From a virus: 64,000 nucleotides of DNA. The notes beneath the pieces were generated by a model. It searched no databases and was not told the origin of the DNA. It worked only from the letters and a program-made list of their open reading frames with translations. Below are positions 1 to 64,000 of this stretch, piece after piece (the stretch's first letter is position 1; every line of letters starts with the position of its first letter). The translations under genes were made by a program, and so were the position numbers. Where the stretch lies: positions 19,448-83,447 of the IMG/VR virus record IMGVR_UViG_3300024520_000055; one strand, given 5' to 3'.

Positions 1-1
1 C

Positions 2-2566
2 CTCCTCACCTGGACGTCAGACATCCCCGTGTCCGAGCGGGTCGAAGGGACACGGTTCTCCTGGTTCTTCTTCATCTGGCGTGGTGCGGTGTCGGGAGGC
101 AAGCTGACCTTCCCGAACGTGTTCCAGGCAACGCGCAAGCCCTTCGGGGGAAGACTCGCATTCGCCGACGCTCACGTAGGAGACTTCATTGAGGTCGCGC
201 TGGTCATGAACCCGGCCCACTTCTTCCCCGACAAGATCCCGGACACGGGATACACGACTGCCTACTGGGCGTCCGGCGACGACACAGTCTACCTTCGCGA
301 GGACTTGGGGGAAGTGTTCACGAGGGGGATGCTCGGACACGCGCTCTACTTGGGAGGTACGGAGGACGAGGTCTACTCCATCGTGGACCTGATCGAGGAG
401 CTCGACGACGGCACGTTCCGTGGTGCCGTGTTGGAAGAGGGTGGAGGCGCGGCCTCGTTCACAGACGATCAGACAGCACAGGTAGCCCGATTCGATTCGA
501 ACGTGGTTGAGAACGGAGTGAAAGGAAAAATCGACGCAACGGCGACGCCGGACGAGTTCCTCATTGAGCCCTACACCAGTGGCGCGGAGATAGCGGGGAC
601 AGAGGACGTCACCTACGGAACTTACTGGGCGTTCGCTGCTGCCGAGGCCACAGAAATCACGGGGATCGCTGCGGGCATGAAAGTCTTGCTGGCGGTTTCG
701 GGATGGTTCCTGGTTGAAGAGATTGAATTTGACACCACGACAGGAGAGCCCCTTGGGTTGCACCTGGTCGAGATCGACACTGGCGCTGCGTGGACCGGAG
801 GAGGCCCGCAAGGCTGGACGGTCTACGAAGTCGCCGAGATGCGCAACTATTTTTCCAAGTTGATCGCAGAGGCATCCGGCGTGATTACCGTGCTGGACAG
901 GGCAGCGCACGGGACTGACAACGACGGAGAACACACCATTGACGACATCGCAGCGGGCACCGAAATCCTTGCCCCCGCGTACCCCACGCATCGGCCCGAA
1001 GCGTATGCCGGGGTTGAACTCGATACAGCCACGCGCGTAGACCAGTCCGATCTGTCGTGGAAAATGAAGGGCCTCTACCAGCGCTGGGAAATCGCTGCGG
1101 TCCTGTCAGAAACTTCGGTCGAACTGGATGTTCCGACGCAGGCCGACTTCGACACGCTGGCGGCGTTTTCATTCAATGGTAGGTATGCGTGGAAGCATGT
1201 CACCAAGCGTCTCCAGTGCCCCGGGGCCAACTTCGTCGCACTGGACGCCGACCAGAAGAAGCTGACGCTCGACAAGAGCGGAGATCCCAACCTCGACGGC
1301 TTCGAGTTCGACATCGAAGAAGTTGAGTCAGCCACACAGGTAAAGGTCGACCACTACTTCGACGCGCCGCTGTTGAACAGCGGAGCAATGCGTTGGGGGG
1401 TGGGGGACGTCCCCTACGCCACGGTCGCGTATCTTCCGGCGTCCACGACGATCACCACGGCCATCAATGGTGGCGTTGGGGGAGTCTACGTTCTCTTCCC
1501 GCGCGGGGGCACGCTGCCAACGCTCTTGGCGGGCAAGTACCTCTATTTGAACTTCCCCTACCTGGATGCAGAAAGCGTCTATGACGAGGGCCTCTTCGGA
1601 GACTATTCCGACGCGTACCTCACGCTCTCTCCGGCGTTGAACAGCATCGCAGTCGAAGTGACGACACGCGGGAACGACGGGACCTACGGTGACTGGGCTC
1701 TCCTTGATCTCGATACGGATTCACCCCTCCTCGAACCACTGAACGATGCGGCCGAGGCGCAAGTCTACGCGTGGCCGGTCAACGCGGGTTACACCCAGGC
1801 CGAGTATGTCCCCGCGCTCTACACGGGCGAAGCGAAGCACGTCTACGCTGACACGTTGGCCGCCAACTGGTTCATTTTCCAGAACCCGGCCTACATGCGT
1901 GCCGCGGGTCTTGGGACCCCCGACATGTGTCCCCTGTGCTACATGGAGCTCTCCACCACCAGGGAGAACGAGCAGACTAAGGTCACTGTGACGCGGCACG
2001 TGGTCGGCAAGGAACGCACCGAGGAAGAGGGCTTCTACGACGGAGGTGTGGCCGAGGCATTCACACAGGTTCTGGACGCACTGCCCCGCTACGAGTCTCC
2101 GGCGGCGCCCGGGGCGACCTTCGGCCACCGCGGAGACAAGTTCCCTGTGAGCGAGGGCTACTTCCTCCGCGTCTCATTCGCACTGATCACGTTTTCCACC
2201 ACCTCGCAGCATCGGGCCGAGGAACAACTGGAGGATTTGGTTGGGGTTCCTGAGTTGCTGGAAGCCAGCCCTGCTCCTGGATATGCAAAGACGACCCTGT
2301 GGATTGGTTCCAACGCCGACCAGCAGGGCGAGATCGTCGCAGGGGACCAAGATAGAATTCTGGAACTGCGACTGCGCACTGATGAGGTGCGGGCCAAGAC
2401 GGCATACCAGCTGGACAGCGCGGAGGTCCTGGGAAGCCTGGTTGAGCACACCCGCCACGGACACGGGACGATGGTCTCCGCACACCTCCAGACAGACGCC
2501 CCTCTCTTCTTCAGCGAGGACCTCACGCTCGAGGATCTTCAGGAGTGGTACTCACTATGGGTCTGA
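2..2566 (+). CDS. Large virion structural protein, 5' partial
   Basis: The frame is open to the left edge of the window (upstream codons read L-L-T-W-T-S-D-I-P), so the gene very probably begins outside it; the first internal start is a GTG at 29. About 850 residues are visible. The protein is acidic and rich in Thr, Gly and Asp with long beta-type stretches, no membrane segment and no catalytic motif that I recognise. It ends in a TGA that lies inside the ribosome-binding region and start of the next gene, and the following genes are baseplate-like, so a tail or baseplate component is the best inference. I do not recognise the family. Confidence 0.7.
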   Translation, partial: LLTWTSDIPVSERVEGTRFSWFFFIWRGAVSGGKLTFPNVFQATRKPFGGRLAFADAHVGDFIEVALVMNPAHFFPDKIPDTGYTTAYWASGDDTVYLREDLGEVFTRGMLGHALYLGGTEDEVYSIVDLIEELDDGTFRGAVLEEGGGAASFTDDQTAQVARFDSNVVENGVKGKIDATATPDEFLIEPYTSGAEIAGTEDVTYGTYWAFAAAEATEITGIAAGMKVLLAVSGWFLVEEIEFDTTTGEPLGLHLVEIDTGAAWTGGGPQGWTVYEVAEMRNYFSKLIAEASGVITVLDRAAHGTDNDGEHTIDDIAAGTEILAPAYPTHRPEAYAGVELDTATRVDQSDLSWKMKGLYQRWEIAAVLSETSVELDVPTQADFDTLAAFSFNGRYAWKHVTKRLQCPGANFVALDADQKKLTLDKSGDPNLDGFEFDIEEVESATQVKVDHYFDAPLLNSGAMRWGVGDVPYATVAYLPASTTITTAINGGVGGVYVLFPRGGTLPTLLAGKYLYLNFPYLDAESVYDEGLFGDYSDAYLTLSPALNSIAVEVTTRGNDGTYGDWALLDLDTDSPLLEPLNDAAEAQVYAWPVNAGYTQAEYVPALYTGEAKHVYADTLAANWFIFQNPAYMRAAGLGTPDMCPLCYMELSTTRENEQTKVTVTRHVVGKERTEEEGFYDGGVAEAFTQVLDALPRYESPAAPGATFGHRGDKFPVSEGYFLRVSFALITFSTTSQHRAEEQLEDLVGVPELLEASPAPGYAKTTLWIGSNADQQGEIVAGDQDRILELRLRTDEVRAKTAYQLDSAEVLGSLVEHTRHGHGTMVSAHLQTDAPLFFSEDLTLEDLQEWYSLWV

Positions 2567-3168
2567 TTTACGGCATCTCTGCGCTCCACCGGGGAACGGG
2601 AACGACGTTCGCCACCGAGACGACCTTCACGGCGCTGGAAGACCTCCCGGACCTCCAGGCGCCCGTGGCAGCGTTTCCCCTGCGAGACCTCATTAACAAC
2701 ACGCGACTGGGGGAGGCGTATCTCGACAACATTCGCAGTGTGCTCCTCGGAGTGTTCCGTGAGGTGTCAACGGGGTGGGAAATCAACCCGGTGTGGGAGG
2801 ACAACGCGGCCCTTCGGGAACACGGGCACGACACGGCGGCACGCATTTTCATCCAGTTCGCCCTGGAGTCGTTCTTCGGATCTTACCTCCGCTCCAAGGT
2901 GGACTTGACAGGGATCCCCAATTCAGTGTTATACTACGACGTAGACCGGCAGAACGCCGGACTCCACTTCTCCGTCCGACTGCCTTCCCTCGACCTGGGG
3001 GAGGCGCTCCGCGCGTTCCAACGCTCCCTACCAGACGCCTCGCTCCTGGAGCTGGCGAAGCGCGTCTGTGACGAGACCAAGTTTCCTCCAGACACAGACC
3101 TCAACGCGCGACTCTCCATTTGCTGCGGACTCATCCTGCTGACCTACTACGTGGAGGGACGGACATGA
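2557..3168 (+). CDS. Putative baseplate protein, possibly gp25-like
   Basis: About 203 residues. The ATG at 2557 is preferred over an in-frame GTG at 2545 because AGGAG at 2541-2545 lies 11 bases before it and the gene then overlaps the previous stop, as most neighbours do. The middle contains an I/L-L-x-T-x-x-GE-like start (NNTRLGEAYLDNI) and a later 'R-x-x-x-D-L-T-G-I' block, distantly reminiscent of the GPW/gp25 baseplate wedge family, but the match is weak and the protein is longer than usual for that family. Its position between two structural genes and upstream of a baseplate J-like gene fits a wedge role. Treat it as a structural protein of unknown exact function. Confidence 0.55.
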   Translation: MGLIYGISALHRGTGTTFATETTFTALEDLPDLQAPVAAFPLRDLINNTRLGEAYLDNIRSVLLGVFREVSTGWEINPVWEDNAALREHGHDTAARIFIQFALESFFGSYLRSKVDLTGIPNSVLYYDVDRQNAGLHFSVRLPSLDLGEALRAFQRSLPDASLLELAKRVCDETKFPPDTDLNARLSICCGLILLTYYVEGRT

Positions 3169-6100
3169 CCGAGGAGCAGCAGCTCTACCGGAGCGATCTT
3201 CTGCTCTACATCGACGGCGTGCACATTCCGTGTGTCGGCGCCATCGTCCGCAGCGGGCGCTTCACGATCCCCGAGGCAGCCATTGACCTGGTGCCTCACC
3301 CCCAGCTTGCAGGAATGGGTCGGGACGACCACGTCCCCGTTGTACTCTTCGAGTACGATGGACAGTCTCCCTACGGTCCGATGGGAACGACCTCGTTCCG
3401 CGATGACTTCCCTCCCTTCTACGAGGCCGACCCCAAGTTCCCCGTACTCGGTGAATGGAAGTACGCATTCGAGGGCAACATCATCGGCTGGGAGTACGCA
3501 GTCACGCCGGAAGGCGTCAAGGTCATGCGCTTCAACTGCCTCCACGACATTGGTTGTCTCGTGACCTACCTGTTGAAGTACGCCGTTGGATACGACGATG
3601 CTTACAAAGTGATCGGACAGCGCACGCGCAGCGCAAGCCGGGGCGAGGTGCGGCGCTTGGCAAAGAACTGGGACCTGTACTATCCTATCTCGCTCTTCTA
3701 CAAGAACGGATTGCCTCCCGCGATCAAGAAAAAGAAGAAGCCCAAGGAAGAAGAGAAGACACGGTCGGCTGTCTTGAAAGATGTTCTCAAAAACAATGAA
3801 GCACGTGGGAAGACGGCACTGATCGAGGGAAAGTCTGTTGCTTTCCTCTCCATGGAAATTGTAGGAGACGAAATCTTCTACGAACTTCCGGACGAACGCA
3901 TCGTGCTCAAGCGCGGCTCCTCTGCAATCGTTCGACGCGAACGCAAGACTCGCTTCAAGGCGGAGAACTATGCGGACGGACAGGTTGCAACGCGGCAGAC
4001 CAGGGCTGGGCGTCGGCGCTCCAGCGCTGCCGACTACGTCAACCGTCCCTTCGACGTCCTCTGGAACATTTTCAACGCGTGTGACAAGCAGCACCAGGAG
4101 CAATTTCGCTCCATCATCGTCGGCCGTTACTTCTGGCCTCGCATCTCACGCACGCGGTTGCTCTACCGATTCCTTCCGGCCCCCCTCTTCGAACAGCCCA
4201 TCGATCCCACCGAGCGCACTACCAAGTACGTCGGTGTCTTCGATTGCATCAAGGCTGTGGGGCACAGGTTCAAGTCAGGAGGCGCCCTCTACACACGCCT
4301 GAAAGCGTTCGAGGCGCTGCTCAAGCAGATGGCACAGATGGGGGGCGCGGGCCCGGCATGGGCGTTCTATCAGACGTTGTTCTCCCAGATGCTTTACGAC
4401 CTGCTGTGCATCCCGAACCCCGCACTCTACGAAGTGGAGGCTTTGTCTACATACAAACATGTGATCGGGGAGGGAGACCCCAACTTGGAGAACGACAATC
4501 ATGTGTTGGCCAACTACACCACAATTCCCACGTCGTTCATGGGCGTGCCTCCGCGCTGCAATGTGATCTTCCCCAGCGAGAAGATCGAGTTCCAGTATCA
4601 GGAGAACTTCCAGTCACAACCGACGCGTGTCTACGTCGGAGACCTCTTTGCCACCAAAGCAGGGCTTATCCGGCACAAGGGAATCCCGTTCACCGTGGGC
4701 TACCCCGAAGAGGCATTCGATCACCTGCGGGCTGGCAGGGTTCCTGGGAAGGCATACCTGAACAACTACGCGTTCCTGATCTATCCCGAGGAGTACTTCT
4801 GTGGCCCACGCACATTCACCACAGGCATGCCTCAGTGGTGGCACATGATGCAGGACAAGGTCACGGGCAAGAAGAAGACTCCGCGCAAGGATGTGGTCAC
4901 CACTTCTTCTGATGCAGTGACCGCACTGCAACAGGCGCAGTCCGAAGACCTCCTCAAGACACGCAACCAGACACACGCATACAAATTGGAACAGTGGGAG
5001 AAAAGAAAACAACAGGCCATCACCGACGCGCGCGAAAAAGCAGCCAGGGAGGGACGCGACTACGTCCCAGGCGAGGAAGACTTCACCGAGGAGGCACCGA
5101 AGAAGGCGGCCGTGCACAAGGCCGTCACCCGTGAGACGGTGCAGAACTTTGTCACAGGGCAGGTTGCGCCATCGGGGAAGAAGAAAGTCAAGAAGGGCGT
5201 CCCCTACAAGCTCGACATGGACCCCTTCTTCTTTGCCTACGCGCGATACATCTATTACATCGAGCGCTACGGCGCACGCGTTGCCAACATCTCTGTGTCT
5301 GACAACCGCAACCACGTTGCTGGCTTGCCGTGCCTGGTTCTCGATCGCGAGAAGCCGGGGATGCACTTCTTTGGTTTCATCGAGAAGATCCAGCGAGAGT
5401 TCCGGCAGGATGGGCGCGGGATGCAACTCCAGATCACCTACGTAAGGGACATGTTGGAGTTCGTTGAGTCCCTCTCGGAATTGCAAGACAACAAGTTGCG
5501 CAAGCGCCTGGGTAGCGCGGAAAACAAGAATCCGGACGAGTTTTGGTACGTTTACGACAAGCACCCGGGTCTCGTTGCGTTCAATGAAATCAACAAGGCG
5601 TTTAACACCACCACCGAGTGGGAAGATGACCAGACGTTCGTGGAACACATGGAGACGGGGCAACCAGATCCCGTGCCTACCGTTGCATTTATCACTGCGA
5701 TCCCCGAACACGCTTCGGAGTACTACGGGCGCCTATTGTGGGGAGGAACATCCTACGAAGAAATCTTGTTGGGCGTTGCACCGGAATCGAATCCACGTTT
5801 CTCTGTTCCCTTGGACCAGATTTTCAAGATCGTCAAGGTGGACCGCAACGACAGGGAACTCGAGGACGGCGTAGCTTTCGACCCCAAACAGTTCGAGAAC
5901 CAGGCCAAGTATGTGGGAGAGAATGCGCAAACGCTTCCCCTCACCTCGGAGGAAACGCACTACCGCCTGAAGTTCCTGGACCACCTCCGAAGCGAGGGGT
6001 TCGATCCCGTTGCGCGCTACGACGACGCGGTGAAGTACACGTGGCGGCCTATCTGCAACCTGCACCAGTACGTGCGATTCTTCGCGGCCACCTGGGAAGC

Positions 6101-6437
6101 AGTCCTCGGCGCCGAGCTGTTCGACAATGACTTCTACTCTCAGTTCATGGAGAGTGTCACCGATCCGTCGAAGAATGTTGCAGCCAGCTATCCGCGCTAC
6201 CTGTACCTCCATCCCTACATGTTCCCCGCGAATACCGCGGGCGTGACCAGCGGTGACCTGAGTCACATTCCTCCGGGACCGCCAGTTGACATCGAAGAGA
6301 ACACAGAGAGAGGAAGAAAGAAGCAGACCTACGGGGTGCCCGCGTTGGACGAAGTTCCTCACACGAGAAAAGCGTGGCAGTATATACTGACTTTCTATCG
6401 GAGGACTCTCCTTGATCTGGTGCCGGAGGAGTGGTGA
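3165..6437 (+). CDS. Large tail/baseplate hub-like protein
   Basis: About 1090 residues. The ATG at 3165 overlaps the preceding TGA and follows a GGAGGG site. The N-terminus (residues 10-60: a short strand, then F-T-I-P-E-A-x-I-D-L-V-P) and a block near residues 700-760 (V-A-G-L-P-C-L-V-L-D, then F-G-F-I-E-K-I-x-R-E-F followed by L-Q-I-T-Y-V-R-D) resemble the way hub proteins of the late-control D/gp27 type are built from two barrel domains. A Lys/Glu-rich linker near residues 185-205 and a long charged helix near 610-660 separate the parts. No lysozyme motif was seen. The hub assignment is an inference from these patterns plus its place just before baseplate genes. Confidence 0.55.
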   Translation: MTEEQQLYRSDLLLYIDGVHIPCVGAIVRSGRFTIPEAAIDLVPHPQLAGMGRDDHVPVVLFEYDGQSPYGPMGTTSFRDDFPPFYEADPKFPVLGEWKYAFEGNIIGWEYAVTPEGVKVMRFNCLHDIGCLVTYLLKYAVGYDDAYKVIGQRTRSASRGEVRRLAKNWDLYYPISLFYKNGLPPAIKKKKKPKEEEKTRSAVLKDVLKNNEARGKTALIEGKSVAFLSMEIVGDEIFYELPDERIVLKRGSSAIVRRERKTRFKAENYADGQVATRQTRAGRRRSSAADYVNRPFDVLWNIFNACDKQHQEQFRSIIVGRYFWPRISRTRLLYRFLPAPLFEQPIDPTERTTKYVGVFDCIKAVGHRFKSGGALYTRLKAFEALLKQMAQMGGAGPAWAFYQTLFSQMLYDLLCIPNPALYEVEALSTYKHVIGEGDPNLENDNHVLANYTTIPTSFMGVPPRCNVIFPSEKIEFQYQENFQSQPTRVYVGDLFATKAGLIRHKGIPFTVGYPEEAFDHLRAGRVPGKAYLNNYAFLIYPEEYFCGPRTFTTGMPQWWHMMQDKVTGKKKTPRKDVVTTSSDAVTALQQAQSEDLLKTRNQTHAYKLEQWEKRKQQAITDAREKAAREGRDYVPGEEDFTEEAPKKAAVHKAVTRETVQNFVTGQVAPSGKKKVKKGVPYKLDMDPFFFAYARYIYYIERYGARVANISVSDNRNHVAGLPCLVLDREKPGMHFFGFIEKIQREFRQDGRGMQLQITYVRDMLEFVESLSELQDNKLRKRLGSAENKNPDEFWYVYDKHPGLVAFNEINKAFNTTTEWEDDQTFVEHMETGQPDPVPTVAFITAIPEHASEYYGRLLWGGTSYEEILLGVAPESNPRFSVPLDQIFKIVKVDRNDRELEDGVAFDPKQFENQAKYVGENAQTLPLTSEETHYRLKFLDHLRSEGFDPVARYDDAVKYTWRPICNLHQYVRFFAATWEAVLGAELFDNDFYSQFMESVTDPSKNVAASYPRYLYLHPYMFPANTAGVTSGDLSHIPPGPPVDIEENTERGRKKQTYGVPALDEVPHTRKAWQYILTFYRRTLLDLVPEEW

Positions 6438-7138
6438 TGGCAGTCGCGAGCAACAGGGACCTTCGCAAACGCGACGTTGATCTTTACAACGCATGGCGGA
6501 AGAATCCCAGCGCCCCCACGCTGTCCCCTTTACTCCGTAATCTGGACCCGCTCATTCACCGCGAGGTCAACCGCTGGCAAGGCACGCTGGCCCGTCCGTT
6601 TCTGGAGACGCAGGCCAAGAAGCTGGCGGTCGAGGCCATCGGGACGTTCGACCCCACGCGCGGGGTACAACTGTCCACGCACGTCGGCAACCGTCTTCAG
6701 AAACTGTCCCGGCCGAACTATACCTACCAAAACCTTGCGCGCATCCCCGAGCACCGGATGATGAAGTTCTACACGTTCAATGCTTCGCGAGGGCGTCTCA
6801 TTGAGCAGCTGGGGCGCGAGCCGACGGCAGATGAGATGGCGCGGGAGCTGGTCTGGAGTCTTCCCGCAGTGCGAAGGTTCCAGAGTGAACAGCGGAGGGA
6901 ACTGCTGACTTCGCAAGAGGGCCCCGAGGAAGACTCGAGCGCGACAGACAACATGGTTCACTACGTCTACCACGATCTCCCCCCGATGCAGCAGCGCATC
7001 TTCGAAATGAAAACAGGGTACCTGGGACACCCCGTGACGAAGCCCGCGACCATTCGAAAGGAGCTGGGCCTCACGCAGGGACAGCTCTCGTATCAGCAGG
7101 CCCAGATCCTGAAGCGGTTCAAGGAGGCGCAAGAGTAA
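6437..7138 (+). CDS. Phage RNA polymerase sigma factor (sigma-70 family)
   Basis: About 233 residues; the ATG at 6437 overlaps the previous TGA (TGATG) and follows GGAGGAG. Residues 70-95 carry a region-2-like block (F-D-P-T-R-G-V-x-L-S-T-H-V, then R-L-Q-K-L). Residues 118-145 are a clear sigma region 3 signature: R-L-I-E-Q-L-G-R-E-P-T-A-D-E-M-A-R-E-L. The C-terminus (about 175-230) has a region-4-like helix-turn-helix (M-Q-Q-R-I-F-E-M-K ... T-I-R-K-E-L-G-L-T). The N-terminal part is short compared with housekeeping sigma factors. It is the obvious specificity partner for the phage-encoded RNA polymerase at 54.4-63 kb. Its place inside the tail/baseplate operon suggests late expression and possibly packaging with the polymerase (inference). 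Confidence 0.85.
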   Translation: MAVASNRDLRKRDVDLYNAWRKNPSAPTLSPLLRNLDPLIHREVNRWQGTLARPFLETQAKKLAVEAIGTFDPTRGVQLSTHVGNRLQKLSRPNYTYQNLARIPEHRMMKFYTFNASRGRLIEQLGREPTADEMARELVWSLPAVRRFQSEQRRELLTSQEGPEEDSSATDNMVHYVYHDLPPMQQRIFEMKTGYLGHPVTKPATIRKELGLTQGQLSYQQAQILKRFKEAQE

Positions 7139-7140
7139 CA

Positions 7141-8151
7141 ATGCAGTCCGTTCCCCTGCGCCCCCCCGCGACCGAAGAAGTCGAGGCTCCCAGCACTGGG
7201 ACAGAGGAGATCCTGGGGAGCATTGTGCGTGTGCTGCTCAATCGTGCGTTGGCTCTGATCGGAGAGAGCACCGAGGCCCCCGAAGCCATCACGCGCGTGC
7301 GGCGCAAGTACACCAAGGCCCTCTGGATTGGAGCCGCAACAGCATTCAATCGGAAACAGACCAACGCAGCCCCCACCTACGAGAAGTTTGTCATCTACCG
7401 TCCGTTCACGCCCGACCTGCGGCGAAGCCAGGCAACGTCGGACAAGATTGCACGGTGGGTTGCTGACCCGACAATCCAATGGTCCCCACACTTCACAGTG
7501 ACCGAGAGCGGCACGTACATGCAACACGTGGACCTGTTGGACGAAGCACGCCACACGCAGAATGCGGGAGGCGCCACCGACGCGAATGCAATTGGCATCG
7601 CAATCCCCGGGCGCGTCAACGACGAGATCCCCGAGACCGTTTACGCAGGGCTAGCAACAATTCTTCGGGAAATGGCTCACGCCTATGACATCCCGATGAC
7701 CCTCAACACATTCGGGGAAGTAGTGCTCCCCGACTCAGAGGTGAGTTCTTTCATCGATCCCGGTGCCAACTTCGACTTCGTGAAGCTCGCCCGCCTCACC
7801 AATGTCGTTCCTGTTTCAGCTGTTTCGACCTCGATCTTCGAGGAGTACGAGGCGACCGACGAGGACATGATTCTCGCAGCGGTCGAGAAGTTCTCCGAGG
7901 ATGCCGTGGGAGCCGGGGTCGAAGCGATGACGGATCGCGCCAAGCGCCAGGTTCTCGGGTATCTTTCTGCCCGGCGACTGACTTCCCTGAATGAGAAAGC
8001 AGTTCGTGATTACGCCGCCGACGGAGAGCAAAAGCTGGCACGCGGGCTCGGACGGGAATGGACTGGGCTCAGTGCCGCGCTGGAACTCGGAAGCGACGGC
8101 GACGACATTCCAGGGATGGATGTCAGCAACCTTCCGGAGGAGATCGTCTGA
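7141..8151 (+). CDS. Hypothetical structural protein
   Basis: 336 residues, starting two bases after the sigma stop behind an AAGGAGGC site at about 7121-7128. Predicted mostly helical at both ends (residues 20-60 and 235-300) with a beta-rich middle; no Cys clusters, transmembrane segments or nucleotide-binding motifs. It is translationally linked to the next gene through a TGATG overlap and lies between the sigma gene and the baseplate J-like gene. I do not recognise it; a tail-associated role is inferred from context only. Confidence 0.6.
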   Translation: MQSVPLRPPATEEVEAPSTGTEEILGSIVRVLLNRALALIGESTEAPEAITRVRRKYTKALWIGAATAFNRKQTNAAPTYEKFVIYRPFTPDLRRSQATSDKIARWVADPTIQWSPHFTVTESGTYMQHVDLLDEARHTQNAGGATDANAIGIAIPGRVNDEIPETVYAGLATILREMAHAYDIPMTLNTFGEVVLPDSEVSSFIDPGANFDFVKLARLTNVVPVSAVSTSIFEEYEATDEDMILAAVEKFSEDAVGAGVEAMTDRAKRQVLGYLSARRLTSLNEKAVRDYAADGEQKLARGLGREWTGLSAALELGSDGDDIPGMDVSNLPEEIV

Positions 8152-8669
8152 TGTACTACGTGAGCCAAGGGGATCTTGCGATCATTCCCAGCGCAGCGCT
8201 GGTTGAAGCAGGGAAGAAAAAGATCTTCACCTTGGCTGAGATTCCCTCGGACTACGCAACAAGCCCCATCATCGGGGAGATCCTGCGCCCAGGAGAAGAG
8301 GGCTACTTGTCTGTAACAGGCATCCAATACCTGTTCTGCAAGGTGTGCCGTGTTCTCCTCACCGATCCCGAAAGTGACCCCCTCGATCCGAGCGGCACGC
8401 TTCTCGGGTCATTGTCAGGCCAGGTCAATCTGTCCGAAGGAGCGCGGGACGCTATCTCCACAGCGGTTCTCCAGGCCAAGGAGAAGATCCAGAGGGATGA
8501 GCTCGCGGAAAGAAACCTGCTCCCCTCCGAGCGCTTGGCCGAGATGGCAGTCGACCGCTATGAAGAGGACTCCTCGACAGGAGGGGCTACTGTGTATATC
8601 AACGTCACCAATGCTGAAGGAACGACGTTCACGCTGTTCCTCGACGGCGTTTCTGTGGGAGTGGAGTGA
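8151..8669 (+). CDS. Hypothetical protein in the baseplate operon
   Basis: 172 residues. The ATG at 8151 shares its A with the preceding TGA and has GGAGGAG 8 bases upstream, so an earlier in-frame start at 8058 is not needed. The N-terminal 60 residues look like a small beta-barrel with an F-C-K-V-C motif (CxxC, no second pair seen), followed by an acidic helix (residues 95-140) and a C-terminal beta hairpin (T-V-Y-I-N-V-T-N-A-E-G-T-T-F-T-L-F). Size and position would suit a small baseplate or tail-tube-interface protein, but no family is recognised. Confidence 0.55.
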   Translation: MYYVSQGDLAIIPSAALVEAGKKKIFTLAEIPSDYATSPIIGEILRPGEEGYLSVTGIQYLFCKVCRVLLTDPESDPLDPSGTLLGSLSGQVNLSEGARDAISTAVLQAKEKIQRDELAERNLLPSERLAEMAVDRYEEDSSTGGATVYINVTNAEGTTFTLFLDGVSVGVE

Positions 8670-10657
8670 TGCCGACAGTCACCCTGGCCGAAGTTCGCGA
8701 CAAGGAAGAGGCACTCGCCCAGTTCCTTGCTGACCATCTGCCCTCCGGAAAGTGGGGAAGGAACGATGCCCTGCGACAGCTCGCCGCACGCGCGCTGGCC
8801 TACATCCTCAAAGCCCTGGATAAGGACAGGGACACCATCCTGACCCTCATCACACGGGACGGCTTGCTGGCCAATGATCTGGACGGCGACCAGAATGCCA
8901 TCGACGCTGCGACAGCGTTCCTCCGAGATCTTGCAATCGACACGGGCGACGGGGCATTCGCGCAGGGAAGTGTCGTCTTCTACACCACGCGGGAAGGAAA
9001 CATCACAGTTCCACAGGGAACCAAGGCAACCATCGGCACGGTGGATTTCACTACAACGTACATCGAAGACCACTCGATCGCATCCGAAGACCTCGTCGCC
9101 GTCCGCGATAGCAGAGGTGTGACTGTGGGCTACTCGTTCTCGCTCTCGTTCGTCGCTGACGAGCCCGGAGAGGACGGAAACGTGGATGTGGGCCCGGTTA
9201 CCTCGTTCGATCCTTTTGACCCCTACGTTTATGCAGGGCAGGTCGTCCGGCAGTTCGAGGGAGGCCTCCCCAGTACGACACAGGAGGAAGTGCTCACCAA
9301 CCTCCCGGATTACGTGGGCGCTGAGATCCTGGACAACGAGAGCAACATCACGACGCTCTTACGCAGGGACGCGCCCTACATTGAGACCATCGACGTGATC
9401 AAGTCGGGGGCGGCACTGATGAGCCGCGACCGTATCTTCGATGAGAATCCCGCGCTGCGGTTCCACACGACGGGAATGGCCGACGTTTACATCACATCGG
9501 CTATCGTGGAAGGCATCCTTGCGGAGGGGTCCAAGGTTGGAGGCGTATTCGACCTGGCCGCGCTGGACCCCGCGCCGCAGCACGACGTGCGCTTCTTCCG
9601 CGACCTCGAAACAGACTTCATTCTTCAGGGAGTGTTGGAGGGGGACATCCTCTACCTTCGCGACAACTGGAGCGGCACGCAAAACCAGTACGTCATCGAG
9701 AAAGTCTGGAAGAACTACCTGATGGCCCGCGCTGAGACTCCGTTTCCCGAGGAAGCCTCCGGCGTGACGTACTCCGTGGGACGCAGAGGAACAGCCTACC
9801 AAGATGTGATTCCGGGTATCGGGAGTAGTGCTTACCCGGAGACGGGAGAAACGACCTCGGAACTACAGGTTCCTGGGGCTGTGTTGCTTCCGTCCATTCC
9901 CTTTGTGTTTCTCGCAGATGTCTCGTTCCGCGATCCTACGAATACATACGCTGACCCCAGCACCGGACGTGTCCACTTCACACGGCGAGTGAACGGCACT
10001 CCGGCTGATCCGGCAACCGTCGACCAATTGGAGTACCGGATTGAGCGCCTGCGCCCCCATTACGCGGGGTCGAGGGAAGCCCTGGTTCTCCTCCACGTCG
10101 GTGACTATACTGACTTTGCAGGCCAGGCGCTCTCCCTCCAAGCGGCAACGATTTACGGATACGCCACGGCCCAAGGGCAGTTCTTCGGGGAGGATATCCA
10201 GGAGCGCACAGTCAAGGGCGACATCTTGTTGCGCCAGAAGCACGGGACACAGATTCCAATGACGGTGCGCTACGTCCGCGATAAGAACGCCAGCGCCGAG
10301 AACGTTTTCGAGGAAGAGGCCCTGCTCACCTATCTCGCCAGGACGTTGACCCAGGCAACCGACAATGAGCAGTTCGGCCTGGATGATCTGTCCCCCAGTG
10401 CACGGGAGGCATTCCCGGGCCTCCGCAGCCTCTATATTGACGCTGCCAAGAGCATCGTGGACATGCCTGACGGCACGGTCCTCCAGTTCGACGGGCTGAT
10501 CTACGACTTTGACACGGCGACTCCGGAGTCCCGGTTTGTAGGTGACGTGCTCCCGTCGCCCCCGCTTCTCCCTTCCGAGTGGGGAGTCGGACGCAAGACC
10601 GTCCAGTTCTACTGCACGGAGGACCTGATCACGGCCTCGGAGGAGACGACAGAATGA
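8669..10657 (+). CDS. Baseplate J-like protein
   Basis: About 662 residues; ATG at 8669 in a TGATG overlap. After a helical N-terminus with 'D-K-D-R-D-T-I-L-T-L-I-T-R-D-G-L-L', residues 95-135 show the typical baseplate J core: A-F-A-Q-G-S-V-V-F-Y-T, then I-T-V-P-Q-G-T-K-A followed by V-D-F-T-T-T-Y. A further barrel-like segment and a 'Y-A-T-A-Q-G-Q' region follow. Baseplate J proteins form the wedge core of contractile tails (P2 gpJ, T4 gp6 group). It is longer than P2 gpJ, as in large phages. Embedded in a run of overlapping structural genes. Confidence 0.75.
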   Translation: MPTVTLAEVRDKEEALAQFLADHLPSGKWGRNDALRQLAARALAYILKALDKDRDTILTLITRDGLLANDLDGDQNAIDAATAFLRDLAIDTGDGAFAQGSVVFYTTREGNITVPQGTKATIGTVDFTTTYIEDHSIASEDLVAVRDSRGVTVGYSFSLSFVADEPGEDGNVDVGPVTSFDPFDPYVYAGQVVRQFEGGLPSTTQEEVLTNLPDYVGAEILDNESNITTLLRRDAPYIETIDVIKSGAALMSRDRIFDENPALRFHTTGMADVYITSAIVEGILAEGSKVGGVFDLAALDPAPQHDVRFFRDLETDFILQGVLEGDILYLRDNWSGTQNQYVIEKVWKNYLMARAETPFPEEASGVTYSVGRRGTAYQDVIPGIGSSAYPETGETTSELQVPGAVLLPSIPFVFLADVSFRDPTNTYADPSTGRVHFTRRVNGTPADPATVDQLEYRIERLRPHYAGSREALVLLHVGDYTDFAGQALSLQAATIYGYATAQGQFFGEDIQERTVKGDILLRQKHGTQIPMTVRYVRDKNASAENVFEEEALLTYLARTLTQATDNEQFGLDDLSPSAREAFPGLRSLYIDAAKSIVDMPDGTVLQFDGLIYDFDTATPESRFVGDVLPSPPLLPSEWGVGRKTVQFYCTEDLITASEETTE

Positions 10658-13600
10658 TCCTCTCCGGAACCACTCTCCAGTCCTACCTCAGTAACCTGGG
10701 GTCGTTCTACCAGCGTTACTTCGCGAACCAGGGAGTCTACGATACTCTCCTCCACGGGGCTGAAGAGCTTCTCCAAGAGGCCTACTACACCCTGATGGAG
10801 ACGGTCTATCAGAATGACCGTCTCAACATGCGCCTCTTTCACAGGAGGCTCTGGCTTCCGATAGACCTGGACTTGCTCAACGTCACAGCGATGGAACAGC
10901 CCGACCAGGTCAAGCCTGCGTACCGCATTCCCTTGGTCGACACGACCTTCGCCGAGATCCCTTACCTGTCCGACCGAATCGGGCATCCGCGCTTGCTCCT
11001 TCGTTCAGGAAAGGACTACTGGGTTGAAGACGGAGCGCTCCTCGTCACAGCAGAAACGTATGCCCTCCTCTCAGTAGACCCTCGTGTCTCTCGGACGGAG
11101 GGTGTCGAAACCATCCCGGAGTTCCTGGAACGCCCCAATCCATCTCGCACACCACAGGCGTTGCCGATTCCCCCGACGGGAGACGAGTACCCGTACAACA
11201 TCAATGCCGCAGAACAAATCTGGCCCAGCATTGGCCCCTTCATCGACGCAGGAAAGCCTGCTGTCTTGTCCGTGCGTCTGTGGGCCCCGCGTGTCGAGGT
11301 AGACGAAGCAGCCCTCGAACGTTTTTGGGGGGCGCTCATTGATGTTGAGCTCGACTCGGACGAGTTGCACCGGCTATTCGTGGACTCCCTGCTCTGGCTC
11401 TTCTTCCAAGGTCCGTCGCAACGGGTGTTCTCCCAGTGCCTCAACATGGCAGCGGGGCTCCCCCTAGTAAGCGAGGACGCTGTCCTCGTTGGCGCTGTGC
11501 TGTCGGGCACAGATTACGTGGTGTCCGTTAAGGCGTGGCGCGCTGCGGGTTGGGAAGACCAGACCTACACCTTCGACGCAGACTACAACATCGATCCGCG
11601 TCTCCTGGACTCCAACAATTTCGGGGCACTCATTCTTCGTAAAGGCGACGTGCTGACAGGCTTCTTTGACTACAGGGACAACCTCAACGATCCTGACTGG
11701 TGGCACAACGCCGTCATCCCTGCGGACCTTTTCAATGCAGAGGCTTACCGGCGTGCGGCTACGCCAGAGCGGGAAGAGTTCCTCATCACAGACGCCGACC
11801 CCGACTACATCGGGGACCCCCAGCTCTACATCGGAGCGGACGAAGACGGCACTATCAATCCTGCCGTGCGCATCAAGGACACGGACGTCGAGGCTTACGC
11901 AGGGCACCCCGACGCCACTGAGGACTACAACGACTTCTACCTCAAGGGCGACGAAGGACAGCTCTCAATCCTTCCCGCGGTGGGCCCCGGTACCCCTGGC
12001 GCACGCATCCTGGGACCGCACACGATCGTACTTGAAGTGGACGAGCCCATTGGCGCCGGAGGCCTGGCAGTCGCCAGTGCCGCACCGCGCACCATTCGCC
12101 TAAAGCACACAGCCAAGATTGTGAACATGGCGCTGGGTTCCGAGACGCGTCCGTCCGGATACGACGGAGAGGTGCCGGGGGACGACAGTAAGCCATTCAG
12201 ATTTGACGTGGGTGCAGCAGCGTTCGGAACCTCCGAGGAGCTGGTCGGAGGCTTTCTCAAGATCACCGGACGGCGTGTGCAGGGGGTCACCGTCCCGTCG
12301 CTTCTCGGCGTCGAGGGGAGCTACCCCATCGTACGCATCGCGTCCACTACAGAGATTGACGTGGTCCCCTCCAACATCACAGAGCACGTCGACGGCGGCG
12401 GCCTCTTTGATTCCTATCCCTTTCCGTTTGGACGCACCTACGGCGCCCCGAACAACGGGGAAATCAGAGGGCACCTGTCGGGCACAGGGACAGCAGAAGT
12501 GGGGGGTTCCGGAGACCCTGATGTGGGGACGTTGGTCGACAGCGGGGGAACAGCGGCCACGACAGGAGGTCCCGCTCCTACCCAGGTGCAGATCCCCGGT
12601 GCAGACCTGGATGACTATGCCAGCACTTCCGTCAACCACGGGTACTACCTGGAGATCTATGCTGACATTGCAGGAACTCCGGCATGGTTCACCGCGCGGT
12701 TCCTCCTCAATGCAGGAGACCCAACCAAGCTCGACGTGACGTGGGTCGGCGGCACGAGTCCCGCCTCTACAGGAGAGACCGGGCTCGCGTGGCGCATCAA
12801 GAAGCTCGGGAGCATCATTGAGATCACCAGCGGCCTCTTCCTGGAACGAAATGTCAACGACGTGATCACGCTTTCAGGAAGTAGCACTTGGGGCAATGAC
12901 GTCGCCTCAACGATTTACGACGTAAACACGGGAGTTACACCGCAGGAACTGACGGTTGAAACTCCCAAGTTCCTCCCCGAGTCCGGACTCGACTACGCAC
13001 ATACCCTGCAAGCAGGAAAGAATGCGCTCTTCCTCTTCCCTGTGTCGGAGACATTCAGGTTCCAACCTGAGCATGTTGGATTCAACGTCCGTGTCAGTGC
13101 TGCGGACAAACCCATCCTCGCTGTGCAGGACGGGCTGACGGCCGAGATCGCACAGGAGGCCTCCGCCGCGGGGGCGCCCTGGGGAGTACTGTTGAACGAG
13201 ACCGACCTCGTATGGGAGTTCATTCCCTCCTTGGCCAACGAACTCGTTGAGCGGCGCGTGCGCAGTGCGGTACAGGATCCTGCCAACGAGTTCCGCGTGA
13301 TTGTCGAGTTGTACGGCGAGCCCCTGGTGTTTCCTTTCCCTGATGCGGTGGAAGAGTGGCCCACTGATGACTTTCCGACGCCCGACGCCACCGGGCAATG
13401 GGACAAGCGCACACTGGGAGGCTACGAGGTAGAGGTACTGTCCGCGGCATCAATCAAGGACGAATCCATCGCGGGGACCCTCGCGGCATGGGGAGACTAC
13501 CTCGTTGCCGCGGGTGAGGATTACAACGCGGGAAAGACAAAACGGTATCTCGGGCTTGTCAATCAAGGAGAACTAACGGACGTCTACGAGGTACTCGGGG

Positions 13601-13977
13601 CACACCAACTCCCGGTTACCGCTGTCACACCGGACGGGGTGTGGTGGGTCGTGGGCCCTGCGGAAGACACATACTCTCTCGAGCCCCCCGAGTGGCCTCC
13701 GCCTGGCTGGGCCAATCGCACACACAACGGCGTGAGTGTGGACGCACGGTGGGAAGTCTCCACCAACGGGCGCGTTCCGGGCAACCGATTCAAGATCGGC
13801 TACCGACTATTCCAGAACTACCTGAAGCGGGGGGTGTGGGGCTACGACCTCACCAACCCGAACCTGGGGACAGGGGACACCGATATCTTCGTTCTCCAGG
13901 TCTTGGAAAAGATCCTAGAGCAGCGGTCGGCGTACACCTTCCCGATGCTCCTCCCGGGCAGTGTGTTAGGCTCGTAA
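10654..13977 (+). CDS. Large virion structural protein (tail/baseplate)
   Basis: 1107 residues. The ATG at 10654 overlaps the previous TGA and follows GGAGGAG; an earlier in-frame start at 10579 would overlap the J-like gene needlessly. The N-terminal 100 residues are helical and aromatic (S-F-Y-Q-R-Y-F-A-N-Q-G-V-Y-D-T-L-L), the rest is beta-rich with Gly/Thr-rich repeats near 500-640, as in baseplate periphery or fibre-attachment proteins. It is the last gene of the overlapping baseplate run; 91 non-coding bases follow before the tailspike gene. No enzymatic motif seen. Confidence 0.65.
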   Translation: MILSGTTLQSYLSNLGSFYQRYFANQGVYDTLLHGAEELLQEAYYTLMETVYQNDRLNMRLFHRRLWLPIDLDLLNVTAMEQPDQVKPAYRIPLVDTTFAEIPYLSDRIGHPRLLLRSGKDYWVEDGALLVTAETYALLSVDPRVSRTEGVETIPEFLERPNPSRTPQALPIPPTGDEYPYNINAAEQIWPSIGPFIDAGKPAVLSVRLWAPRVEVDEAALERFWGALIDVELDSDELHRLFVDSLLWLFFQGPSQRVFSQCLNMAAGLPLVSEDAVLVGAVLSGTDYVVSVKAWRAAGWEDQTYTFDADYNIDPRLLDSNNFGALILRKGDVLTGFFDYRDNLNDPDWWHNAVIPADLFNAEAYRRAATPEREEFLITDADPDYIGDPQLYIGADEDGTINPAVRIKDTDVEAYAGHPDATEDYNDFYLKGDEGQLSILPAVGPGTPGARILGPHTIVLEVDEPIGAGGLAVASAAPRTIRLKHTAKIVNMALGSETRPSGYDGEVPGDDSKPFRFDVGAAAFGTSEELVGGFLKITGRRVQGVTVPSLLGVEGSYPIVRIASTTEIDVVPSNITEHVDGGGLFDSYPFPFGRTYGAPNNGEIRGHLSGTGTAEVGGSGDPDVGTLVDSGGTAATTGGPAPTQVQIPGADLDDYASTSVNHGYYLEIYADIAGTPAWFTARFLLNAGDPTKLDVTWVGGTSPASTGETGLAWRIKKLGSIIEITSGLFLERNVNDVITLSGSSTWGNDVASTIYDVNTGVTPQELTVETPKFLPESGLDYAHTLQAGKNALFLFPVSETFRFQPEHVGFNVRVSAADKPILAVQDGLTAEIAQEASAAGAPWGVLLNETDLVWEFIPSLANELVERRVRSAVQDPANEFRVIVELYGEPLVFPFPDAVEEWPTDDFPTPDATGQWDKRTLGGYEVEVLSAASIKDESIAGTLAAWGDYLVAAGEDYNAGKTKRYLGLVNQGELTDVYEVLGAHQLPVTAVTPDGVWWVVGPAEDTYSLEPPEWPPPGWANRTHNGVSVDARWEVSTNGRVPGNRFKIGYRLFQNYLKRGVWGYDLTNPNLGTGDTDIFVLQVLEKILEQRSAYTFPMLLPGSVLGS

Positions 13978-14068
13978 AAAGGTTTGCAATGGGACTCTGA
14001 TGCGCGCGATCCTGGTGTTCTACATATAGAACGGGTAAAATCCTGTCCCAACGAACAGAGAGGGCACA
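13978..14068 (+). promoter_or_regulatory. Intergenic control region before the tailspike gene
   Basis: This is the only real gap in the first 18 kb of plus-strand genes. It contains the inverted repeat GTTCTA-CATA-TAGAAC (about 14019-14034) followed by an AT-rich GGTAAAAT. A sigma-70-like reading (TGGTGT, 17 bases, TAAAAT) is poor at the -35, so it may be a phage-specific promoter or operator. A GAGAGGG ribosome-binding site precedes the ATG at 14069. Confidence 0.35.
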
Positions 14069-17000
14069 ATGACCCGGGATTTCATCAAGTTCGAAGAAGG
14101 AAATGACACTGGCGACAACCTCTCGGAGAGCATCGCGCCTGTAGAGGCGGGGGATGCGGCCAGTCCACAGGATCAGAACCGGCCTCTCGACGTGCTGCGC
14201 GCAAGGACTGAGGTTCTTCGCGCTGCCTGCGATAACGCCCTCTTCCTCGCCGCAGAGGACAGAGCGCTGGCGATCACCTGCCCAGGCGCCCTGCACTGGG
14301 GAGGTCCGTTCGATCCAACACTGGCTCCCGTTGCAGACGAGGACGCCCTCGATGGCTATACGGGACGCATCGGAATCGGAGGAGACTTGCACGTCGTCTC
14401 GCTGACGACTCCGAACAGCACGATCTTCTCGAGTCTCCAACATACGGACATCAAGTTCACCACACGGAAGACTGCGGCGGACGGAGGACGTCAGGTTTCG
14501 ATCGAGATCGAGGACACCACGGACGTTTCTGTCCTGACCCTTACCGTGACGGGTACCCCCAAGAGACATCTCCTGATCCAGTTTGACTCCGGGACCTCAA
14601 CTCCCACGGTACAAGAAGTCTTTGACGCCCTGACCGACACGGCAGACAGTGCGTTCAATGCCGAGGCCTCGGCCCTCATCCTCCCTGAGATCACGGGCAC
14701 AGCAGGGAATCCCATCCTCGAGCTGTCCAAGATCTACCTGGTCCCGGGGTGGGACTTCGAGTACCACGTCATCCACAAGGGAGTCCTCGACGCGTTCTTC
14801 AACATCGATGACAACCGTCTGGCCGAGGGGGACAACCTCTGTCTGCGCTTCAACACCCTCTTGGATCGGCGACAGTCCCTCAAGGACGGAACCCCATCCG
14901 ATGGTATCTCGGTCAGCCCCGTAACCGAGCCCACCGTCACCGAGACTGCCCTGGTTGTTGGGCGCAATGACACCAGCCACCTGGAAAACGCGATCCCCCT
15001 GGCCAAGGTGGACGGCGGCAACCTGGTTCTCATGAATGGTGTCCCGCTGCGTCCCGGGCACTTCTGGGCTCCCGAGGGCGCACAGTTCTCGGATTCCGTA
15101 TCGCATACGGCCCGCGAGATCCACGTCCGCACAGTAACACTGGCGACCTTCGAGATTTCCGGGGGAACGATTCCCAAGCGGCATCTCCTGCGGACCTATC
15201 TCAACACCCCGCGGAAGCGCGCGCTCAAGGGTAACGTAGTCATCATTGCAGGAGGGGCGTACTACGTCGAGGGGCAGCACTTCGTCGTCGACTCCTACCG
15301 TGACAGCATCCTTCAGCTCGTCGAGTTCGCCTCGGCCATGGGCAACGTGTACTTCCGCGAGATGCCGGACATCGCTGAGAACCTGGGAGCGTCCGCGGCA
15401 ACCATGGGACCGCCTGCGGCTCTCATCGGATTGGACACCCGGTTCTTCGAGCGCCATCCAGACCGCGACCGCATGATCGATGTCCAAAGTGCGCTGGAAC
15501 GTCTGGTCATCACAGCGGTCACGGTCGCCGAAGCTGCGGCACTCTCGTCGCGACTCGAGGAAGTCCTTGGAGTCTACTACTCCCCTATTGCCGGAGGACG
15601 CACGGTCCTCAACATGGGAAGCCTGACAGGCGTCCGGAGGATGCAGGCTCCTACGGAAATGCAGACCCAGTACTGGCAGGAGTACAGCGGAACGCGCCCC
15701 AACCTGTGGGAGCTCGGGGGCAGGGTCCTGTCACCAAAGCAGTATGGCATCGTTGCTGATGGAGAAGCACTCACGGACGTGGGCACTCTCGTTCCCTCTG
15801 GGGCATTCCCAATCCCGAGTGACCTCTCTGCCACCGAACAGGACTTCGGGGCAAACTGGGCGACGCAGGGGAAACCAGGGACAGTAGACCTCGCGACCCA
15901 GATCGCAGCCATCCAGTTCGGCGAGGCCATCAGCGGCAATGCTCTCGCGGACAAGTGGCGTGCCTTGGTCACCAGCGGCAGCAAGGCGTTGGCGCTGACC
16001 GAGCTTCGTGATTACCCGATGCCTGTCACAGTCTCTCCGACGGGCTCTCGCTCCTTCGGACTTCACAACGCTACACACTACGGAGACAGTGCTACCGTCA
16101 TCAACGCTGCGGTAGCAACAGCACGCTCGCGCGGGCTTCATCAGGTGTTCCTGATGCCTGGTGAGTACACCATTGACGCCGCAGTCGACGCGCCCGACAT
16201 CGATTTCATCGGAATTGGTTCCGAAGACAACCGCCCCATCGTAGTTTTCGACAGTAGCAACATGCTCTCGGCGTCATTCACAGGGGCGTTCGCGGCGCTG
16301 CGCCTCAACAACGCGCGAAACCTCAACTTTGCGTTCAAGTCCAATGGAACGTCCAGCCCGAATTTGCACGGGATCTTCGAGACCGATGCAAACCTCATCT
16401 CCTGTATCGGTGTCCGCAACTGGGTCAAGGAATGCTCGTTCACGTCTTACGATTTGCGCACCAACCAGACCGATTTGTTGAACGGAGGCGTCAGCAACGG
16501 GGAAACGGTCATCTTCCGCCAGATCTCAGCGATCATCGGAGATCGCTACAAGAGCACCGCGGCACCGTCGGGCTTCATGCGAGCGGACACCGTCTTCGGA
16601 CTGTTCTTCCCCAAGGTCCAGGATTGCTTCTTCTTGGGAATGTTCATGGGAATCCCGACCTACTCAGGGACCCACGCGTCGCGAGCGTTCATCGACCTGG
16701 GAGCCGAAGAGGGGGATTCGTACATCGCGGGGTGGGAGTGCAGCTGGTACCACCAGGCCATGATCGGAGGCTTTTGGGACCTGGACTGGTTGTCGTCCGG
16801 AACCGAATCCGACATGCGCTGCTTCCCGCTGGATCTCGTTAACTGTGGCTTCGTTACCTGCGGGGTTGTCATCGACTCCGATGAGCCTCCCGCGGCTGGC
16901 TCCCCGACCAACCCGTTCGAAGTCGATCTTGATGCAGGCCCTGCGGTTGCGATTCAAGGCATGTCCATCATGGCCATGGCGCGGCGCGTGCACCAGTGCA

Positions 17001-18757
17001 CGTTCCGTGATGTCCTCATCAATAACAGATGCGAACAGATTCCGGGCAACCCAGCGACAGACCAGGAGTACGATATCGCGTTCCACTCGGCACTTGGGCT
17101 GATGGCGGCCGAGATCGTCGGGTGCGAGGGAGGAAGAGAACTCACCCCGGTAGGCGGCTTCGGCGTGCACAACGGAATCAACTTCGTCGCCAAAACCGTG
17201 CATCACGCAGGGCCGCTGACCTTTATTATCCCCGCGGGAGGCCCCTTCGGGGAAATGTGGGCGTTCGCTGCTTGCATGCGTGACAATCACTTCGACATCA
17301 TCCAGCAGTTCGAAGACGAAACGGCCTCAACGAACGTGACCATTGGTGCCTTCTTGCCCTCGTTCTCTGCTGTGTGGCTGGACCCCGCTTTCAGAGCGCT
17401 CGCGCTCGAAGAGCCGGTCTCCACCATTGACGGGGCACCGTATGTCTATGGGATGCACTCGTCGGGAATGGTGTACGAGAACAACCAGCTTTCCCTTGCG
17501 GGCGTGACGACTTCGGGCCTCTACATCTCGGCAAACTACGTTGTCCTCGGAGCCAATTGGCTGCGCCGCATGGGACTCGACAACCTTCCCGGAGGGCCTC
17601 CGGCTATCGGAGACTCCCCGGTCAACTACATCTCGGTGCGCGACAACTTTGTTCGCGGCATCCGAACTGACGACTACAACGGCGCATCCAATGCCTCTGC
17701 GCATTACACGGTAGCAGCAAGTGCTGGAGGTGGCCTCAACAAGTGGGCCGATCCGGGCGGGGACAGCCTTTATTGGATGTGCGTAGGAGTCATCTCTCAT
17801 AACTACGGGTTCCCGCTGCTTTCCCCGGGACCTTTCGACTCACACACCCCGAGTGGGTATTCCCAAAGGATCATTCGCGATAGCGACATTGCGGCGCTGA
17901 CATTGGACGACGACTTCTGGGATGACAGCCGAATGAAATCTGTCAGCCTCGACTACGAACTCGAACCGGAAGTAGCAGGACGAAGGAACACGGTCCTCAT
18001 TGGAGGAGGAACGGGCAGGACGCTGGATCTTCCGCCGGATGCCCCCGACGGGACGTCATTCATCATCAAGGCTATTTCGGCAGGCCCACACACAATCGAC
18101 TGCGACCCGCTCTCAGGTGGAACCATCAAGTTCGAGGATGGGGTGACCACCACTCTGGCAAACGACGCGGTCAACGACATCATCGAGGTCATCCGGGAAG
18201 GTGACCGTTGGTACGTCTTGAACGTCGTCGGATGGGGATTGACCGCCTTCGATATCACGGTGCAGGAAGATGGCAGCAACATCCCGAACACGCCACACTC
18301 CACGCTAAACTTCACACAAGGAGTCCTTGCGGAGGACGGGGGCGCCGGGGTGGCGACCATTCTCGGCAGTCTGATCAAACAGGGTTCGAGTGTCTTGGCC
18401 TCCGACACGACGACTACTTCGGGTACTCCGGTTACGCTGCACTCATTTAGCTACACGAAGCTGAGGGCCGATTCACTTCTCATGGTCATTGCCATCGTTT
18501 CGGCCAGCAATGACAACAATGACAAGTGGATTCGTTTTCGGCTGCTCATCGGGGCTAGTGTTGAGTGCGGTGCGGCCATTGTGGGCAAGGCTAACGAGGG
18601 CAATTGCGCAACGCTGATCACAGTAGCGTCAGGTCTTGCTGCTGGGTCGCACACGCTTCTGGTTGATTGGGCAACAGAGGCCAATACTGCACAGTGTCAG
18701 CCTGCTACAACGGACTACGAGGAGTGCAAAATCTTTGCACTGGAAATTTTGATCTGA
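14069..18757 (+). CDS. Tailspike/tail fibre with parallel beta-helix
   Basis: 1562 residues. An N-terminal virion-anchoring part (residues 1-500, beta-rich) is followed by a segment near 530-720 and then a long region (about 720-1250) of short strands and turns rich in Asn, Gly, Ile and Val, typical of a right-handed beta-helix (for example I-D-F-I-G-I-G-S-E-D-N-R-P-I-V-V-F-D, an extended 'unique coil' ladder). Such folds act as receptor-binding or polysaccharide-degrading tailspikes. The C-terminal 130 residues look like a small beta-sandwich/lectin or trimerisation domain (S-Y-T-K-L-R-A-D-S-L-L-M-V-I-A-I-V). Catalytic acids cannot be assigned by eye. Confidence 0.75.
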   Translation: MTRDFIKFEEGNDTGDNLSESIAPVEAGDAASPQDQNRPLDVLRARTEVLRAACDNALFLAAEDRALAITCPGALHWGGPFDPTLAPVADEDALDGYTGRIGIGGDLHVVSLTTPNSTIFSSLQHTDIKFTTRKTAADGGRQVSIEIEDTTDVSVLTLTVTGTPKRHLLIQFDSGTSTPTVQEVFDALTDTADSAFNAEASALILPEITGTAGNPILELSKIYLVPGWDFEYHVIHKGVLDAFFNIDDNRLAEGDNLCLRFNTLLDRRQSLKDGTPSDGISVSPVTEPTVTETALVVGRNDTSHLENAIPLAKVDGGNLVLMNGVPLRPGHFWAPEGAQFSDSVSHTAREIHVRTVTLATFEISGGTIPKRHLLRTYLNTPRKRALKGNVVIIAGGAYYVEGQHFVVDSYRDSILQLVEFASAMGNVYFREMPDIAENLGASAATMGPPAALIGLDTRFFERHPDRDRMIDVQSALERLVITAVTVAEAAALSSRLEEVLGVYYSPIAGGRTVLNMGSLTGVRRMQAPTEMQTQYWQEYSGTRPNLWELGGRVLSPKQYGIVADGEALTDVGTLVPSGAFPIPSDLSATEQDFGANWATQGKPGTVDLATQIAAIQFGEAISGNALADKWRALVTSGSKALALTELRDYPMPVTVSPTGSRSFGLHNATHYGDSATVINAAVATARSRGLHQVFLMPGEYTIDAAVDAPDIDFIGIGSEDNRPIVVFDSSNMLSASFTGAFAALRLNNARNLNFAFKSNGTSSPNLHGIFETDANLISCIGVRNWVKECSFTSYDLRTNQTDLLNGGVSNGETVIFRQISAIIGDRYKSTAAPSGFMRADTVFGLFFPKVQDCFFLGMFMGIPTYSGTHASRAFIDLGAEEGDSYIAGWECSWYHQAMIGGFWDLDWLSSGTESDMRCFPLDLVNCGFVTCGVVIDSDEPPAAGSPTNPFEVDLDAGPAVAIQGMSIMAMARRVHQCTFRDVLINNRCEQIPGNPATDQEYDIAFHSALGLMAAEIVGCEGGRELTPVGGFGVHNGINFVAKTVHHAGPLTFIIPAGGPFGEMWAFAACMRDNHFDIIQQFEDETASTNVTIGAFLPSFSAVWLDPAFRALALEEPVSTIDGAPYVYGMHSSGMVYENNQLSLAGVTTSGLYISANYVVLGANWLRRMGLDNLPGGPPAIGDSPVNYISVRDNFVRGIRTDDYNGASNASAHYTVAASAGGGLNKWADPGGDSLYWMCVGVISHNYGFPLLSPGPFDSHTPSGYSQRIIRDSDIAALTLDDDFWDDSRMKSVSLDYELEPEVAGRRNTVLIGGGTGRTLDLPPDAPDGTSFIIKAISAGPHTIDCDPLSGGTIKFEDGVTTTLANDAVNDIIEVIREGDRWYVLNVVGWGLTAFDITVQEDGSNIPNTPHSTLNFTQGVLAEDGGAGVATILGSLIKQGSSVLASDTTTTSGTPVTLHSFSYTKLRADSLLMVIAIVSASNDNNDKWIRFRLLIGASVECGAAIVGKANEGNCATLITVASGLAAGSHTLLVDWATEANTAQCQPATTDYEECKIFALEILI

Positions 18758-18770
18758 GCTGGAGGTAGAG

Positions 18771-19340
18771 ATGCCGCCTACCAATTATCAGTATTCCATC
18801 GCGGATGACACGCCGGATGGATCGGTGGATTCCTCTCGAATGTTGGTCGAGATCGGTAATGCCGACATCGATACAGATTTTCAGCGGATTGACACCGTTG
18901 GAGATGTGCTCGACATCTGGTTTGTGGATGCGTTGTCCGGGGCCGAAGAGACGACGCTGAACGGCTTGGTAGCTGCCCACAACTTCTTGGCTGCTGTGAA
19001 GGCCAAGAAGTTCGCAGCGATTGACGTGCGGACTGTGGAGCTGATCGAGACGGGTTACACATTCAACGGCAAGAAGTTCAGCCTTTCGCTCCCAGCGCAG
19101 ATCAGGACAATGGGAATCCATCAGGTGCGCGACAACCCGGCGGTCGTCTACCCGATCAAGTGGAACACACGGGACGACGACGAGGCGGTCGATGTTCCTG
19201 ACAGCGCTACAGTCGACGGAATGTATCTGACTGGACTCGGTACCTACCGTGCACACGTTGACGGGGGGACAACGCTAAAGGATCTGGTACGTGCGGCAAC
19301 AACGATCGCCGAGGTCGAAGCCGTCGTGGATCCAAGATGA
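18771..19340 (+). CDS. DUF4376-like tail-fibre-associated protein
   Basis: 189 residues, 13 bases after the tailspike stop, with a GGAGGTAGAG ribosome-binding site. The C-terminal half (F-S-L-S-L-P-A-Q-I-R-T-M-G, then P-I-K-W-N-T-R-D-D-D-E-A-V-D-V-P and a final helix T-L-K-D-L-V-R-A-A-T-T-I-A-E-V-E-A-V) follows the layout of DUF4376 proteins, which are found beside or fused to tail-fibre and fibre-assembly proteins. The function is unknown; a chaperone or fibre accessory role is inferred from position. It shares ATGA with the next gene. Confidence 0.5.
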   Translation: MPPTNYQYSIADDTPDGSVDSSRMLVEIGNADIDTDFQRIDTVGDVLDIWFVDALSGAEETTLNGLVAAHNFLAAVKAKKFAAIDVRTVELIETGYTFNGKKFSLSLPAQIRTMGIHQVRDNPAVVYPIKWNTRDDDEAVDVPDSATVDGMYLTGLGTYRAHVDGGTTLKDLVRAATTIAEVEAVVDPR

Positions 19341-19858
19341 CCGACATCCGCATCGTCTTCACGACCGATAACGCCTGGTACTCCAGGCTGATACGCTCCA
19401 TCACACGGAGCAAGGTCAGCCACGTCCTGGTCTCGTTTTACTCTCCCTGCCTGGGCAAGGTTGTGGCAATGCACGCGACGCCGACAGGGTATGTGGTCGA
19501 GCCCTGGAAACGCATCGTGGCGACGCGGCGTGTCGTGGCCATGTATCGCTGTACTATCCCGCTGGATGACGCGGTCAAGGATCTGGCTGAGTGGCTCGGC
19601 ACGCGCTACAACTACGCGGGTGTTTTTGGGGCAGCCATTCAGGCTATTGCGGCTCTCTTCGGACGCCGTATCCGCAATCCACTCAACGATGCGCGTAAGT
19701 TGTACTGTAGCGAAGCAATCGTCAGGCTGGTCCAGTTTCCCCCTGTGCCGCGAAGCGTGGTGCTCGTTCCGGAAAGCACGAGTCCGGAGAGGCTCCTCAG
19801 CAAATACATCAACGTAGAAAGGAAGCTCTTTCCCAAGGTCCCCAGAGAGGCTGCGTAA
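19337..19858 (+). CDS. Permuted papain-like (NlpC/YiiX-type) peptidase/amidase
   Basis: 173 residues; ATG overlaps the previous TGA (ATGA). The order of catalytic residues fits circularly permuted NlpC/P60-like enzymes: an N-terminal His in K-V-S-H-V-L-V (His29), then a C-terminal Cys in L-Y-C-S-E-A-I (Cys124), with R-Y-N-Y-A-G-V-F-G between. Such enzymes cut cell-wall peptides or acyl bonds. It heads a four-gene set whose next two members look like spanins, so an endolysin role is reasonable, but a virion or effector role is possible. No signal peptide. Confidence 0.55.
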   Translation: MTDIRIVFTTDNAWYSRLIRSITRSKVSHVLVSFYSPCLGKVVAMHATPTGYVVEPWKRIVATRRVVAMYRCTIPLDDAVKDLAEWLGTRYNYAGVFGAAIQAIAALFGRRIRNPLNDARKLYCSEAIVRLVQFPPVPRSVVLVPESTSPERLLSKYINVERKLFPKVPREAA

Positions 19859-20223
19859 TGCCCACACTCTTGGCCAAACTTGCCGCTGCGACCAAGAACG
19901 CCAAACCCTACTGGCGTTGGTTTCTGGCAGCGCTTCTCTTTGTCCTGGTTCTTTTGGCTGCGTACGTTATCTGGCGCAAGCTAGAACGTCTCCGGCAGCT
20001 CGAGAACGAGCACGCGGTGCTCAAGGAGAAGCTGAAGCACGACCAGATCAAGTCCAAGCTCGTAACCAATGCCGAAGAGCGCAAGAAACTCCAGGGCCAA
20101 ATCGAAGCCCTGGAGAAAAAAGAAGAGAGCATCACGAAGAAGATAGAGATCGAGAAGGAAACGTCCAAGGCGCTCCAAGATAGCATTGCCAAGGCCAAGT
20201 CCTGGAAGGACCTGGAAGCATGA
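19858..20223 (+). CDS. Inner-membrane spanin-like protein
   Basis: 121 residues, start overlapping the previous stop (TAATG). One transmembrane segment near residues 20-40 (F-L-A-A-L-L-F-V-L-V-L-L-A-A-Y-V-I-W) is followed by a continuous charged coiled coil to the C-terminus. This N-in, single-span plus periplasmic coiled-coil layout is that of Rz-type i-spanins, which with an outer-membrane partner disrupt the Gram-negative outer membrane. The next gene, overlapping by four bases, has a signal sequence, but not an obvious lipobox, so the pairing is only suggestive. Confidence 0.5.
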   Translation: MPTLLAKLAAATKNAKPYWRWFLAALLFVLVLLAAYVIWRKLERLRQLENEHAVLKEKLKHDQIKSKLVTNAEERKKLQGQIEALEKKEESITKKIEIEKETSKALQDSIAKAKSWKDLEA

Positions 20224-20720
20224 AATACGTGACGCCTCTCCTGATTGCCTACCTGGTTCCGTTCCTGGCATTGGCCGCGGACAAACCGCTGTCCCTCGAG
20301 AAGTTCTCACTCATCCCGAAGTGGGTGGAGTGTCCCGTCACGGAACGCGACCCTGACAGCGATAAAGGCTACGTTTGTTACGATTTCAACGCAGCACAGT
20401 CCCTCCTCACAATCGAGGCCGAGGCAATCGGTTGGCACAACATCAACCTGCAACTCAACCTGAAGGTGAAGAACCTAGACGAGCAGATTGTCCACTACAG
20501 GGGCATGTCAGTTAGTCTGGAAGGTGACGTCAAACGCCTGACCGAAGGTTACAGCGGGGCGATGAAGATCATTACGGAGACCGCGGACCGGGCTCGTCGG
20601 GCGGAGAAGCGAGACGCTCTTGGGGGAGCCCTGCCTTGGCTTGTCGCCGCAGCTGCATTGCTGCTCGTAGGGGGTTTCCTTGCTGGGTGGTTTGGGAACC
20701 AGGAGGCAGCCAAACCCTGA
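20220..20720 (+). CDS. Secreted/membrane lysis-region protein
   Basis: 166 residues. An N-terminal signal peptide (M-K-Y-V-T-P-L-L-I-A-Y-L-V-P-F-L-A-L-A-A) probably cleaves after Ala-Ala near residue 20. Two Cys (in V-E-C-P-V and Y-V-C-Y-D) could form a disulphide outside the cytoplasm. A helical central part and a C-terminal transmembrane segment (L-P-W-L-V-A-A-A-A-L-L-L-V-G-G-F-L-A-G-W) follow. It may work with the preceding coiled-coil protein in lysis, possibly as an o-spanin substitute or antiholin; that is inference. Its last 149 bases overlap a minus-strand gene. Confidence 0.5.
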   Translation: MKYVTPLLIAYLVPFLALAADKPLSLEKFSLIPKWVECPVTERDPDSDKGYVCYDFNAAQSLLTIEAEAIGWHNINLQLNLKVKNLDEQIVHYRGMSVSLEGDVKRLTEGYSGAMKIITETADRARRAEKRDALGGALPWLVAAAALLLVGGFLAGWFGNQEAAKP

Positions 20721-21102
20721 TCCCCTTGACCTCCATGGTCTGGTGTCCGTGCTTCGCGTTGAACTTCCGAAGCCCCGTTACGCAGACCTCCTGCTTTCTC
20801 ACTTTCCCGCGTAAATAGGTCACGTAGCCCTTGCCCCAGCATTGCTTACAGTTGGAGCCACAACACGCGCCGATGTCCGCAAATACTACAGGGCGCAGGG
20901 TGTCGTCGGGAGCGGCATCGAGGAGGTCCGGGATCTCCGGAACCTCTGCCAGACAGGTACTCTTCTCGGTGGCGCGGCCAGTGGTGATAGGAACAGTAGG
21001 AGCGTCCGCAGGATAGACGTTCCCTACATGTTGAACGGCTTTTTGGAACGGGGTTTCTTCGGATTTGGCTTCAGGATCTTCCGTATCACTTCCGCTTCGC
21101 AT
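20572..21102 (-). CDS. Small Cys-rich (zinc-ribbon-like) protein
   Basis: 176 residues; the ATG at 21102 follows GGGAGAAG on the minus strand and overlaps the end of the RuvC gene by 79 bases. A Cys cluster (A-C-C-G-S-N-C-K-Q-C-W-G-K-G-Y-V, with another Cys about 20 residues on) near residue 80 resembles half of a DnaJ-type zinc repeat. The N-terminus is acidic and low in complexity. The last 50 codons lie opposite the end of the lysis-region membrane protein, so the true C-terminus is as read but unusual. Function unknown. Confidence 0.5.
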   Translation of the reverse strand: MRSGSDTEDPEAKSEETPFQKAVQHVGNVYPADAPTVPITTGRATEKSTCLAEVPEIPDLLDAAPDDTLRPVVFADIGACCGSNCKQCWGKGYVTYLRGKVRKQEVCVTGLRKFNAKHGHQTMEVKGIRVWLPPGSQTTQQGNPLRAAMQLRRQAKAGLPQERLASPPDEPGPRSP

Positions 21103-21611
21103 CTCTTCTCCCTCGTTGATCTCCCCAGATCACATCCTTCTGCTATCAGAGCTAGCGCAAAAGCATCGGAGGTGTCAAGCGAGGTTGGGACGGTTCCCGT
21201 GATCTCCACCACCGCATCCCGCACATGCTCCTTTTTAGCCCCGCCGTTCCCCGCGGCAAACAGCTTCAACTGGGAAGGGGCCACGTCAACGTAGGGCACC
21301 TCTGCAACCGCGCAGGCTAGCCTCACGGCGCCCCCAACTTCGCCCGCAGCGAACGGACGGTAGGCTGCCTCGGTCGCATAGCTCTCGATGGCAACAAGCA
21401 CGGGGCGTTCTGCGCGCAGGAGGGCCAGCAGGCCCGCATAGATTTTACGCAGGCGGTCTCCGTCGCTTCCCCCAGGAACGGGCGTGGCTCGGACCTCCAT
21501 CTGAAGCCGGATCTCCCCGTTCTTCCAGACCGCTAGTCCCGTGCAAGTGTACGAGGGATCCACGCCCACATAAGCCTGCCCACGATTGGTTGCCCGCGCT
21601 CCCTCGTTCAT
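21024..21611 (-). CDS. RuvC-like Holliday junction endonuclease
   Basis: 195 residues from the ATG at 21611; a longer in-frame start at 21659 would run into the start of the divergent gene. RuvC-type RNase H fold: Y-V-G-V-D-P-S-Y-T-C-T-G near residues 12-22 (first Asp), V-A-I-E-S-Y-A near 75 (Glu), and D-T-S-D-A-F-A-L-A near 148 (paired Asp). RuvC enzymes cut four-way junctions; in phages they trim branched DNA before packaging. A basic C-terminal tail (K-P-N-P-K-K-P-R-S-K-K-P) may add DNA affinity. With the zinc protein it forms a two-gene minus-strand island inside late plus-strand genes. Confidence 0.8.
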   Translation of the reverse strand: MNEGARATNRGQAYVGVDPSYTCTGLAVWKNGEIRLQMEVRATPVPGGSDGDRLRKIYAGLLALLRAERPVLVAIESYATEAAYRPFAAGEVGGAVRLACAVAEVPYVDVAPSQLKLFAAGNGGAKKEHVRDAVVEITGTVPTSLDTSDAFALALIAEGCDLGRSTREKRCEAEVIRKILKPNPKKPRSKKPFNM

Positions 21612-21657
21612 AGTATTCTTTCTACCCGAGACCTCTGCGAAAGGCAAAGGGAACGCC

Positions 21658-24600
21658 ATGAGCTTAGACTTCAGTCCCGGTGTCTTCCTCTCGATCTACG
21701 GGGACATCGTTCCAGACGGCCCGCGACTTGTGCTCTCGACGCGGGTGACCTACCCGCGCAAGATCGGAGAGCTCTTTCTGTTCAGGTTCCCGTTCACAAT
21801 GCCTTCCGTGCGTCCCACTGCACAGAATGTGCAGTACTACTACAAGGATATTCTGGCACGCATTACACGCGCAGAAGAGATGCGCAGGTACCCCACCAAC
21901 CAGGCCCTCACGCTACGATCGGAAACCCTGCGAGCATCCGGCTACGGGCCCGACGGAACTACGGTTCCGGAGTGGGGTGACTTCATCCGGATCCTGATGC
22001 CTGCCCCGTTCTCCCCAGAACCTTTCGTGCCGCAACAAGCAGGTCCCAATGCAATCCCGTATGAGTCCGACACAATGCGCGTCATGGGACAGGAGCTCGA
22101 TGACGACAGCTTGCAGCGCATCTACTCAGGAAACTTCTTCCGCCGTTCGCGCGCTCCCCGAGAATGGGAACGTGGCTATCAGCGAATCGATCAGGTGTCG
22201 TTCGTAGGAGACAAGTTCGGATTTCCTGGGGGCTATTCCGTGGTCTCCCTTATCGATCTTCGAGAGTCTGCCCAGGTGCCTCAGTGGGTTGCAGACAACC
22301 AGAAGATGGCCCTCCTCGGTACGGTTGCCATCGGTGCTCTGGGATCGGGTTTCGCAGCAAAGATGCACGCCAATACTCCTTGGCGTCTCACAACGTCAAC
22401 GCAGCCCGAATTGGGGACGACATTCCACGACGGAATGGAGCCAGGGTTCCTGGAATTATATCCTCCCGACGAAGATGGATTTCCCGTCGAGGTTCGGGGG
22501 GTGCACGGCACCGCCAATGGCGGAGAGGGAGCTGACCGTTTCAGCATCAATCTCGACCTCACACGTTCAGACGGAGTGACCATTCCTGGTGGAGAGTTCT
22601 TCGAGCTCAGCGACAAAAACAATTTGCGCACCCTTCGCCTCACTTCCGGTGGGGGGATTCAGGGTGACTACACCATCATCGATGTCGACGATCAGATCGG
22701 CGCAACCGGGAAGTACCAGACGGCGGTCCTCGATGTCCCCTCCCCCGACAGCGGGGCATGCGACACAATCGTTGCGTCCAACCAGATCAATAACTTGTCA
22801 GGCACCATCGGAAACATCAGTGTTGGGAACACGATCACAGTCACTTCAGGTGCGGACGCAGGGTCCTACCGCGTTATCGCAGTGGGAGTTTCAACAGTCT
22901 ACGTCGAAGAGTTGAATGGAATTGCTACGTCGTTTGCGACGGGTTCTGTGGGACAAACCTACATCGTGCACGACGGAGGCCTCGACCAAAATGTCCCCTC
23001 GGTTTCCTGGGAAGTCCTTGCAGCAGATGGAGAGGTCCTCGAAGAGCTTCTTGTCAATCCGGAAAGCACGCTGACCGTATGCCGCTACATCTCGGACGCG
23101 GAGGTGTGGGTGAACGGCTTCGTGCCTCTTTCACCGTGGCGGGGAGAACTGCGTGCCATTTGGGTGGCACGTGCCTGGGTCCAAACCAACCCCACCTACA
23201 ACCAACTCTCCGAAATCGACGCAACGCGCAAGAACGTCATCGAACTCGAAAACGATCGCACCAAGACCATGTTCTTCCGCGAGTCGATGCTGGCCAGGTC
23301 AATCTTCGTCGAAGGCCCCGACTCAGAAGTAGGCGACCCAGCTCCCCTTTCTGACTCAGCCAACGGGAGGTACCGGTTCTCGGGGTTCCAGGGAGAGGCG
23401 TCAGGCGTAGATTACTCCGGTGCCGAGGGGACGATTCAGGATACGAATCTCTACGAGTACACGAGCCAGACAGAAAACTTTCAACAGTCGGACATCGGGA
23501 CGAAGCTCACCATCCTCGGGACGGAGTACTACATCGCTGATTTTCTCTTCCTCGGAGGGCACGGGCAGGTCGCATTCATGACCAATCTGGATGGGAGTCT
23601 TCCCTCTTTCAGCTCAACCGGCGCGACCCCGTCGGCGCACACCGTCGAAGACCGTTACTACGAGGCCACACTCGAAGTTGACTTCTCCCAGAAGGTCATC
23701 AACAACCTGGGCGATCCAGACGTACTGACCGATGTCCCTTGGCGCTTCATTCCCACTGTTCCCGTCGAGTGGACTATTCATGCTCCACTTTTCGACTGGA
23801 ATGCTCGTGCGATCCCAACAAGCCTAGGCGGTCTGGAGGACGGAAATCCGAACCTTATCCCCATCGACCCCGACACGGAGGCACATCTTCTGCAAGAAGT
23901 TCCCATCATCGAGGGCAACTACTACGCGGTGGATTTCCAAATCGACGTCGAGTCTTTTTCCGAGGAGGACTTCACCAACACGGGACGCTTCCGGATAGTA
24001 GCCCCCCCGAACGGACAGCTCCTGCCAGGGACATTTCGTGACGCACACGCGATCATCTGTCGGGGCGATCCGAATGCGCCACAGATCGTCTACGCCTACC
24101 CGGTGAACTACGATGACCCGGCATGGCAGAACAATGCGTATTCACAAGGAACCCTGGGGCAAATCGGCCTCAGTGGCAGCGTCTACGTTTTCACTAAGGA
24201 CAACGGGACACAGCCAGACTTCGTGGCGGGCATGGAGGATGACTTCATCTTGCAAATTCGCACGGAGGGGCCCGCCAAGGGCATCTTCACCATTGACAAC
24301 GTGTCCACGCCTCCCGACACCATCGACCTTCTCACGCTCAATGGGGAAACGTTGAATCTGTCCGGTCAGATCTGGACAGAGTTGGAGTGGGCGCTCTTCC
24401 CAGTAACCGACCCAGTGTCTGGGATCATCTCACAATCCGTCCGGTGCAGCGACCTCCGCTGCGTGCGCCAACCTGAACCTACAGCGCCCGGCTACGTTGG
24501 GGATACCTACTTCCGTCAGGACTTCTACATTGACATCTTCCCCAGCGTCGAGGAAGCCATCAACGCTCGTGAGGCCATCAAGCGGGAGATCTCCGCACTG

Positions 24601-24702
24601 ATGACCTCCTTCGGCGGAGAACTATCCGAGTTCGTCGTCGTCCAGGTCGAGGCCTACGGCCAGGTTGGAGAGGGCCTCCAGGAAGCCTTCTTCACTCCGT
24701 GA
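21658..24702 (+). CDS. Large virion structural protein
   Basis: 1014 residues. ATG at 21658 (M-S-L-D-F-S-P-G), 46 bases from the divergent RuvC start, with AAAGGGAA upstream; the earlier in-frame start at 21586 lies inside RuvC. The N-terminal 270 residues resemble an alpha/beta virion protein with hydrophobic segments (A-L-L-G-T-V-A-I-G-A-L-G-S-G-F-A) and the rest is beta-sandwich-like with Gly/Thr repeats. No known family. Together with the next two genes it forms a plus-strand unit at the end of the structural block. Confidence 0.6.
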   Translation: MSLDFSPGVFLSIYGDIVPDGPRLVLSTRVTYPRKIGELFLFRFPFTMPSVRPTAQNVQYYYKDILARITRAEEMRRYPTNQALTLRSETLRASGYGPDGTTVPEWGDFIRILMPAPFSPEPFVPQQAGPNAIPYESDTMRVMGQELDDDSLQRIYSGNFFRRSRAPREWERGYQRIDQVSFVGDKFGFPGGYSVVSLIDLRESAQVPQWVADNQKMALLGTVAIGALGSGFAAKMHANTPWRLTTSTQPELGTTFHDGMEPGFLELYPPDEDGFPVEVRGVHGTANGGEGADRFSINLDLTRSDGVTIPGGEFFELSDKNNLRTLRLTSGGGIQGDYTIIDVDDQIGATGKYQTAVLDVPSPDSGACDTIVASNQINNLSGTIGNISVGNTITVTSGADAGSYRVIAVGVSTVYVEELNGIATSFATGSVGQTYIVHDGGLDQNVPSVSWEVLAADGEVLEELLVNPESTLTVCRYISDAEVWVNGFVPLSPWRGELRAIWVARAWVQTNPTYNQLSEIDATRKNVIELENDRTKTMFFRESMLARSIFVEGPDSEVGDPAPLSDSANGRYRFSGFQGEASGVDYSGAEGTIQDTNLYEYTSQTENFQQSDIGTKLTILGTEYYIADFLFLGGHGQVAFMTNLDGSLPSFSSTGATPSAHTVEDRYYEATLEVDFSQKVINNLGDPDVLTDVPWRFIPTVPVEWTIHAPLFDWNARAIPTSLGGLEDGNPNLIPIDPDTEAHLLQEVPIIEGNYYAVDFQIDVESFSEEDFTNTGRFRIVAPPNGQLLPGTFRDAHAIICRGDPNAPQIVYAYPVNYDDPAWQNNAYSQGTLGQIGLSGSVYVFTKDNGTQPDFVAGMEDDFILQIRTEGPAKGIFTIDNVSTPPDTIDLLTLNGETLNLSGQIWTELEWALFPVTDPVSGIISQSVRCSDLRCVRQPEPTAPGYVGDTYFRQDFYIDIFPSVEEAINAREAIKREISALMTSFGGELSEFVVVQVEAYGQVGEGLQEAFFTP

Positions 24703-24710
24703 GGTAGAGC

Positions 24711-25070
24711 ATGAGAGTTCGCATCATCTACACCCTGACCAAGACGCTCCTGGCGGACGGGACCTACAGGGTCGCTGTCCAGGTGGACTCGACCGAGGGC
24801 ATTACACCCAAGATCTTCGTCCACCGGGACGGCGTGTTCGTCTCCACCGCACGGCCGGTTGACATCGAGCTCTATCCCGAAGACGCCCCCGAACAAGAGG
24901 GGGGCCTCTATCGCCGGGCGACAGGCGAAGTCATCGTGGACGATGTGTCCTCGGCCCTCTCGTCGGCCAGCGCAATAGGAGAACGCATCGACGCACTGGC
25001 CGAGCAGTACCAGGCGCAGGCAGGCGACTACGATGGTACGGAGCAGGTAGAGGTCGAGTATGGCAACTGA
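24711..25070 (+). CDS. Small hypothetical structural protein
   Basis: 119 residues, ATG behind GAGGTAGAG. A beta-strand-rich N-terminus (M-R-V-R-I-I-Y-T-L-T-K-T) and a central barrel-like portion are followed by a short helix near residues 80-105. It overlaps the next gene by 11 bases and follows the large structural protein by 8 bases, which suggests the three are made and used together. Not recognised. Confidence 0.55.
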   Translation: MRVRIIYTLTKTLLADGTYRVAVQVDSTEGITPKIFVHRDGVFVSTARPVDIELYPEDAPEQEGGLYRRATGEVIVDDVSSALSSASAIGERIDALAEQYQAQAGDYDGTEQVEVEYGN

Positions 25071-26019
25071 AGAAGCGCGCCTTGTTCAGGACCGCAGCTC
25101 ACAAATCGCGGCAGATGGGTCCCCCATTTACCAGATCATCAACACCCTGACACACAACGGTCCGCTGCCTGACCACGGTGTCTTCGTGTTCCTGATCGTC
25201 GACGAGGCAGATCCTTCCCAGGATACGTTCTTCCGCATTGCCGAGGTGCCCGACCTGTCGGCATTCCTGTTCGGCCGCGACAATGCCCTCGCTGTGGGCG
25301 GCTCCTACTACAGGATCTCCAGCCTGACCGCGACCTCGTCGAGTTTCTCCGAGGCAGATGCTCTGGCAACCACGATCAAGGAGCGCGTTGACACACTGGT
25401 CGTGAGCTGGACCGCGGCATCCGAGGATTGGCTGGGCTCCGAGGCATACCTTCTTCCCACGGGAGACCCGACCCGAGAAGATACTTACAGGGACGCGTAC
25501 ACGGTGGCCTACAGCGCATACGTGTCGGCACTCATCTCGCGAGATGAGATCCAGGAAGACCTCGACGCCAAGAAGGCAGAGATCGAGCGCTACCGCACCC
25601 TGGCGGTCCTCGTGGAAGACATCAAGACGCGGATGGACTTCATCCTGAAAGCAGAGACCACCTACTCAACGCGGGTCTCCAGCGTGAGTTCGGCTGACTG
25701 CACGGTCCTCTCGACCATCCAGGCCTACTACATCCCCTTGGAGGAATCGATCACGGGAGCACGCACTCCGGTTGATGAGGCGGCGCAAATCGCCGACACC
25801 GAGCAGACCACGCTCGAAGATGACCTGGCAACGCTTCTTGAGTCCTACACGAGCGCACAGAACAACGTCGAGAACACCAAGAGAACCTCGGATGCTGCCG
25901 AGGAAGCACTGGTCACCTTCTGCCCCAACATCGATGTGGTCGAGATCCAGAACGAGGCCATCCAGGCGGTAGCGGTGGCCAGCACCCCCACCGTTTCCAC
26001 GCTCGAAGTATCCTCGTAG
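25060..26019 (+). CDS. Coiled-coil structural protein
   Basis: 319 residues. The N-terminal 100 residues repeat the theme of the preceding small protein (I-I-N-T-L-T-H ... Y-R-I-S-S-L ... E-A-D-A-L-A-T-T-I-K-E-R-V-D), perhaps a distant duplication. Residues 150-300 are long amphipathic helices (for example I-S-R-D-E-I-Q-E-D-L-D-A-K-K-A-E-I-E-R) that look like coiled coil. Last gene of the left plus-strand block; its stop is 4 bases before the minus-strand terminator. Confidence 0.55.
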   Translation: MATEEARLVQDRSSQIAADGSPIYQIINTLTHNGPLPDHGVFVFLIVDEADPSQDTFFRIAEVPDLSAFLFGRDNALAVGGSYYRISSLTATSSSFSEADALATTIKERVDTLVVSWTAASEDWLGSEAYLLPTGDPTREDTYRDAYTVAYSAYVSALISRDEIQEDLDAKKAEIERYRTLAVLVEDIKTRMDFILKAETTYSTRVSSVSSADCTVLSTIQAYYIPLEESITGARTPVDEAAQIADTEQTTLEDDLATLLESYTSAQNNVENTKRTSDAAEEALVTFCPNIDVVEIQNEAIQAVAVASTPTVSTLEVSS

Positions 26020-26021
26020 GC

Positions 26022-26052
26022 AAAAAAGGGGACCGACACGAAGTCGGCCCCC
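26022..26052 (-). terminator. Intrinsic terminator of the RT operon
   Basis: On the minus strand a hairpin (plus-strand arms GGGG-A-CCGAC at 26028-26037 and GTCGG-CCCC at 26043-26051) is followed by six T (A run at 26022-26027). It sits just downstream of the 38-residue peptide gene and stops leftward transcription before it enters the convergent structural genes. Confidence 0.75.
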
Positions 26053-26074
26053 GGGCATTCACTGTCACCGCCTA

Positions 26075-26191
26075 TCAGACGGCGGCCAGCAATGGTCGTG
26101 CTCGGACTAGCAGGGACAGAAGGGTCACCAGCTTCGCCGCAGCGAAAGCCAGCTTGACTCCTGCCCAGAGTCCCCGCAGGAACTGGAACAT
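26075..26191 (-). CDS. Small hydrophobic peptide downstream of the RT
   Basis: A 38-residue reading frame (begins M-F-Q-F-L-R-G-L-W-A-G-V-K-L, ends L-L-V-R-A-R-P-L-L-A-A-V). The ATG at 26191 has an AAGGAG site spaced by 5 bases, one of the best on this strand. It lies 33 bases after the reverse transcriptase stop and just before the operon terminator. The sequence is hydrophobic and basic, amphipathic or weakly membrane-inserting, and about the size of small toxins or membrane peptides. No function can be assigned; translation is supported only by the start context and operon position. Confidence 0.5.
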   Translation of the reverse strand: MFQFLRGLWAGVKLAFAAAKLVTLLSLLVRARPLLAAV

Positions 26192-26224
26192 GCGCACTCC
26201 TTTCAATAGCAGCGCGGCACTTCC

Positions 26225-27316
26225 TTACTGACTTGCTTCCTGGACCGCAGCCTCGACGGGAGATACCTCCACGTCTGCATACACCCCAGCCGCCCAGGCC
26301 ACGACAGCCTCGTGCAGCTTCTCTTGCAGGGGTGCAATCTTCTCCGGTGACACCTGCGCCCAATAGCGGAGCTTACCCTCCAGCACAGTGAGCAGATGCT
26401 CGGCATCACGGCACTTGGCTCTTGCGAACTGGCTGTCCGGCCCGAGGGTCAGACAGTTGGTGACGATCGCTCGCAGACGCCGATAAACATCAGACGGGAT
26501 ATTGGGATGCTCCGCGGTGGAGATGCCCAACACCCGTTGCGGTTTGCCCGGGCGCTGGAAGCGCGTCTTCTTGGCGTTGATGCGATAGCCCGCCTTCTTG
26601 TACCTCTTTCGAACCAGCCTTTCCATTGCGTCGGCGTCTTCACGCGAGATGTCGTGCGGCGTCGAGAGGTAGACGTTGTCCGAATACCTGGAGTACGTCC
26701 ACTCACCTTCAGAGAACTCATCGCGCAGCGTCTTCAGAAGAGGTTGGTCGATCTTCCAATCCACCACCGCGTTGCACACCGCACCCGAGGCCGGGGAGCC
26801 CTGGGGGACGATGTAGCGACTGCCCCAGGAGAACGTGTGTGGGACGGTAACGAGGCTGGAAAGCAGGGACGCCACGTCCGACGAGTATCCCAGGTAATCA
26901 CGGAACATGTCCTTGACGGGCCCCTGCCGCGTCGAGGTGAAGAAGTCCTTGATGTCCAGGTGCAGAATGAGCTTCTTCTTGACGTGATCAGGCGGCGTTT
27001 CCAGCACACCCCGACCAGGAACGTAGGCAGCAACGTGCGTCCCGAACGGGATCGGTTTCAGGAAGCGCGCATAGAGCACTTTCTGAATGCGTTTGAGACG
27101 CATGTCCGGGGCGTGGATCAGGCGCTTCCCTCCCGAGAACTTCGGGATGGTGAAGACCTTGTAGAGCTTGCCGCGATCGACAATCAGCCACCACATGGTC
27201 TTTGCCTTGATCCCCAGTGCGCAGGACAGGTCGAAGTCATTGAGGATCGGGGGCAACCCGAACGCGGGGGCTTTGGGGAGGAAGAATCCTTCGACGCTTG
27301 TATTGCGGAATGGCAT
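26225..27316 (-). CDS. Reverse transcriptase (retron/unknown-group type) with YSDN box
   Basis: 363 residues; ATG shares a base with the preceding TAA. RT motifs in order: F-T-I-P-K-F-S-G-G-K-R-L-I-H-A-P near residue 54 (fingers), L-H-L-D-I-K-D-F-F-T-S near 122 (motif A Asp), P-Q-G-S-P-A-S-G-A-V-C-N near 171, R-Y-S-D-N-V-Y-L-S near 212 (the YxDD box, second Asp replaced by Asn), then G-Y-R-I-N-A-K-K-T-R-F and Q-R-V-L-G-I-S (palm and primer grip). No maturase/X or endonuclease domain, so it is not a group II intron enzyme. It best resembles retron or chromosomal 'unknown group' RTs. No DGR template/variable repeat pair was seen nearby. Confidence 0.8.
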   Translation of the reverse strand: MPFRNTSVEGFFLPKAPAFGLPPILNDFDLSCALGIKAKTMWWLIVDRGKLYKVFTIPKFSGGKRLIHAPDMRLKRIQKVLYARFLKPIPFGTHVAAYVPGRGVLETPPDHVKKKLILHLDIKDFFTSTRQGPVKDMFRDYLGYSSDVASLLSSLVTVPHTFSWGSRYIVPQGSPASGAVCNAVVDWKIDQPLLKTLRDEFSEGEWTYSRYSDNVYLSTPHDISREDADAMERLVRKRYKKAGYRINAKKTRFQRPGKPQRVLGISTAEHPNIPSDVYRRLRAIVTNCLTLGPDSQFARAKCRDAEHLLTVLEGKLRYWAQVSPEKIAPLQEKLHEAVVAWAAGVYADVEVSPVEAAVQEASQ

Positions 27317-28116
27317 TAGATGTCCTCCACGTTGACGATCTTGCGCTCGCCCCCGCCTGTCTCGATAACGATTTCACCGAGGTCTTCCAGGTCTTCCGTC
27401 CCCGCCTCTTTCTGCCGTGCGGCTGCGTCTGCCTCGAATTCGTCGGCACCCTTCTTGTAGTCACCGTCGGTATCCGGCTTCGTGCAGAGGAACTCGTAGC
27501 AGTCGATGTCCCCAAAGACGCACTGCTTCATCAGACGTTGGAGCTGTCGAGGACAGATGGAACACGGAGACCCAATGGGTCCTTCCAACTGACCAAGCAG
27601 GAAAACATCTTCAGTCAGGTCGGCGTAGCGCGGCGCGTCCTTGTCATTTGAGATCTTGCGGTCGCTACTGTTGGACCAGAAGCGACTGACCAGATACTGA
27701 AGGACACCCCGGTTCTTCTGAACGCGAGGACGATACTCGGTAGGCTCGTCGTCCACCCGGTCCTGGGACTTCCGCTGCTCCTTCATCCAGAAGCTCGTAT
27801 CCCAGGTGGAGTTTGGGCGGTTACGAACGGCGATGGGGACCATGATCATCCATGGGCCGTTCTTCTGCATGTAGGCACAGATGGCAGCGAACTCTTCCTT
27901 GATCCCCGAGAGGGCAGTGAGCATTACTTGGGCGTTTCGGCATGAGGCACTGAGGCACAAGGCGTATCGCCAGTACCTCATCATGTCGTCACGGAGGTCT
28001 TCCGGAACAACATAGAAACGTTCGAACGGGATCTTGTGGACGTGCTTGCGCCCAACCTTGATCTCCGCTACGCCCCCACGATGGAGGGCGTCCAGGGCGG
28101 TTAGTGCCTTACTCAT
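27316..28116 (-). CDS. Hypothetical protein between VWA and RT genes
   Basis: 266 residues; start overlaps the VWA gene stop (TGATG) and its own stop overlaps the RT start, so the three are translationally coupled. The N-terminus looks like a small winged-helix or beta domain (V-A-E-I-K-V-G-R-K-H-V-H-K-I-P-F), residues 45-100 are helical, and a Cys cluster near 185-210 (P-C-S-I-C-P-R-Q ... Q-C-V-F-G-D-I-D-C-Y-E-F-L-C) could bind a metal. The C-terminus is acidic. No family recognised; coupling suggests it acts with the RT or the VWA protein. Confidence 0.55.
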   Translation of the reverse strand: MSKALTALDALHRGGVAEIKVGRKHVHKIPFERFYVVPEDLRDDMMRYWRYALCLSASCRNAQVMLTALSGIKEEFAAICAYMQKNGPWMIMVPIAVRNRPNSTWDTSFWMKEQRKSQDRVDDEPTEYRPRVQKNRGVLQYLVSRFWSNSSDRKISNDKDAPRYADLTEDVFLLGQLEGPIGSPCSICPRQLQRLMKQCVFGDIDCYEFLCTKPDTDGDYKKGADEFEADAAARQKEAGTEDLEDLGEIVIETGGGERKIVNVEDI

Positions 28117-29684
28117 CAGATGTACTTCCCCATGTGCAAAACGGTCCCGGGGAGTCCGGGATCACTTCCGTTAGGTGAAATGAGCCAGAACAACGGGACC
28201 TCTAGCGGGTTGGTGGGCACAGAAGCCCCTCCGTCTGTATAGTACACGACCACATCGGGTTTGAGCTCGACAGCCTTCCGCAGTGCCGGGAGGAATGCCG
28301 TCCCGCCGCGTCCGTGGATGCGGAAAGAGTCGGTAAACTGGGGTTCGATCTTGTCGTCTTTTACCAGGTAAACTCCGTCCTCGCGCACGTCCGCATCGCA
28401 CTCGATGACCCAAAGCTGCACGTCAATGTCGTGGCGCTTGCACAATGCGATGATCTCGGCGATGGCCTCCTCGAGTTCGGGCGTCGACATTGACCCGCTC
28501 GTGTCAATGATGAACACGAGCTTGTATCGAAGCGCGCGCTCCGTGCCCGGGTAGGGCAAGATCCGATACCGCCAGAACATAGGCCACCTGCGAACCTTGG
28601 GACGGATCATCGACTCGTTGATCTTGTTGCTCATCATCGAGCTGATGGCGGGGGACAGGATATCCTGCCACGGCACTCTCGTGTCGCGGAGCCAGATCTC
28701 GAGGTCCTCCTCCATGCCGCCCATCCCGGATCCGCACGCCCGGAGGTGGTCCTTGACGGCCCTTCGGAAGAGCTTCCGCATCTGTCGCCGTATTTCGTGG
28801 GCTGCGCCTTCCCTCTCGCCTCCCGTCATTGCCCCCGCGTCGTCAACGAAGAAGTGATACGAGAGGACGTACTTCCGCATACGGAAAGCAAGGTCGCGGT
28901 AGACCTGGGGGACGCCGTCGGGGATTTTCTCTCCGTCTTGTGTCAGGAACTCTACCTTGTCCGGGGGCGCACCCTTTTGTGGGGTGCTCATGTTCACGGT
29001 GCCGATCAAAGGAGTGATGTTGGGCGGTGCGATGCCTCCCTCGGGCGGTTCTGCGGACCAGTCCACAGGACCCCCAAAGCGCTTCAGCAACTTCTCTGCG
29101 ATTTGCTCGTCGAGAAGCATCTCCTGGTAGTACTCGTAGTCCTTCAGGTCGTCGAGGTCGGCATGCTCCGGGAGCACTGTCTCGATTCGGTGCGCACCAG
29201 TTCCCAGAATTCCGTCCGCTGACAGGAAGCCCTTACTACGCAAATACGAATTGTCGGCCATGTCCATGGCCAGGTTGGCGGTCAGATTGAAAATGTAGCG
29301 CATAGAATCGTCGATCGCGGCCATCTTGCGCATGTCCAGGAACCGGGGGATGTGGTCGTGCAGCAGGTGGACGAACTCGTGGTGCACCACGAAGAGGACT
29401 TCGGAGAGCGTGAGGTGCGCGAGTCTCTCGGGGTCGAGAAGAAGGCACACACGGCTCTCCTGCACCGCAATCGCGCCTGCGTACCCGAGACCGGGCACCA
29501 TTCTCTTGTTGATCTGACTGAGCACCCGAGCGACGAAGCTGCGTGCTGCGTCCACGTGGCTCTGCACGAAGAAGCCGAGGATGTCATCCAGCCCATACCG
29601 ATCCCCAATGGGATCGTCGGGATTTATCCCCCGGCCCAGTGTGGGGTCGAAGACTTGCTGCTTGGCACCAGTATTTGCTACCAT
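28116..29684 (-). CDS. DUF2201-type protein: metallopeptidase-like plus VWA domain
   Basis: About 522 residues from the ATG at 29684; in-frame ATGs at 29696 and 29723 and a GTG further up are possible, but they approach or overlap the divergent gene at 29712. The N-terminal part carries H-H-E-F-V-H-L-L-H-D-H near residue 103 (HExxH zinc peptidase signature). The C-terminal part carries a VWA MIDAS motif D-T-S-G-S-M-S near 395, with later conserved Thr (G-R-G-G-T-A) and Asp (Y-Y-T-D-G). This layout is DUF2201, usually paired with a MoxR-type AAA+ ATPase; such an ATPase is encoded at 32807-34063. The pair is thought to remodel or assemble protein or metal complexes; the target in a phage is unknown. 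Confidence 0.75.
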   Translation of the reverse strand: MVANTGAKQQVFDPTLGRGINPDDPIGDRYGLDDILGFFVQSHVDAARSFVARVLSQINKRMVPGLGYAGAIAVQESRVCLLLDPERLAHLTLSEVLFVVHHEFVHLLHDHIPRFLDMRKMAAIDDSMRYIFNLTANLAMDMADNSYLRSKGFLSADGILGTGAHRIETVLPEHADLDDLKDYEYYQEMLLDEQIAEKLLKRFGGPVDWSAEPPEGGIAPPNITPLIGTVNMSTPQKGAPPDKVEFLTQDGEKIPDGVPQVYRDLAFRMRKYVLSYHFFVDDAGAMTGGEREGAAHEIRRQMRKLFRRAVKDHLRACGSGMGGMEEDLEIWLRDTRVPWQDILSPAISSMMSNKINESMIRPKVRRWPMFWRYRILPYPGTERALRYKLVFIIDTSGSMSTPELEEAIAEIIALCKRHDIDVQLWVIECDADVREDGVYLVKDDKIEPQFTDSFRIHGRGGTAFLPALRKAVELKPDVVVYYTDGGASVPTNPLEVPLFWLISPNGSDPGLPGTVLHMGKYI

Positions 29685-29711
29685 GGTGTCTGCCATTGCA
29701 GGAGGACTGAC

Positions 29712-30713
29712 ATGATCGTCCATGACCAGTTTCACGATCCTTCCTTCCGGGTTCTGAAGCGCCTCGCGCAAGAGTACCCGGATGCAGTTGGGTTTACCAA
29801 AACGGCCGAGGTGGACACCACCAATGGCGGAGACCTCCCCGACCGGGCATTCGCGTGGCCCGAGGAGCGCCGCTATCCAATTCACACCAAGGAGCACGCA
29901 GCACTGTCGGTCCTGTACCGGACCAAGTGTGCTTCCGTCCCGAGCCACGTTGAGGAGAACCTCAAGAAGGCGCAGGACATCTACGATCTCGACGCGATGC
30001 CGATGGAGAAGGTGGCCGCGGCTCCAAGGGACGACTCGGAGGAATACCTGATCCCGAGCCTCAAGAGGTTCAGGGTCAAGACCGCGGCCGAAGTTCTGCC
30101 TGCGGCATACGCGCTTCAGCGCCATTACCGCAAGATGGACATCCCGACACGGGCCCTCGCCTGCACCCGCCTGCTCAAGATCGCACAGGCGAATGGCATC
30201 GAGCTTCCCCCCACCCTCCAGAAGATGGCGGGGGTCACCGTCTCTTCCGCGCCGCGCCTCCTCGAAGCGCTGGAGGTTCGGAAAGAAGCGTCGGCACAGA
30301 ATCCCATCGTCCAAGCCGGGTTCCAGAAGATGGCGGCGCTCGTGGCTTCGTTGCCTCCCGACGAATTCCAGAACCCAGAGGTCCTGCGAAAGATCGCGGG
30401 GGGCCTGACCGAACTGGACGGGCGCGCAGGGCTGGCACAGCACTACGACAAGACGATCCCCGACCCGCTCCAGTCGGTGTACAACACCGAGAAGACCGCA
30501 GAGCCCATGCTCCCTCTGGCTGGACACCAGGTGCCCGTGACGCGCCTGATGGGCATCGACAAGGAGGCCTACGCCGATGCGTTCGGCCCCGACTTCGTGG
30601 GAGAGGTCTTCAAGGAAGCAGAAGCTGACCCGAGCGCACTGGCCCAGGTTCTCCCCACGATGCCTCGCGACCTCCAGTCCGTTCTCTACCGCAACGTCTT
30701 CGGTGTTCGTTAG
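29712..30713 (+). CDS. Helical hypothetical protein
   Basis: 333 residues from the ATG at 29712, which has a GCAGGAGG site; the longer open frame from 29352 runs antisense through the VWA gene and is not used. Mostly alpha-helical, rich in Ala, Lys and Glu, with repeated K-x-A / K-T-A elements (K-T-A-E-V, K-V-A-A-A, K-T-A-A-E-V, K-M-A-A-L, K-I-A-G-G). No enzyme motif. It is divergent from the VWA gene and its stop is immediately followed by the first RNA element of locus 1. Function unknown; a virion-associated role is possible. Confidence 0.6.
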   Translation: MIVHDQFHDPSFRVLKRLAQEYPDAVGFTKTAEVDTTNGGDLPDRAFAWPEERRYPIHTKEHAALSVLYRTKCASVPSHVEENLKKAQDIYDLDAMPMEKVAAAPRDDSEEYLIPSLKRFRVKTAAEVLPAAYALQRHYRKMDIPTRALACTRLLKIAQANGIELPPTLQKMAGVTVSSAPRLLEALEVRKEASAQNPIVQAGFQKMAALVASLPPDEFQNPEVLRKIAGGLTELDGRAGLAQHYDKTIPDPLQSVYNTEKTAEPMLPLAGHQVPVTRLMGIDKEAYADAFGPDFVGEVFKEAEADPSALAQVLPTMPRDLQSVLYRNVFGVR

Positions 30714-30714
30714 T

Positions 30715-30933
30715 CCTGCTTTCTAAGCGCTTTTCACCTTGAACGGGCCTGGAGCCTGCTTTCTTAGAGAGGCCATGATCGTAGTGGCGTAGCCAAGCGC
30801 AGCGCCTACGATCATGGATTCCTGTCCCGCTTTCTCGGGGTCCACTCCTCCGCCGACGGCTACGTCGACGGCTGCCTCGTAGAGGGAAGGCATTGCCAAC
30901 GTATCGCTGGCTACCACTAAGGTACAAAGCAGG
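30715..30933 (+). ncRNA. Structured RNA locus 1, unit A with two upstream satellites
   Basis: Core unit A: 5' strand GCTTT (30829-30833) followed by CTCGGGG, hairpin GCCAAC-GTATC-GCTGGC (30895-30911), adjacent hairpin TACC-ACTAA-GGTA (30912-30924), single C, then closing AAAGC (30926-30930). Two satellites precede it, each starting with CCTGCTTTCT (30715, 30755); CCTGCTTT is the exact complement of the tail AAAGCAGG (8 bp), a better match than the core's own strand. Satellite 2 contains a perfect 12-bp stem (30773-30784 with 30806-30817). Stop codons in all frames and the covariation with other units argue for RNA. Plus orientation is assumed from the consensus; transcription is not shown. 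Confidence 0.6.
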
Positions 30934-30943
30934 AAAAGGAAAA

Positions 30944-31296
30944 CCTGTTTTCTTGGAGACCCGCGAGGCAAGAGGCGCAGCCTGTGCCGTGTCGGGGTAT
31001 TTGGCCGTTGCTTTCTAGGGAGGCGTGTTATTCCCAGAGACGACGCAGGAGGGTCGGGAATGACACGTTCTTGGACCTTGCTTTCTACGGGGCTTGGGAT
31101 CCGCAGTGCTGTGTGGACCGAAGGGAACTCACAGCGGCGAGGATCCGAGCCTCTGGCGCGTTGCTTTCTGCGAGGTGATACGGGACGTACGGACTCCTGT
31201 CCCGCCTGCTTTCTCAGGGGCCTCCCAGTCGGCGACAAGGTGTCGAGAGTCAATGCTCGCGTATCGCGAGCTACCCGTCAGGGTACAAAGCAAGCG
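30944..31296 (+). ncRNA. Structured RNA locus 1, unit B with four upstream satellites
   Basis: Core unit B: CCTGCTTT (31205-31212), CTCAGGGG, hairpin CGACA-AGG-TGTCG (31233-31245), hairpin GCTCGC-GTATC-GCGAGC (31255-31271), directly adjacent TACCC-GTCA-GGGTA (31272-31285), single C, tail AAAGCA (31287-31292). Satellites begin at 30944 (CCTGTTTTCT), 31007 (GTTGCTTTCT), 31076 (CTTGCTTTCT) and 31158 (CGTTGCTTTCT); TTGCTTT pairs with the tail AAAGCAA. Each satellite holds its own hairpin, for example an 11-bp stem with one wobble (31025-31035 with 31056-31066) and CGGGAC/GTCCCG (31181-31186 with 31199-31204). Confidence 0.6.
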
Positions 31297-31304
31297 AATA
31301 TGGA

Positions 31305-31417
31305 AACGTCTCCTTAGGGAGGGTCCGCCGAGGCGGCCAGCCCCAGTTCGAGCTGAGTACGTAGTCTCAGGGTACTGCGTCCGCGTAACGCGGACTTCCC
31401 AAACGGGACGAGACGTT
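31305..31417 (+). ncRNA. Structured RNA locus 1, unit C
   Basis: Single unit without satellites. P1 is AACGTCTC (31305-31312) with GAGACGTT (31410-31417), 8 bp and unrelated in sequence to the CTTT-type P1 of units A and B. After the 5' strand comes CTTAGGGAGG. The 3' part has GTCCGC-GTAAC-GCGGAC (31379-31395), TCCC-AAAC-GGGA (31397-31408), then the invariant single C before P1. The tail is followed by GAAAACTGG, a 3' flank shared with other units (AAAACT-type). Confidence 0.65.
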
Positions 31418-31428
31418 GAAAACTGGAG

Positions 31429-31554
31429 TCCACTTCCTCAGGGTTAGTGCTCGAGCTCGTCGACACGGTCTCGAGGAGTACAGCTCCTCAGACCGGAACG
31501 AAGTCCCGAACTCTGTGTTGGCGTATCACCAACTGCCAAGTGGCACGAAGTGGA
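31429..31554 (+). ncRNA. Structured RNA locus 1, unit D
   Basis: P1 is TCCACTTC (31429-31436) with GAAGTGGA (31547-31554), 8 bp. CTCAGGG follows the 5' strand. A central nested stem (CGGTCT/AGACCG enclosing GAGGAG/CTCCTC) fills the middle. The 3' part has GTTGGC-GTATC-ACCAAC (31517-31533; one C-A mismatch next to the loop), TGCC-AAGT-GGCA (31534-31545), then the single C and P1. The switch from a CCGC to a TTGG stem around the same GTANC loop is a compensatory change. Confidence 0.65.
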
Positions 31555-31561
31555 AAAGCGA

Positions 31562-31706
31562 TGTCTATCTTCTCGGGGTTGGCGCCGGCCGGCGCCGGGC
31601 GAGCTCGAGCTGAGCGCACCTCTTCCGAGCCGCAAGGCGAGGAAGAGGTTCTCTCAAGGGGCAACGTCCGCGTAGCGCGGACATCCCTTACGGGATCAAG
31701 ATAGAC
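31562..31706 (+). ncRNA. Structured RNA locus 1, unit E
   Basis: P1 is GTCTATCTT (31563-31571) with AAGATAGAC (31698-31706), 9 bp. CTCGGGG follows (31572-31578). The middle holds a GC-rich 16-base palindrome and a stem CCTCTTCC/GGAAGAGG (31619-31626 with 31641-31648) capped by GCC-GCAA-GGC, a GNRA tetraloop. The 3' part has GTCCGC-GTAGC-GCGGAC (31666-31682), ATCCC-TTAC-GGGAT (31683-31696), single C, then P1. It ends 10 bases before the stop of the convergent HU-like gene. Confidence 0.65.
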
Positions 31707-31716
31707 GTAAAAACTT

Positions 31717-31992
31717 TCAGGCACGGATTTGTGCTTTCAATCGAGACGAGGCACTGAACGCGACCTGGGGGGTTGGTCGCAGGCGTCTCACTGCACCACT
31801 CTGGACGTCCCGAATCTTTCTCGCCTTGCGCGTGAAGATAGAGAACGATCCGAAAGACGGAATGCGAACACCTTTCTCTTTTACCAAACCGAGGGTCAGA
31901 ACCCTGAAGACGGCATCGACGGCAGCATTGGCCATGCTGATAGGGCAGTCCAATTCTTGAGCTACCATCCGGGCGACATCGGACTTGGTCAT
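31717..31992 (-). CDS. HU/IHF-family DNA-binding protein
   Basis: 91 residues from the ATG at 31992, behind a strong GGAGGAGG site; a longer frame to 32073 lacks such a site. The layout is that of HU: N-terminal M-T-K-S-D-V-A-R-M-V-A helix, second helix A-N-A-A-V-D-A-V-F, then V-R-I-P-S-F-G-S-F-S-I-F-T-R-K-A-R and a shortened arm. The Pro at the tip of the DNA-intercalating arm is not clear (R-K-I-R-D-V-Q-S-G). HU bends DNA and could help condense the phage chromosome or organise transcription. Its minus-strand promoter is at 32022-32050. Confidence 0.8.
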   Translation of the reverse strand: MTKSDVARMVAQELDCPISMANAAVDAVFRVLTLGLVKEKGVRIPSFGSFSIFTRKARKIRDVQSGAVRRLRPTPQVAFSASSRLKAQIRA

Positions 31993-32013
31993 CGCGCCCT
32001 CCTCCGGTATAAT
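31985..32013 (+). promoter_or_regulatory. Sigma-70-like promoter for the 32062 gene
   Basis: TTGGTC (31985-31990), 17 bases, TATAAT (32008-32013). The -10 is perfect and the spacing ideal. The -35 overlaps the first codons of the divergent HU-like gene. Transcription would start near 32020 and reach the ATG at 32062. This looks like a host-type promoter, so this gene is probably expressed early. Confidence 0.65.
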
Positions 32014-32021
32014 CTGGACGC

Positions 32022-32050
32022 ATTTTACGGGAACACCGCCCCGCGCGCAA
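32022..32050 (-). promoter_or_regulatory. Sigma-70-like promoter for the HU-like gene
   Basis: On the minus strand TTGCGC (plus 32045-32050), 17 bases, TAAAAT (plus 32022-32027), driving leftward transcription from about 32015 into the HU-like gene at 31992. It lies downstream of, and face to face with, the plus-strand promoter at 31985-32013, so the two transcripts overlap at their 5' ends. Confidence 0.55.
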
Positions 32051-32061
32051 CCGGAGAAACC

Positions 32062-32829
32062 ATGATCGAGCACGTTGGATACGCCAAACAGATGTCGTTC
32101 CTGGCGCAGGGGGCAAAGGCAGCGCGCGACGCACCTGAAGAAGAGTGGAACAAGCGCGCGGCCAAAGAGTTGCTAGCGAAAGAAGACGCGCAACTGCTCC
32201 CCGTCGTCGTTGCGTCCCTGACCCTTCTCGGGACCGAGATCGCAACGTGGGAACCCGAAAGCATCTGGCTGGAGTACAAAGACAAAGCCGGAGGCGAGTT
32301 GCCCCCGATCAATCGGGAGAAGATTCTGGCTTCCCTCGCCATGACGCTGAACCCCGTCTTCTTCTGGGACCACCGCGCATTCCAGAACATCGTTTCGGTG
32401 GCCAACGGTGAGCCCAGCCAGCCGGACACATTGCAGGAGCCGACGCCTGCGGAGCTTTTGTGGGGCGCTGCGATCGGCGAGGCTGTCTGGAAAAGCGTTC
32501 ACTCCGAAGCACCCCCGTGGGGCGATGAGATCCAACGGTTCGCCGCCGTTGTCCTTTTCCGCGGGGGTCTCCAGGTGGCCCCAACACCGTTAGCGTGGTG
32601 CCAGGACCACCTGGACATGCTCTTTCGGAACTCACAGGGGCCCAGCCAGGACAAGCTGGAGGCGGAGTGGAGCAAACTTGACCAGAGCAGGCTCCCCGAC
32701 CACAAGTTCGAGGAGACTCCGGTTGATGTCCAACTCCATACTCTCGCGACCATGTTCCTGTACGCGCAATCGCAAGCCACGCAGACAGCCAACCAGCTCC
32801 TGAAACTCAGGAATGATCATTCGCGTTGA
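32062..32829 (+). CDS. Hypothetical early protein
   Basis: 255 residues from the ATG at 32062 (GGAG six bases upstream); the open frame extends left to 31729 but that part is antisense to the HU-like gene. Mostly helical with Trp-rich segments (E-E-E-W-N-K-R, I-W-L-E-Y-K-D, P-V-F-F-W-D-H-R-A-F). No signal peptide, membrane span or catalytic motif. It has its own sigma-70-like promoter and its 3' end overlaps the convergent MoxR gene by 23 bases. Small, early, single-gene units in phages are often host-takeover or anti-defence factors; that is only a guess here. Confidence 0.6.
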   Translation: MIEHVGYAKQMSFLAQGAKAARDAPEEEWNKRAAKELLAKEDAQLLPVVVASLTLLGTEIATWEPESIWLEYKDKAGGELPPINREKILASLAMTLNPVFFWDHRAFQNIVSVANGEPSQPDTLQEPTPAELLWGAAIGEAVWKSVHSEAPPWGDEIQRFAAVVLFRGGLQVAPTPLAWCQDHLDMLFRNSQGPSQDKLEAEWSKLDQSRLPDHKFEETPVDVQLHTLATMFLYAQSQATQTANQLLKLRNDHSR

Positions 32830-34063
32830 AGTCGTCCCGCATCCGAGAGAGCCCGGAAAGCAGGGACCGCGACGCGTTCTTGAAGCTCGGGTTCGAGAAC
32901 ATCGCCTGCCCGACCTTTTCCATGTAGGTCTTGTACTCTTCCTCCTCGCCCGGTTCGGCGCGGAGCTTGCGAAAGAACACCTGCATCAAGTCTCGCATCC
33001 CTGCGTTGCTCAGGTCGTCCATCAGCCGCGCGAGGGAAGGGACGATTTTCTGTGGGTCCGGGTAGGACCTCATTTGCAAGGCCACAGCGTGTAGAAGTTC
33101 AGAGATGACCGTGTGGTTCCCCTGCTCCATGTGGTACACGACCTTCCGGTGCACCTGGCTGCGGTCGTTTTCGTATTTGGCCAGAACCTCGGCGGGATCG
33201 ATGGAGCCCGAGTCCTTTTGGAGGTCCTCGACAACCTTCTCGGCGACGCCCATTCCCACCATTGACCCGAGAGTGGGTTCCAGGAGGGCCAGTTGTCTCC
33301 GCGAGAGGCCGCCAATGTTGTCCGTGTTCGCCTGCGCGATCAACGCCTTGAGAACATCGTCCACATCGTCCCACACGGCAGGACACCCATACGGGCCCTC
33401 GTGGTTGTCTCGCATTTTGACGTCGTGGATCACGGAGGGGTTGGACCGCAGGTGCTTCAGCAACGGGGGAAACATCTTCTTCCGTTTGGTCGCGTATTTG
33501 ATGTAGTCGTCTCCCGTCGGCTCGACCCAGAAGAAGCGCAGCCTGCGCCGCACTGCGGGATCTCGGAACTTGGGGCTGGCATCGTATAGCCCCGAAGCCG
33601 GGTTCATGGTCAGCGCAACGCACCAGTTGTCCGGAAGGACGAACTGCATGAACTTGCGCATCCGCGTATCCACGAGGCTGAAAATGTGCTTGAGGACACG
33701 GTCGTCACAACGACCAACGTCGTCCATGACCATGACGCCGGGCTCGGTGCTGTTCTGGATACTTTGGAGGAAGTCCGCGAGCACGGGGTGGAGTTGCGTC
33801 ATCTCCTGATCGGGAATCATCGTTCCCCATTCGGCCCCTTCGGTGAAGTTGGCCATGGGAACAACCTCGGCCCGCCACTTGAGTTCTTCCTCAATGTAGC
33901 GAACGGTTTCTGTTGTCTTCCCCACTCCCGAGTCCCCGATGAACAGCGGCACCTTCTTCTGTGGGCCGCACCACGAGGTCTCACAGTGGAAACCTATCTG
34001 ACCAACTGATATGATGGGGCACTGTAGACGGTCAACGAACTTGGCCTTGGGATCTCTGGCCAT
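32807..34063 (-). CDS. MoxR-type AAA+ ATPase
   Basis: 418 residues; ATG at 34063 with AAGGAG eight bases upstream. Walker A G-D-S-G-V-G-K-T-T near residue 44, Walker B G-V-M-V-M-D-D-V near 111, sensor-1-like A-L-T-M-N-P-A near 155, and an R-D-P-A-V-R-R-R-L arginine-finger-like stretch near 170. MoxR ATPases pair with VWA proteins (here 28116-29684) to remodel client complexes; in a phage this could serve assembly, polymerase loading or defence evasion. The helical C-terminal half (from about 250) is not assigned. It starts 14 bases from the divergent terminase gene. Confidence 0.8.
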   Translation of the reverse strand: MARDPKAKFVDRLQCPIISVGQIGFHCETSWCGPQKKVPLFIGDSGVGKTTETVRYIEEELKWRAEVVPMANFTEGAEWGTMIPDQEMTQLHPVLADFLQSIQNSTEPGVMVMDDVGRCDDRVLKHIFSLVDTRMRKFMQFVLPDNWCVALTMNPASGLYDASPKFRDPAVRRRLRFFWVEPTGDDYIKYATKRKKMFPPLLKHLRSNPSVIHDVKMRDNHEGPYGCPAVWDDVDDVLKALIAQANTDNIGGLSRRQLALLEPTLGSMVGMGVAEKVVEDLQKDSGSIDPAEVLAKYENDRSQVHRKVVYHMEQGNHTVISELLHAVALQMRSYPDPQKIVPSLARLMDDLSNAGMRDLMQVFFRKLRAEPGEEEEYKTYMEKVGQAMFSNPSFKNASRSLLSGLSRMRDDFNANDHS

Positions 34064-34077
34064 GTTGGAGGCTCCTT

Positions 34078-35745
34078 TTGGGTGCTCCCAGTAAAAACCC
34101 GATCGAAGTTCGGCGCTCCGAGTTTACCGAGAAAGCCCTGCGCCTTGAAGGGCGCCCGTTCAGTTTTAAGGGGTACGAACTCTTCATCCCTATCTACGAT
34201 TCCCACGCTGATGAAACTCATCTGATGACGGGGCGCCAAGTCGCGAAATCCACAACGTGCGCCAACTTCAGTCTCGCCGAAACCGCGATCATTCCTTTCT
34301 TCAAGATCCTTTACACCTCACCGACCCGCGAGCAGACTCGCAAGTTCTCCACCACCAGGGTGGGGAAGACCATGGCGCACTCTCCGGAGTATCGCAACCT
34401 GTACGTCCATCCTGAGCTGTCGCAAAACGTGCTCCAGAAAATCATGCGTAACGGATCGGAGTTGCACTTCACCTACGCCGCCGACGACCCCGACCGGGCC
34501 CGCGGAATCTCTGCCGACAGGCTCCTCGCAGACGAGACCCAGGATGTGCATTACGACGCAGTCATCCCGGTCCTCCGTGAGTGTCTGTCCGCCTCGAAGT
34601 ACGCTTACATCACCACTGCTGGGACTCCGAAGACCATGGAGAACTCAATGGAGTTCCTGTGGCGGAGGTCAACGCAGCACGAGTGGGGTCTGCGCTGCCC
34701 CGGGTGTTCGAAGATCAACTTCATTATCGATGAGAAGTCGATCGGCCTGAAAGGTCCTATCTGCAAATACTGTGGGCACCTGCTCGACGTGGTTCCGAAC
34801 TACCACCCGCGCTTCGACAAGCGGAATGGCTTCTGGGTACCTGCCAACCCAGACAAGGATAGACAGGGCTTCCATATCCCGCAGCCGGTGCTGTCTCTCC
34901 ACGCCAACGACCCGAAAAAGTGGAGGATGCTCCTTTCCAAAATGCCCGACGGGGACGCGGGATACTCCCTTTCGCGGTTCAAGAACGAGGTCCTGGGCGT
35001 CTCCGACGCTTTGGGCAAGCGTATGATCACGCGCGATCATCTCATCTCACTGTGCGACGCCAATGAGACGTTCGCGTCACCTCCAAATAAGGGGTGGAAC
35101 AAGGGAATCAGCAACATCGCCGCAGGGATCGACTGGGGAGGTGGTAGCGTTATCAAGAAGGGCACCTTGTCCGACATGGACGTCGTCTCCCGTACGGTGC
35201 TGTGGATCTGGGGGATGTGGAAGGGGCGTGCGTACAAATGTCTCTTCTACAAAGTGTTCCCCGCGGACCACCCCATCCACGACATCGCGGAGATCATCCA
35301 CTACCTGAAAGAGTTCAACGTTGAGATGGTTTATGGCGACGCGGGCGAAGGACACGTTGCCAACAGCATGATCCAGGAAGCCCTCGGACCGGGGCGTCTC
35401 TACCAATGCCAGTATGGTTTCCACAAGAAACCGCTCACCTGGAATGCACACGATCGCTACCTGTTGGACCGCACCACCATCATCGACTGCTTCTTCCTCC
35501 AGCGCGTTCTAAAAAAGAGGGTGGTCTTCGCCAACAAACAGCAGATGACTGCGGCGTTTGATGACTTCCTCGCCGAGTATGAGGAGGTCACCATGGACGG
35601 AACGGGGCGCCGCGTGTGGCGGCATGCCCCGGCCGAGCCCGATGACGCGTTGCATGCAGCTATCTTTGGCTGGCTCGCAATGATGAGCCTGACCACAGAC
35701 TACAACGACATCGCCGCTTTCGACACGTCCCTGATTACGCAGTAA
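34078..35745 (+). CDS. Terminase large subunit
   Basis: 555 residues from a TTG at 34078 with GGAGG seven bases upstream; no earlier ATG is available. Packaging ATPase motifs: Walker A-like G-R-Q-V-A-K-S-T near residue 52, Walker B L-L-A-D-E-T-Q-D near 149, and a T-T-A-G-T-P coupling motif near 180. Nuclease (RNase H-like): G-I-D-W-G-G-G near 350, V-Y-G-D-A-G-E-G near 420, and P-D-D-A-L-H-A near 523. A four-Cys zinc site (C-P-G-C at about 207, C-K-Y-C at about 228) is inserted between ATPase and nuclease. TerL cuts concatemers and pumps DNA through the portal (51644-53437, far away here). RNA locus 2 starts at its stop codon. Confidence 0.9.
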   Translation: MGAPSKNPIEVRRSEFTEKALRLEGRPFSFKGYELFIPIYDSHADETHLMTGRQVAKSTTCANFSLAETAIIPFFKILYTSPTREQTRKFSTTRVGKTMAHSPEYRNLYVHPELSQNVLQKIMRNGSELHFTYAADDPDRARGISADRLLADETQDVHYDAVIPVLRECLSASKYAYITTAGTPKTMENSMEFLWRRSTQHEWGLRCPGCSKINFIIDEKSIGLKGPICKYCGHLLDVVPNYHPRFDKRNGFWVPANPDKDRQGFHIPQPVLSLHANDPKKWRMLLSKMPDGDAGYSLSRFKNEVLGVSDALGKRMITRDHLISLCDANETFASPPNKGWNKGISNIAAGIDWGGGSVIKKGTLSDMDVVSRTVLWIWGMWKGRAYKCLFYKVFPADHPIHDIAEIIHYLKEFNVEMVYGDAGEGHVANSMIQEALGPGRLYQCQYGFHKKPLTWNAHDRYLLDRTTIIDCFFLQRVLKKRVVFANKQQMTAAFDDFLAEYEEVTMDGTGRRVWRHAPAEPDDALHAAIFGWLAMMSLTTDYNDIAAFDTSLITQ

Positions 35746-36550
35746 ATCGCCTTCTCTTGGAGTCCCAGCGGAGTCGCGTGGACCTCCCGTCAGGGACGGT
35801 GGACGCGGCTCCGCTGGGATCTTGTCGCCTTCTCTTCGCGTCAGCCGGACTGACGTCCCAACGGGCGCAGCCTCGTTGGGACAGATGGTCCGGGGGACCT
35901 TGTCGCCTTCTCTCAATGTCCACGACGTGCTCGGCGTGCCGTGAGCTCGTCGTAGGAATCTGTCGCCCTTTTCGAAGTGTGCGCCGTGGGCGTCGCTCTC
36001 GAGCGACGCACGCGTTTGCATCCTGGCCCTTTTCTTGGTGTGCCAGAAGAACCAGGTCCGGGTGCAGCCCGGAACCAGGTCTTCGGATACCTGTGCCCTT
36101 TTCTACGTGGTAGCAAGGCTGGCCGACCGTAGGGAGCTCTTCTTGCTGACACCTGTCGCCCTTTTCTACGGCGGCAGTCCGAGAGGAGCTCGAAGCCCTG
36201 CTTCCTTGGTACAAGGAAGAGGGGAAGCTGAGCTCCTCCAGGACGGCGGTCTGGCCCTTTTCTGGGCGCTCTGGATCGGGCCGCCACGAGCTGGTCGGGC
36301 GTTTCCGCCCAGCGTGGTGGCGGCCGGATACAGGGGTGCGGCCCTTTTCTACGAAGGCAAGGTCTCTCACTGTGTGAGACCTGGCGTTCTGGCCCCTTTC
36401 TTGAAGGCCTCGTCTCGTGAGCTCGTGGAACGAAGTGTAAGGAGCTGCGGGAGACGGGGACATTCTGGAACCCCTTTCTGGGCGTGTAGAGCCTGAGCAC
36501 AGTCGTTGCTTGCGTATCGCAAGCTGCCTCGGGTCAAGGCGCAAAAGGGC
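35746..36550 (+). ncRNA. Structured RNA locus 2, unit K with ten upstream satellites
   Basis: Core unit K ends the train: CCCTTT (within 36472-36479) and CTGGGCG, GCTTGC-GTATC-GCAAGC (36508-36524), GCCT/AGGC hairpin (36526-36540), then the tail AAAAGGGC (36543-36550) followed by AAACTT. Ten satellites precede it at about 35746, 35824, 35902, 35962, 36024, 36092, 36154, 36251, 36338 and 36389, spaced about 40-100 bases. Each opens with a (C)GCCTTCTC- or GCCCTTTTC-type strand and then a strong hairpin, for example 11 perfect bp (35763-35773 with 35809-35819) and 9 perfect bp (35855-35863 with 35874-35882). GCCCTTTT pairs perfectly with the tail; the first three satellites instead match the tail of the next unit (AGAAGGCG). 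Confidence 0.6.
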
Positions 36551-36970
36551 AAACTTTTCTCGGTGGCGCGGAAACGAGTCGTGAGTCGAAGACGAAACGA
36601 ATCGTCACCGGCACGAGGACCTTCTCTCAACGTCGCCAGGCGTCCCCTCCGTCCCAGGATGGGACAAGGAGGGGTCCAGTGGGGAGGTTGGACAATCACC
36701 TTCTCTTGGCGAACTCACGGCGGCGTTCGAGCGCGCCAGGGTACGCAGTACCCAGCGAGACGACGCCGGATCCGGCTTTCTTACTGCACACGACCGAAGC
36801 AGGGGCGACCCTGGCAGGGAGTGGGCTGTCAGAAAGACGGGTGTTGCCTGACGAGGTATGCCTTCTCTCAGGGGACGCATCCGCGACCAGGCTGTCGAAG
36901 ACTAAGAACAACGATTCTGGCGATCCATGTGCGCGTAACGCGCACTACCACAACAGTGGTACAGAAGGCG
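36550..36970 (+). ncRNA. Structured RNA locus 2, unit H with four upstream satellites
   Basis: Core unit H: GCCTTCT (36860-36866), CTCAGGGG (36867-36874), GTGCGC-GTAAC-GCGCAC (36929-36945), TACCAC-AACA-GTGGTA (36946-36961), single C, tail AGAAGGC (36963-36969), flank GAAAG. Satellites start near 36550, 36618, 36696 and 36774. Their hairpins include nested CCCCTCC/GGAGGGG around GTCCCA-GGA-TGGGAC (36644-36674) and GGGTAC-GCA-GTACCC (36739-36753). The fourth satellite (CTTTCT at 36777) also finds its own partner AGAAAG at 36831-36836. Confidence 0.6.
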
Positions 36971-36982
36971 AAAGTATCTGGG

Positions 36983-37249
36983 TTAACCTTTTTCTCAGGG
37001 GAGGGAGCACGTGATCCGGATAAACCATACGCTCGAGGTCCTCCGGCGGAAGGGCGCCAGGTCGAGGTGACGGGATCGGAGCTCCCGGACCCCGCGGCAC
37101 GTCGACCTGCCGAAACCAGCCCCACGCGGGCTGGGGCGCAACACGACGCTCGTATCACGAGGCAGGTCGACGGTGCCCAGCGGCAATGTCCGCGTAACGC
37201 GGACGGCTCGCACGCATGCTGCAAATGCTTGCAAGCGCAAAAAGGTTAA
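36983..37249 (+). ncRNA. Structured RNA locus 2, unit F (longest P1)
   Basis: The largest unit. P1 is TTAACCTTTTT (36983-36993) with AAAAAGGTTAA (37239-37249), 11 perfect bp. CTCAGGGG follows at 36994-37001. A long central arm pairs 37100-37111 with 37161-37172 (12 perfect bp, plus 3 beyond a bulge) and carries CCAGCCC/GGGCTGG (37116-37122 with 37128-37134). The conserved hairpin GTCCGC-GTAAC-GCGGAC is at 37188-37204. The hairpin that should follow is longer and less regular here, but a single C still precedes P1. The AAACTG flank is present after the tail. Confidence 0.65.
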
Positions 37250-37269
37250 ACTGTATTTATATCGGTCTG

Positions 37270-37388
37270 GCTCTTTCTCGGGGGACCTCCCCGTGGCCAT
37301 CAAGCTGCTCGTCTTGATGGCCGCGCGGTTGTAGCTACCGCACCTCGTTGCGTGCGTAGCGCACGCTCGCAGTATTGCGACAAAGAGC
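37270..37388 (+). ncRNA. Structured RNA locus 2, unit G
   Basis: P1 is GCTCTTT (37270-37276) with AAAGAGC (37382-37388). CTCGGGGG follows the 5' strand. A 10-bp perfect stem (37295-37304 with 37313-37322) and a short hairpin fill the middle. The 3' part has CGTGC-GTAGC-GCACG (37351-37365), TCGCA-GTAT-TGCGA (37367-37380), single C at 37381, then P1 and the flank TAAACTGG. The tail overlaps the stop codon of the convergent Hfq-like gene. Confidence 0.65.
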
Positions 37389-37579
37389 TAAACTGGGTCG
37401 ATTGTACTAATGTCCTTGATGTAGATCAGAGTCCCGTCCAGCACGAGGCTGTACTTATCGAACTCATCGATCTTTCCCGTGAGCACTGCGGGGTGTGGGC
37501 TGATGCGGCGCACCTCGATCCTGGTGCCGCTTTTCTCCCACGTTGCAAGTCTCTTCTGGTCAACTCGGGGTTTGGGCAT
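37388..37579 (-). CDS. Hfq-like Sm-fold RNA-binding protein
   Basis: 63 residues from the ATG at 37579 (a longer open frame to 37807 is antisense-rich and lacks support). The C-terminal 45 residues follow the Hfq pattern: a strand pair, then L-T-G-K-I-D-E-F-D-K-Y-S-L-V-L-D, matching the Hfq 'G-x-I-x-x-F-D-x-x-x-x-x-L' Sm1 motif, and L-I-Y-I-K-D-I-S-T-I-D-P matching the Sm2 motif Y-K-H-A-I-S-T. The Hfq Lys-His pair is shifted/replaced (I-K-D), so RNA preference may differ. Hfq hexamers bind small RNAs and mRNAs. It overlaps the upstream gene by 20 bases and its stop codon sits in the tail of RNA unit G. Confidence 0.7.
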   Translation of the reverse strand: MPKPRVDQKRLATWEKSGTRIEVRRISPHPAVLTGKIDEFDKYSLVLDGTLIYIKDISTIDPV

Positions 37580-38006
37580 TCGCAGCTGCCCCCAATTGAG
37601 AGACCCGGAAACCCTGCAAGTACTTGAGGTACATCGGGCGCAAGATTGCCGGGCCGACTGTGGTGTAGATAACATGTCTCTTTCGAACTTCCATCCAGTT
37701 GACGGCGAACTCCGCAACGGAGTAGCGAGCCTGTACTTCCCCCGGGGTCGTGGGGCTGGGCTCAAGGTGTGCCTGAATGGGCCATTCGAGACACAAACAA
37801 GAGGCATCCTCTTTTACCGGAATCCCGTAGATATTTCCGAGCTCCACCACCCGGTACATGTGAACAGGGAATGTTGCTTTCCCCCGCTCTAGTGCGTGAA
37901 TGTGTTGTTCAAGAAGTTTCTGTCGGTTTTTCACGTCCAGGAGTTCTCGGGTGTCGTCGATGAGCAGATCCCTCGGGGAATCTACCAAGTAACCAGATTG
38001 GTTCAT
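37560..38006 (-). CDS. Hypothetical protein between Hfq-like and PolA genes
   Basis: 148 residues; ATG at 38006 overlaps the DNA polymerase stop by four bases. An N-terminal helix (R-D-L-L-I-D-D-T-R-E-L-L-D-V-K-N-R-Q-K-L-L-E-Q-H-I-H-A-L-E-R-G) is followed by a mixed alpha/beta part (H-M-Y-R-V-V-E-L-G-N-I-Y-G-I-P-V, then C-L-C-L-E-W-P). No known family. Coupling to both neighbours suggests it is made together with the replication proteins. Confidence 0.6.
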   Translation of the reverse strand: MNQSGYLVDSPRDLLIDDTRELLDVKNRQKLLEQHIHALERGKATFPVHMYRVVELGNIYGIPVKEDASCLCLEWPIQAHLEPSPTTPGEVQARYSVAEFAVNWMEVRKRHVIYTTVGPAILRPMYLKYLQGFRVSQLGAAANAQTPS

Positions 38007-40741
38007 GCCGCCTCCTTCATCTTGTCGAGTTCCCCGTAGCTGGGCCCCACTTCCAGTTCGTAGTCAAACGGGACCGGCAACCAGGGGTAGCGCTCTGCTA
38101 CGCGCTCCTTCGCCCACTTCCGGAAGAACGGGTGCAACTGGGACACGGCTTCGGCCTCGATCTCGCCGAAGACAGAGTCGTGTACAGTTCCCAGTACCTG
38201 GCCCCCGAGCTTGGGAAGCTCACGGTGGATCTCAAGGAGCTGTCCGAATGTGATGTCGGACGAGGTGGACTGAATCTTGAAGTTGGAGGCCTCCCTGAAG
38301 CACTTCCGCATGTGGTTACGATCCTGTTGTGCCAAACGGAAGTGTCGCCTGCGACCAAAGAACGTTTCGACCCACCCTTGCCTAATGACTTCACCCTCGG
38401 TCAGGGAAATGTACTCGGGCAACGACGGGAGAACGCCGAAGATCGCATCGACGATCTCCTGTGCCTCTTCGACATCGATCTTCAGAATCGCTGCCATTGT
38501 GTGCACAGAACCGCCGTAGAGCGTCCCGAAGACAACGCGCTTCACCTTGTCTCGCAGCTTGTCGTACTTCTCTGGGCGCTTTCCTCCGGGCTCGACGGTT
38601 TCGTAGGAAACCTTGGCCACGAGACTCGTGATGTAGGAGTGAACATCGAGGCCCTCGTGGATGGCCTTGATCAGATCCTCGTCATGGGTGTAGGCACAGA
38701 ACACTCGGATCTCGGCGCCCGAGTAGTCCATGTTGAAGAACACGCGTGAAGGGCTCGACGGAATCAGGAGCTTCTTCAGGTTGTACCCAGCGTGGATGAG
38801 GTTTCCGTCCTTTTTCACGCGCCCGATGAACTTGGCCCAGTTCTGCATGTTCGGAGAGGAGGAAGAAAGCCTTCCTGTCTCTGTCCCGTTCAGGTGGTAG
38901 GAGCCGTGCAGGAAACCGTTCATGTCCACCAGGGCACGGATGGACTTCAAGAAGCCTGTGCGCCCCTTGTGGATGGACTTGTAGCGTTCCAAGGCGACCA
39001 TGAACTGGTGCCCCGCGGTGTTCTCGGGGACCTCCGCGATGTAGCGTTTGATGATCTCCTTGTCGACCTTCAGTTGCCCCGTGTCCGTGTAACCCAAGGG
39101 TGGGAGCGCCAGGTTGGTGAGCACAACCGCCTGCAAGTCCTTCTTGGCATTGGGATTGAATTCCCGCCCGGCAAGCGCGTACATCGAGTGCAACAGGCCT
39201 CCCAGTTCGGAGTCCATGTCGCGTTCCATTATGGACATGTAGTCAAGATCGACCTTCACGCCCCGGTGTTGGATGTCAGCGATGGCCCGCGCCCCTGGCA
39301 GGTAGTGTCTGCGCATAATGGGGTAGAGCTTGGGAGACTCTCGATTCATCAACGTGTTTTGCTTCACGAAGATCTGCCAGGTAATGTCCGCGTCCAGTCC
39401 TGCGTAACAACACAACAGGTCCACGTCGACGTCCTCAAACGTCACTGTGCCTGCTTTCATCTCCTTGCGAAGCTGGCGCTTCTTCACAGCGTCCGAAGCG
39501 TCCTTCTTCTTTTTCCCCTTTTTCTTTCCGTCTTCTTTGCTCTCCGCGGCGAGGCGAACACCGCGCATCTGGGACAGAGATGAAAGCTCATCGTCGAGCA
39601 CGGCCACGCGCGCCGCGTTCTTGGCCATTGCTGCCTCGATGAGTTGGTCCCAGAGCTTATCCTCATACCCCGAATACTGTGGACAGTACGTCGGGGTCAG
39701 GGTCTTCAGTCCATAGTGGCCCTTTTTGTCCTCGTCGAGCAGGTGCTCTCCCATCAAGGTGTCCCACGCGATGTTGCGCACAGGACAGCCCACCGCGAGT
39801 TCGAGGCCCGCGAGGTCAAATGGCAAGTTGTGCCCCATCTTGGGCTTGGCGCACTCCAACACCCGTCGAACGTGCTTCCACGCTCGCTGCTTGTTGTAGG
39901 GTGTCTTCTTGTGGTCGAGCATGATGGTTGTCGCTTTGCCCTTGTCCCAGCCAAAGGCAATCGCGATCACCTTGAACGCGGGCGACCAGGTCTCCAAAGA
40001 GTTGGTCTCAATATCGAAGACAATGGGCCACGTCTCGGGCTTCTGTTTGGCTTTCCCCGTGTAGGCGATGATCTCGTCACAGACGTGCTTGACTTCCTTG
40101 AGCGTTTTGGGAACAGGGTAGTCCTTGGTCAGTTTCTCGATCGAGGGAAGCTCGATACTGTGTCCGCGCCGGGCCTTTCCTGCAAAACGTCCGAGCGTGT
40201 AAATGTCCTGCCGGAATACACGGAACAATCCTGGATTGGAGTGCACCTGGTAGGGCTCGAAAGTGGGGACCACCAGACAACGGTGTCCCCCAACTTCCAC
40301 CTCAACCGGCTTTCCTCGTACGTCGGAAAACTTTTGCACCTTGATGCCGAGCATCTTGGTTGCCGTCACCCCCAGAGCCAAGATGGTCTTGGGGCGCCAC
40401 TTCTCGACGCGGCGTAACAGGTGCGCCTTGCACTGGCCGTCTGTCCCCTTTGGGATGCGTCCTACGAAACCACAGGGGATCGCGTATTCCATCCTCCAGT
40501 TGAGGCCCTCCATCTCTTTCTGGTGGTCCCGCGCGTCCTTCAGGAGCGTCTCCACCAAGTGCTCGGCACTCGAGTAGAACGCATAGTCCTTCCCAATGGA
40601 CGCCGTATCTGGGCTGGAGAAAAGAACGAGCAACGGCACCCCCTCGGGGGGCACCTTCATGAGTTCCGGGAAGTTTCTCCCGCTTAGGGAAGGGGCATGT
40701 TCAAGGGCGCACCCTCCGCACGTCTCGTTCTTCGGAAACAT
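38003..40741 (-). CDS. polA: Family A DNA polymerase with N-terminal UDG-like domain
   Basis: 912 residues, ATG with GAGGTGG upstream. Residues 1-180 form a uracil-DNA-glycosylase-superfamily domain (C-G-G-C-A-L-E start, N-W-R-M-E-Y-A-I-P-C, W-R-P-K-T-I-L-A-L-G-V-T-A, V-P-T-F-E-P); the usual G-E-A-P-G catalytic loop reads F-S-S-P-D, so activity is doubtful. A 3'-5' exonuclease follows: F-D-I-E-T-N near 240, G-H-N-L-P-F-D near 302, Y-A-G-L-D-A-D near 440, with a Lys-rich insert near 400-430. Polymerase motifs: A M-D-Y-S-G-A-E near 670, B K-R-V-V-F-G-T-L-Y-G near 737 (Phe at the nucleotide-selectivity position), C V-H-D-S near 853. Main replicative polymerase of the phage. Confidence 0.92.
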   Translation of the reverse strand: MFPKNETCGGCALEHAPSLSGRNFPELMKVPPEGVPLLVLFSSPDTASIGKDYAFYSSAEHLVETLLKDARDHQKEMEGLNWRMEYAIPCGFVGRIPKGTDGQCKAHLLRRVEKWRPKTILALGVTATKMLGIKVQKFSDVRGKPVEVEVGGHRCLVVPTFEPYQVHSNPGLFRVFRQDIYTLGRFAGKARRGHSIELPSIEKLTKDYPVPKTLKEVKHVCDEIIAYTGKAKQKPETWPIVFDIETNSLETWSPAFKVIAIAFGWDKGKATTIMLDHKKTPYNKQRAWKHVRRVLECAKPKMGHNLPFDLAGLELAVGCPVRNIAWDTLMGEHLLDEDKKGHYGLKTLTPTYCPQYSGYEDKLWDQLIEAAMAKNAARVAVLDDELSSLSQMRGVRLAAESKEDGKKKGKKKKDASDAVKKRQLRKEMKAGTVTFEDVDVDLLCCYAGLDADITWQIFVKQNTLMNRESPKLYPIMRRHYLPGARAIADIQHRGVKVDLDYMSIMERDMDSELGGLLHSMYALAGREFNPNAKKDLQAVVLTNLALPPLGYTDTGQLKVDKEIIKRYIAEVPENTAGHQFMVALERYKSIHKGRTGFLKSIRALVDMNGFLHGSYHLNGTETGRLSSSSPNMQNWAKFIGRVKKDGNLIHAGYNLKKLLIPSSPSRVFFNMDYSGAEIRVFCAYTHDEDLIKAIHEGLDVHSYITSLVAKVSYETVEPGGKRPEKYDKLRDKVKRVVFGTLYGGSVHTMAAILKIDVEEAQEIVDAIFGVLPSLPEYISLTEGEVIRQGWVETFFGRRRHFRLAQQDRNHMRKCFREASNFKIQSTSSDITFGQLLEIHRELPKLGGQVLGTVHDSVFGEIEAEAVSQLHPFFRKWAKERVAERYPWLPVPFDYELEVGPSYGELDKMKEAA

Positions 40742-40786
40742 AAACCACCTCGTTGCCGATATTGAACATGTAGGGCATCGGCGTCC

Positions 40787-43700
40787 CTACTCAGTCTCGT
40801 GTTCGGGCTCGGATGTAGGAATGTCGGTCTTCTCGTCATCGTCACGCTGCTTTTTCGCGTCGTCAATTTTGGTAACGTTTTCCAGGTCGGCGGAGGACGT
40901 GAAGTCTCCCAGTGCCTTGGACAGGTTGAACACAGTCACACCTTTGGGGGAGTAACCGGGACCTCCGAACAGCTTCTCGATATGAGGCCACGCTTTTTTG
41001 ACTGGAACAGCGAACTCACTCACGTCGCACAGAGCCTTGAGCTGTCCTGCTGTCCGGTTGCCCTCCAGAATGGAACGGTGTCCTTTCAGAATGGCTGACT
41101 CGGCATGCGTCCAGTGAACCACGAGCCAGTTCTTGTGCTGTTGGTAGTAGACCCCAAGGTTGGCGTTGTTCACGGTGTTGATGCGCAGCTTGGGGTCATT
41201 CAACAGCCCGCGCAACGTGGTGCTGCCAGAGAACGTGGCAACGTCCAACATCAGCACGCTGTCCAACAGAGCGTCGAGGATAACCTCGCCTTCGGAACGC
41301 ACGCCGACGTACTCGTTTTCGTTGATGCGCTTGGCCTCTGCCAAATCCTTGGCGAACTTCTTCCACGGCATCTTGAGAAACCGATAGAGCGTGATGAGTG
41401 GGATGACCGTCTCTTTGAAACGGCTGTCCGTTTCCCGGGGCATGATCTCCTTGGTCATCAGCTCTTTCTTGGTGCTCCAGTAGAGCCTGTAGATCTCCGG
41501 GACGTGTGGCAGCAGCCCAAGCGTGACTTGCTGACGCAGTTCCTTGAGGTCTTTCTCACCGTACTTCTGCCCGATGGCCTGGTCCGGCGGAATGCGGTTC
41601 TTCCGTTGGTCCATTACGAGCATCACAACCCGCGACAAGTCGGCCAGTTCCCTCGGGGGGTGGGCCGCCGCCATGAGGATCGGGAAGTTCAGAGTGTATT
41701 CTCTCACCTTACCCGATACGGTTCCCTGGGTTCGGTGGGCCTCGTCAGCGATCATTGAACGGAACTCGAGCAGCAACTCTCGGACCACCCGGGAGCGCGA
41801 ACTTCCGTCCGCCTTGTCCTCGAACTCGTCCATGACGAGACCCCAAGCACTGTTGTTCATCGCCTGTCTGATGCCCGCAACGGTGTAGTTCTCGGTGGCG
41901 TAAACGGGCTCGACGATACCGAACAACTTGTCGGACGAGATGGAGAAGAACTGCCGGAGCAATTTGGTTTTACCAGATGAATAGGCCCCCGAGATGAATG
42001 TCATCAGGGTGCCCGGAAAAAGTGACATGTATGGGAAAACCATGGCCAGCAGGGCACAGTAGGTTGTGTCGATATCGTGGTGAATGAACGCCCAGCCAGT
42101 GCCTACGATGTCCTTCAGCTTACGAAACACCTCGGACAGCATGATGGCCGAGGCGTCTTCCAGAATTCCGTCACCATTGAGAGCTTCGGTCCACTTGGCT
42201 CGTACATCAGGGAGGAACAGGTTGTTGCGATAGAGCGGGTTCTCCAGCTTGGTGACTTCTGTTCCATCCTTCTCGTAGCGCACCAGGTGTGTGTTCTTTC
42301 CGTTGTGGACCGCCGCCTCGATGACGCCGTCGGCAGCGCCGAGGAGGTGAATGCCCTGGGTTCTTTCCCGGATACCTCGAAGGTCCTGGCTACGTCCCGC
42401 GATGATCTGGAGGGCTTCCTCCAACGCCGTGCGCATGTTGCGCTTCTGTTGTTCCAGGCTCAGAGGGATCGGGTTGGCCTCTCCGTCATCGCCCCGCATG
42501 TACTTGTGCGTCATGCAGAGGGGGATGCCGATCTCCCGTTGGCCCCAGTCGAGGAGGGACCCGGTGTCCATGGCCAGTTGTGCGACACAGTCCGTTGACT
42601 TCGCCAGCATGAGGTGCCGGGTGTCGCTCTTCTCCTTGTGCCAGAGCAGGATCTCGACGGAACTGCCATGTATCCCTCCGTCGTTCCGAGTACCGATCAC
42701 GGTGTAGTAGTCTTCGAGCTTCTCGGCCAGTCTCCTAGCAAAGCCTTGGGAGGTGTCGTCAGACACCATGGACTCGCGCAACAGGTCAGCAGAGCCCAGG
42801 CCGTATGCCTGTTCGATTAACTGGAAGAACGCTTTCTTCTGGCTCTCGTCGCAGAGGTAGTTCTTGGCGTGATCCAGGGCAATTTCTTCCCGCCGCTTGA
42901 CGTCGGCTTCCGACGTTTGGCGCAGAAGATGGTCGGCACGTTGGTACGCTACCTGGTAGGTGAAGATGTAGCGCGTATTATCCAGAAAGGCCTCGTAAGA
43001 GTCCTCAAAGCCCCGCAGGTTCACGGCGTCCGAAGGGTCGAACTTGTGTGGATCACCAGACTCCCACTGGAAGTGCCGGAACGACTTGATTGAATCCGGG
43101 ATACTTTTGGCCAGCATCAGTCCCTGGTCACGTCCGGCGTTGTCGTTGTCTCCGACCCAGAAGACTTGTTCGACGCCGACATGGACAAGATCGCTGATGT
43201 CCGTGTTGGTCTTGCCTCCCTTGGAGACGCAGATGCGGTCCAATTTCCCGGTTTGAATTTGGGAGGCGGCGATGGCGAGCTGGTCAAATTCACCTTCTAC
43301 GACCAGGGCGTTCTTGCTGACCGGGTGCCCCATGAGAGACGAGTAAACGTTGAGCCCGAAGAGTCCGACGTTGTGTTCGAACTCGTCTTCCAAGGCGACG
43401 ACGCCCTTGGCGTCAGGATCGGGATTGCGTAAGCGAATCCTGCCAATCTCCCTGGCGCTCCGGGTGTTGAAGAACGTCATCCACCCAGCCCAGCCCTTCT
43501 CGTAGGCTTGCGCCAGGTAGGACATGATCGCCTTGTAGAGCTCCATGTCCTTCTCGGCGTACTGGTCGTAGAAGACCTGGAGCACAGGCATCGCCCCGAT
43601 GGGCAGCAGATGCCACGCATCGGGGTCGATCTTCTTGTGGTCCTTGAAGAACTTCACCGCGGCCTGGACGTAGGAGTGTGCAGGCTCCTCTGGCTTGTTG

Positions 43701-44152
43701 TAGGCGTCGATGAGAAGGTTGCGTGAAGTCTCGAAGATGGCCTGCTTGGCACGCTGAACGAGATCGAAGCCCTCCAGCTCCGCGAGGATCTTCTTGGTGA
43801 ACCGCTTGAGGCCGAAGCGCTCCTTCATCTTGGTGACGGCCTCGACCGACGAGCACTTGGCCACCTTCTTTACGAAGTAAACCGGGTTGCGCTCGAAGTA
43901 TTCGCAGGCCGAGGACCAGCACTTGGCGTGGCCGCGTTGGAGATCCACCGTGAATGAGGGAGTGCTATCCGAGTGAGTCCCCACCGGGCAGCGTCCCTTG
44001 AGGGCGCGGCCGTGGATGACCCACCGACTGTCGGGAGAGATATCCCCCAGGAACGCGCGCCAGTCCTCTGGCGAACCAGAGTCCCAGAGTTCAACGAGGC
44101 GCTTCGATGTCAGATCAAATGTTGACCTCTGTTGTTGCTGCTGCCTTGCCAT
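40787..44152 (-). CDS. Primase-helicase (DnaG-type primase fused to an AAA ATPase)
   Basis: 1121 residues from the ATG at 44152 (M-A-R-Q-Q-Q-Q-Q); the upstream extension to 44317 is antisense-like and overlaps the nuclease gene. A zinc-binding primase head is near residues 50-75 (R-C-P-V-G-T-H-S-D, K-C-W-S-S-A-C). TOPRIM acids: L-V-V-E-G-E-F-D near 286 and W-V-G-D-N-D-N-A-G-R-D near 334. The C-terminal half has Walker A S-G-A-Y-S-S-G-K-T-K near 726 and a D-E-F-E acidic motif about 50 residues on (L-V-M-D-E-F-E), so it is an AAA/SF3-like motor rather than a DnaB-type helicase. It opens DNA and makes primers for the polymerase encoded next. Confidence 0.85.
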   Translation of the reverse strand: MARQQQQQRSTFDLTSKRLVELWDSGSPEDWRAFLGDISPDSRWVIHGRALKGRCPVGTHSDSTPSFTVDLQRGHAKCWSSACEYFERNPVYFVKKVAKCSSVEAVTKMKERFGLKRFTKKILAELEGFDLVQRAKQAIFETSRNLLIDAYNKPEEPAHSYVQAAVKFFKDHKKIDPDAWHLLPIGAMPVLQVFYDQYAEKDMELYKAIMSYLAQAYEKGWAGWMTFFNTRSAREIGRIRLRNPDPDAKGVVALEDEFEHNVGLFGLNVYSSLMGHPVSKNALVVEGEFDQLAIAASQIQTGKLDRICVSKGGKTNTDISDLVHVGVEQVFWVGDNDNAGRDQGLMLAKSIPDSIKSFRHFQWESGDPHKFDPSDAVNLRGFEDSYEAFLDNTRYIFTYQVAYQRADHLLRQTSEADVKRREEIALDHAKNYLCDESQKKAFFQLIEQAYGLGSADLLRESMVSDDTSQGFARRLAEKLEDYYTVIGTRNDGGIHGSSVEILLWHKEKSDTRHLMLAKSTDCVAQLAMDTGSLLDWGQREIGIPLCMTHKYMRGDDGEANPIPLSLEQQKRNMRTALEEALQIIAGRSQDLRGIRERTQGIHLLGAADGVIEAAVHNGKNTHLVRYEKDGTEVTKLENPLYRNNLFLPDVRAKWTEALNGDGILEDASAIMLSEVFRKLKDIVGTGWAFIHHDIDTTYCALLAMVFPYMSLFPGTLMTFISGAYSSGKTKLLRQFFSISSDKLFGIVEPVYATENYTVAGIRQAMNNSAWGLVMDEFEDKADGSSRSRVVRELLLEFRSMIADEAHRTQGTVSGKVREYTLNFPILMAAAHPPRELADLSRVVMLVMDQRKNRIPPDQAIGQKYGEKDLKELRQQVTLGLLPHVPEIYRLYWSTKKELMTKEIMPRETDSRFKETVIPLITLYRFLKMPWKKFAKDLAEAKRINENEYVGVRSEGEVILDALLDSVLMLDVATFSGSTTLRGLLNDPKLRINTVNNANLGVYYQQHKNWLVVHWTHAESAILKGHRSILEGNRTAGQLKALCDVSEFAVPVKKAWPHIEKLFGGPGYSPKGVTVFNLSKALGDFTSSADLENVTKIDDAKKQRDDDEKTDIPTSEPEHETE

Positions 44153-44978
44153 CACTACCACCACTGCTCGTTTGCATCGCCGTGAAAGCCTCGCAGGCCT
44201 CCGTGTATCCACACCAGTCGCAGTGCTTTCCGGTCCACTGGTCATTCTTGTTCCCGAAGGCGCCCGCCTTGTTGAGGAACTCGATGAGCCAGTTGCGCAT
44301 GCGAATGGAAATCTCACGGCGCATCATTACAGGAATCCAGTCGATCGTGCCGTCCAGAATGTAGTGGACGGCGGGCTGCACGGCCAGAATGTTGAAGTCC
44401 GGAACCTTGAGGCCATAGACACCAAGGATTTGGTATCCCCGAAGCTGCTCCAGGTACCATTCCATGCGTCCCTTGGCGCGTGCCTTGTGGTCAATGACCA
44501 CGAGGTTTCCCCCGTGCGTGGGAATGCCAAGGTCGATGACGCCGCGGAAAAGGCCATCGTTGTTGAAGAACTCACAGGGCTCGAAGTCCGGCGTGATCGC
44601 CATTCGCAGTTCGACCAGGAGGGGCGACTTCGTCTCAGCCCCCTTCGCAGCCACAAACTTCCGAATGCGCTCACCGAACTCGAGGATTTGACTCTTGTAG
44701 AGACGCAGCTCGTCGGTTTCCGCCGACGTGAGATCGTGCTTCCCTTCTTGGATGCGCAGGATGTTATCGATGGGCACGTCGGGGCGCTTCAACATCGCTT
44801 CGACAGTCTCGTGTGCTGCGAGGCCCACCTTGCGGCGGCTCGTGGCGGGAGGCTCCACGCCCTTTACCCGCTCCACATATTTCTTCCGGAACTGCCACGG
44901 ACAGTTCAGCGCCATCTTGGCTTTCGAATTGGACCACGGGGCATAGCGCATGCAATCGGCGGTCAGCTTGAAACTCAT
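44115..44978 (-). CDS. RecB/Cas4-type PD-(D/E)XK nuclease 1
   Basis: 287 residues from the ATG at 44978 (M-S-F-K-L-T), with GGGGAG upstream. PD-(D/E)XK signature: F-R-G-V-I-D-L-G near residue 150 and V-V-I-D-H-K-A-R near 165, followed by Y-L-E-Q-L-R-G-Y helical motif (QxxxY-like). An N-terminal Cys (L-N-C-P-W-Q-F) and C-terminal H-C-D-W-C-G-Y-T-E-A-C could hold an Fe-S cluster, as in Cas4/AddB. Such phage nucleases process DNA ends for recombination. It overlaps the primase by 38 bases and follows a terminator-like hairpin. Confidence 0.8.
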   Translation of the reverse strand: MSFKLTADCMRYAPWSNSKAKMALNCPWQFRKKYVERVKGVEPPATSRRKVGLAAHETVEAMLKRPDVPIDNILRIQEGKHDLTSAETDELRLYKSQILEFGERIRKFVAAKGAETKSPLLVELRMAITPDFEPCEFFNNDGLFRGVIDLGIPTHGGNLVVIDHKARAKGRMEWYLEQLRGYQILGVYGLKVPDFNILAVQPAVHYILDGTIDWIPVMMRREISIRMRNWLIEFLNKAGAFGNKNDQWTGKHCDWCGYTEACEAFTAMQTSSGGSDGKAAATTEVNI

Positions 44979-44988
44979 TGTTCTCCCC

Positions 44989-45022
44989 AAAAAAGAGGCG
45001 TCCATCCGGTTAGGATGAACGC
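44989..45022 (-). terminator. Intrinsic terminator or attenuator upstream of nuclease 1
   Basis: Minus-strand hairpin with a 10-bp stem containing one wobble (plus arms 44998-45007 and 45013-45022, loop GGTTA) followed by CTC and six T (plus A run 44989-44994). The T run directly touches the GGGGAG ribosome-binding site of the nuclease gene at 44978, so it would also control entry into the nuclease-primase-polymerase genes. Confidence 0.7.
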
Positions 45023-45055
45023 CACCTGTTCACTTCAAAGTCAGCACTGGGTGGA

Positions 45056-46039
45056 TCACAGGCTGCCCGCGTGATCCTCGACGTCGGGAGTCCCGGTTCC
45101 CTCTTCGCCCTCGCTACCGACGGTCGTCGTTCCCTCGACGTCCACGGTGTCTCCGGCCTCGCCCCCGGGACCGTAGGAGCCCCGCTGCGGGCCGTCGGTT
45201 CCGTCGGTGCCGCCAGAGGCCTCCTTCGTCATCCGCGTCGCCTCGGCGTCGTCCTGATCGGACCACTCCAAGACCTTCTCGAACAGGAAGTCCACGACGG
45301 TCATCTCGTCCTTGGAAGGGTGAACCTCTTCGCCCCCCTCGTCCCGGGCGACCTCGACCAGGTGCGCGTGGTAGGTGTTGCTTCCTGCCTCTCGCTTGTC
45401 GCCGTAGAACCGGTAGGCCCGGCTGAAGATCTCGTCGGTGGCCGGGAGCAGCTTCTTGAGCATCTTCTGGGCAGGCTGTCCAGCCTTGCCCTTCAGCGTG
45501 TAGCGGTACATGCCGCTGAAGTCGGCCATCAGCAGGACGATGCCGATGCAATCGTCGCAGCCGCCGTCCTTGAACACCTTGCCCGCGCCGTCCTTGCGGA
45601 AAGTGGGCTTCTCGGGACACTGCTCGCAGTAGACCCCGCGGATGCTGTGCTCACGGTCCGGCGACCGGCAAGCGAGGCCGGTGCCCGAGAAGAACACCCG
45701 CTCTTCCTTGAAGAGCAGCACGTATCCGACCAGCGACGCGCCGAGAGCCGTCATCGCATCGTCGAAGTACTCGCCCGCCTTGCAATCGTCGGGTGCGTTG
45801 CTCGTCGACTTCTGCATCAGGTTCAGGAACGGGAACTGCTTGCGGGATCCTGCGGCCATCTTCATGCCGCGTTTGGCAGGGGCCAAGGGTGTCATCGCCT
45901 TGGACAGGTTCTTCTGGATGTCTTCGGGCAATCGTGCGAGCGCTTTGAGCACTGCATCGGGCGCCTTCATCGCATCGGGCACTGAGATGACCAGGGCTGT
46001 CTCGGTCTGGGGGGACTCATCCTTTTTCGGCTTCGCCAT
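45056..46039 (-). CDS. Possible ssDNA-binding protein (Zn, acidic tail)
   Basis: 327 residues from the ATG at 46039 (GGAGAC site), M-A-K-P-K-K-D-E. The core holds five Cys that could bind zinc (L-A-C-R-S-P, Y-C-E-Q-C-P, G-C-D-D-C-I-G near residues 125-165). The last 60 residues are Gly/Glu/Asp/Thr-rich and end acidic (V-E-D-H-A-G-S-L), like the tail of ssDNA-binding proteins. A zinc core with an acidic tail is the T4 gp32 layout, and its place among replication genes fits, but no sequence family match can be claimed. It ends 34 bases before a terminator. Confidence 0.45.
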   Translation of the reverse strand: MAKPKKDESPQTETALVISVPDAMKAPDAVLKALARLPEDIQKNLSKAMTPLAPAKRGMKMAAGSRKQFPFLNLMQKSTSNAPDDCKAGEYFDDAMTALGASLVGYVLLFKEERVFFSGTGLACRSPDREHSIRGVYCEQCPEKPTFRKDGAGKVFKDGGCDDCIGIVLLMADFSGMYRYTLKGKAGQPAQKMLKKLLPATDEIFSRAYRFYGDKREAGSNTYHAHLVEVARDEGGEEVHPSKDEMTVVDFLFEKVLEWSDQDDAEATRMTKEASGGTDGTDGPQRGSYGPGGEAGDTVDVEGTTTVGSEGEEGTGTPDVEDHAGSL

Positions 46040-46055
46040 GTCTCCTTCTCTCCTT

Positions 46056-46074
46056 GTTGTTTGCCTCCTCCGTG
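46056..46074 (-). other. Leader hairpin before the SSB-like gene
   Basis: Stem TGCCTCC-(5)-GGAGGCA, 7 perfect bp, lies just upstream of the AAGGAGAGAAGGAGAC ribosome-binding stretch of the gene starting at 46039. It may protect the 5' end of the transcript or bind a regulator, as known for autoregulated ssDNA-binding proteins; this is inference. Confidence 0.35.
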
Positions 46075-46124
46075 GAGGCACGCAACAGTCTCTGTGATTG
46101 GGATGAGGTTGTCAACCCAGAAAC

Positions 46125-46140
46125 CCCGGATCGATCCGGG
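46125..46140 (-). terminator. Perfect 16-base palindrome after the 46151 gene
   Basis: CCCGGATCGATCCGGG lies 10 bases downstream of the stop of the minus-strand gene 46151-46927. On the minus strand it is followed only by GGTTTCTGGG, a poor T tract, so it may be a weak terminator or a protein-binding site. Confidence 0.3.
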
Positions 46141-46150
46141 ATTCCTGTCG

Positions 46151-46927
46151 TTAGTGGTTTTCTCCGGGAGGCACCACAACATCTTGTGGATCCTCCTCCT
46201 GAGCAGCAGATAATGCCGCCGTTGCAGCGGCTATTTCGGGGGGAATATCGGTGACGGTCGCGCCCTCTTGAAGCTCTTCCTTCTCTAGCTCCCACTGTGA
46301 GATCGTGTGCTGCATTCCGCCTAAGATCTGCTGCTTCACGAACTGCTCCAGGAACCCCTCGCCATTCCAGTACGGCCCTGCCGCGCGATCGACAGCGGCG
46401 CGGACTGGCTTGAGTTGTTGTTCCAAGGTGGCCTGGTCCACGGCCCACGCCAGGTGGTACTTCCCGTTGAAGTGGTTCTGTGCCGCCTGGATTATCTTGC
46501 GTGCTTCGGGAGGCGACTGCTCTGGTCCCATCGTTGACGTCTGCCGCAGGAACACCATGCCGCTGCTGCGCAGATCGACAACCAGGATCCCTTCGGTCGC
46601 AACGTATTGTCTTCCCGAATCCATGGATGGAAGTTCCTCCCCGAACGGGAAGAACCCCAGATTCTGAATGAAGAGAAGGTGCGGCTTCTCGTCCCGTAAT
46701 CGTAGAAGAGGAAACTCGGTTGGCTCTTGCCAAAGGATTTCCCAGACACCCCACGGGTCGAGAGTGTGCTCTGCGATAAGAGCAAGAAGAACGTAACCTG
46801 TATCCAAACCGCATTTCCGCAGCTTGGTGAGGACAGGGGGAAGGAGGGAAGGGATCCCCCCGTCCACAGCGATTTCCACTGTCGACGGGGGCTCCCCTTG
46901 GCATCCGATCAGGTCCCAAACGTCCAT
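46151..46927 (-). CDS. Hypothetical protein
   Basis: 258 residues, ATG three bases after the ParB-like gene's stop. Mixed alpha/beta N-terminal half (Y-V-A-T-E-G-I-L-V-V-D-L-R-S-S-G-M-V-F-L-R) and helical C-terminal half ending in an acidic, Ala/Glu-rich tail (A-A-A-T-A-A-L-S-A-A-Q-E-E-D-P-Q-D). No Cys cluster or nucleotide-binding motif. Its place between the ParB-like and SSB-like genes suggests a DNA-metabolism role. Not recognised. Confidence 0.55.
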   Translation of the reverse strand: MDVWDLIGCQGEPPSTVEIAVDGGIPSLLPPVLTKLRKCGLDTGYVLLALIAEHTLDPWGVWEILWQEPTEFPLLRLRDEKPHLLFIQNLGFFPFGEELPSMDSGRQYVATEGILVVDLRSSGMVFLRQTSTMGPEQSPPEARKIIQAAQNHFNGKYHLAWAVDQATLEQQLKPVRAAVDRAAGPYWNGEGFLEQFVKQQILGGMQHTISQWELEKEELQEGATVTDIPPEIAAATAALSAAQEEDPQDVVVPPGENH

Positions 46928-46930
46928 GGC

Positions 46931-47977
46931 CTACTTCTTGGCCTTCTTGGACGCCTTCTTGATCGGGGACTTCTTGGCGAACGGTGCCTTGGCCCCCTTG
47001 GGGTTCATCGGGTCAGCCGGGAGCTGGAGCTTGTGGAGCCCCACCATCCGGATGTCGTCCCGCAGGCCGAGCTGGAACTCGAACGCCTGCTGCATCCCCT
47101 CCAGGAACCCCGCCTCCCGATCGGAGTAGGACTTCCGCTTCAGGCCCAGCGCCTTGGGCGGCTTGTGGCCCGCGGGCCGGTTGTCCGCGTCCATGCGCAG
47201 CGCATGGTAGGAAGCGAAGTACCCGCTGAGCAGGCGTTTGAATGGCTGCGGGTTGAACGCCTTGTACTTCTCGTCCGGATCGACCTTCGTGCGGGACTGC
47301 TCCTTGCGCGTCGGACGCCCGCGGCGCTTCCCCGTGGCCGACTTGGCGGCCTTGCCCTTCGAGGTATGCGTCTCCTTCTCGAGGGCGTCCTGCACGAGCT
47401 CCTTGACGTCCTCGATGGCCTCGCCCTCGGACCGCTTGGCGACCTTCGCCTTGACCTTGGGGTCCTCGATGCGCGCGATCTCGCGCACGGCCGTCGGCGT
47501 CAGGCGTCCTGCCTTCACTGCCCGCTGGATGTCGGCGGGCTGCTCCAACAGCTTGAGGCACTGGGAAACGAAGCCCTGGGAGACACTGAGAATCTTGGAC
47601 ACGTCCTTGGCCTTGAGCCCCTTCTTCTCCATGAGAGTCTTGACGCCGCGCGCCTTCTCCAGGGCGTTGAGCGACTTCCGCTGGATGTTGGCGGACACCA
47701 TGACGACGTCGGGATCGATGTCGGTGTCAACGAGGACGTTGACCTTGTACCGACGCAGCTCCTTCATGCAGATGAGACGGCGCTGTCCGTCGATCAGGAG
47801 GTACTTGCCTCCCTTCTTCTTCTTCTTGTCCGGGTGGGGGCACACCAGGATGGGCGTGTGCATTCCGTTCTGGCGGATGTCCTCCTTGAGCTGAGACAGG
47901 TCCCCGAGTTCCTCGCGGGGGTTGCCTGACACTTCGATGAGGCTGGACGTCACGTTCTCGTGCAACTTCTGGGGCAT
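46931..47977 (-). CDS. ParB-like protein
   Basis: 348 residues, ATG with AAGGAG eight bases upstream. The N-terminal ParB/sulfiredoxin-fold domain has the order N-P-R-E-E-L, L-K-E-D-I-R-Q-N-G-M-H-T-P-I-L-V and L-L-I-D-G-Q-R-R-L-I-C-M (the G-E-R-R box as G-Q-R-R), then A-N-I-Q-R-K-S-L-N. A helix-turn-helix (K-A-K-D-V-S-K-I-L-S-V-S-Q-G-F-V-S-Q) follows near residue 125-145. The C-terminus is strongly basic (K-K-S-P-I-K-K-A-S-K-K-A-K-K). Such proteins act in partition, as CTP switches, or as nucleases and gene regulators; no ParA was seen, so partition is not implied. Confidence 0.75.
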   Translation of the reverse strand: MPQKLHENVTSSLIEVSGNPREELGDLSQLKEDIRQNGMHTPILVCPHPDKKKKKGGKYLLIDGQRRLICMKELRRYKVNVLVDTDIDPDVVMVSANIQRKSLNALEKARGVKTLMEKKGLKAKDVSKILSVSQGFVSQCLKLLEQPADIQRAVKAGRLTPTAVREIARIEDPKVKAKVAKRSEGEAIEDVKELVQDALEKETHTSKGKAAKSATGKRRGRPTRKEQSRTKVDPDEKYKAFNPQPFKRLLSGYFASYHALRMDADNRPAGHKPPKALGLKRKSYSDREAGFLEGMQQAFEFQLGLRDDIRMVGLHKLQLPADPMNPKGAKAPFAKKSPIKKASKKAKK

Positions 47978-48148
47978 CTAGGGGGCTCCTTCCTTGTTTC
48001 CTTCGAATCCCTCTGTCCCATGTTCAGGACAGGACCACAGCCCCGATCCGGGGCTCAATTCCGTACATTTCTTCCCGCACAAAGGGCACCGAACGCCCTC
48101 TTCGGCTGTCTTGTCGACGGGCTCTTCTTCAACTCCGTATTTTTCCAT
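47978..48148 (-). CDS. Small zinc-ribbon protein
   Basis: 56 residues from the ATG at 48148, one base after the stop of the upstream nuclease, with GGAG nine bases before. A zinc-ribbon/HC3-type motif is clear: V-R-C-P-L-C-G-K-K-C-T-E-L, about 13 residues, W-S-C-P-E-H-G. An acidic N-terminus and a short Gly/Glu tail flank it. It may be a transcription or replication accessory; function unknown. Confidence 0.6.
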   Translation of the reverse strand: MEKYGVEEEPVDKTAEEGVRCPLCGKKCTELSPGSGLWSCPEHGTEGFEGNKEGAP

Positions 48149-48149
48149 G

Positions 48150-49019
48150 TCAGGCGGCTCCTCGGCATCGGTCCCAGCCCGGGCACTTCCCTGGACGACA
48201 GCGCCAGGTATCCGGGCTGCAACGTGGGAAGTAACCGCGGGAGATTCCCATGGCGACATCCTTCACCAGTTGTTCCGCCCAACGTCCCTGCGAGGCCGTC
48301 TTGACGCCTCGGGCTTGGTAGACGTAGGGGGTCTTGGTTTTCACCAGGAGGTCGAACCGGGTTCGCGCGATTCCGTGCATCTGGGAATAGACCGCCGTCT
48401 GAAAATCGTTCTCGATCTTGTCTGCGGAATACTTCTGCCCGGATGTCTTGAAATCAACGATCTCGGTTTCGGGTGCAGGATTGATGGCGGCGCTGACATC
48501 AGGTTCCACGCCTGCGAACTCAGGCAGCCCCCCGTCAATCAGGTCGATGCGCCCCACAAGGGGGACAGAGTGGTCGATGATCTTGACAAACTCGACCTCC
48601 ACCTCCAGAGGCCTGACCAGGTGCATGACTTGCTGCCGGTACAGCCGCAAGAGGTAAAGCCCCTTGTCCTTGGCCTGCCCGGGGTCAATCCCGTCCCAGT
48701 CCTCGACGTCCTCCCCATTCTTCTCGAAGGAATCAGAGTACGCCGCCTCGTACGCTTCCACGGGCATCATGGTACCCGTCTTCTTGACGGTCAGAAAGGC
48801 AAGTTCCAGCGCCTTGTGCACAGCGCTCCCCAGGGCCAGTGCCCCGGCACGGGGGCTTGTGATCCCTACAACCCTGCGCAGGTAGAACAGTTGTGGGCAC
48901 GTCCAGTATTCGTTGATGCTGGACACGGAAAGGTAGAGATCGGGCAACTCGAACTGGCCCGTGAACTCCGGGTCCTGTTCGATTGCTTCGCGGACCTTCT
49001 GCTCCCAATATTCGCTCAC
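48150..49019 (-). CDS. RecB/Cas4-type PD-(D/E)XK nuclease 2
   Basis: 289 residues, ATG overlapping the upstream gene by four bases. RecB-family signature: S-S-I-N-E-Y-W-T-C-P-Q-L-F-Y start, G-S-A-V-H-K-A-L-E near residue 62, V-G-R-I-D-L-I near 155, E-I-V-D-F-K-T-S near 190, then Q-T-A-V-Y-S-Q (QxxxY). The C-terminus has four Cys (P-R-C-S-P-D-T-W-R-C, G-K-C-P-G-W-D-R-C) which with the N-terminal Cys suggest a metal or Fe-S cluster, as in AddB/Cas4. It is a second copy of the class in this operon, divergent from the one at 44115-44978. Confidence 0.82.
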   Translation of the reverse strand: MSEYWEQKVREAIEQDPEFTGQFELPDLYLSVSSINEYWTCPQLFYLRRVVGITSPRAGALALGSAVHKALELAFLTVKKTGTMMPVEAYEAAYSDSFEKNGEDVEDWDGIDPGQAKDKGLYLLRLYRQQVMHLVRPLEVEVEFVKIIDHSVPLVGRIDLIDGGLPEFAGVEPDVSAAINPAPETEIVDFKTSGQKYSADKIENDFQTAVYSQMHGIARTRFDLLVKTKTPYVYQARGVKTASQGRWAEQLVKDVAMGISRGYFPRCSPDTWRCRPGKCPGWDRCRGAA

Positions 49020-49603
49020 TCGGCATCCTCCCGTTTCAGGACGACCGGTCTTCCAACCGGCCCTGGGTAATTGGCATAGGAACCGTCGGGGAGTTCCCCG
49101 TCAGCGTCAGGAGGCAGCCCGGCCTCTTCGTTCGCGGCTGCCATGATTTGTTTGAGCGCGGGGGGCAGGTCATCTTGCATCTCACGCTTGGCCATGTTCA
49201 TTGCCTGTCCACGCATCTCAGCCTCGCCTTTTCCGACGAGAGCAGGATCAGCAGGAATCGTGACTTCCAATGCCCCCTCGACCTTCGTGGATTTGGGCGC
49301 AGGGGGGGCTTCAGGCGCCGCCGCAGACGGGGCAGCAGCTACTACAGTCTCCACTCCCTCCATCTTCTCAACCATGATGGAGAGGCCGTGGCGATCCCAC
49401 TTTGCATCCCCCATGACCGCGTACCCCTGTGTCTCAGAGAGCCAACGCCCGATGGCGTCTTCCATAAAGCTCTCGCCAAAAGACAGGCGCACGATTTTAC
49501 CGCCCCGGGTGAAGGCGACTAGAGCTCGTTCTCCTTCATCTGCACCTACGTGCACGAGCGCTGCAAAGATCTCCGAGAGTCCAAGCTGAATAGTCACCTT
49601 CAT
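49016..49603 (-). CDS. Hypothetical protein in the replication operon
   Basis: 195 residues from the ATG at 49603 (M-K-V-T-I-Q-L-G), preceded by AAAGGGAGAG; a longer frame to 49684 lies opposite the helicase end. The N-terminal 95 residues form a compact alpha/beta domain, then an Ala/Pro-rich linker (V-V-A-A-A-P-S-A-A-A-P-E-A-P-P-A-P), then a second domain with acidic tail. The linker suggests a two-domain adaptor. Overlaps the downstream nuclease by four bases. Not recognised. Confidence 0.55.
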   Translation of the reverse strand: MKVTIQLGLSEIFAALVHVGADEGERALVAFTRGGKIVRLSFGESFMEDAIGRWLSETQGYAVMGDAKWDRHGLSIMVEKMEGVETVVAAAPSAAAPEAPPAPKSTKVEGALEVTIPADPALVGKGEAEMRGQAMNMAKREMQDDLPPALKQIMAAANEEAGLPPDADGELPDGSYANYPGPVGRPVVLKREDAE

Positions 49604-49617
49604 TTTAACTCTCCCTT

Positions 49618-51528
49618 TTACCCTAAATGAGGCAGAAAACGTGGCCGCGCCCGCACCTTTCCTGCCGCATCCATGAACTTGCACTTGGGGGTGAACGGTT
49701 CAATGCCGTCCACCAGACACATGAAGTTCTGTTCGCACAACACGCAGTTAACCTTGGCCGTCATGGACTCGCTGATGTCAATCTTGCGGTCCAGGTTGGC
49801 TACGATAATTTCCTCCACCGAGCCCTTGGTGAGATATCGAAACACAAACGCCTTGCGCTCCTGTCCGATGCGGTAGTTCCGGCCAAGGGACTGGATGTAG
49901 TGATCCAAGCGGTACGTCTGAGAGAAGTACATCATGTAGTCCGCTGCCGTCAGCGTGATCGATTCCCCTGTCGCAATCTGGGCAAGATACACCCGGCACT
50001 CCGGGTCCTCCTGGAAACGGTCCTCGCACGCCTTCGCTTTCTTGGCCGTCATGGACCCTTCAACGCGAACATAGTCCACTCCTGGGTGAACGATCTTGAT
50101 CATTTCCTTGATCATTTCTTCGAGAAGATTGAGTTCCTCCGTGAACGCCGCCCAGATAATTACCTTCGATGTCGGGTTCGTAAGGATCTCTTCCAGGTCC
50201 GCAGTCAAGGCCTCGATCTTTCCCGAGGCACCGCGGGTCCGTGCAATCTCTGTGGGAGGTGGCCCCCTGTTGATCTTGCACCGCTTCGTGTAGGGACGAA
50301 TCGGGATGTCTTCCTTTACGCAGTAATCCAGGTGGGCGCATCCGTTGCAAATGTCTTCCTTCAACGGGATGATGATGAAACCGGATAGCAACTGCTGGAG
50401 TTTCCAGATGATGATCGCGGCATTGCCTGGAACAACCTCTTTGCCTGCGATGACAGTCATCGCGTCGTCGATGAGCTGGTTGTAGTGCTTCCGAATGGAC
50501 CTCTCTGCAACCACGTTGCGGTCGATGAAGGTTCTCTCGGGGAGATCCAGGCACTCCTCCTGGCGATACTTCCGCGTCACTGGGCGAATAGAGCGGTTGA
50601 GCGCCTCCAGGTTCTTATAGCCGGTTACGATGTGGGGGTTGGATACCGCGTGCACGATGTGGGAGTTGATGAACTTGCGCCGGTTGCGCGTCAAGAGGAA
50701 CGGGGCCATCACTTGCATCTGGGCCCAGATGTGGAGGGGATCTCCGAGGGCCGGGGTTCCGGTCAACAGCACTCTGCGTCCTGTCGTGGCTGACAACATG
50801 AACGCCGACTTGTGGTTCCCGGACTGGGTGCGCCGGATCTTGTGTGACTCGTCACAGATGATTCCGCGCGCACGCAAGCGCGGCAGGTGGAGCGATAGGT
50901 TCTTCGCGCTCTCGTAGGTGGACACCAGGAACAACCAGTCATCCCGCTTGTCAATTGCCTCTTGGATGAGCGCTTCCTTCTTCTTGGGGCCTCCCTCGAT
51001 CACGACGCAGCCGTACTTTCCGTTGCCGTGCTTTTCCAGTTCGGGGCGCCACACGTGGAGGCCTGCTTTCGACACCAGCACGATCCACCGGAAACTCGGG
51101 GCGTCCATGTCGAGGATCTGCATCAGGTCGATCATGATCTTGGTTTTGCCCAGGCCCACCTCGGCGAAGATTCCGAAGCGCGGAGAGTAAAGCGCGTGAC
51201 AAAGCGCTTCTCGCTGGTGGTCCATCGGCTCTGTGCGGAACTTGTAGTCGTTGGGGATGTGCTGCTCTTCCACGAGCTTGGGTACACGCTCCAGGTAGGC
51301 AAGGCACTTCTTTGCGTCTTGGCTCAGGACCAAGCGTTCCTTGAACAGGAGCTTCAGGTCCTCCACGACGCGCTGTCCGAAAGGATGAAACGCGGGGAAC
51401 ACCCACTCGCCCCAGTGTCGTGCGAGGGTGGCCCCATACGCACGCGCGGGCTCCGGACTATTAAAGGGCAACGTGAATATGGGGACCGTGTTGTGAAAAC
51501 GGACTTGGAGTAGAACAGAGTCAGACAC
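49618..51528 (-). CDS. SNF2-family helicase/translocase
   Basis: 636 residues from a GTG at 51528 with GGAG nine bases upstream. SF2/SNF2 motifs: Q-like M-D-H-Q-R-E-A-L near residue 104, Walker A E-V-G-L-G-K-T-K near 126, D-E-S-H near 226, L-L-T-G-T-P near 258, V-I-I-W-A-A-F-T near 460 and motif VI Q-S-L-G-R-N-Y-R-I-G-Q near 550. Two Cys clusters (C-N-G-C-A-H-L-D-Y-C near 395, C-V-L-C-E-Q-N-F-M-C near 600) could carry zinc. Such phage helicases remodel protein-DNA complexes or branched DNA. First gene of the long leftward replication run; its upstream region holds candidate promoters. Confidence 0.88.
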   Translation of the reverse strand: MSDSVLLQVRFHNTVPIFTLPFNSPEPARAYGATLARHWGEWVFPAFHPFGQRVVEDLKLLFKERLVLSQDAKKCLAYLERVPKLVEEQHIPNDYKFRTEPMDHQREALCHALYSPRFGIFAEVGLGKTKIMIDLMQILDMDAPSFRWIVLVSKAGLHVWRPELEKHGNGKYGCVVIEGGPKKKEALIQEAIDKRDDWLFLVSTYESAKNLSLHLPRLRARGIICDESHKIRRTQSGNHKSAFMLSATTGRRVLLTGTPALGDPLHIWAQMQVMAPFLLTRNRRKFINSHIVHAVSNPHIVTGYKNLEALNRSIRPVTRKYRQEECLDLPERTFIDRNVVAERSIRKHYNQLIDDAMTVIAGKEVVPGNAAIIIWKLQQLLSGFIIIPLKEDICNGCAHLDYCVKEDIPIRPYTKRCKINRGPPPTEIARTRGASGKIEALTADLEEILTNPTSKVIIWAAFTEELNLLEEMIKEMIKIVHPGVDYVRVEGSMTAKKAKACEDRFQEDPECRVYLAQIATGESITLTAADYMMYFSQTYRLDHYIQSLGRNYRIGQERKAFVFRYLTKGSVEEIIVANLDRKIDISESMTAKVNCVLCEQNFMCLVDGIEPFTPKCKFMDAAGKVRARPRFLPHLG

Positions 51529-51643
51529 TATAATTTCTCCAGTCGTCGCTAAAACGACTTTGGCCGCCGTTGGCGGACAATTTGGTTGCCATATTGCACG
51601 AGCTGGGGCAAGATGGCAAGCGTCAACGTTCAGGGAGGCTTAG
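51529..51643. promoter_or_regulatory. Divergent control region between helicase and portal
   Basis: 115 non-coding bases between a leftward replication unit and the rightward portal/RNA polymerase unit. On the minus strand TTGCCA, 17 bases, CAATAT is a fair sigma-70-like promoter; on the plus strand TTGGCG with a CATATT/TATTGC -10 is poorer. An inverted repeat AGTCGT/ACGACT lies at about 51541-51558. GGGAGG precedes the portal ATG. Confidence 0.4.
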
Positions 51644-53437
51644 ATGAGCAGCGGGTGGTCTTTCGGAGTGGGCGCGGGTACCGGATTTGGCGGGGGACTG
51701 AATCAGGACTCGGCCGCACACCACAACCCAATGCTCGATTACTTGCAGGGGTTTCAGGCGCGCGACCTGAAGACCTTGTTCCTGTGGTGCGAGTATCTGT
51801 TCTACCAATCCCCCCACATCTTCGCGGCGACCCGGAAGTTCTCCGAGTATCCCATCACGGAGATTACCTACAAGACCAAGAGCACCAAGCTCAAGGACAG
51901 GTACGAAGGAGTCCTCGAACACATCCTCTACATCAAGGCTGTCCTACAGCGCGCCGCGATGGACCGGCAGGTCTACGGAAACTATCTGGCCTCTCCCTAT
52001 TTCCCCTTCCAGCGTTTTCTCTGCTGCCCCCGTTGCGGGGCAAAAACAAATATCGAGAAGGTCGACTATCAGTACCGCTGGCAGTCGATCGCGTTCGACT
52101 ACATCTGCCCTTCATGCGACACCAAGGTTGTGGGCGCCAAGGCGGAAGACCAGGACGTCCTCGACGTCGCTCGCTTCAACATCATTCGCTGGGATCCGAA
52201 GTACATCGACATCGACTACAACCCGCTGTCGGGCGAGTCCATTTACTTCTACACCATCCCGGGCCACATCAAGGATTCCATCAAGAAGGGCAACAAGCTC
52301 CTCATCAACACAACGCCGATGTCCTTCCTGGAGTGCATCAAGGAAGGAATGCTGCACCGGTTCCACAAGAACCGCATCTTCCACATGAAGACCAGGGCCC
52401 CTGCGGGCATCACGATGGCGTGGGGCATGCCTCCCATCGTGGCCACGCTGCGGCAGTTCTTCTACACAGCGATCTTGCGCAAGGCCAACGAAGCCATCGC
52501 TTTCGAATATCTGATTCCTTTCAGGGTCATTTCCCCTGGGATGAACACACCGAATGCGGACCCTGCCATCACGATGCAGATGTCCAAGTTCATGAACAAC
52601 TTCAAGGACGAGTTCAAGAAGTGGCGCAAGGACCCGCTGCACCTGATGTTCGCCCCGTTCAAGGTGGAGGCTACCTACGTTGGCGGTCAAGGGCGCACGC
52701 TGATGACCATCGCCGAGATCCAGGAAGCGGAGAACAACATCATTGCCGCACAGGGCATCCCGCGTGAGTTCCTCTTCGGAGGCCTCTCGTTCACCGGCTC
52801 CGCCATCACTTTGCGCATCCTCGAGAATCAGTTGCAGAATGATACCGCCGACCTCAACAAGCTGCTCCAGCAGATCGCAGACTGGATTGCGCAGTACTTC
52901 CGTTGGCGGCGCATCACTCTGGAGATGGTGCCGTTCAAGCTGATCGACGATGTTCAGCAGAAACAACTTCTGCTCATGCTCGCGCAGGGGGCTACGGGAC
53001 AACCCGTTGTGTCGAACACAACCCTGCTCGATTCCTTCGGCAAGGACATCGACGAGGAGCGCAAGCTCCGCAACAAGGAACTGCTGGAAGAGATGCGGGC
53101 GCAGATGGATCTCGAGATCCAGATGACCGAACTTCAGAACAACCTTGCCCTCGGCGCACAGCAGAACGCAGCGCAGGGACAGGCCGGGGGCGGCGTAGGA
53201 TCATACGACCAGCAAGCCATCATCGCTGAAGCCGATGCGATGGTGCAGGAACTCGTGATGATGGACCCGGGGCAAAAGCAAAGCATCCTCGACGGACTCG
53301 TGGCCGAAGACGCTGTCTTCCACGCGGTCGTGGTGCAGCGCCTTCAACAGGCTCAACAAAACCTGACGGCCCAGGCTAAGGCCGAGGTGACGGGACAGGG
53401 GGGCGGCGCTGCTCCCCCGCCCCAGGAGGGAATGTAA
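51644..53437 (+). CDS. Portal protein with inserted zinc ribbon
   Basis: 597 residues, ATG with GGGAGG upstream. The order of features fits a large-phage portal: an N-terminal clip/wing alpha/beta part, a central 'H-M-K-T-R-A-P-A-G-I-T-M-A-W-G-M-P-P-I' motif (turret before the stem helices), helices with 'Q-G-I-P-R-E-F-L-F-G-G-L-S-F-T-G-S-A', and a long helical, Gln-rich C-terminal barrel (L-Q-N-N-L-A-L-G-A-Q-Q-N-A-A-Q-G-Q). A Cys4 zinc ribbon (C-C-P-R-C-G near 127, C-P-S-C near 155) is inserted near the N-terminus, unusual for portals. Portals form the dodecameric DNA gate of the head. Linked to the next gene by two-base spacing. Confidence 0.75.
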   Translation: MSSGWSFGVGAGTGFGGGLNQDSAAHHNPMLDYLQGFQARDLKTLFLWCEYLFYQSPHIFAATRKFSEYPITEITYKTKSTKLKDRYEGVLEHILYIKAVLQRAAMDRQVYGNYLASPYFPFQRFLCCPRCGAKTNIEKVDYQYRWQSIAFDYICPSCDTKVVGAKAEDQDVLDVARFNIIRWDPKYIDIDYNPLSGESIYFYTIPGHIKDSIKKGNKLLINTTPMSFLECIKEGMLHRFHKNRIFHMKTRAPAGITMAWGMPPIVATLRQFFYTAILRKANEAIAFEYLIPFRVISPGMNTPNADPAITMQMSKFMNNFKDEFKKWRKDPLHLMFAPFKVEATYVGGQGRTLMTIAEIQEAENNIIAAQGIPREFLFGGLSFTGSAITLRILENQLQNDTADLNKLLQQIADWIAQYFRWRRITLEMVPFKLIDDVQQKQLLLMLAQGATGQPVVSNTTLLDSFGKDIDEERKLRNKELLEEMRAQMDLEIQMTELQNNLALGAQQNAAQGQAGGGVGSYDQQAIIAEADAMVQELVMMDPGQKQSILDGLVAEDAVFHAVVVQRLQQAQQNLTAQAKAEVTGQGGGAAPPPQEGM

Positions 53438-53956
53438 ATGGGCGCCAATGACAGTGACCGCGCTCCGGACGGCTTCGCGGCCTTTCTCGGCTCTGCGGCA
53501 GAACTCGGGGCAAGAGTGGGATTCGATACTCCCCTGATGTCCATGATGCCGCGCGAAGCATCCATTCCCTTTGACTCGGAGAAGGGGGCCTACGATCAAA
53601 CCGTGAAGGCTCCTGTCCAGAAGTTCCGCGTCAAGCGCTTCCGCATCGGGCCCGAAGAGGCCGAATGCGATGCGCTGAACGATCTCCTCGACAAGATTTC
53701 AAACAACGACAACTGGTTCCTGCGCAATCAGCGGGAACAGATCATGAACGACGGCTCGATTGTCGTCCTCCTTTCGTACATGATCGTCGAGATGGTGGAA
53801 AAGAAAAAGCTCAAGCTCGCCTCGGAAGAAGAGGCCCAAGCCGAGGCTGATGCAGAGGCAGAGGGCGACCAAAACGAGGCCTCTCCCCCCGACAAGGGAG
53901 AAGAGGCCCCCGAGGTGGGAGCGACCGACGACGACGCGCCAGCCGCGTCAGACTGA
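53438..53956 (+). CDS. Hypothetical protein with acidic tail, next to portal
   Basis: 172 residues, ATG directly after the portal stop, GGAGGG site. A folded core (residues 45-125, with R-V-K-R-F-R-I-G-P-E-E-A and helices to M-I-V-E-M-V-E-K-K-K-L-K) is followed by a 45-residue Glu/Asp/Ala-rich disordered tail. Head-assembly partners of portals often have this layout, for example scaffold or protease-cofactor proteins, but no family is recognised. Confidence 0.55.
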   Translation: MGANDSDRAPDGFAAFLGSAAELGARVGFDTPLMSMMPREASIPFDSEKGAYDQTVKAPVQKFRVKRFRIGPEEAECDALNDLLDKISNNDNWFLRNQREQIMNDGSIVVLLSYMIVEMVEKKKLKLASEEEAQAEADAEAEGDQNEASPPDKGEEAPEVGATDDDAPAASD

Positions 53957-54021
53957 ATCTGTGTTGCGGGTACTCAGTACCTAGCAGTCGTCATCGATCT
54001 CGTCGATCTCCATGGTGCCTC

Positions 54022-54345
54022 TCACGCGAAGGTAACGCTGTCCTTCTTGGGTGCGCTGTCCTTCGCCAGCGGGGAGTCGAAGCATGCGTCTAGCAAACTC
54101 CCCAGGTTATGTTCTGTGTCCCCGACACACACGATGAGACAATCGCGTGCGCGTCGATGTGGACGGTCCTTGCCCTCGGCCTCGAATCCGGCCACCAGGC
54201 GGAAGTATTCGGTCTTCAGATCTTCGGCACGGAAAGACTCACCGTTCCACGCGGGCTCCAATCCCGAGTGCTTCAACTCGGGCTCGGTTTCGGTCAGCCC
54301 TCGGGCTGACTCTCTCACCTTTTCGAACTCTTCTTGCAGGTCCAA
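54022..54345 (-). CDS. Small hypothetical minus-strand protein
   Basis: About 107 residues if translation starts at the TTG at 54345, which has AAAGGAGG ten bases upstream; a TTG at 54381 would add 12 residues. Charged and helical at first (L-Q-E-E-F-E-K-V-R-E-S-A-R-G-L), then a small alpha/beta part (D-C-L-I-V-C-V-G-D-T-E-H-N-L-G-S-L-L). It lies alone on the minus strand between portal and RNA polymerase genes. The good ribosome-binding site supports it; the rest of the 53957-54423 gap holds only a short GGTAC/GTACC hairpin near 53970. Confidence 0.45.
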   Translation of the reverse strand: MDLQEEFEKVRESARGLTETEPELKHSGLEPAWNGESFRAEDLKTEYFRLVAGFEAEGKDRPHRRARDCLIVCVGDTEHNLGSLLDACFDSPLAKDSAPKKDSVTFA

Positions 54346-54423
54346 CTTGAGATATCCTCCTTTCGGTAACGGACCACTCAATTCCTTTTACCATTCTGCA
54401 CCTCCGGGTTACGATGGGGAGCC

Positions 54424-57400
54424 ATGAGCGACGGAATCTACCCAATCCTGGCGCGTCCCAAAGAACGCCAGGAACGAATCAGAGAGCAGGCCCTTGCAGG
54501 CCTTCGTGACGTGTTCCCGATGCAACTTGATCGGCACACGCTCGAACTCGAGGACGCCCAGCTGAAAGAGCAATCATTCAGCCCCTCCCAGCAAAAGAAA
54601 GCCATCTTGAGTGGGGGGAACCTTTTCGAATCCGTCCAGGCCAAGCTGGCATTGCGCAACGCCGACGGAAAGGTCGTTGATCGCATCAAGACCAACGTGC
54701 TGCACCTTCCGTATCTGACACCACGCGGCACGTTCGTCGTCAAGGGCACCGAATACGAGATCCCGAACCAGCTCCGGTTTCGCCCCGGAGTCTACACGCG
54801 ACACCGCGTCAACGGAGACCTGGAAGCCTGGTTCAACCGCTCGCGGGGAGCAAATTTCCGCGTTGCAATGGACCCCTCCACGAGCCATTTCGGCATGGAG
54901 CTCGGTGCCACGCGCATTCCGCTCTACCCCGTGCTGAAGGGGCTAGGCATCCCAGACAAGGAAATCCAGAACCAGTGGGGGAAGGAAATCCTGTCCCAGA
55001 ACCAGGACTGGGCCGGAAGCGACAAGGCGGTAAACACCGCCATCGGACGCCTCTACAAAAAGCTCACGCCAGCCCACGCACAGACTGCGAAATCCTTGGA
55101 GCAGCGACAAGCCGCAATCCGCGAGCACCTGTCAATGGACTCTCTGGACTCTGAAGTAATGCGCACGACACTGGGGACTCCTACGCGCACAGCAGATCCT
55201 GCCACGGTACTCCAGGCCTCTGGGAAGCTCCTCCGCGTTTTCAAGGGAGAGGCCGAGCCGGACGACAGAACTAGCACGCCATTCTTGAGCATCCACAGCG
55301 CGGATGACTTCTTCCGCGAGCGCATGAATCTCGACGCGCGTGCTTTACGTCGTAAACTCGCGATGAAGCTGCGACACAAAGGCACCTCTCTCGACAAGGT
55401 CGTGCCCCCCGGAATGTTCACCCGGGGCCTGCGCAACTTCATCACGACATCCGCGCTTTCGGCCAACCCCACGCAGATCAATCCGATCGAGATGATCGAC
55501 CACGCCAGCAAGATCACGTTCCTGGGTGAAGGTGGAATCGCAGACGATCGGGCCGTCCCGCCTGAGACACGTCGCGTACATTGGTCCCAGGTCGGAATCA
55601 TCGACCCCATCCGAACACCCGAGAGCTTCAACATCGGGATCGACGTTCGTGCTGCGGTCCGGGCAGGGCGTGACCAGGACGGACGTCTCTACGCTCGCCT
55701 GCTGGACGATCGAGGAAACCAAACCTGGGTTCCGGCAACGGCGCTCCCAGGGAAGAACATCGCATTCCCCAACCAACCGGACCGTGGTCGCGTCGACGTG
55801 TTGAACACCGGGGAGATCCGCCGAGTGCCTGTAGCTCAGGTCGATTACCGTGTCCCCTCGGGGGCACATTTGCATGGGGTCGCCTCGAACCTCGTTCCGT
55901 TCGTTGAGAGTTCCCAAGGCAACCGGCTTCTGATGGGCGCCAAGATGGCGACACAGGCCGTTCCCCTTGTCGAGCGCGAAGTGCCACTCATCCAGGTCGG
56001 AGAGCGCAGAGAGGATCGTTCTTTCGAAGACCAGTTCGGGCGCATGGTAGTCCCCACGTCTCCTGTGGAGGGCCGCGTTGCCAAGATTGACAAGGACTTC
56101 ATCTACATTCGGCCTGCGCGGGTGAAGAAAGCAGCCTACATCGAAAAGCGTGCCTGGGGAGTCGTCAAGTACCGCCAATTCAAACACATCCGCATCGCCA
56201 TCGAGAACCCCAAAGACTCAACGCGCTCCGGCGTGGATACAGACGGCCACAAGTGGTCGCAGAAAATGAGAGACGACTACGGTTACATCCCCGGAACAAC
56301 CACGTCTGCCGACAAAGAAGGGCTGGACGCTTTCGTAGGAACAGATCTTTCGTCCACGCACGTATTCGTCATTCACCAGCTTGACGGGCACGGGGACTTC
56401 GATGAGCTGAAGGTGATGATCGGGTACCCGAACGAGCGGACGGCGAAGGCGCACTATCTGCACAACTACGACAAGACCTGGGGCGAGCATCGCATCAAGC
56501 AGATCGACAAGTTTACAAACGAGGAGTTCCGTGACCGCTACATCCCGGAGTTCAAGAAGGCGGCGGCGTCGCAGCGGGATCTGATCCGTGTTCCCTACGA
56601 CACGAATTTCCCGCTCTCCTCGAAGACGTTCCTCCAAAACGATCTCTCTGTGAAGGTGGGAGACAAGGTCAAAGCGCGGCAGCCCCTGGCCGAGTCCAAT
56701 TTCACTCGGGGAAGCACCCTGGCTCTTGGCAAGAATCTGGACGTCGGCTACATGCCCTACCGCGGCCTGAACTCCAACGACGCCGTCGTGGTGTCTGAAG
56801 GCGCCGCGAAAAAGATGACGTCGAGCCACATGTATCAGAAGCGGTACTTGCCCGACGTCGACTCCATTCCCGGGCGCAAGCTGCACGAAACATACTTTGG
56901 GAACAAGTACACCAAGGACCAGTACAAGAACTTGAACTCCAAGGGCGTTGCGCGGCCGGGTAGTCTCGTGGTGCATGGTGACCCCATCATCGTAGGGGTA
57001 CGCAAAACAAAGCCCACGGCGGAAGCACAGATCCTGGGGCGCTTCCACAAGTCCCTGGTGAAGCCCTACGCTGAGGAAGCGATCACCTGGGACCACGAGG
57101 AGCCTGGAGAAATCATCGACGTTGTGCAGCAGCCCAATGGGCGCACCGCTGTCACAGTGAAGATGAATGCTCCGGTCCAAATCGGTGACAAGCTCTCCAA
57201 TCGCTACGGGGGCAAGGGCGTCGTTTCCGCCATCATCCCCAATGAACAGATGGTGCGGCGCCCTGACGGCAAGCCAGTGGATCTTCTGTGGTCGGGACCA
57301 GTGCTGATCAGTCGCATCAATCCTGCCCAGATCATCGAGACGGCCGCCGCCAAGGTCGCCAAGAAGCTGGGCAAGCCCATTCGCGTTCGCCCCTATGCTG

Positions 57401-59214
57401 GGCACGACAATGTCGCTTGGGCCAAGAAGCTCCTGAAGGACAACGGCCTGAGTGACAAAGAAGATCTCCTGGATCCCGTCACAGGGAAGACCGTCAAGGA
57501 TGTGATGGTCGGTCCTCAGTACATCTACAAACTGTTCAAATCGACCGACACCAACTTCTCCAGCGCTGGCGTCGGCAGCTACGACCTGAACCAGCAGCCT
57601 TCCTCCCACGGAGAGACCGGAGCGAAGCGCCTCGGACGGATGGAGATCAACGCGCTCCTTGCACACAACGCACGGAACATTCTGCGCGAGGCCACAACCG
57701 TCAAGTCCGATAAGCAAGATGAGTTCTGGCGCTCGATGCAACTCGGCCAACCCCTCCCCAGTCCAAAGGCGAGCTTCGCCTACGACAAGTTCCTCACCCT
57801 GCTGCAAGGGGGTGGCGTGCGCGTGAAGAAGGACAAGGACATCTTGTCTTTCGGGCCTCTCACCGACAACGACATCAAGAAGCTCGACACTCGAGCGCTC
57901 AAGAACCCCTTGATGGTGCGTGCCAAGGACCTCCGTCCAGAAAGAGGTGGACTATTCGATCCCGCAATCACAGGTGGACCACAAGGACAGCGATGGTCCC
58001 ACATCGACCTCGACGAACCCGTGATCAATCCCGTCTTTGTCGAACCCGTCCGAAGATTGCTCGGCGAGACCGAGAAAGGGTTCAGAGAGAGGCTCGCAAA
58101 AACTGGTGGTGGTTCGATCAAGAAGGAATTAAATTCCATCAATGTCGGCAGCCGCCTCCGAAGCCTCGGGCAGAGGATTCCGAAAGCCTCCGCCTCCGCG
58201 AGAGACGATCTCATCAAACAGCGGAAGTATCTGGAGGCACTACGGGACAATGGACTTCGACCCGGGGACGCGTACGTGGTGTCACGTGTGCCTGTAATTC
58301 CACCGGTTGCCCGACCGTTTGTACCTACCAAGGGCTCTAAGGATCTGCTGATCTCGGATGTGAACTATCTGTACCGAGACACCATGCTTGCCAACGACGC
58401 GTTGAAGGAAGCGAAGAAGTTGTTGCCTCCCCACGAGGTCGCCAAGGCACGGGGGCACCTCCAAGACTCGGTTGGCGCAGTGTTCGGGATGAACGATCCT
58501 GTCAGCCCCCAGCAACAGGGAAGAAACGCCAGAGGCCTGCTCGGCATCGTTTTCGGAAGCAACCCCAAGAGCAGCTATTTTCAGTCTCGCCTGATGCGCA
58601 GACCGCAGGCGCTCTCTTCGAGGGGAACTGCCGCGCCCGACATGTCACTGGAGATGGACGAGTTCGGGATGCCCGAAGAGATGGCCTGGGCCAACTACGG
58701 GCCGTTTGTGATGCGCCGCCTGGTACGCAACGGCTACCCTGCAACGGACGCAAAACAGATGATCGAGGACAAGGTGCCCGCGGCCCACACGGCACTCGTC
58801 CAGGAGACGCGGGAGCGCCCGGTCCTCCTCAACCGCGCCCCCACCCTGCACCGGCACGGAATCGTTGCCGCATATCCACGGCTGATTCCGGGGAAGACGA
58901 TCAGAGTGAACCCTTACATCGAGGAGGGGATGAACCTCGACTACGATGGCGACACGCTTCAGTTGCATGTCCCTGCGTCTCCGACGGCCAACGACGAGGC
59001 CAAAAGGCTGACACTGCCCAACATGCTGTTCACCGACAAACAGCGTGACGCCCTTCTGGTCTTCCCCCAGCAAGAGGCTATCTTGGGAACGTGGCTCGCC
59101 TCACATGGTCCCCGAAAGGGCGTCAAGGCGAAGAAGTTCAAGACCCAGGCGGAAGCAATGCAGGCATACCACCAGGGCAAGCTGAAGCTCGATGACCCGG
59201 TGAAGATTGGCTGA
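54424..59214 (+). CDS. RNA polymerase beta / N-terminal beta' fusion with pyrophosphatase insert
   Basis: 1596 residues. Beta: T-P-R-G-T-F-V-V-K-G-T-E-Y near residue 98, N-R-L-L-M-G-A-K-M-A-T-Q-A-V-P near 498, G-D-K-L-S-N-R-Y-G-G-K-G-V-V near 921-933 with both active-site Lys, and the clamp-proximal L-G-R-M-E-I-N-A-L near 1075. Residues about 590-705 are an insert matching soluble inorganic pyrophosphatase: I-E-N-P near 593, D-D-Y-G-Y-I-P-G-T 617-625, D-K-E-G-L-D 630-635, D-F-D-E-L-K 658-663. Beta' then runs from about 1110: G-G-L-F-D-P, V-I-P-P-V-A-R-P-F-V, L-L-N-R-A-P-T-L-H-R and the catalytic N-L-D-Y-D-G-D at 1504-1510. The N-terminal zinc domain of beta' is absent. It ends just after the double-psi barrel; the rest of beta' is at 61183-62991. 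Confidence 0.93.
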   Translation: MSDGIYPILARPKERQERIREQALAGLRDVFPMQLDRHTLELEDAQLKEQSFSPSQQKKAILSGGNLFESVQAKLALRNADGKVVDRIKTNVLHLPYLTPRGTFVVKGTEYEIPNQLRFRPGVYTRHRVNGDLEAWFNRSRGANFRVAMDPSTSHFGMELGATRIPLYPVLKGLGIPDKEIQNQWGKEILSQNQDWAGSDKAVNTAIGRLYKKLTPAHAQTAKSLEQRQAAIREHLSMDSLDSEVMRTTLGTPTRTADPATVLQASGKLLRVFKGEAEPDDRTSTPFLSIHSADDFFRERMNLDARALRRKLAMKLRHKGTSLDKVVPPGMFTRGLRNFITTSALSANPTQINPIEMIDHASKITFLGEGGIADDRAVPPETRRVHWSQVGIIDPIRTPESFNIGIDVRAAVRAGRDQDGRLYARLLDDRGNQTWVPATALPGKNIAFPNQPDRGRVDVLNTGEIRRVPVAQVDYRVPSGAHLHGVASNLVPFVESSQGNRLLMGAKMATQAVPLVEREVPLIQVGERREDRSFEDQFGRMVVPTSPVEGRVAKIDKDFIYIRPARVKKAAYIEKRAWGVVKYRQFKHIRIAIENPKDSTRSGVDTDGHKWSQKMRDDYGYIPGTTTSADKEGLDAFVGTDLSSTHVFVIHQLDGHGDFDELKVMIGYPNERTAKAHYLHNYDKTWGEHRIKQIDKFTNEEFRDRYIPEFKKAAASQRDLIRVPYDTNFPLSSKTFLQNDLSVKVGDKVKARQPLAESNFTRGSTLALGKNLDVGYMPYRGLNSNDAVVVSEGAAKKMTSSHMYQKRYLPDVDSIPGRKLHETYFGNKYTKDQYKNLNSKGVARPGSLVVHGDPIIVGVRKTKPTAEAQILGRFHKSLVKPYAEEAITWDHEEPGEIIDVVQQPNGRTAVTVKMNAPVQIGDKLSNRYGGKGVVSAIIPNEQMVRRPDGKPVDLLWSGPVLISRINPAQIIETAAAKVAKKLGKPIRVRPYAGHDNVAWAKKLLKDNGLSDKEDLLDPVTGKTVKDVMVGPQYIYKLFKSTDTNFSSAGVGSYDLNQQPSSHGETGAKRLGRMEINALLAHNARNILREATTVKSDKQDEFWRSMQLGQPLPSPKASFAYDKFLTLLQGGGVRVKKDKDILSFGPLTDNDIKKLDTRALKNPLMVRAKDLRPERGGLFDPAITGGPQGQRWSHIDLDEPVINPVFVEPVRRLLGETEKGFRERLAKTGGGSIKKELNSINVGSRLRSLGQRIPKASASARDDLIKQRKYLEALRDNGLRPGDAYVVSRVPVIPPVARPFVPTKGSKDLLISDVNYLYRDTMLANDALKEAKKLLPPHEVAKARGHLQDSVGAVFGMNDPVSPQQQGRNARGLLGIVFGSNPKSSYFQSRLMRRPQALSSRGTAAPDMSLEMDEFGMPEEMAWANYGPFVMRRLVRNGYPATDAKQMIEDKVPAAHTALVQETRERPVLLNRAPTLHRHGIVAAYPRLIPGKTIRVNPYIEEGMNLDYDGDTLQLHVPASPTANDEAKRLTLPNMLFTDKQRDALLVFPQQEAILGTWLASHGPRKGVKAKKFKTQAEAMQAYHQGKLKLDDPVKIG

Positions 59215-60493
59215 CCTCCTCCCAGGCCTCACCCGTTCCCAGGTTGAGAAGTACTACGCCCGTCCCGAGGTCCAGATCGAACTGCTCAATCAGTTCGGCT
59301 CACGTCCTGTGTCAGTCGTCCAAGTGCAGGAGGACGGTGACAAGATCTTCAAGCGGAAGCGCGGTGGCAAGTACATCAAGATCCCCGATGCCCAGGACAT
59401 CTCCTACTGGGCCTCGCGGCGCCACGCCGAGTTCCACCCGACCACAGGGAAAACCACCGAGCAGTTCGTCGTCGACATTGACCCGGGCCCTGATGCTTCG
59501 TTTTCTGATGTAAAGGGCGCGACCCAAGCGGTTGTCGATGTCCTCAACAGCCGCTTCCCGAGTGAGGACACGATCGTTGCGTTCTCCGGCGGGCGGGGAT
59601 TCCACGTCCGTCACCCTATCGGTAAAATGATGCGCACGCGCGGAGCGCGCGCTACCCTGATGGGGGCTCTCCGGGGGCTCGAGGGTACGACGTTCCGGAA
59701 ACCGGAGGGCAAGGACATCCGGCTCGACATGGTTGCAATGAAGCCCATGGGCTCTGTCCGCGCCATCGGGTCGTTGAATGCTACGACGGGGTTGAGGGCG
59801 ATGAAGGTCAACCTGGGAGACATCGGGGCGTTTGAGCCGGGCATGGCCAAGGTGGCAAAGTTCGTCACGAGGAAGCGCCTTCTGGAGTACGCGGAAAAAC
59901 TTCGACTCAAGGATGCGCAGTTCGCCCCCGGCCTCCCCGACAAGGGAACCACGACACCCATCCGTCCCGACGACGTGGGCGACCCGTTCTCCATGGCAAT
60001 CCAGAAGCACAAGACGGACAGGTCCAAGGGACGATCACACTACGATATGCGTCTCGTTGACGAAGAATCGGGCATCGCCCACTCCTGGGCCATTCCGAAG
60101 TCGCGGCTCCCGTCACGCCTTGGAGAAAAGTTGCTGGCCGTCCAGCAGCCTGACCACACGTCCGACTACGCCAAGAACTTCCAGGGCCGAATTGCCGAAG
60201 GCTACGGCGCAGGCACAGTACAAACCAAGGCCCCGAAACCTGCTGACATCCTCAAGGCAGATCTGAGCAGCATCATCTTCCAAGTGATGAACGGCTCGAA
60301 CAAGGTCTTCAACATGCGCCGGATGGGGAAAGACCCGAAACAATGGTTCATCCAGAAGCTCGATGCACGCACGCACGGAAGACGTCCGATGCGCATGTCG
60401 GCAGCCGGGCTTGGAGGAGAAGGCGGGATCGACGTGCCCAAGGTGGAGGAGATCAAGCCTCCGAAGATTGCCGAACCGCCGAGGGTCTCGTAG
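59207..60493 (+). CDS. Archaeo-eukaryotic primase-polymerase fused to LigD-type phosphoesterase
   Basis: 428 residues from a TTG at 59207 overlapping the polymerase stop by 8 bases; the frame is closed by TGA at 59201, so no earlier start exists. Residues 1-230 are an AEP/LigD-Pol domain: F-V-V-D-I-D-P-G near 87 (DxD), F-S-G-G-R-G-F-H-V near 126-134, R-A-I-G-S-L-N-A-T-T-G near 185 (PriS-type). Residues 255-410 are a LigD 3'-phosphoesterase domain: Q-K-H 266-268, H-Y-D-M-R-L 278-283, D-H-T-S-D-Y 316-321, Y-G-A-G-T-V near 336, and W-F-I-Q-K near 393. No ligase domain. These domains extend or trim 3' ends in bacterial NHEJ. Its place between the halves of beta' suggests a link to transcription or priming. 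Confidence 0.82.
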   Translation: MADLLPGLTRSQVEKYYARPEVQIELLNQFGSRPVSVVQVQEDGDKIFKRKRGGKYIKIPDAQDISYWASRRHAEFHPTTGKTTEQFVVDIDPGPDASFSDVKGATQAVVDVLNSRFPSEDTIVAFSGGRGFHVRHPIGKMMRTRGARATLMGALRGLEGTTFRKPEGKDIRLDMVAMKPMGSVRAIGSLNATTGLRAMKVNLGDIGAFEPGMAKVAKFVTRKRLLEYAEKLRLKDAQFAPGLPDKGTTTPIRPDDVGDPFSMAIQKHKTDRSKGRSHYDMRLVDEESGIAHSWAIPKSRLPSRLGEKLLAVQQPDHTSDYAKNFQGRIAEGYGAGTVQTKAPKPADILKADLSSIIFQVMNGSNKVFNMRRMGKDPKQWFIQKLDARTHGRRPMRMSAAGLGGEGGIDVPKVEEIKPPKIAEPPRVS

Positions 60494-60515
60494 AATACTC
60501 CGCGGAGGTACTGTC

Positions 60516-60941
60516 ATGAGAATCGCATTCTTCATCTTCACCATCGTATGGGTCCTCGGCTTCACGGTCGCGGCCCAGACCATCACCAACAAGCCCCCGG
60601 AGATCACCTCGTCCGCAGACCTGGCCGCCCAGACCGACTCGGCGGTGAACTTCGTCAAGACCGGCCAGTGGGCAGGCATCGTCATGCTGTTCATCCAGAT
60701 GGCCATCTTCGTGATGAAGAAAATCGCCAAAGTGAAGCCCTGGTTCAAGAAGTGGGGACCCGGCGTCATCATTCTTCTCAGTGCCGTCTCCAGCCTCTGC
60801 GCATTGATGGTCGCAGGTATCCGGTGGTACGAGGCCCTCCTCGTGTTCGCGGTCGGCCCGTTGATGAACTACCTGGACAAGCTGTGGAACTGGGTGCAGG
60901 AGGTCCGGGGTAAACGGGAGCCCAGCAAGAAGGCTGTCTGA
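60516..60941 (+). CDS. Membrane protein, possible holin
   Basis: 141 residues from the ATG at 60516 with a GCGGAGG site; longer frames to the left lie inside the AEP gene. An N-terminal signal or first membrane segment (I-A-F-F-I-F-T-I-V-W-V-L-G-F) is followed by two more hydrophobic segments (G-I-V-M-L-F-I-Q-M-A-I-F-V-M and V-I-I-L-L-S-A-V-S-S-L-C-A-L) and a fourth weaker one, then a basic tail (R-G-K-R-E-P-S-K-K-A-V). Three-span small proteins with a charged end fit a holin, but it is far from the lysis cassette at 19 kb. Confidence 0.5.
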   Translation: MRIAFFIFTIVWVLGFTVAAQTITNKPPEITSSADLAAQTDSAVNFVKTGQWAGIVMLFIQMAIFVMKKIAKVKPWFKKWGPGVIILLSAVSSLCALMVAGIRWYEALLVFAVGPLMNYLDKLWNWVQEVRGKREPSKKAV

Positions 60942-61186
60942 TGGCAATCGATCTCACCAAGATTGGGGCGCCTGGCGGCGAGCCTCCCCAGGATTTCCTC
61001 GAAGCCCTGCGCGACTTTGCGCACACGGGCGTGGGACTTCCCGGGGGAGGAATGAAGTACGACAACACCTCTGGATTTGTTGGGCGTCCCCCTGCGGGCT
61101 ACCCGCACGGGCTAACGTTTGACCGTTCCATCCCGCTCAACATTGGGCAGGCAGAGAGGCTCCCCGGCGACTGGGGAATCAAGTGA
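60941..61186 (+). CDS. Small hypothetical protein
   Basis: 81 residues, start overlapping the previous stop (TGATG) and end overlapping the next start, so translation is coupled to the beta' C-terminal gene. Gly/Pro-rich with few secondary-structure segments (G-A-P-G-G-E-P-P, G-L-P-G-G-G-M-K-Y, G-R-P-P-A-G-Y-P). Could be an omega-like or assembly peptide of the polymerase, or an unrelated virion peptide; nothing in the sequence decides. Confidence 0.5.
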   Translation: MAIDLTKIGAPGGEPPQDFLEALRDFAHTGVGLPGGGMKYDNTSGFVGRPPAGYPHGLTFDRSIPLNIGQAERLPGDWGIK

Positions 61187-62991
61187 CCCTTTCCTTCGGG
61201 CAGCATCTGATCAAGGGATATCTCCCCCCGGGGACGCGTCTTGATCGTGGCCCGTTGAACAAACGCCGCCTGCGCTCTGCTTTTCTGGACATGGCCAAGA
61301 ACGACCCCACTGCCTATGTGCACAACATGCAGGGGCTAAAGGCCGTCGCAGATGAGGTTGCCACGCTGGAACCCCTCTCCCCCGGACTGGACGACATCAC
61401 TCCGAACTACGTGAAACAGCGAGCTCTCTTCGCGGGCGCGCAGAAGCGCCTAGATGCAGCACGGACGTATCCTCAAAAGCTGTCCGTCCTCGCCGACGCG
61501 CAGTCGCGCGCCGTGAACCTGGCGATGACACATCCTGGAAGTCTGGCCCGCGAAGTTGAGGCGGGTGCCCGCGGTTCCCCCAGCCAGCTCATCAAGACCG
61601 TAGTCTCCCCCGTTGTGGCAATGAAGCACGACAAGACGGTGTACCCTTACTTGATCCACCACAGTTTCGCGGAGGGACTGTCCCCTGCCGAAGCGTGGCT
61701 TGCAAATTCCGAAGCACGTCTCAACGCGATGGCTGCCAACCTGTCCGTCTCGGAGCCTGGAGACTTGAGCAAGATCTTCATCAACAACATGGCGGACCAA
61801 GTCATCGCCAGTGAGGATTGTGGGACAACCAATGGGATCGCACTTCCTTCAAACAGCCCCGAACTGCGTGACAGATACCTTGCCAAACCGGCAGCAGGCC
61901 TACCGCACAACACTCTTGTCACTGCTGAAGTTGGCAAGCGACTCGCCAGAACTCGCGGGCTCGTTGTTGTACGCTCGCCTTCCACCTGCGAGCTCCCAAA
62001 TGGCATCTGTCAACGGTGCATGGGGCTCAACGAGGTAGGGCAGAATCACGACATTGGGATCAACGTTGGTGTCCGTGCGGGACAGGTCCTCTCCGAACCG
62101 CTGACTCAGATGGCCCTGGACTCAAAACACGGAGTGAAGCTGTCCACAACCAAGGGACGCGAGCTTCGTACCATCGAGCGATTGCGACAAATTGTCGAGG
62201 TGCCTGCCTCGATGGCCAACATGGCAGTCGTCGCGGAGGAAGAAGGCAAGGTCGAGAAAATCGAGAAGGCGCCACAGGGCGGCCACTACATGCACGTCGC
62301 GGGACAACGGTACTACACGCCCCCCGAAGCTCCTCCTCTTGTGCGTCCTGGTTTTCACGTGGAGGCGGGCGACGCCCTCGCTGACGGAATCCCCAACCCC
62401 AAGGACGTTACACGCCTGAAGGGAATTGGCGCGGGGCGTGACTACCTCATCCAACGGCTGGACGACCTTTACTCGTCCTCTGGGCATGACCTCGACAGAC
62501 GGCACCTGGAAATCCTGGCCAAGACGCACCTGAACTACGCCCAGATCTGGGATCCGGGAAGCATCCCCGGCCTCCGTGCAGGTGACATGGTGGCACACTC
62601 TGCTCTTCGCGGGCGTCTTCGTGAGGCCTCCAAGGAACGTTCGCTTAAAGAGACAAAGGGGCACGTACTCGGGGATGACTACTTGCACTTCACCGCGGGC
62701 TCTCCCATCACAAAGTCCGTGCAAGACGCGCTGCGCGAGGCCAAAATTTCCAAGGTGAAAACGCTTCCTCCCGGAGAGGCCCCGCGCCTCGAGTTCGTGA
62801 TGAAGCCGCTTTCGCGTAACCCGCTCCTCAATCCGGATGTTCTGTCACGCATGGGACACCGTTATCTCAAGACGGCTCTTCTGGAAGGGGTTCACTCAGG
62901 CGGGACAGCCCGTCTTCGGGGGTTCAATCCCATCCCAGCTCTTGCCTATGGACAAAGTTTCGGGCTACCTTCAGCGCGAGGTAAATACTGA
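61183..62991 (+). CDS. RNA polymerase beta' subunit, C-terminal half
   Basis: 602 residues from a GTG overlapping the previous stop. It continues where the fusion stops: L-S-P-G-L-D-D-I near 68 (beta' 'S-V-G-I-D-D-M' region), A-G-A-R-G-S-P-S-Q-L near 127 and F-A-E-G-L-S-P-A-E-A-W near 163 for the bridge helix. The C-terminal zinc site is complete: Cys213 (E-D-C-G-T), Cys269, Cys276, Cys279 (S-T-C-E-L-P-N-G-I-C-Q-R-C-M). The trigger-loop segment E-P-L-T-Q-M-A-L-D-S-K-H keeps the catalytic His (316), but the Met-Arg of bacterial enzymes reads Leu-Asp. The jaw and C-terminal clamp are short compared with bacterial beta'. Confidence 0.9.
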   Translation: MTLSFGQHLIKGYLPPGTRLDRGPLNKRRLRSAFLDMAKNDPTAYVHNMQGLKAVADEVATLEPLSPGLDDITPNYVKQRALFAGAQKRLDAARTYPQKLSVLADAQSRAVNLAMTHPGSLAREVEAGARGSPSQLIKTVVSPVVAMKHDKTVYPYLIHHSFAEGLSPAEAWLANSEARLNAMAANLSVSEPGDLSKIFINNMADQVIASEDCGTTNGIALPSNSPELRDRYLAKPAAGLPHNTLVTAEVGKRLARTRGLVVVRSPSTCELPNGICQRCMGLNEVGQNHDIGINVGVRAGQVLSEPLTQMALDSKHGVKLSTTKGRELRTIERLRQIVEVPASMANMAVVAEEEGKVEKIEKAPQGGHYMHVAGQRYYTPPEAPPLVRPGFHVEAGDALADGIPNPKDVTRLKGIGAGRDYLIQRLDDLYSSSGHDLDRRHLEILAKTHLNYAQIWDPGSIPGLRAGDMVAHSALRGRLREASKERSLKETKGHVLGDDYLHFTAGSPITKSVQDALREAKISKVKTLPPGEAPRLEFVMKPLSRNPLLNPDVLSRMGHRYLKTALLEGVHSGGTARLRGFNPIPALAYGQSFGLPSARGKY

Positions 62992-63788
62992 TGCCCCCTC
63001 TCCCTCCGGTCAACCCCGGCAAAATCCTCAGTGGGTTGCGCACGGCCTTGCTTGGAAAAGGAGTACGTGGCGCTCAGTCCGCAGAGATGGAAGGCCTCGC
63101 CGCGCTCCGAAAAAGACTTGTGGCAGCGGGCAAGCCCGCCGACTACAGTGCCCTGGAGCCAGGACGCTTCATGAAGTGGATCGAGACCGCAGACCCTGCG
63201 TCTCTCGGGCACTATCGCACGCCCCCCGGACAGGGCTCCGGCATGTTGCGTTCGCTTCTTGTCGGCAATCACGGACTCCGAACTCTCAAGGGGCGCTACC
63301 ACACAGGCGGTTTACTCGGTAAAGGGGGCCTCCTCCGTGGAGAGTTGGCGTGGTCCCCCGAGGTCGCGAGCGCCGCGCGGAACATCAGGCACCAAGGACT
63401 CACTCCTGAACGCGCGTGGGCCCTCGCACGCGCAGCCCCTGGTGACATGCTTTCCAAAGCGTTCATCCTCGGATTCCCTGCCTATGGCATCGGAAGCACC
63501 TTGGCCACCGGAGGCGACCCTCGCTATTCCACCGGGCAACAGATTGGACGTGAGTTGGGGAGCTCTCTCGGGTGGGCGCTGACGGGCCCGCTCGGTGCCC
63601 TCGGATTTATTCCTGGAACAGCAGCAGGAGAATCCATCGGCGAGGCCGCAGGAGGCGTGTTCGACCCGCAGTCACCGCAGCAGCGAAGTCTTGAACGCCA
63701 GCTTGGTTCTCCGCGTCCAACGCCCCCCGCACGTATGGGAGGACTTGGGGAAATCGTCCGAAGGAGTTTCGGGGCCGTCCCCGAGTAG
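62991..63788 (+). CDS. Gly/Leu-rich hypothetical virion-associated protein
   Basis: 265 residues, ATG in a TGATG overlap with the beta' gene. The middle and C-terminal parts contain long Gly-rich, hydrophobic stretches (L-L-G-K-G-G-L-L-R-G-E-L, S-L-G-W-A-L-T-G-P-L-G-A-L-G-F-I-P-G-T-A) reminiscent of glycine-zipper or membrane-active segments seen in ejection/inner virion proteins, and a Pro-rich tail. Last gene of the polymerase run before a promoter-containing gap. Not recognised. Confidence 0.55.
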   Translation: MPPLPPVNPGKILSGLRTALLGKGVRGAQSAEMEGLAALRKRLVAAGKPADYSALEPGRFMKWIETADPASLGHYRTPPGQGSGMLRSLLVGNHGLRTLKGRYHTGGLLGKGGLLRGELAWSPEVASAARNIRHQGLTPERAWALARAAPGDMLSKAFILGFPAYGIGSTLATGGDPRYSTGQQIGRELGSSLGWALTGPLGALGFIPGTAAGESIGEAAGGVFDPQSPQQRSLERQLGSPRPTPPARMGGLGEIVRRSFGAVPE

Positions 63789-63799
63789 GGAAAATAAAC

Positions 63800-63828
63800 T
63801 TGGCACTTGACGGTGGCTTTTGTAATAT
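63800..63828 (+). promoter_or_regulatory. Sigma-70-like promoter before the right-edge gene
   Basis: TTGGCA (63800-63805), 17 bases, TAATAT (63823-63828), in an AT-rich gap of 89 bases. Transcription would start near 63835, 43 bases before the ATG at 63878. With 31985-32013 and 32022-32050 it shows that some phage genes use host-type promoters. Confidence 0.6.
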
Positions 63829-63877
63829 CGTGAACCAGGATTAAGAACAAGCCTGGACAACCAGGGAGGACAAGAAA

Positions 63878-64000
63878 ATGCCGATGCGGAGAGCGTACGT
63901 GAGAGGGATCGCCGCCTGCCTCGCCGATGCAGGAATCCTCAAGTTCGCGCAGGAGGAAGATGCCAACGCGATTGCGGACGCGACCGCGGAAGCAATTCCG
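63878..64000 (+). CDS. Unknown gene, 3' truncated by the window
   Basis: ATG at 63878 with a GGGAGGA site; 41 codons visible (M-P-M-R-R-A-Y-V-R-G-I-A-A-C-L-A-D-A-G-I ...) and open to the window edge. The start is a short amphipathic helix followed by an acidic helix (Q-E-E-D-A-N-A-I-A-D-A-T-A-E-A). Its own promoter just upstream suggests strong, separate expression, as for head or capsid genes, but nothing more can be said. Confidence 0.5.
   Translation, partial: MPMRRAYVRGIAACLADAGILKFAQEEDANAIADATAEAIP

What the first reader, a model, noticed from the sequence alone, without database searches (positions are those of the whole stretch)
30715..37388. Undescribed structured RNA family: nine covarying copies in two phage loci
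Nine units (A, B, C, D, E at 30.7-31.7 kb; K, H, F, G at 35.7-37.4 kb) share one plan: P1 5' strand, CTCRGGGG or a close variant, variable arms, a hairpin with GTANC loop, a second hairpin directly adjacent, a single C, P1 3' strand, then an A-rich flank (often AAAC). P1 sequences are unrelated between copies yet complementary: AACGTCTC/GAGACGTT, TCCACTTC/GAAGTGGA, GTCTATCTT/AAGATAGAC, TTAACCTTTTT/AAAAAGGTTAA, GCTCTTT/AAAGAGC, GCCTTCT/AGAAGGC. The GTANC stem also changes in compensating pairs (GTCCGC/GCGGAC, GCTCGC/GCGAGC, GCTTGC/GCAAGC, GTGCGC/GCGCAC). This is seen directly and is strong evidence for a conserved fold. I cannot match it to a known ncRNA, riboswitch or ribozyme class.
Basis: seen in the sequence. 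Interest (0 to 1): 0.93.

Follow-up and report, generated by a model that had tools for sequence, protein, structure and literature searches.

The report
Phage retron RNA arrays, many templates
The nine structured RNAs are the template RNAs of a retron (a bacterial reverse-transcription element best known as an anti-phage defence), here built into the core genome of a family of viruses that infect microbes and, unusually, laid out so that one priming domain is followed by up to eight or nine alternative template cassettes.

Summary
All nine units fold as described and covary, but they are encoded on the MINUS strand. Read that way each unit is a1 - single G - hairpin - 7-bp hairpin with a G-NNN-C triloop - variable stem(s) - AG - a2, the layout of a retron msr-msd RNA (priming G directly after a1). 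A retron-clade reverse transcriptase lies at 26225-27316(-) (retron RTs fill the top 18 PDB fold matches). The same RNA plan recurs next to TerL in most of a phage family that carries this RT: with the nucleotide after a1 left free, 31 of 31 detected units have G (1 antisense hit), and 30 of 33 have AG before a2. TerL relatives at about 30% identity, most without the RT, lack it. The surprise is the arrays: single a1/msr modules are followed by several msd-a2 cassettes (K about 8, H 6, B 5, A 3; nine in one relative, four in two others). Nothing like this turned up in Rfam or the papers searched. The closest precedent found is Retron-Nex1, with duplicated msr/msd (PMC6868368). Synthesis of msDNA and the biological role are untested.

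The parts
30715..31706 (-). Array 1: msr-msd units E, D, C, B, A in 5'-3' order on the minus strand; 11 a2 copies in all
35749..37388 (-). Array 2: units G, F, H with K nested inside H; 16 a2 copies in all
   Evidence: conserved in L002:2178-3583
31563..31706 (-). Unit E: a1 31698-31706 GTCTATCTT, triloop hairpin 31666-31682, a2 31563-31571
31429..31554 (-). Unit D: a1 31547-31554 TCCACTTC, triloop hairpin 31517-31533, a2 31429-31436
31305..31417 (-). Unit C: a1 31410-31417 AACGTCTC, triloop hairpin 31379-31395, a2 31305-31312
30944..31294 (-). Unit B with 5 msd-a2 cassettes: a1 31287-31294 CTTGCTTT, triloop hairpin 31255-31271; a2 at 31205-31212, 31160-31167, 31077-31084, 31007-31014, 30944-30951 (last one imperfect)
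30715..30933 (-). Unit A with 3 msd-a2 cassettes: a1 30926-30933 CCTGCTTT, triloop hairpin 30895-30911; a2 at 30826-30833, 30755-30762, 30715-30722
37270..37388 (-). Unit G: a1 37382-37388 GCTCTTT, triloop hairpin 37350-37366, a2 37270-37276
36983..37249 (-). Unit F: a1 37239-37249 TTAACCTTTTT, triloop hairpin 37188-37204, a2 36983-36993
35749..36969 (-). Unit H with 6 msd-a2 cassettes: a1 36963-36969 GCCTTCT, triloop hairpin 36929-36945; a2 at 36860-36866, 36698-36704, 36619-36625 and, beyond the nested unit K, 35905-35911, 35827-35833, 35749-35755
35965..36550 (-). Unit K nested in H, about 8 msd-a2 cassettes: a1 36543-36550 GCCCTTTT, triloop hairpin 36508-36524; a2 at 36470-36477, 36392-36399, 36341-36348, 36254-36261, 36158-36165, 36095-36102, 36026-36033 and 35965-35972 (the last preceded by CG instead of AG)
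   Evidence: last copy read
26225..27316 (-). Retron-clade reverse transcriptase, 363 aa; active-site motif reads YSDN here (YxDD in relatives)
27316..28116 (-). pX, 266 aa, cysteine-rich partner whose stop overlaps the RT start; conserved C-x2-C...C-x2-G-x3-C; no Pfam family
28116..29330 (-). VWA/metallopeptidase-like protein (DUF2201), next gene 5' of pX; true start approximate
32807..34063 (-). MoxR-like AAA ATPase, part of the conserved block
34078..35745 (+). Terminase large subunit, marker of the phage family, convergent with array 2

Best explanation
The two loci are arrays of retron template RNAs (msr-msd), transcribed from the minus strand and served by the retron-clade reverse transcriptase of the same gene block. 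In each unit the RT binds the short msr hairpins (the invariant 7-bp hairpin with a G-NNN-C triloop is the likely recognition element), the a1 strand pairs with an a2 strand, and the unpaired G directly after a1 primes DNA synthesis on the template that ends ...AG just before a2. Where one a1 is followed by several msd-a2 cassettes, each a2 can pair with the same a1, so one priming domain can launch copying of several different stem-loop templates and give a mixed pool of branched RNA-DNA (msDNA) molecules. Shown here: the fold and its strand, the invariant G and AG, retention of a2 sequences against diverging templates, and linkage to the RT. Inferred: that the RT uses these RNAs, 2'-5' priming, and alternative use of the a2 copies. 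Role, most likely guess: because RT, pX and arrays sit in the conserved PolA-TerL-RT core block, the msDNA pool serves the phage itself, for example as decoy or ligand acting on a host defence or DNA-repair factor (probability about 0.35; other phage-serving or phage-competition roles share the rest).
For: RT: best matches are retron profiles (NCBIfam retron_St85 1e-43; PADLOC RT_XIII 1.5e-58); the AlphaFold model (pLDDT 90.9) has retron RTs as its top 18 PDB fold matches, Ec86 first. RNA: a1-G-hairpin-triloop hairpin-...-AG-a2 on the RT strand; 18 sense, 0 antisense, 0 shuffled hits in 22 RT-clade regions. With the nucleotide after a1 and the closing pair left free, 31/31 have G and 31/31 G-C closing; AG before a2 in 30/33 with the tag left free. 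Covariation. Linkage: PolA-(array site)-TerL-MoxR-p453-VWA-pX-RT in the same order in all 23 RT loci, TerL present in all 22 records; no such RNA just past TerL in 38 relatives at about 30% TerL identity. Arrays: window cassette table; other phages with one a1 and 4, 4 and 9 a2 copies. Window a2 copies pair fully with their own a1 (at most with G.U) in 24 of 27 while templates have diverged (51-80% identity in the cassettes aligned). Two E. coli retron RTs bind their own msr, one through an 8-bp stem with a three-base loop (PMC6868368).
Against: No expression or msDNA data. RT and RNAs are not one contiguous cassette: array 1 starts 3.4 kb and array 2 8.4 kb from the RT, with oppositely transcribed genes between. 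The window's own RT has YSDN where relatives have YxDD, so this copy may be weak or inactive. Motifs deviate from textbook retrons (x-A-x-x-H or TPPDH for NAXXH; xLG for VTG; no AGC around the priming G in the window units). P1 is 7-11 bp, at the short end of known retrons. Models R1 and R2 do not significantly recover bacterial type XIII msr sequences, so that link rests on resemblance. Several RT-clade phages (G018, G019) have no array next to TerL and none was found elsewhere.
Confidence: 0.8

Rival explanations
1. Retron RNAs as above, but only one a2 per a1 is used; the additional a2 copies are by-products of cassette duplication or recombination and have no function.
For: Five of nine window units (C, D, E, F, G) work with a single a2; simple one-a2 units are common in relatives.
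Against: Templates between the a2 copies are unrelated in sequence, so the copies are not recent duplications, yet 24 of 27 keep full pairing to their own a1 and array-specific sequence, also across the nested K-in-H arrangement and in L002. Multi-a2 arrays recur in other phages of the family.
Confidence: 0.2
2. One long reverse transcript: priming at the outermost a2 copies the whole run of cassettes into a single multi-hairpin DNA of 0.5-1 kb.
For: All cassettes lie in one orientation on one presumptive transcript.
Against: Would not need every inner a2 to match a1; known retron transcripts stop at defined positions after a short msd (PMC6868368).
Confidence: 0.1
3. A structural or regulatory phage RNA unrelated to reverse transcription (giant ornate RNA, protein or RNA sponge), next to the RT by chance.
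For: Rfam knows no match either way; size and repeated hairpins resemble large phage RNAs.
Against: Invariant G after a1 and AG before a2, strand always that of the RT, presence in the RT-bearing phages and absence in about 30% TerL relatives that mostly lack it.
Confidence: 0.06
4. A phage-borne defence retron used against competing phages, with pX as effector or trigger.
For: Retrons of known function defend against phages; pX is translationally coupled to the RT.
Against: No recognisable toxin or effector domain; core syntenic position in the whole family is unusual for an accessory defence module; many templates are not needed for one sensor.
Confidence: 0.3

Closest known systems
Bacterial retrons (Ec86/Eco1 and others; review PMC6868368)
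   Same: a1/a2 stem, unpaired priming G immediately after a1, msr hairpins including a short stem with a three-base loop, msd hairpin, retron-clade RT
   Different: RT not contiguous with the RNA; no AGC around the G in the window units; NAXXH and VTG altered; up to about eight msd-a2 cassettes per msr; core gene of a phage family
Type XIII retrons of Planctomycetes, Myxococcota and others (PADLOC RT_XIII; L300, L311, L322, L338, L344)
   Same: Best RT profile of the phage clade; the ncRNA upstream of these RTs has a GGCG-NNN-CGCC hairpin with the same triloop type (GTTAC, GATAC) followed by GTTG(A); in L344 a1|G and AAG|a2 as in the phage
   Different: RT scores only 161-220 bits against 465-488 for bacterial members; phage partner pX lacks the CxC...CxH motif of the large protein beside several bacterial members; bacterial units examined look single, not arrayed
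Retron-Nex1 (Ne160), as described in PMC6868368
   Same: Several duplicated msr and msd sequences with no RT within a kilobase
   Different: Reported as duplications of the msr and msd; the one-msr, many-msd layout is not described there
Large phage RNAs (GOLLD, ROOL) and HEARO
   Same: Long, highly structured phage or mobile-element RNAs
   Different: No Rfam match at gathering threshold, and none of these families at relaxed thresholds

Membership tests
Retron | RT of the retron clade | tested here: met
Retron | a1/a2 stem with priming guanosine at or directly 3' of a1 | tested here: met
   31/31 G with that position left free; definition in PMC6868368
Retron | msr stem-loops followed by msd hairpin before a2 | tested here: met
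Retron | Typical motifs NAXXH (region X) and VTG (region Y); deviating in some validated retrons | tested here: inconclusive
   x-A-x-x-H in several relatives, TPPDH in window; xLG in all examined
Retron | Compact contiguous msr-msd-RT cassette | tested here: not met
   Same strand and same conserved block, but 3.4 and 8.4 kb apart; hence called a variant, not an ordinary member
Retron | msDNA with 2'-5' RNA-DNA branch | not testable with these tools
   needs experiment
Type XIII retron | RT of the XIII profile | tested here: inconclusive
   best profile but less than half the score of bacterial members
Type XIII retron | Large upstream protein with CxC...CxH motif (seen in several bacterial members) | tested here: not met
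   phage pX is 200-270 aa with a different cysteine pattern
Any of 4227 Rfam families | covariance-model match at the curated threshold | tested here: not met
   relaxed searches searches gave only chance-level matches

The most novel reading that the evidence does not exclude
A core, phage-serving retron system in a family of large uncultured phages in which one RT and a few priming domains are naturally multiplexed over dozens of fast-evolving template cassettes, making a pool of different msDNAs during infection: the natural counterpart of engineered retron arrays, and a case of a virus using a bacterial anti-virus element as part of its own life cycle.
Probability: 0.55. Interest if true: 0.93.

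Novelty: new variant of a known kind. Interest (0 to 1): 0.87.

Why it matters
Retrons are studied as bacterial defences against phages and as single-template DNA writers. A phage family with a conserved retron RT and arrays in which one priming domain faces many templates would give a phage-side function for msDNA to test, a natural design for multiplexed retron editing, and new RT-msr pairs. It also gives a ready experimental question: which a2 copies are used, and in what order.

Tried and rejected
Plus-strand reading (rejected by A.C/G.U evidence and the strand-specific scans). G.U versus A.C counts over the variable arms were uninformative, which fits templates that must fold as RNA and as DNA but does not prove it. 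Recombineering-donor idea: the arms match nothing else in the 83-kb record. DGR or group II intron RT: those structures rank below all retron RTs. Array 1 as 5' leader of the RT operon: dropped, because a conserved opposite-strand gene (p453) lies between. TerL, PolA and RT single-sequence scans found one relative or none; alignments were needed. R1 and R2 did not significantly find type XIII msr; the one R2 match upstream of an RT (L315) had no a2. A simple ungapped search for a1/a2 in the bacterial ncRNAs worked cleanly only for L344. pX model is poor and matches nothing. Literature searches found no description of phage-core or multi-msd natural retrons; the library lacks most subscription journals, so this is weak evidence of absence.

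Full report
Observation. Rfam has no match. On an alignment of eight window units and three from a close relative (L002, TerL 89% identical) 94.7% of cells pair, 26 cells are changed on both sides, and the covariation score is 0.564 against 0.183 +/- 0.033 in shuffles and <= 0.094 in slid registers. The relative keeps array 2 in the same place with the same nesting.

Strand. The imperfect triloop stems in A, D, F2 and G2 carry A.C on the plus strand, which are G.U pairs on minus. A scan that knows only geometry (a 6-nt a1 with a complementary a2 preceded by AG, a G after a1, a hairpin, a flush >=6-bp hairpin with a three-base loop) finds the window units on minus and none on plus. Whole-array folding energies are lower on plus, but both strands fold well, and the variable arms give no strand signal.

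What it is. On the minus strand every unit reads a1 - G - hairpin - triloop hairpin - variable stems - AG - a2. In retrons the 5' and 3' ends of the msr-msd RNA pair over about 8-30 bases and the stem contains, or ends immediately before, the guanosine that primes reverse transcription; one retron RT (Ec86) binds an 8-bp msr stem with a three-base loop (PMC6868368). P1 here is 7-11 bp, at or just below that range.

The RT. Window 26225-27316(-) matches retron RT profiles and solved retron RTs. Its AlphaFold model (mean pLDDT 90.9) ranks retron RTs 1-18 in the PDB, ahead of group II intron, DRT and DGR enzymes. An alignment-based search found 23 loci with 32-42% identical RTs, clearly apart from other retron RTs at about 27%. 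All 22 distinct records searched also hold a TerL 43-47% identical to the window's, and all 23 loci keep the order PolA - array site - TerL - MoxR - p453 - VWA - (pX) - RT (PolA is seen where the locus reaches it). This shows RT and phage core genes are inherited together.

The RNA travels with the RT. In the 1.7 kb next to the TerL 3' end, the scan gives 18 hits in RNA sense, 0 antisense and 0 in shuffles over the 22 RT-clade records. Leaving the nucleotide after a1 and the closing pair free, 31 of 31 detected units (family, window, L002, L011) have G and a G-C closing pair, with one antisense hit. Leaving the dinucleotide before a2 free, 30 of 33 are AG. Among TerL relatives, L011 and L015, which have the RT, carry a unit; the 38 loci from L017 on (about 30% identical) have none within 2.5 kb of TerL. 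A second model, R2, gave 9 matches in G006, 8 full-length sense-strand ones in G022 and 3 each in G004, G028 and G002; part of the G006, G022 and G028 matches are to training sequences or their copies. Two borderline matches appeared among twelve RT-negative records. G018 and G019 have the RT but no array at this site.

Arrays. In the window one a1 is followed by 8 (K), 6 (H), 5 (B) or 3 (A) a2 copies, the other five units by one; K is nested in H and the a2 type switches accordingly. Between copies the templates are unrelated, and orthologous cassettes of window and L002 are 51-80% identical while still pairing. Other family members show one a1 with 4 (G007, G008) and 9 (G010) a2 copies; in G010 eight of nine pair with a1 through one U.G. 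The retention of many a2 copies is the ground for the inference that they are used. It is an inference.

Bacterial relatives. The nearest cellular RTs are type XIII retrons (PADLOC). Several carry upstream a GGCG-NNN-CGCC hairpin with GTTAC or GATAC loops followed by GTTG(A), strongly resembling the phage hairpin; in L344 the junctions are a1|G and AAG|a2 over 13 bp. The models do not confirm the resemblance statistically, so homology of the msr is likely but not shown. One MAG contig labelled Archaeoglobales (L281) has the length of G011 and is probably the same virus record; the host is unknown.

Function. Not established. pX, 200-270 aa, cysteine-rich and overlapping the RT start in many members, is the obvious partner but matches nothing. 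The window's YSDN motif (relatives examined: YxDD) means experiments should start from a relative.

Verdict. A real and conserved structured RNA, misread in strand and class: a retron-type RNA linked to a retron-clade RT in a phage family, with a multi-template array layout for which I found no description.

Noticed in passing
window 26225-27316 (-): RT active-site motif is YSDN in this record, YxDD in every family member examined.
   Followed up: partly
window 27316-28116 (-): pX, a cysteine-rich protein family of unknown fold whose gene overlaps the RT start (4 bp in many relatives); no Pfam, no PDB fold match.
   Followed up: partly
window 54424-59214 (+): Single-chain beta/beta-prime-like RNA polymerase (1596 aa) with a Pfam inorganic-pyrophosphatase domain match (PF18823) at residues 585-704.
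   Followed up: no
window 28116-29330 and 32807-34063 (-): VWA protein and MoxR-like ATPase form a conserved pair in the same block in all 23 RT loci.
   Followed up: partly
L281: Contig QMZE01000001.1 of an 'Archaeoglobales' MAG (78,677 bp) has the same length as the IMG/VR record G011: a virus contig binned into an archaeal MAG, either mis-binned or a host hint.
   Followed up: no
window array 2, just 3' of a2 copies (minus strand): Many a2 copies are followed by (G)ACAGG/ACAAG-like sequence (e.g. AAAAGGGCGACAGG, AGAAGGCGACAAG); possible processing or spacer element.
   Followed up: no
G018, G019 records: RT present but PolA and TerL ends directly adjacent, no array at that site; arrays may lie elsewhere.
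   Followed up: no

Follow-up and report, generated by a model that had tools for sequence, protein, structure and literature searches.

A pyrophosphatase-family domain inserted in the RNA polymerase beta subunit of an uncultured phage, at a hairpin that may act as a cargo site

An inorganic pyrophosphatase (InPase) domain lies inside the RNA polymerase (RNAP) beta subunit of an uncultured virus. The parent record spans 83,447 bases (IMG/VR record IMGVR_UViG_3300024520_000055), and the window analysed here, a stretch of 64,000 nucleotides, is part of that record. The domain is a real and recurrent insertion in phage multi-subunit RNAP and a variation on the polyvalent-protein theme, and the mechanism of the original prediction is not the best supported one. 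The explanation modestly favoured here is that the hairpin at about residues 563-722 is a cargo site and that the beta/beta' fusion doubles as a polyvalent carrier of accessory enzymes.

The insert is carried by an open frame of 1596 amino acids that joins RNAP beta to the N-terminal half of beta'. The parts of the fusion and the neighbouring genes are, in window coordinates:

34078-35745: terminase large subunit (GpA_ATPase)
51644-53437, + strand: portal protein, upstream of the beta fusion (phrog_2739, E=5.7e-05)
54424-59214, + strand: RNAP beta fused to the N-terminal half of beta', with the insert (Pfam Rpb2_3, Rpb2_6, Rpb2_7, Rpb1_1, Rpb1_2)
54424-56109, + strand: beta N-terminal part, residues 1-562
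56110-56175, + strand: left linker, residues 563-584, variable, low pLDDT at 571-575
56125-56136, + strand: K-K-A-A in the left linker, residues 568-571
56176-56535, + strand: InPase domain, residues 585-704 (PF18823)
56536-56589, + strand: right linker, residues 705-722, low pLDDT at 712-716, with a flank motif
56554-56565, + strand: K-K-A-A in the right linker, residues 711-714
56590-57828, + strand: beta C-terminal part with the catalytic-barrel domain Rpb2_6, residues 723-1135
within 56590-57828: conserved GDKLSNRYGGKGV, residues 921-933
58933-58953, + strand: beta' catalytic motif NLDYDGD, residues 1504-1510, aspartates invariant among relatives
59207-60493, + strand: frame with LigD-like Prim-Pol and 3'-phosphoesterase domains, between the beta' pieces (PF21686, E=2.2e-10; PF13298, E=6.2e-10)
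61183-62991, + strand: beta' C-terminal half, a separate gene (Rpb1_5, E=2.8e-15)

To either side of the insert, the domain matches and the predicted fold are those of multi-subunit RNAP beta. Pfam places Rpb2_3 at residues 351-406 and Rpb2_6 at residues 761-1059, and an AlphaFold2 model of residues 336-1100 (pLDDT 85.5, pTM 0.73) matches RNAP beta chains in the PDB (E 4.7e-46). The break in beta' (58933-59214 / 61183) falls shortly past the catalytic barrel motif and resembles the split in jumbo-phage and cyanobacterial RNAPs (PMC7598289).

Residues 585-704 match the Pfam family InPase (PF18823) with 119.9 bits against a gathering cut-off of 26.8 (E=9.1e-35). This bears out the soluble pyrophosphatase domain that the original prediction had placed in beta, at 56190-56540, a span close to the computed one. 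No second InPase was found anywhere in the 83,447-base record. Profile searches against the PDB retrieve the gp19 portal chain 9b41 (E=2.8e-22) and the pyrophosphatase chain 5tea (E=1.1e-5). In an hhalign comparison with Escherichia coli Ppa (probability 88%), YGYI falls opposite NYGYI and DKEGLD opposite DGDPVD, and the insert of one relative, L007, also scores above the cut-off of the pyrophosphatase family PF00719. Together, 5tea, Ppa and L007 establish sequence homology to solved type I soluble inorganic pyrophosphatases.

The putative active site is largely shared across the family. Y619, D630, D635 and K663 never vary among 25 InPases (11 of RNAPs, 14 of other phage proteins), while position 594 is Glu or Asp, 632 Asp or Glu and 661 Glu or Asp. 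The second Asp of the DxDxxD-type metal site is replaced by Glu here, and either residue occurs there across the phage InPase family. The residues singled out originally (E594, D630, E632, D635, D658, D660 and K663) all stand at those numbers, but D658, like D654, is not conserved across the 25; the closest catalytic analogues are E594, Y619, D630, D/E632, D635, D/E661 and K663. From these motifs, the insert may hydrolyse pyrophosphate.

Structure prediction, which had been proposed as a check on the domain, gave a mixed answer. The AlphaFold2 model of the InPase domain (pLDDT 84.6, pTM 0.80) matches models of phage inorganic pyrophosphatase domains in a Foldseek search of BFVD (E 2.8e-13, TM 0.79), a predicted fold like that of other PF18823 members. 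Against the PDB, however, the InPase model has no Foldseek match at E<=0.001 (the best hit, at 0.084, is unrelated), and with no solved pyrophosphatase matched by fold, the catalytic claim rests on sequence. The model of residues 336-1100 places the domain between two low-confidence linkers.

Comparison with insert-free relatives confirms a clean insertion. The corresponding beta/beta'N fusions of Salmonella phage Arash (gp206) and Vibrio phage D69 lack the insert, and their alignment is continuous through the site apart from a clean gap of about 150 residues that corresponds to the insert and its linkers. With Rpb2_3 and Rpb2_6 on its flanks, the domain is thus the true insert, bordered by beta motifs on both sides, that had been proposed. 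The metagenomic phage L001 carries the insert at the identical place, with 88% identity in the InPase part and 86% overall. Between this phage and L001, a Nei-Gojobori-style calculation (own script, this one pair) gives dN/dS of 0.041 for the InPase, 0.055-0.057 for flanking beta and 0.27 for the two linkers combined; the ratios are rough, given that synonymous sites approach saturation. The InPase is clearly constrained, under purifying selection about as strong as that on the polymerase, and the linkers are much less so. The source is a metagenomic contig, which invites the thought of an assembly chimera or a chance similarity, but the junctions are identical in the independent contig L001, the same site is filled in several other metagenomes, and the family match stands at E=9e-35. 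Such an artefact is almost certainly not the explanation, and a chimera is rejected because independent contigs share the insertion.

Relatives show that the hairpin is a variable site. Well over 100 relatives, with loci labelled L001-L168, came from scans of contigs in IMG/VR and GTDB, and removal of rows more than 95% identical left 125 lineages. In 89 of these the hairpin is empty and in 20 it carries a short extension, the two being divided by our own length threshold; 11 lineages hold an InPase, three a GNAT acetyltransferase (L065, L117 and L158) and one another domain, and one is unread. Pfam confirms the InPase in 11/11 of the InPase-bearing lineages. In L018 (7648-8214; also L019 and L020), a phrog_30942 domain occupies the same hairpin. 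Some inserts are composite: L085 has a further domain N-terminal of the InPase (phrog_17560, ParB-like by eye), L096 holds the InPase between a further domain and a P-loop kinase-like domain within one insert, and L076 has an extra stretch after the InPase. Across relatives one site holds InPase, GNAT and other domains, with several stacked in L085 and L096; the protein in the window carries one.

Domains have been gained or lost at the site repeatedly. On a beta tree built with insert columns removed (a quick IQ-TREE run with SH-aLRT support only), the minimum number of changes is five for InPase, three for GNAT (as separate gains) and nine for any domain. GNAT-bearing L117 is nested among close relatives with an empty hairpin, and GNAT-bearing L158 is the sister of L124, which lacks GNAT. 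On the InPase tree the RNAP label changes twice, and L097 adjoins the InPases of jumbo phages. The AU test does not reject one origin shared by every RNAP InPase (p=0.11), and some of the scatter may accordingly reflect loss; one ancient gain followed by loss is compatible with that test, set against the at least five changes needed on the beta tree.

Insertions elsewhere in the fusion are of a different kind. Nearly all others of at least 60 amino acids cluster at about 408, 925 and 1510, within conserved RNAP motifs; the exceptions are single cases near 496 (L057, with a broken frame) and at the 3' end of L001, and those of L034, L038 and L156 sit slightly off a cluster. Of four such inserts scanned, one has no match and the other three contain LAGLIDADG, homing-endonuclease or intein domains; LAGLIDADG or intein domains are present in the ones scanned at 925 and 1510. 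Among the inserts scanned, non-intein enzyme domains occur at the hairpin only. An intein reading of the hairpin insert is rejected, since the InPase sits in a variable hairpin and the intein-like inserts lie at other sites.

The intein-like insertions, at or near about 408, 925 and 1510, are some 330-540 amino acids long (that of L160, at 408, is shorter). Their carriers are L031, L032, L034, L038, L039, L041-L043, L049, L050, L066, L068, L075, L080, L092, L095-L097, L100, L108, L123, L125, L153, L156 and L160. In Vibrio phage D181 (L005, 5806-6423) a homing endonuclease gene splits beta into two open reading frames, and beta of L057 (about 7525-8693) is broken at the same position.

Genes around the fusion are arranged consistently, with the polymerase after the portal. 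In 97 of the 102 loci with enough flank, the fusion is preceded by a portal homologue in the same orientation, and in 81 of the 102 there is a SNF2-type helicase on the opposite strand; in Arash the upstream gene is annotated as portal. The C-terminal half of beta' lies downstream in 76/82 loci with enough flank, and the LigD-like frame is downstream of beta in 23/82. This order is consistent with a polymerase that, like virion RNAPs, is produced together with head proteins, and is short of proof of packaging; going by gene order, the RNAP is probably virion-associated. Elsewhere in the window, the terminase matches PF03237 weakly, the very long frames at 10579-13977, 14069-18757 and 21586-24702 have no Pfam match, and the latter two have no PHROGs match either.

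Short motifs flank the cargo in most filled sites. K-x-[AGS]-[ASEGP] follows the left strand in nearly all of them, a similar motif precedes the right strand in most, and in L096 similar motifs also lie between the stacked domains. At least two copies occur in 91% of InPase loci, all GNAT loci and 1% of empty loci, an enrichment that is suggestive only, because chance copies are likelier in long inserts and the left copy is inherited from a common ancestor. In RNAP-neighbouring proteins of relatives, KTAA occurs 54 times against 13.4 expected from shuffled sequences, about fourfold, unlike most of its permutations; the permuted control AATK occurs 5 times against 11.9 expected. These motifs might be protease sites, which is a guess. 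On that guess, cargo would sit between K-x-A-A-type processing sites, the injected RNAP would deliver it, and a maturation or host-entry protease might free it, a scheme that we consider unlikely. An argument for processing sites from the window alone was set aside, as KTAA-type sites are rare there, and is a lead only. Target-site duplication by a mobile element was likewise rejected: in most loci the two flanking copies are encoded by different codons, which lends no support to a recent duplication.

InPase, GNAT and other domains recur at one hairpin and nearly all the other large inserts look intein-like, and the hairpin is on these grounds read as a cargo site; because it is repeatedly empty or filled with various enzymes, the polymerase seems to serve as a carrier as well. 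Accessory enzyme domains, flanked by flexible linkers, would come, go and replace one another at a single surface hairpin that tolerates them, and the fusion would be packaged or assembled with the head. Here the cargo would be the InPase-family domain, a predicted metal-dependent phosphohydrolase that acts on pyrophosphate or a related phosphoanhydride. Cleavage might take place in the host early in infection, with the domain tethered to the polymerase or released from it, to the presumed benefit of the infection. InPase, however, accounts for 11 of the 15 domain cargoes, a share that weighs against random cargo and suggests a connection with polymerase chemistry. This share also favours dedicated clearance of pyrophosphate (PPi), in which the InPase would hydrolyse PPi from its own polymerase, pull synthesis forward and prevent pyrophosphorolysis. 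RNAP makes PPi, the active-site positions are conserved and under purifying selection, and Iyer et al. (2017, PMC5512222) already propose such a role for phage InPases generally. Yet 89 of the 125 relatives do without the insert, and portal fusions of this InPase family involve no polymerase. Clearance of PPi is a doubtful, though live, possibility, and a general cargo or polyvalent role accounts for more of the data, given the GNAT, ParB-like and kinase-like domains at the hairpin and the InPases in non-polymerases. The mechanism of the original prediction, a built-in enzyme that drives synthesis and blocks pyrophosphorolysis, is thus possible, but not specifically supported: other domains share the hairpin, and InPases occur in portals and DarB-type proteins.

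Other readings concern the substrate and the activity of the insert. It could act on a host nucleotide-like or signalling phosphoanhydride, as an anti-defence enzyme, in place of PPi. Neighbourhoods of InPases with NUDIX and TmrB, and the nucleotide-like substrates suggested by Iyer et al. (2017, PMC5512222), point that way, as do the divergence of the phage family from cellular pyrophosphatases and the frequent occurrence of Glu where the metal site would have its second Asp. The positions of the pyrophosphatase pattern YGYxP...DxxxxD...K are nonetheless kept, and a substrate of this kind seems quite improbable. Bacterial beta subunits bear non-catalytic lineage-specific insertions, a precedent for a catalytically dead insert that would serve as a structural module or contact DNA or protein, and the Glu at the second metal-site Asp could be taken the same way. 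Invariance of Y619, D630, D635 and K663 over 25 diverse InPases, the dN/dS of 0.041 and the different enzymes at the same site in relatives make a dead domain very improbable.

Known systems frame the favoured reading, in which the hairpin is a cargo site. Iyer et al. (2017, PMC5512222) place InPase, ParB and GNAT among the domains of phage polyvalent proteins and count the N4 virion RNAP as one such protein. The same source reports an MPTase peptidase in about 36% of polyvalent proteins, where it is not required; Pfam finds no peptidase domain in the beta fusion. InPases of the polyvalent, portal and DarB type (the BcepF1 and Pa193 portals, for example) share PF18823, the predicted fold and the residues, and likewise lie in large proteins, whereas here the InPase is inside an RNAP subunit. 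N4-type virion RNAP is also a phage polymerase with accessory effector domains, and that of N4 is injected, but it is a single-subunit, T7-type enzyme with the other domains alongside and not in an internal hairpin (PMC5512222). The AR9/PBS1 virion RNAP has a multi-subunit beta piece with an N-terminal HD phosphohydrolase domain, similarly of a phosphohydrolase family; it differs in being a terminal fusion, of a different enzyme family, in a different RNAP lineage (PMC7598289). The mReC phages are Caudoviricetes with a deep-branching multi-subunit RNAP, drawn partly from IMG/VR, whose beta and beta' are HMM-detectable as near cellular RNAP (Weinheimer & Aylward 2020, PMC7481178); the words pyrophosphatase, insertion and split are absent from the main text of that paper. 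Arash gp206 and D69 share the fusion and gene order, with the portal upstream, but their hairpin is empty of cargo. An RNAP-InPase fusion was not found in the available part of Iyer et al. (2017, PMC5512222) or in the other literature searched, all of it open-access, and the original statement that no InPase was known inside an RNA polymerase holds within that literature.

Empty and filled forms occur in close relatives, with Arash and D69 as named phages of the empty form, which makes both PPi clearance and the cargo role directly testable. For RNAP protein engineering, the hairpin could further point to a site that tolerates insertions. If the cargo reading is correct, a multi-subunit RNAP would be a chassis for swappable enzymes with its fold retained, and the polyvalent-protein idea would reach beyond single-subunit virion polymerases and portals to polymerases of the cellular type.
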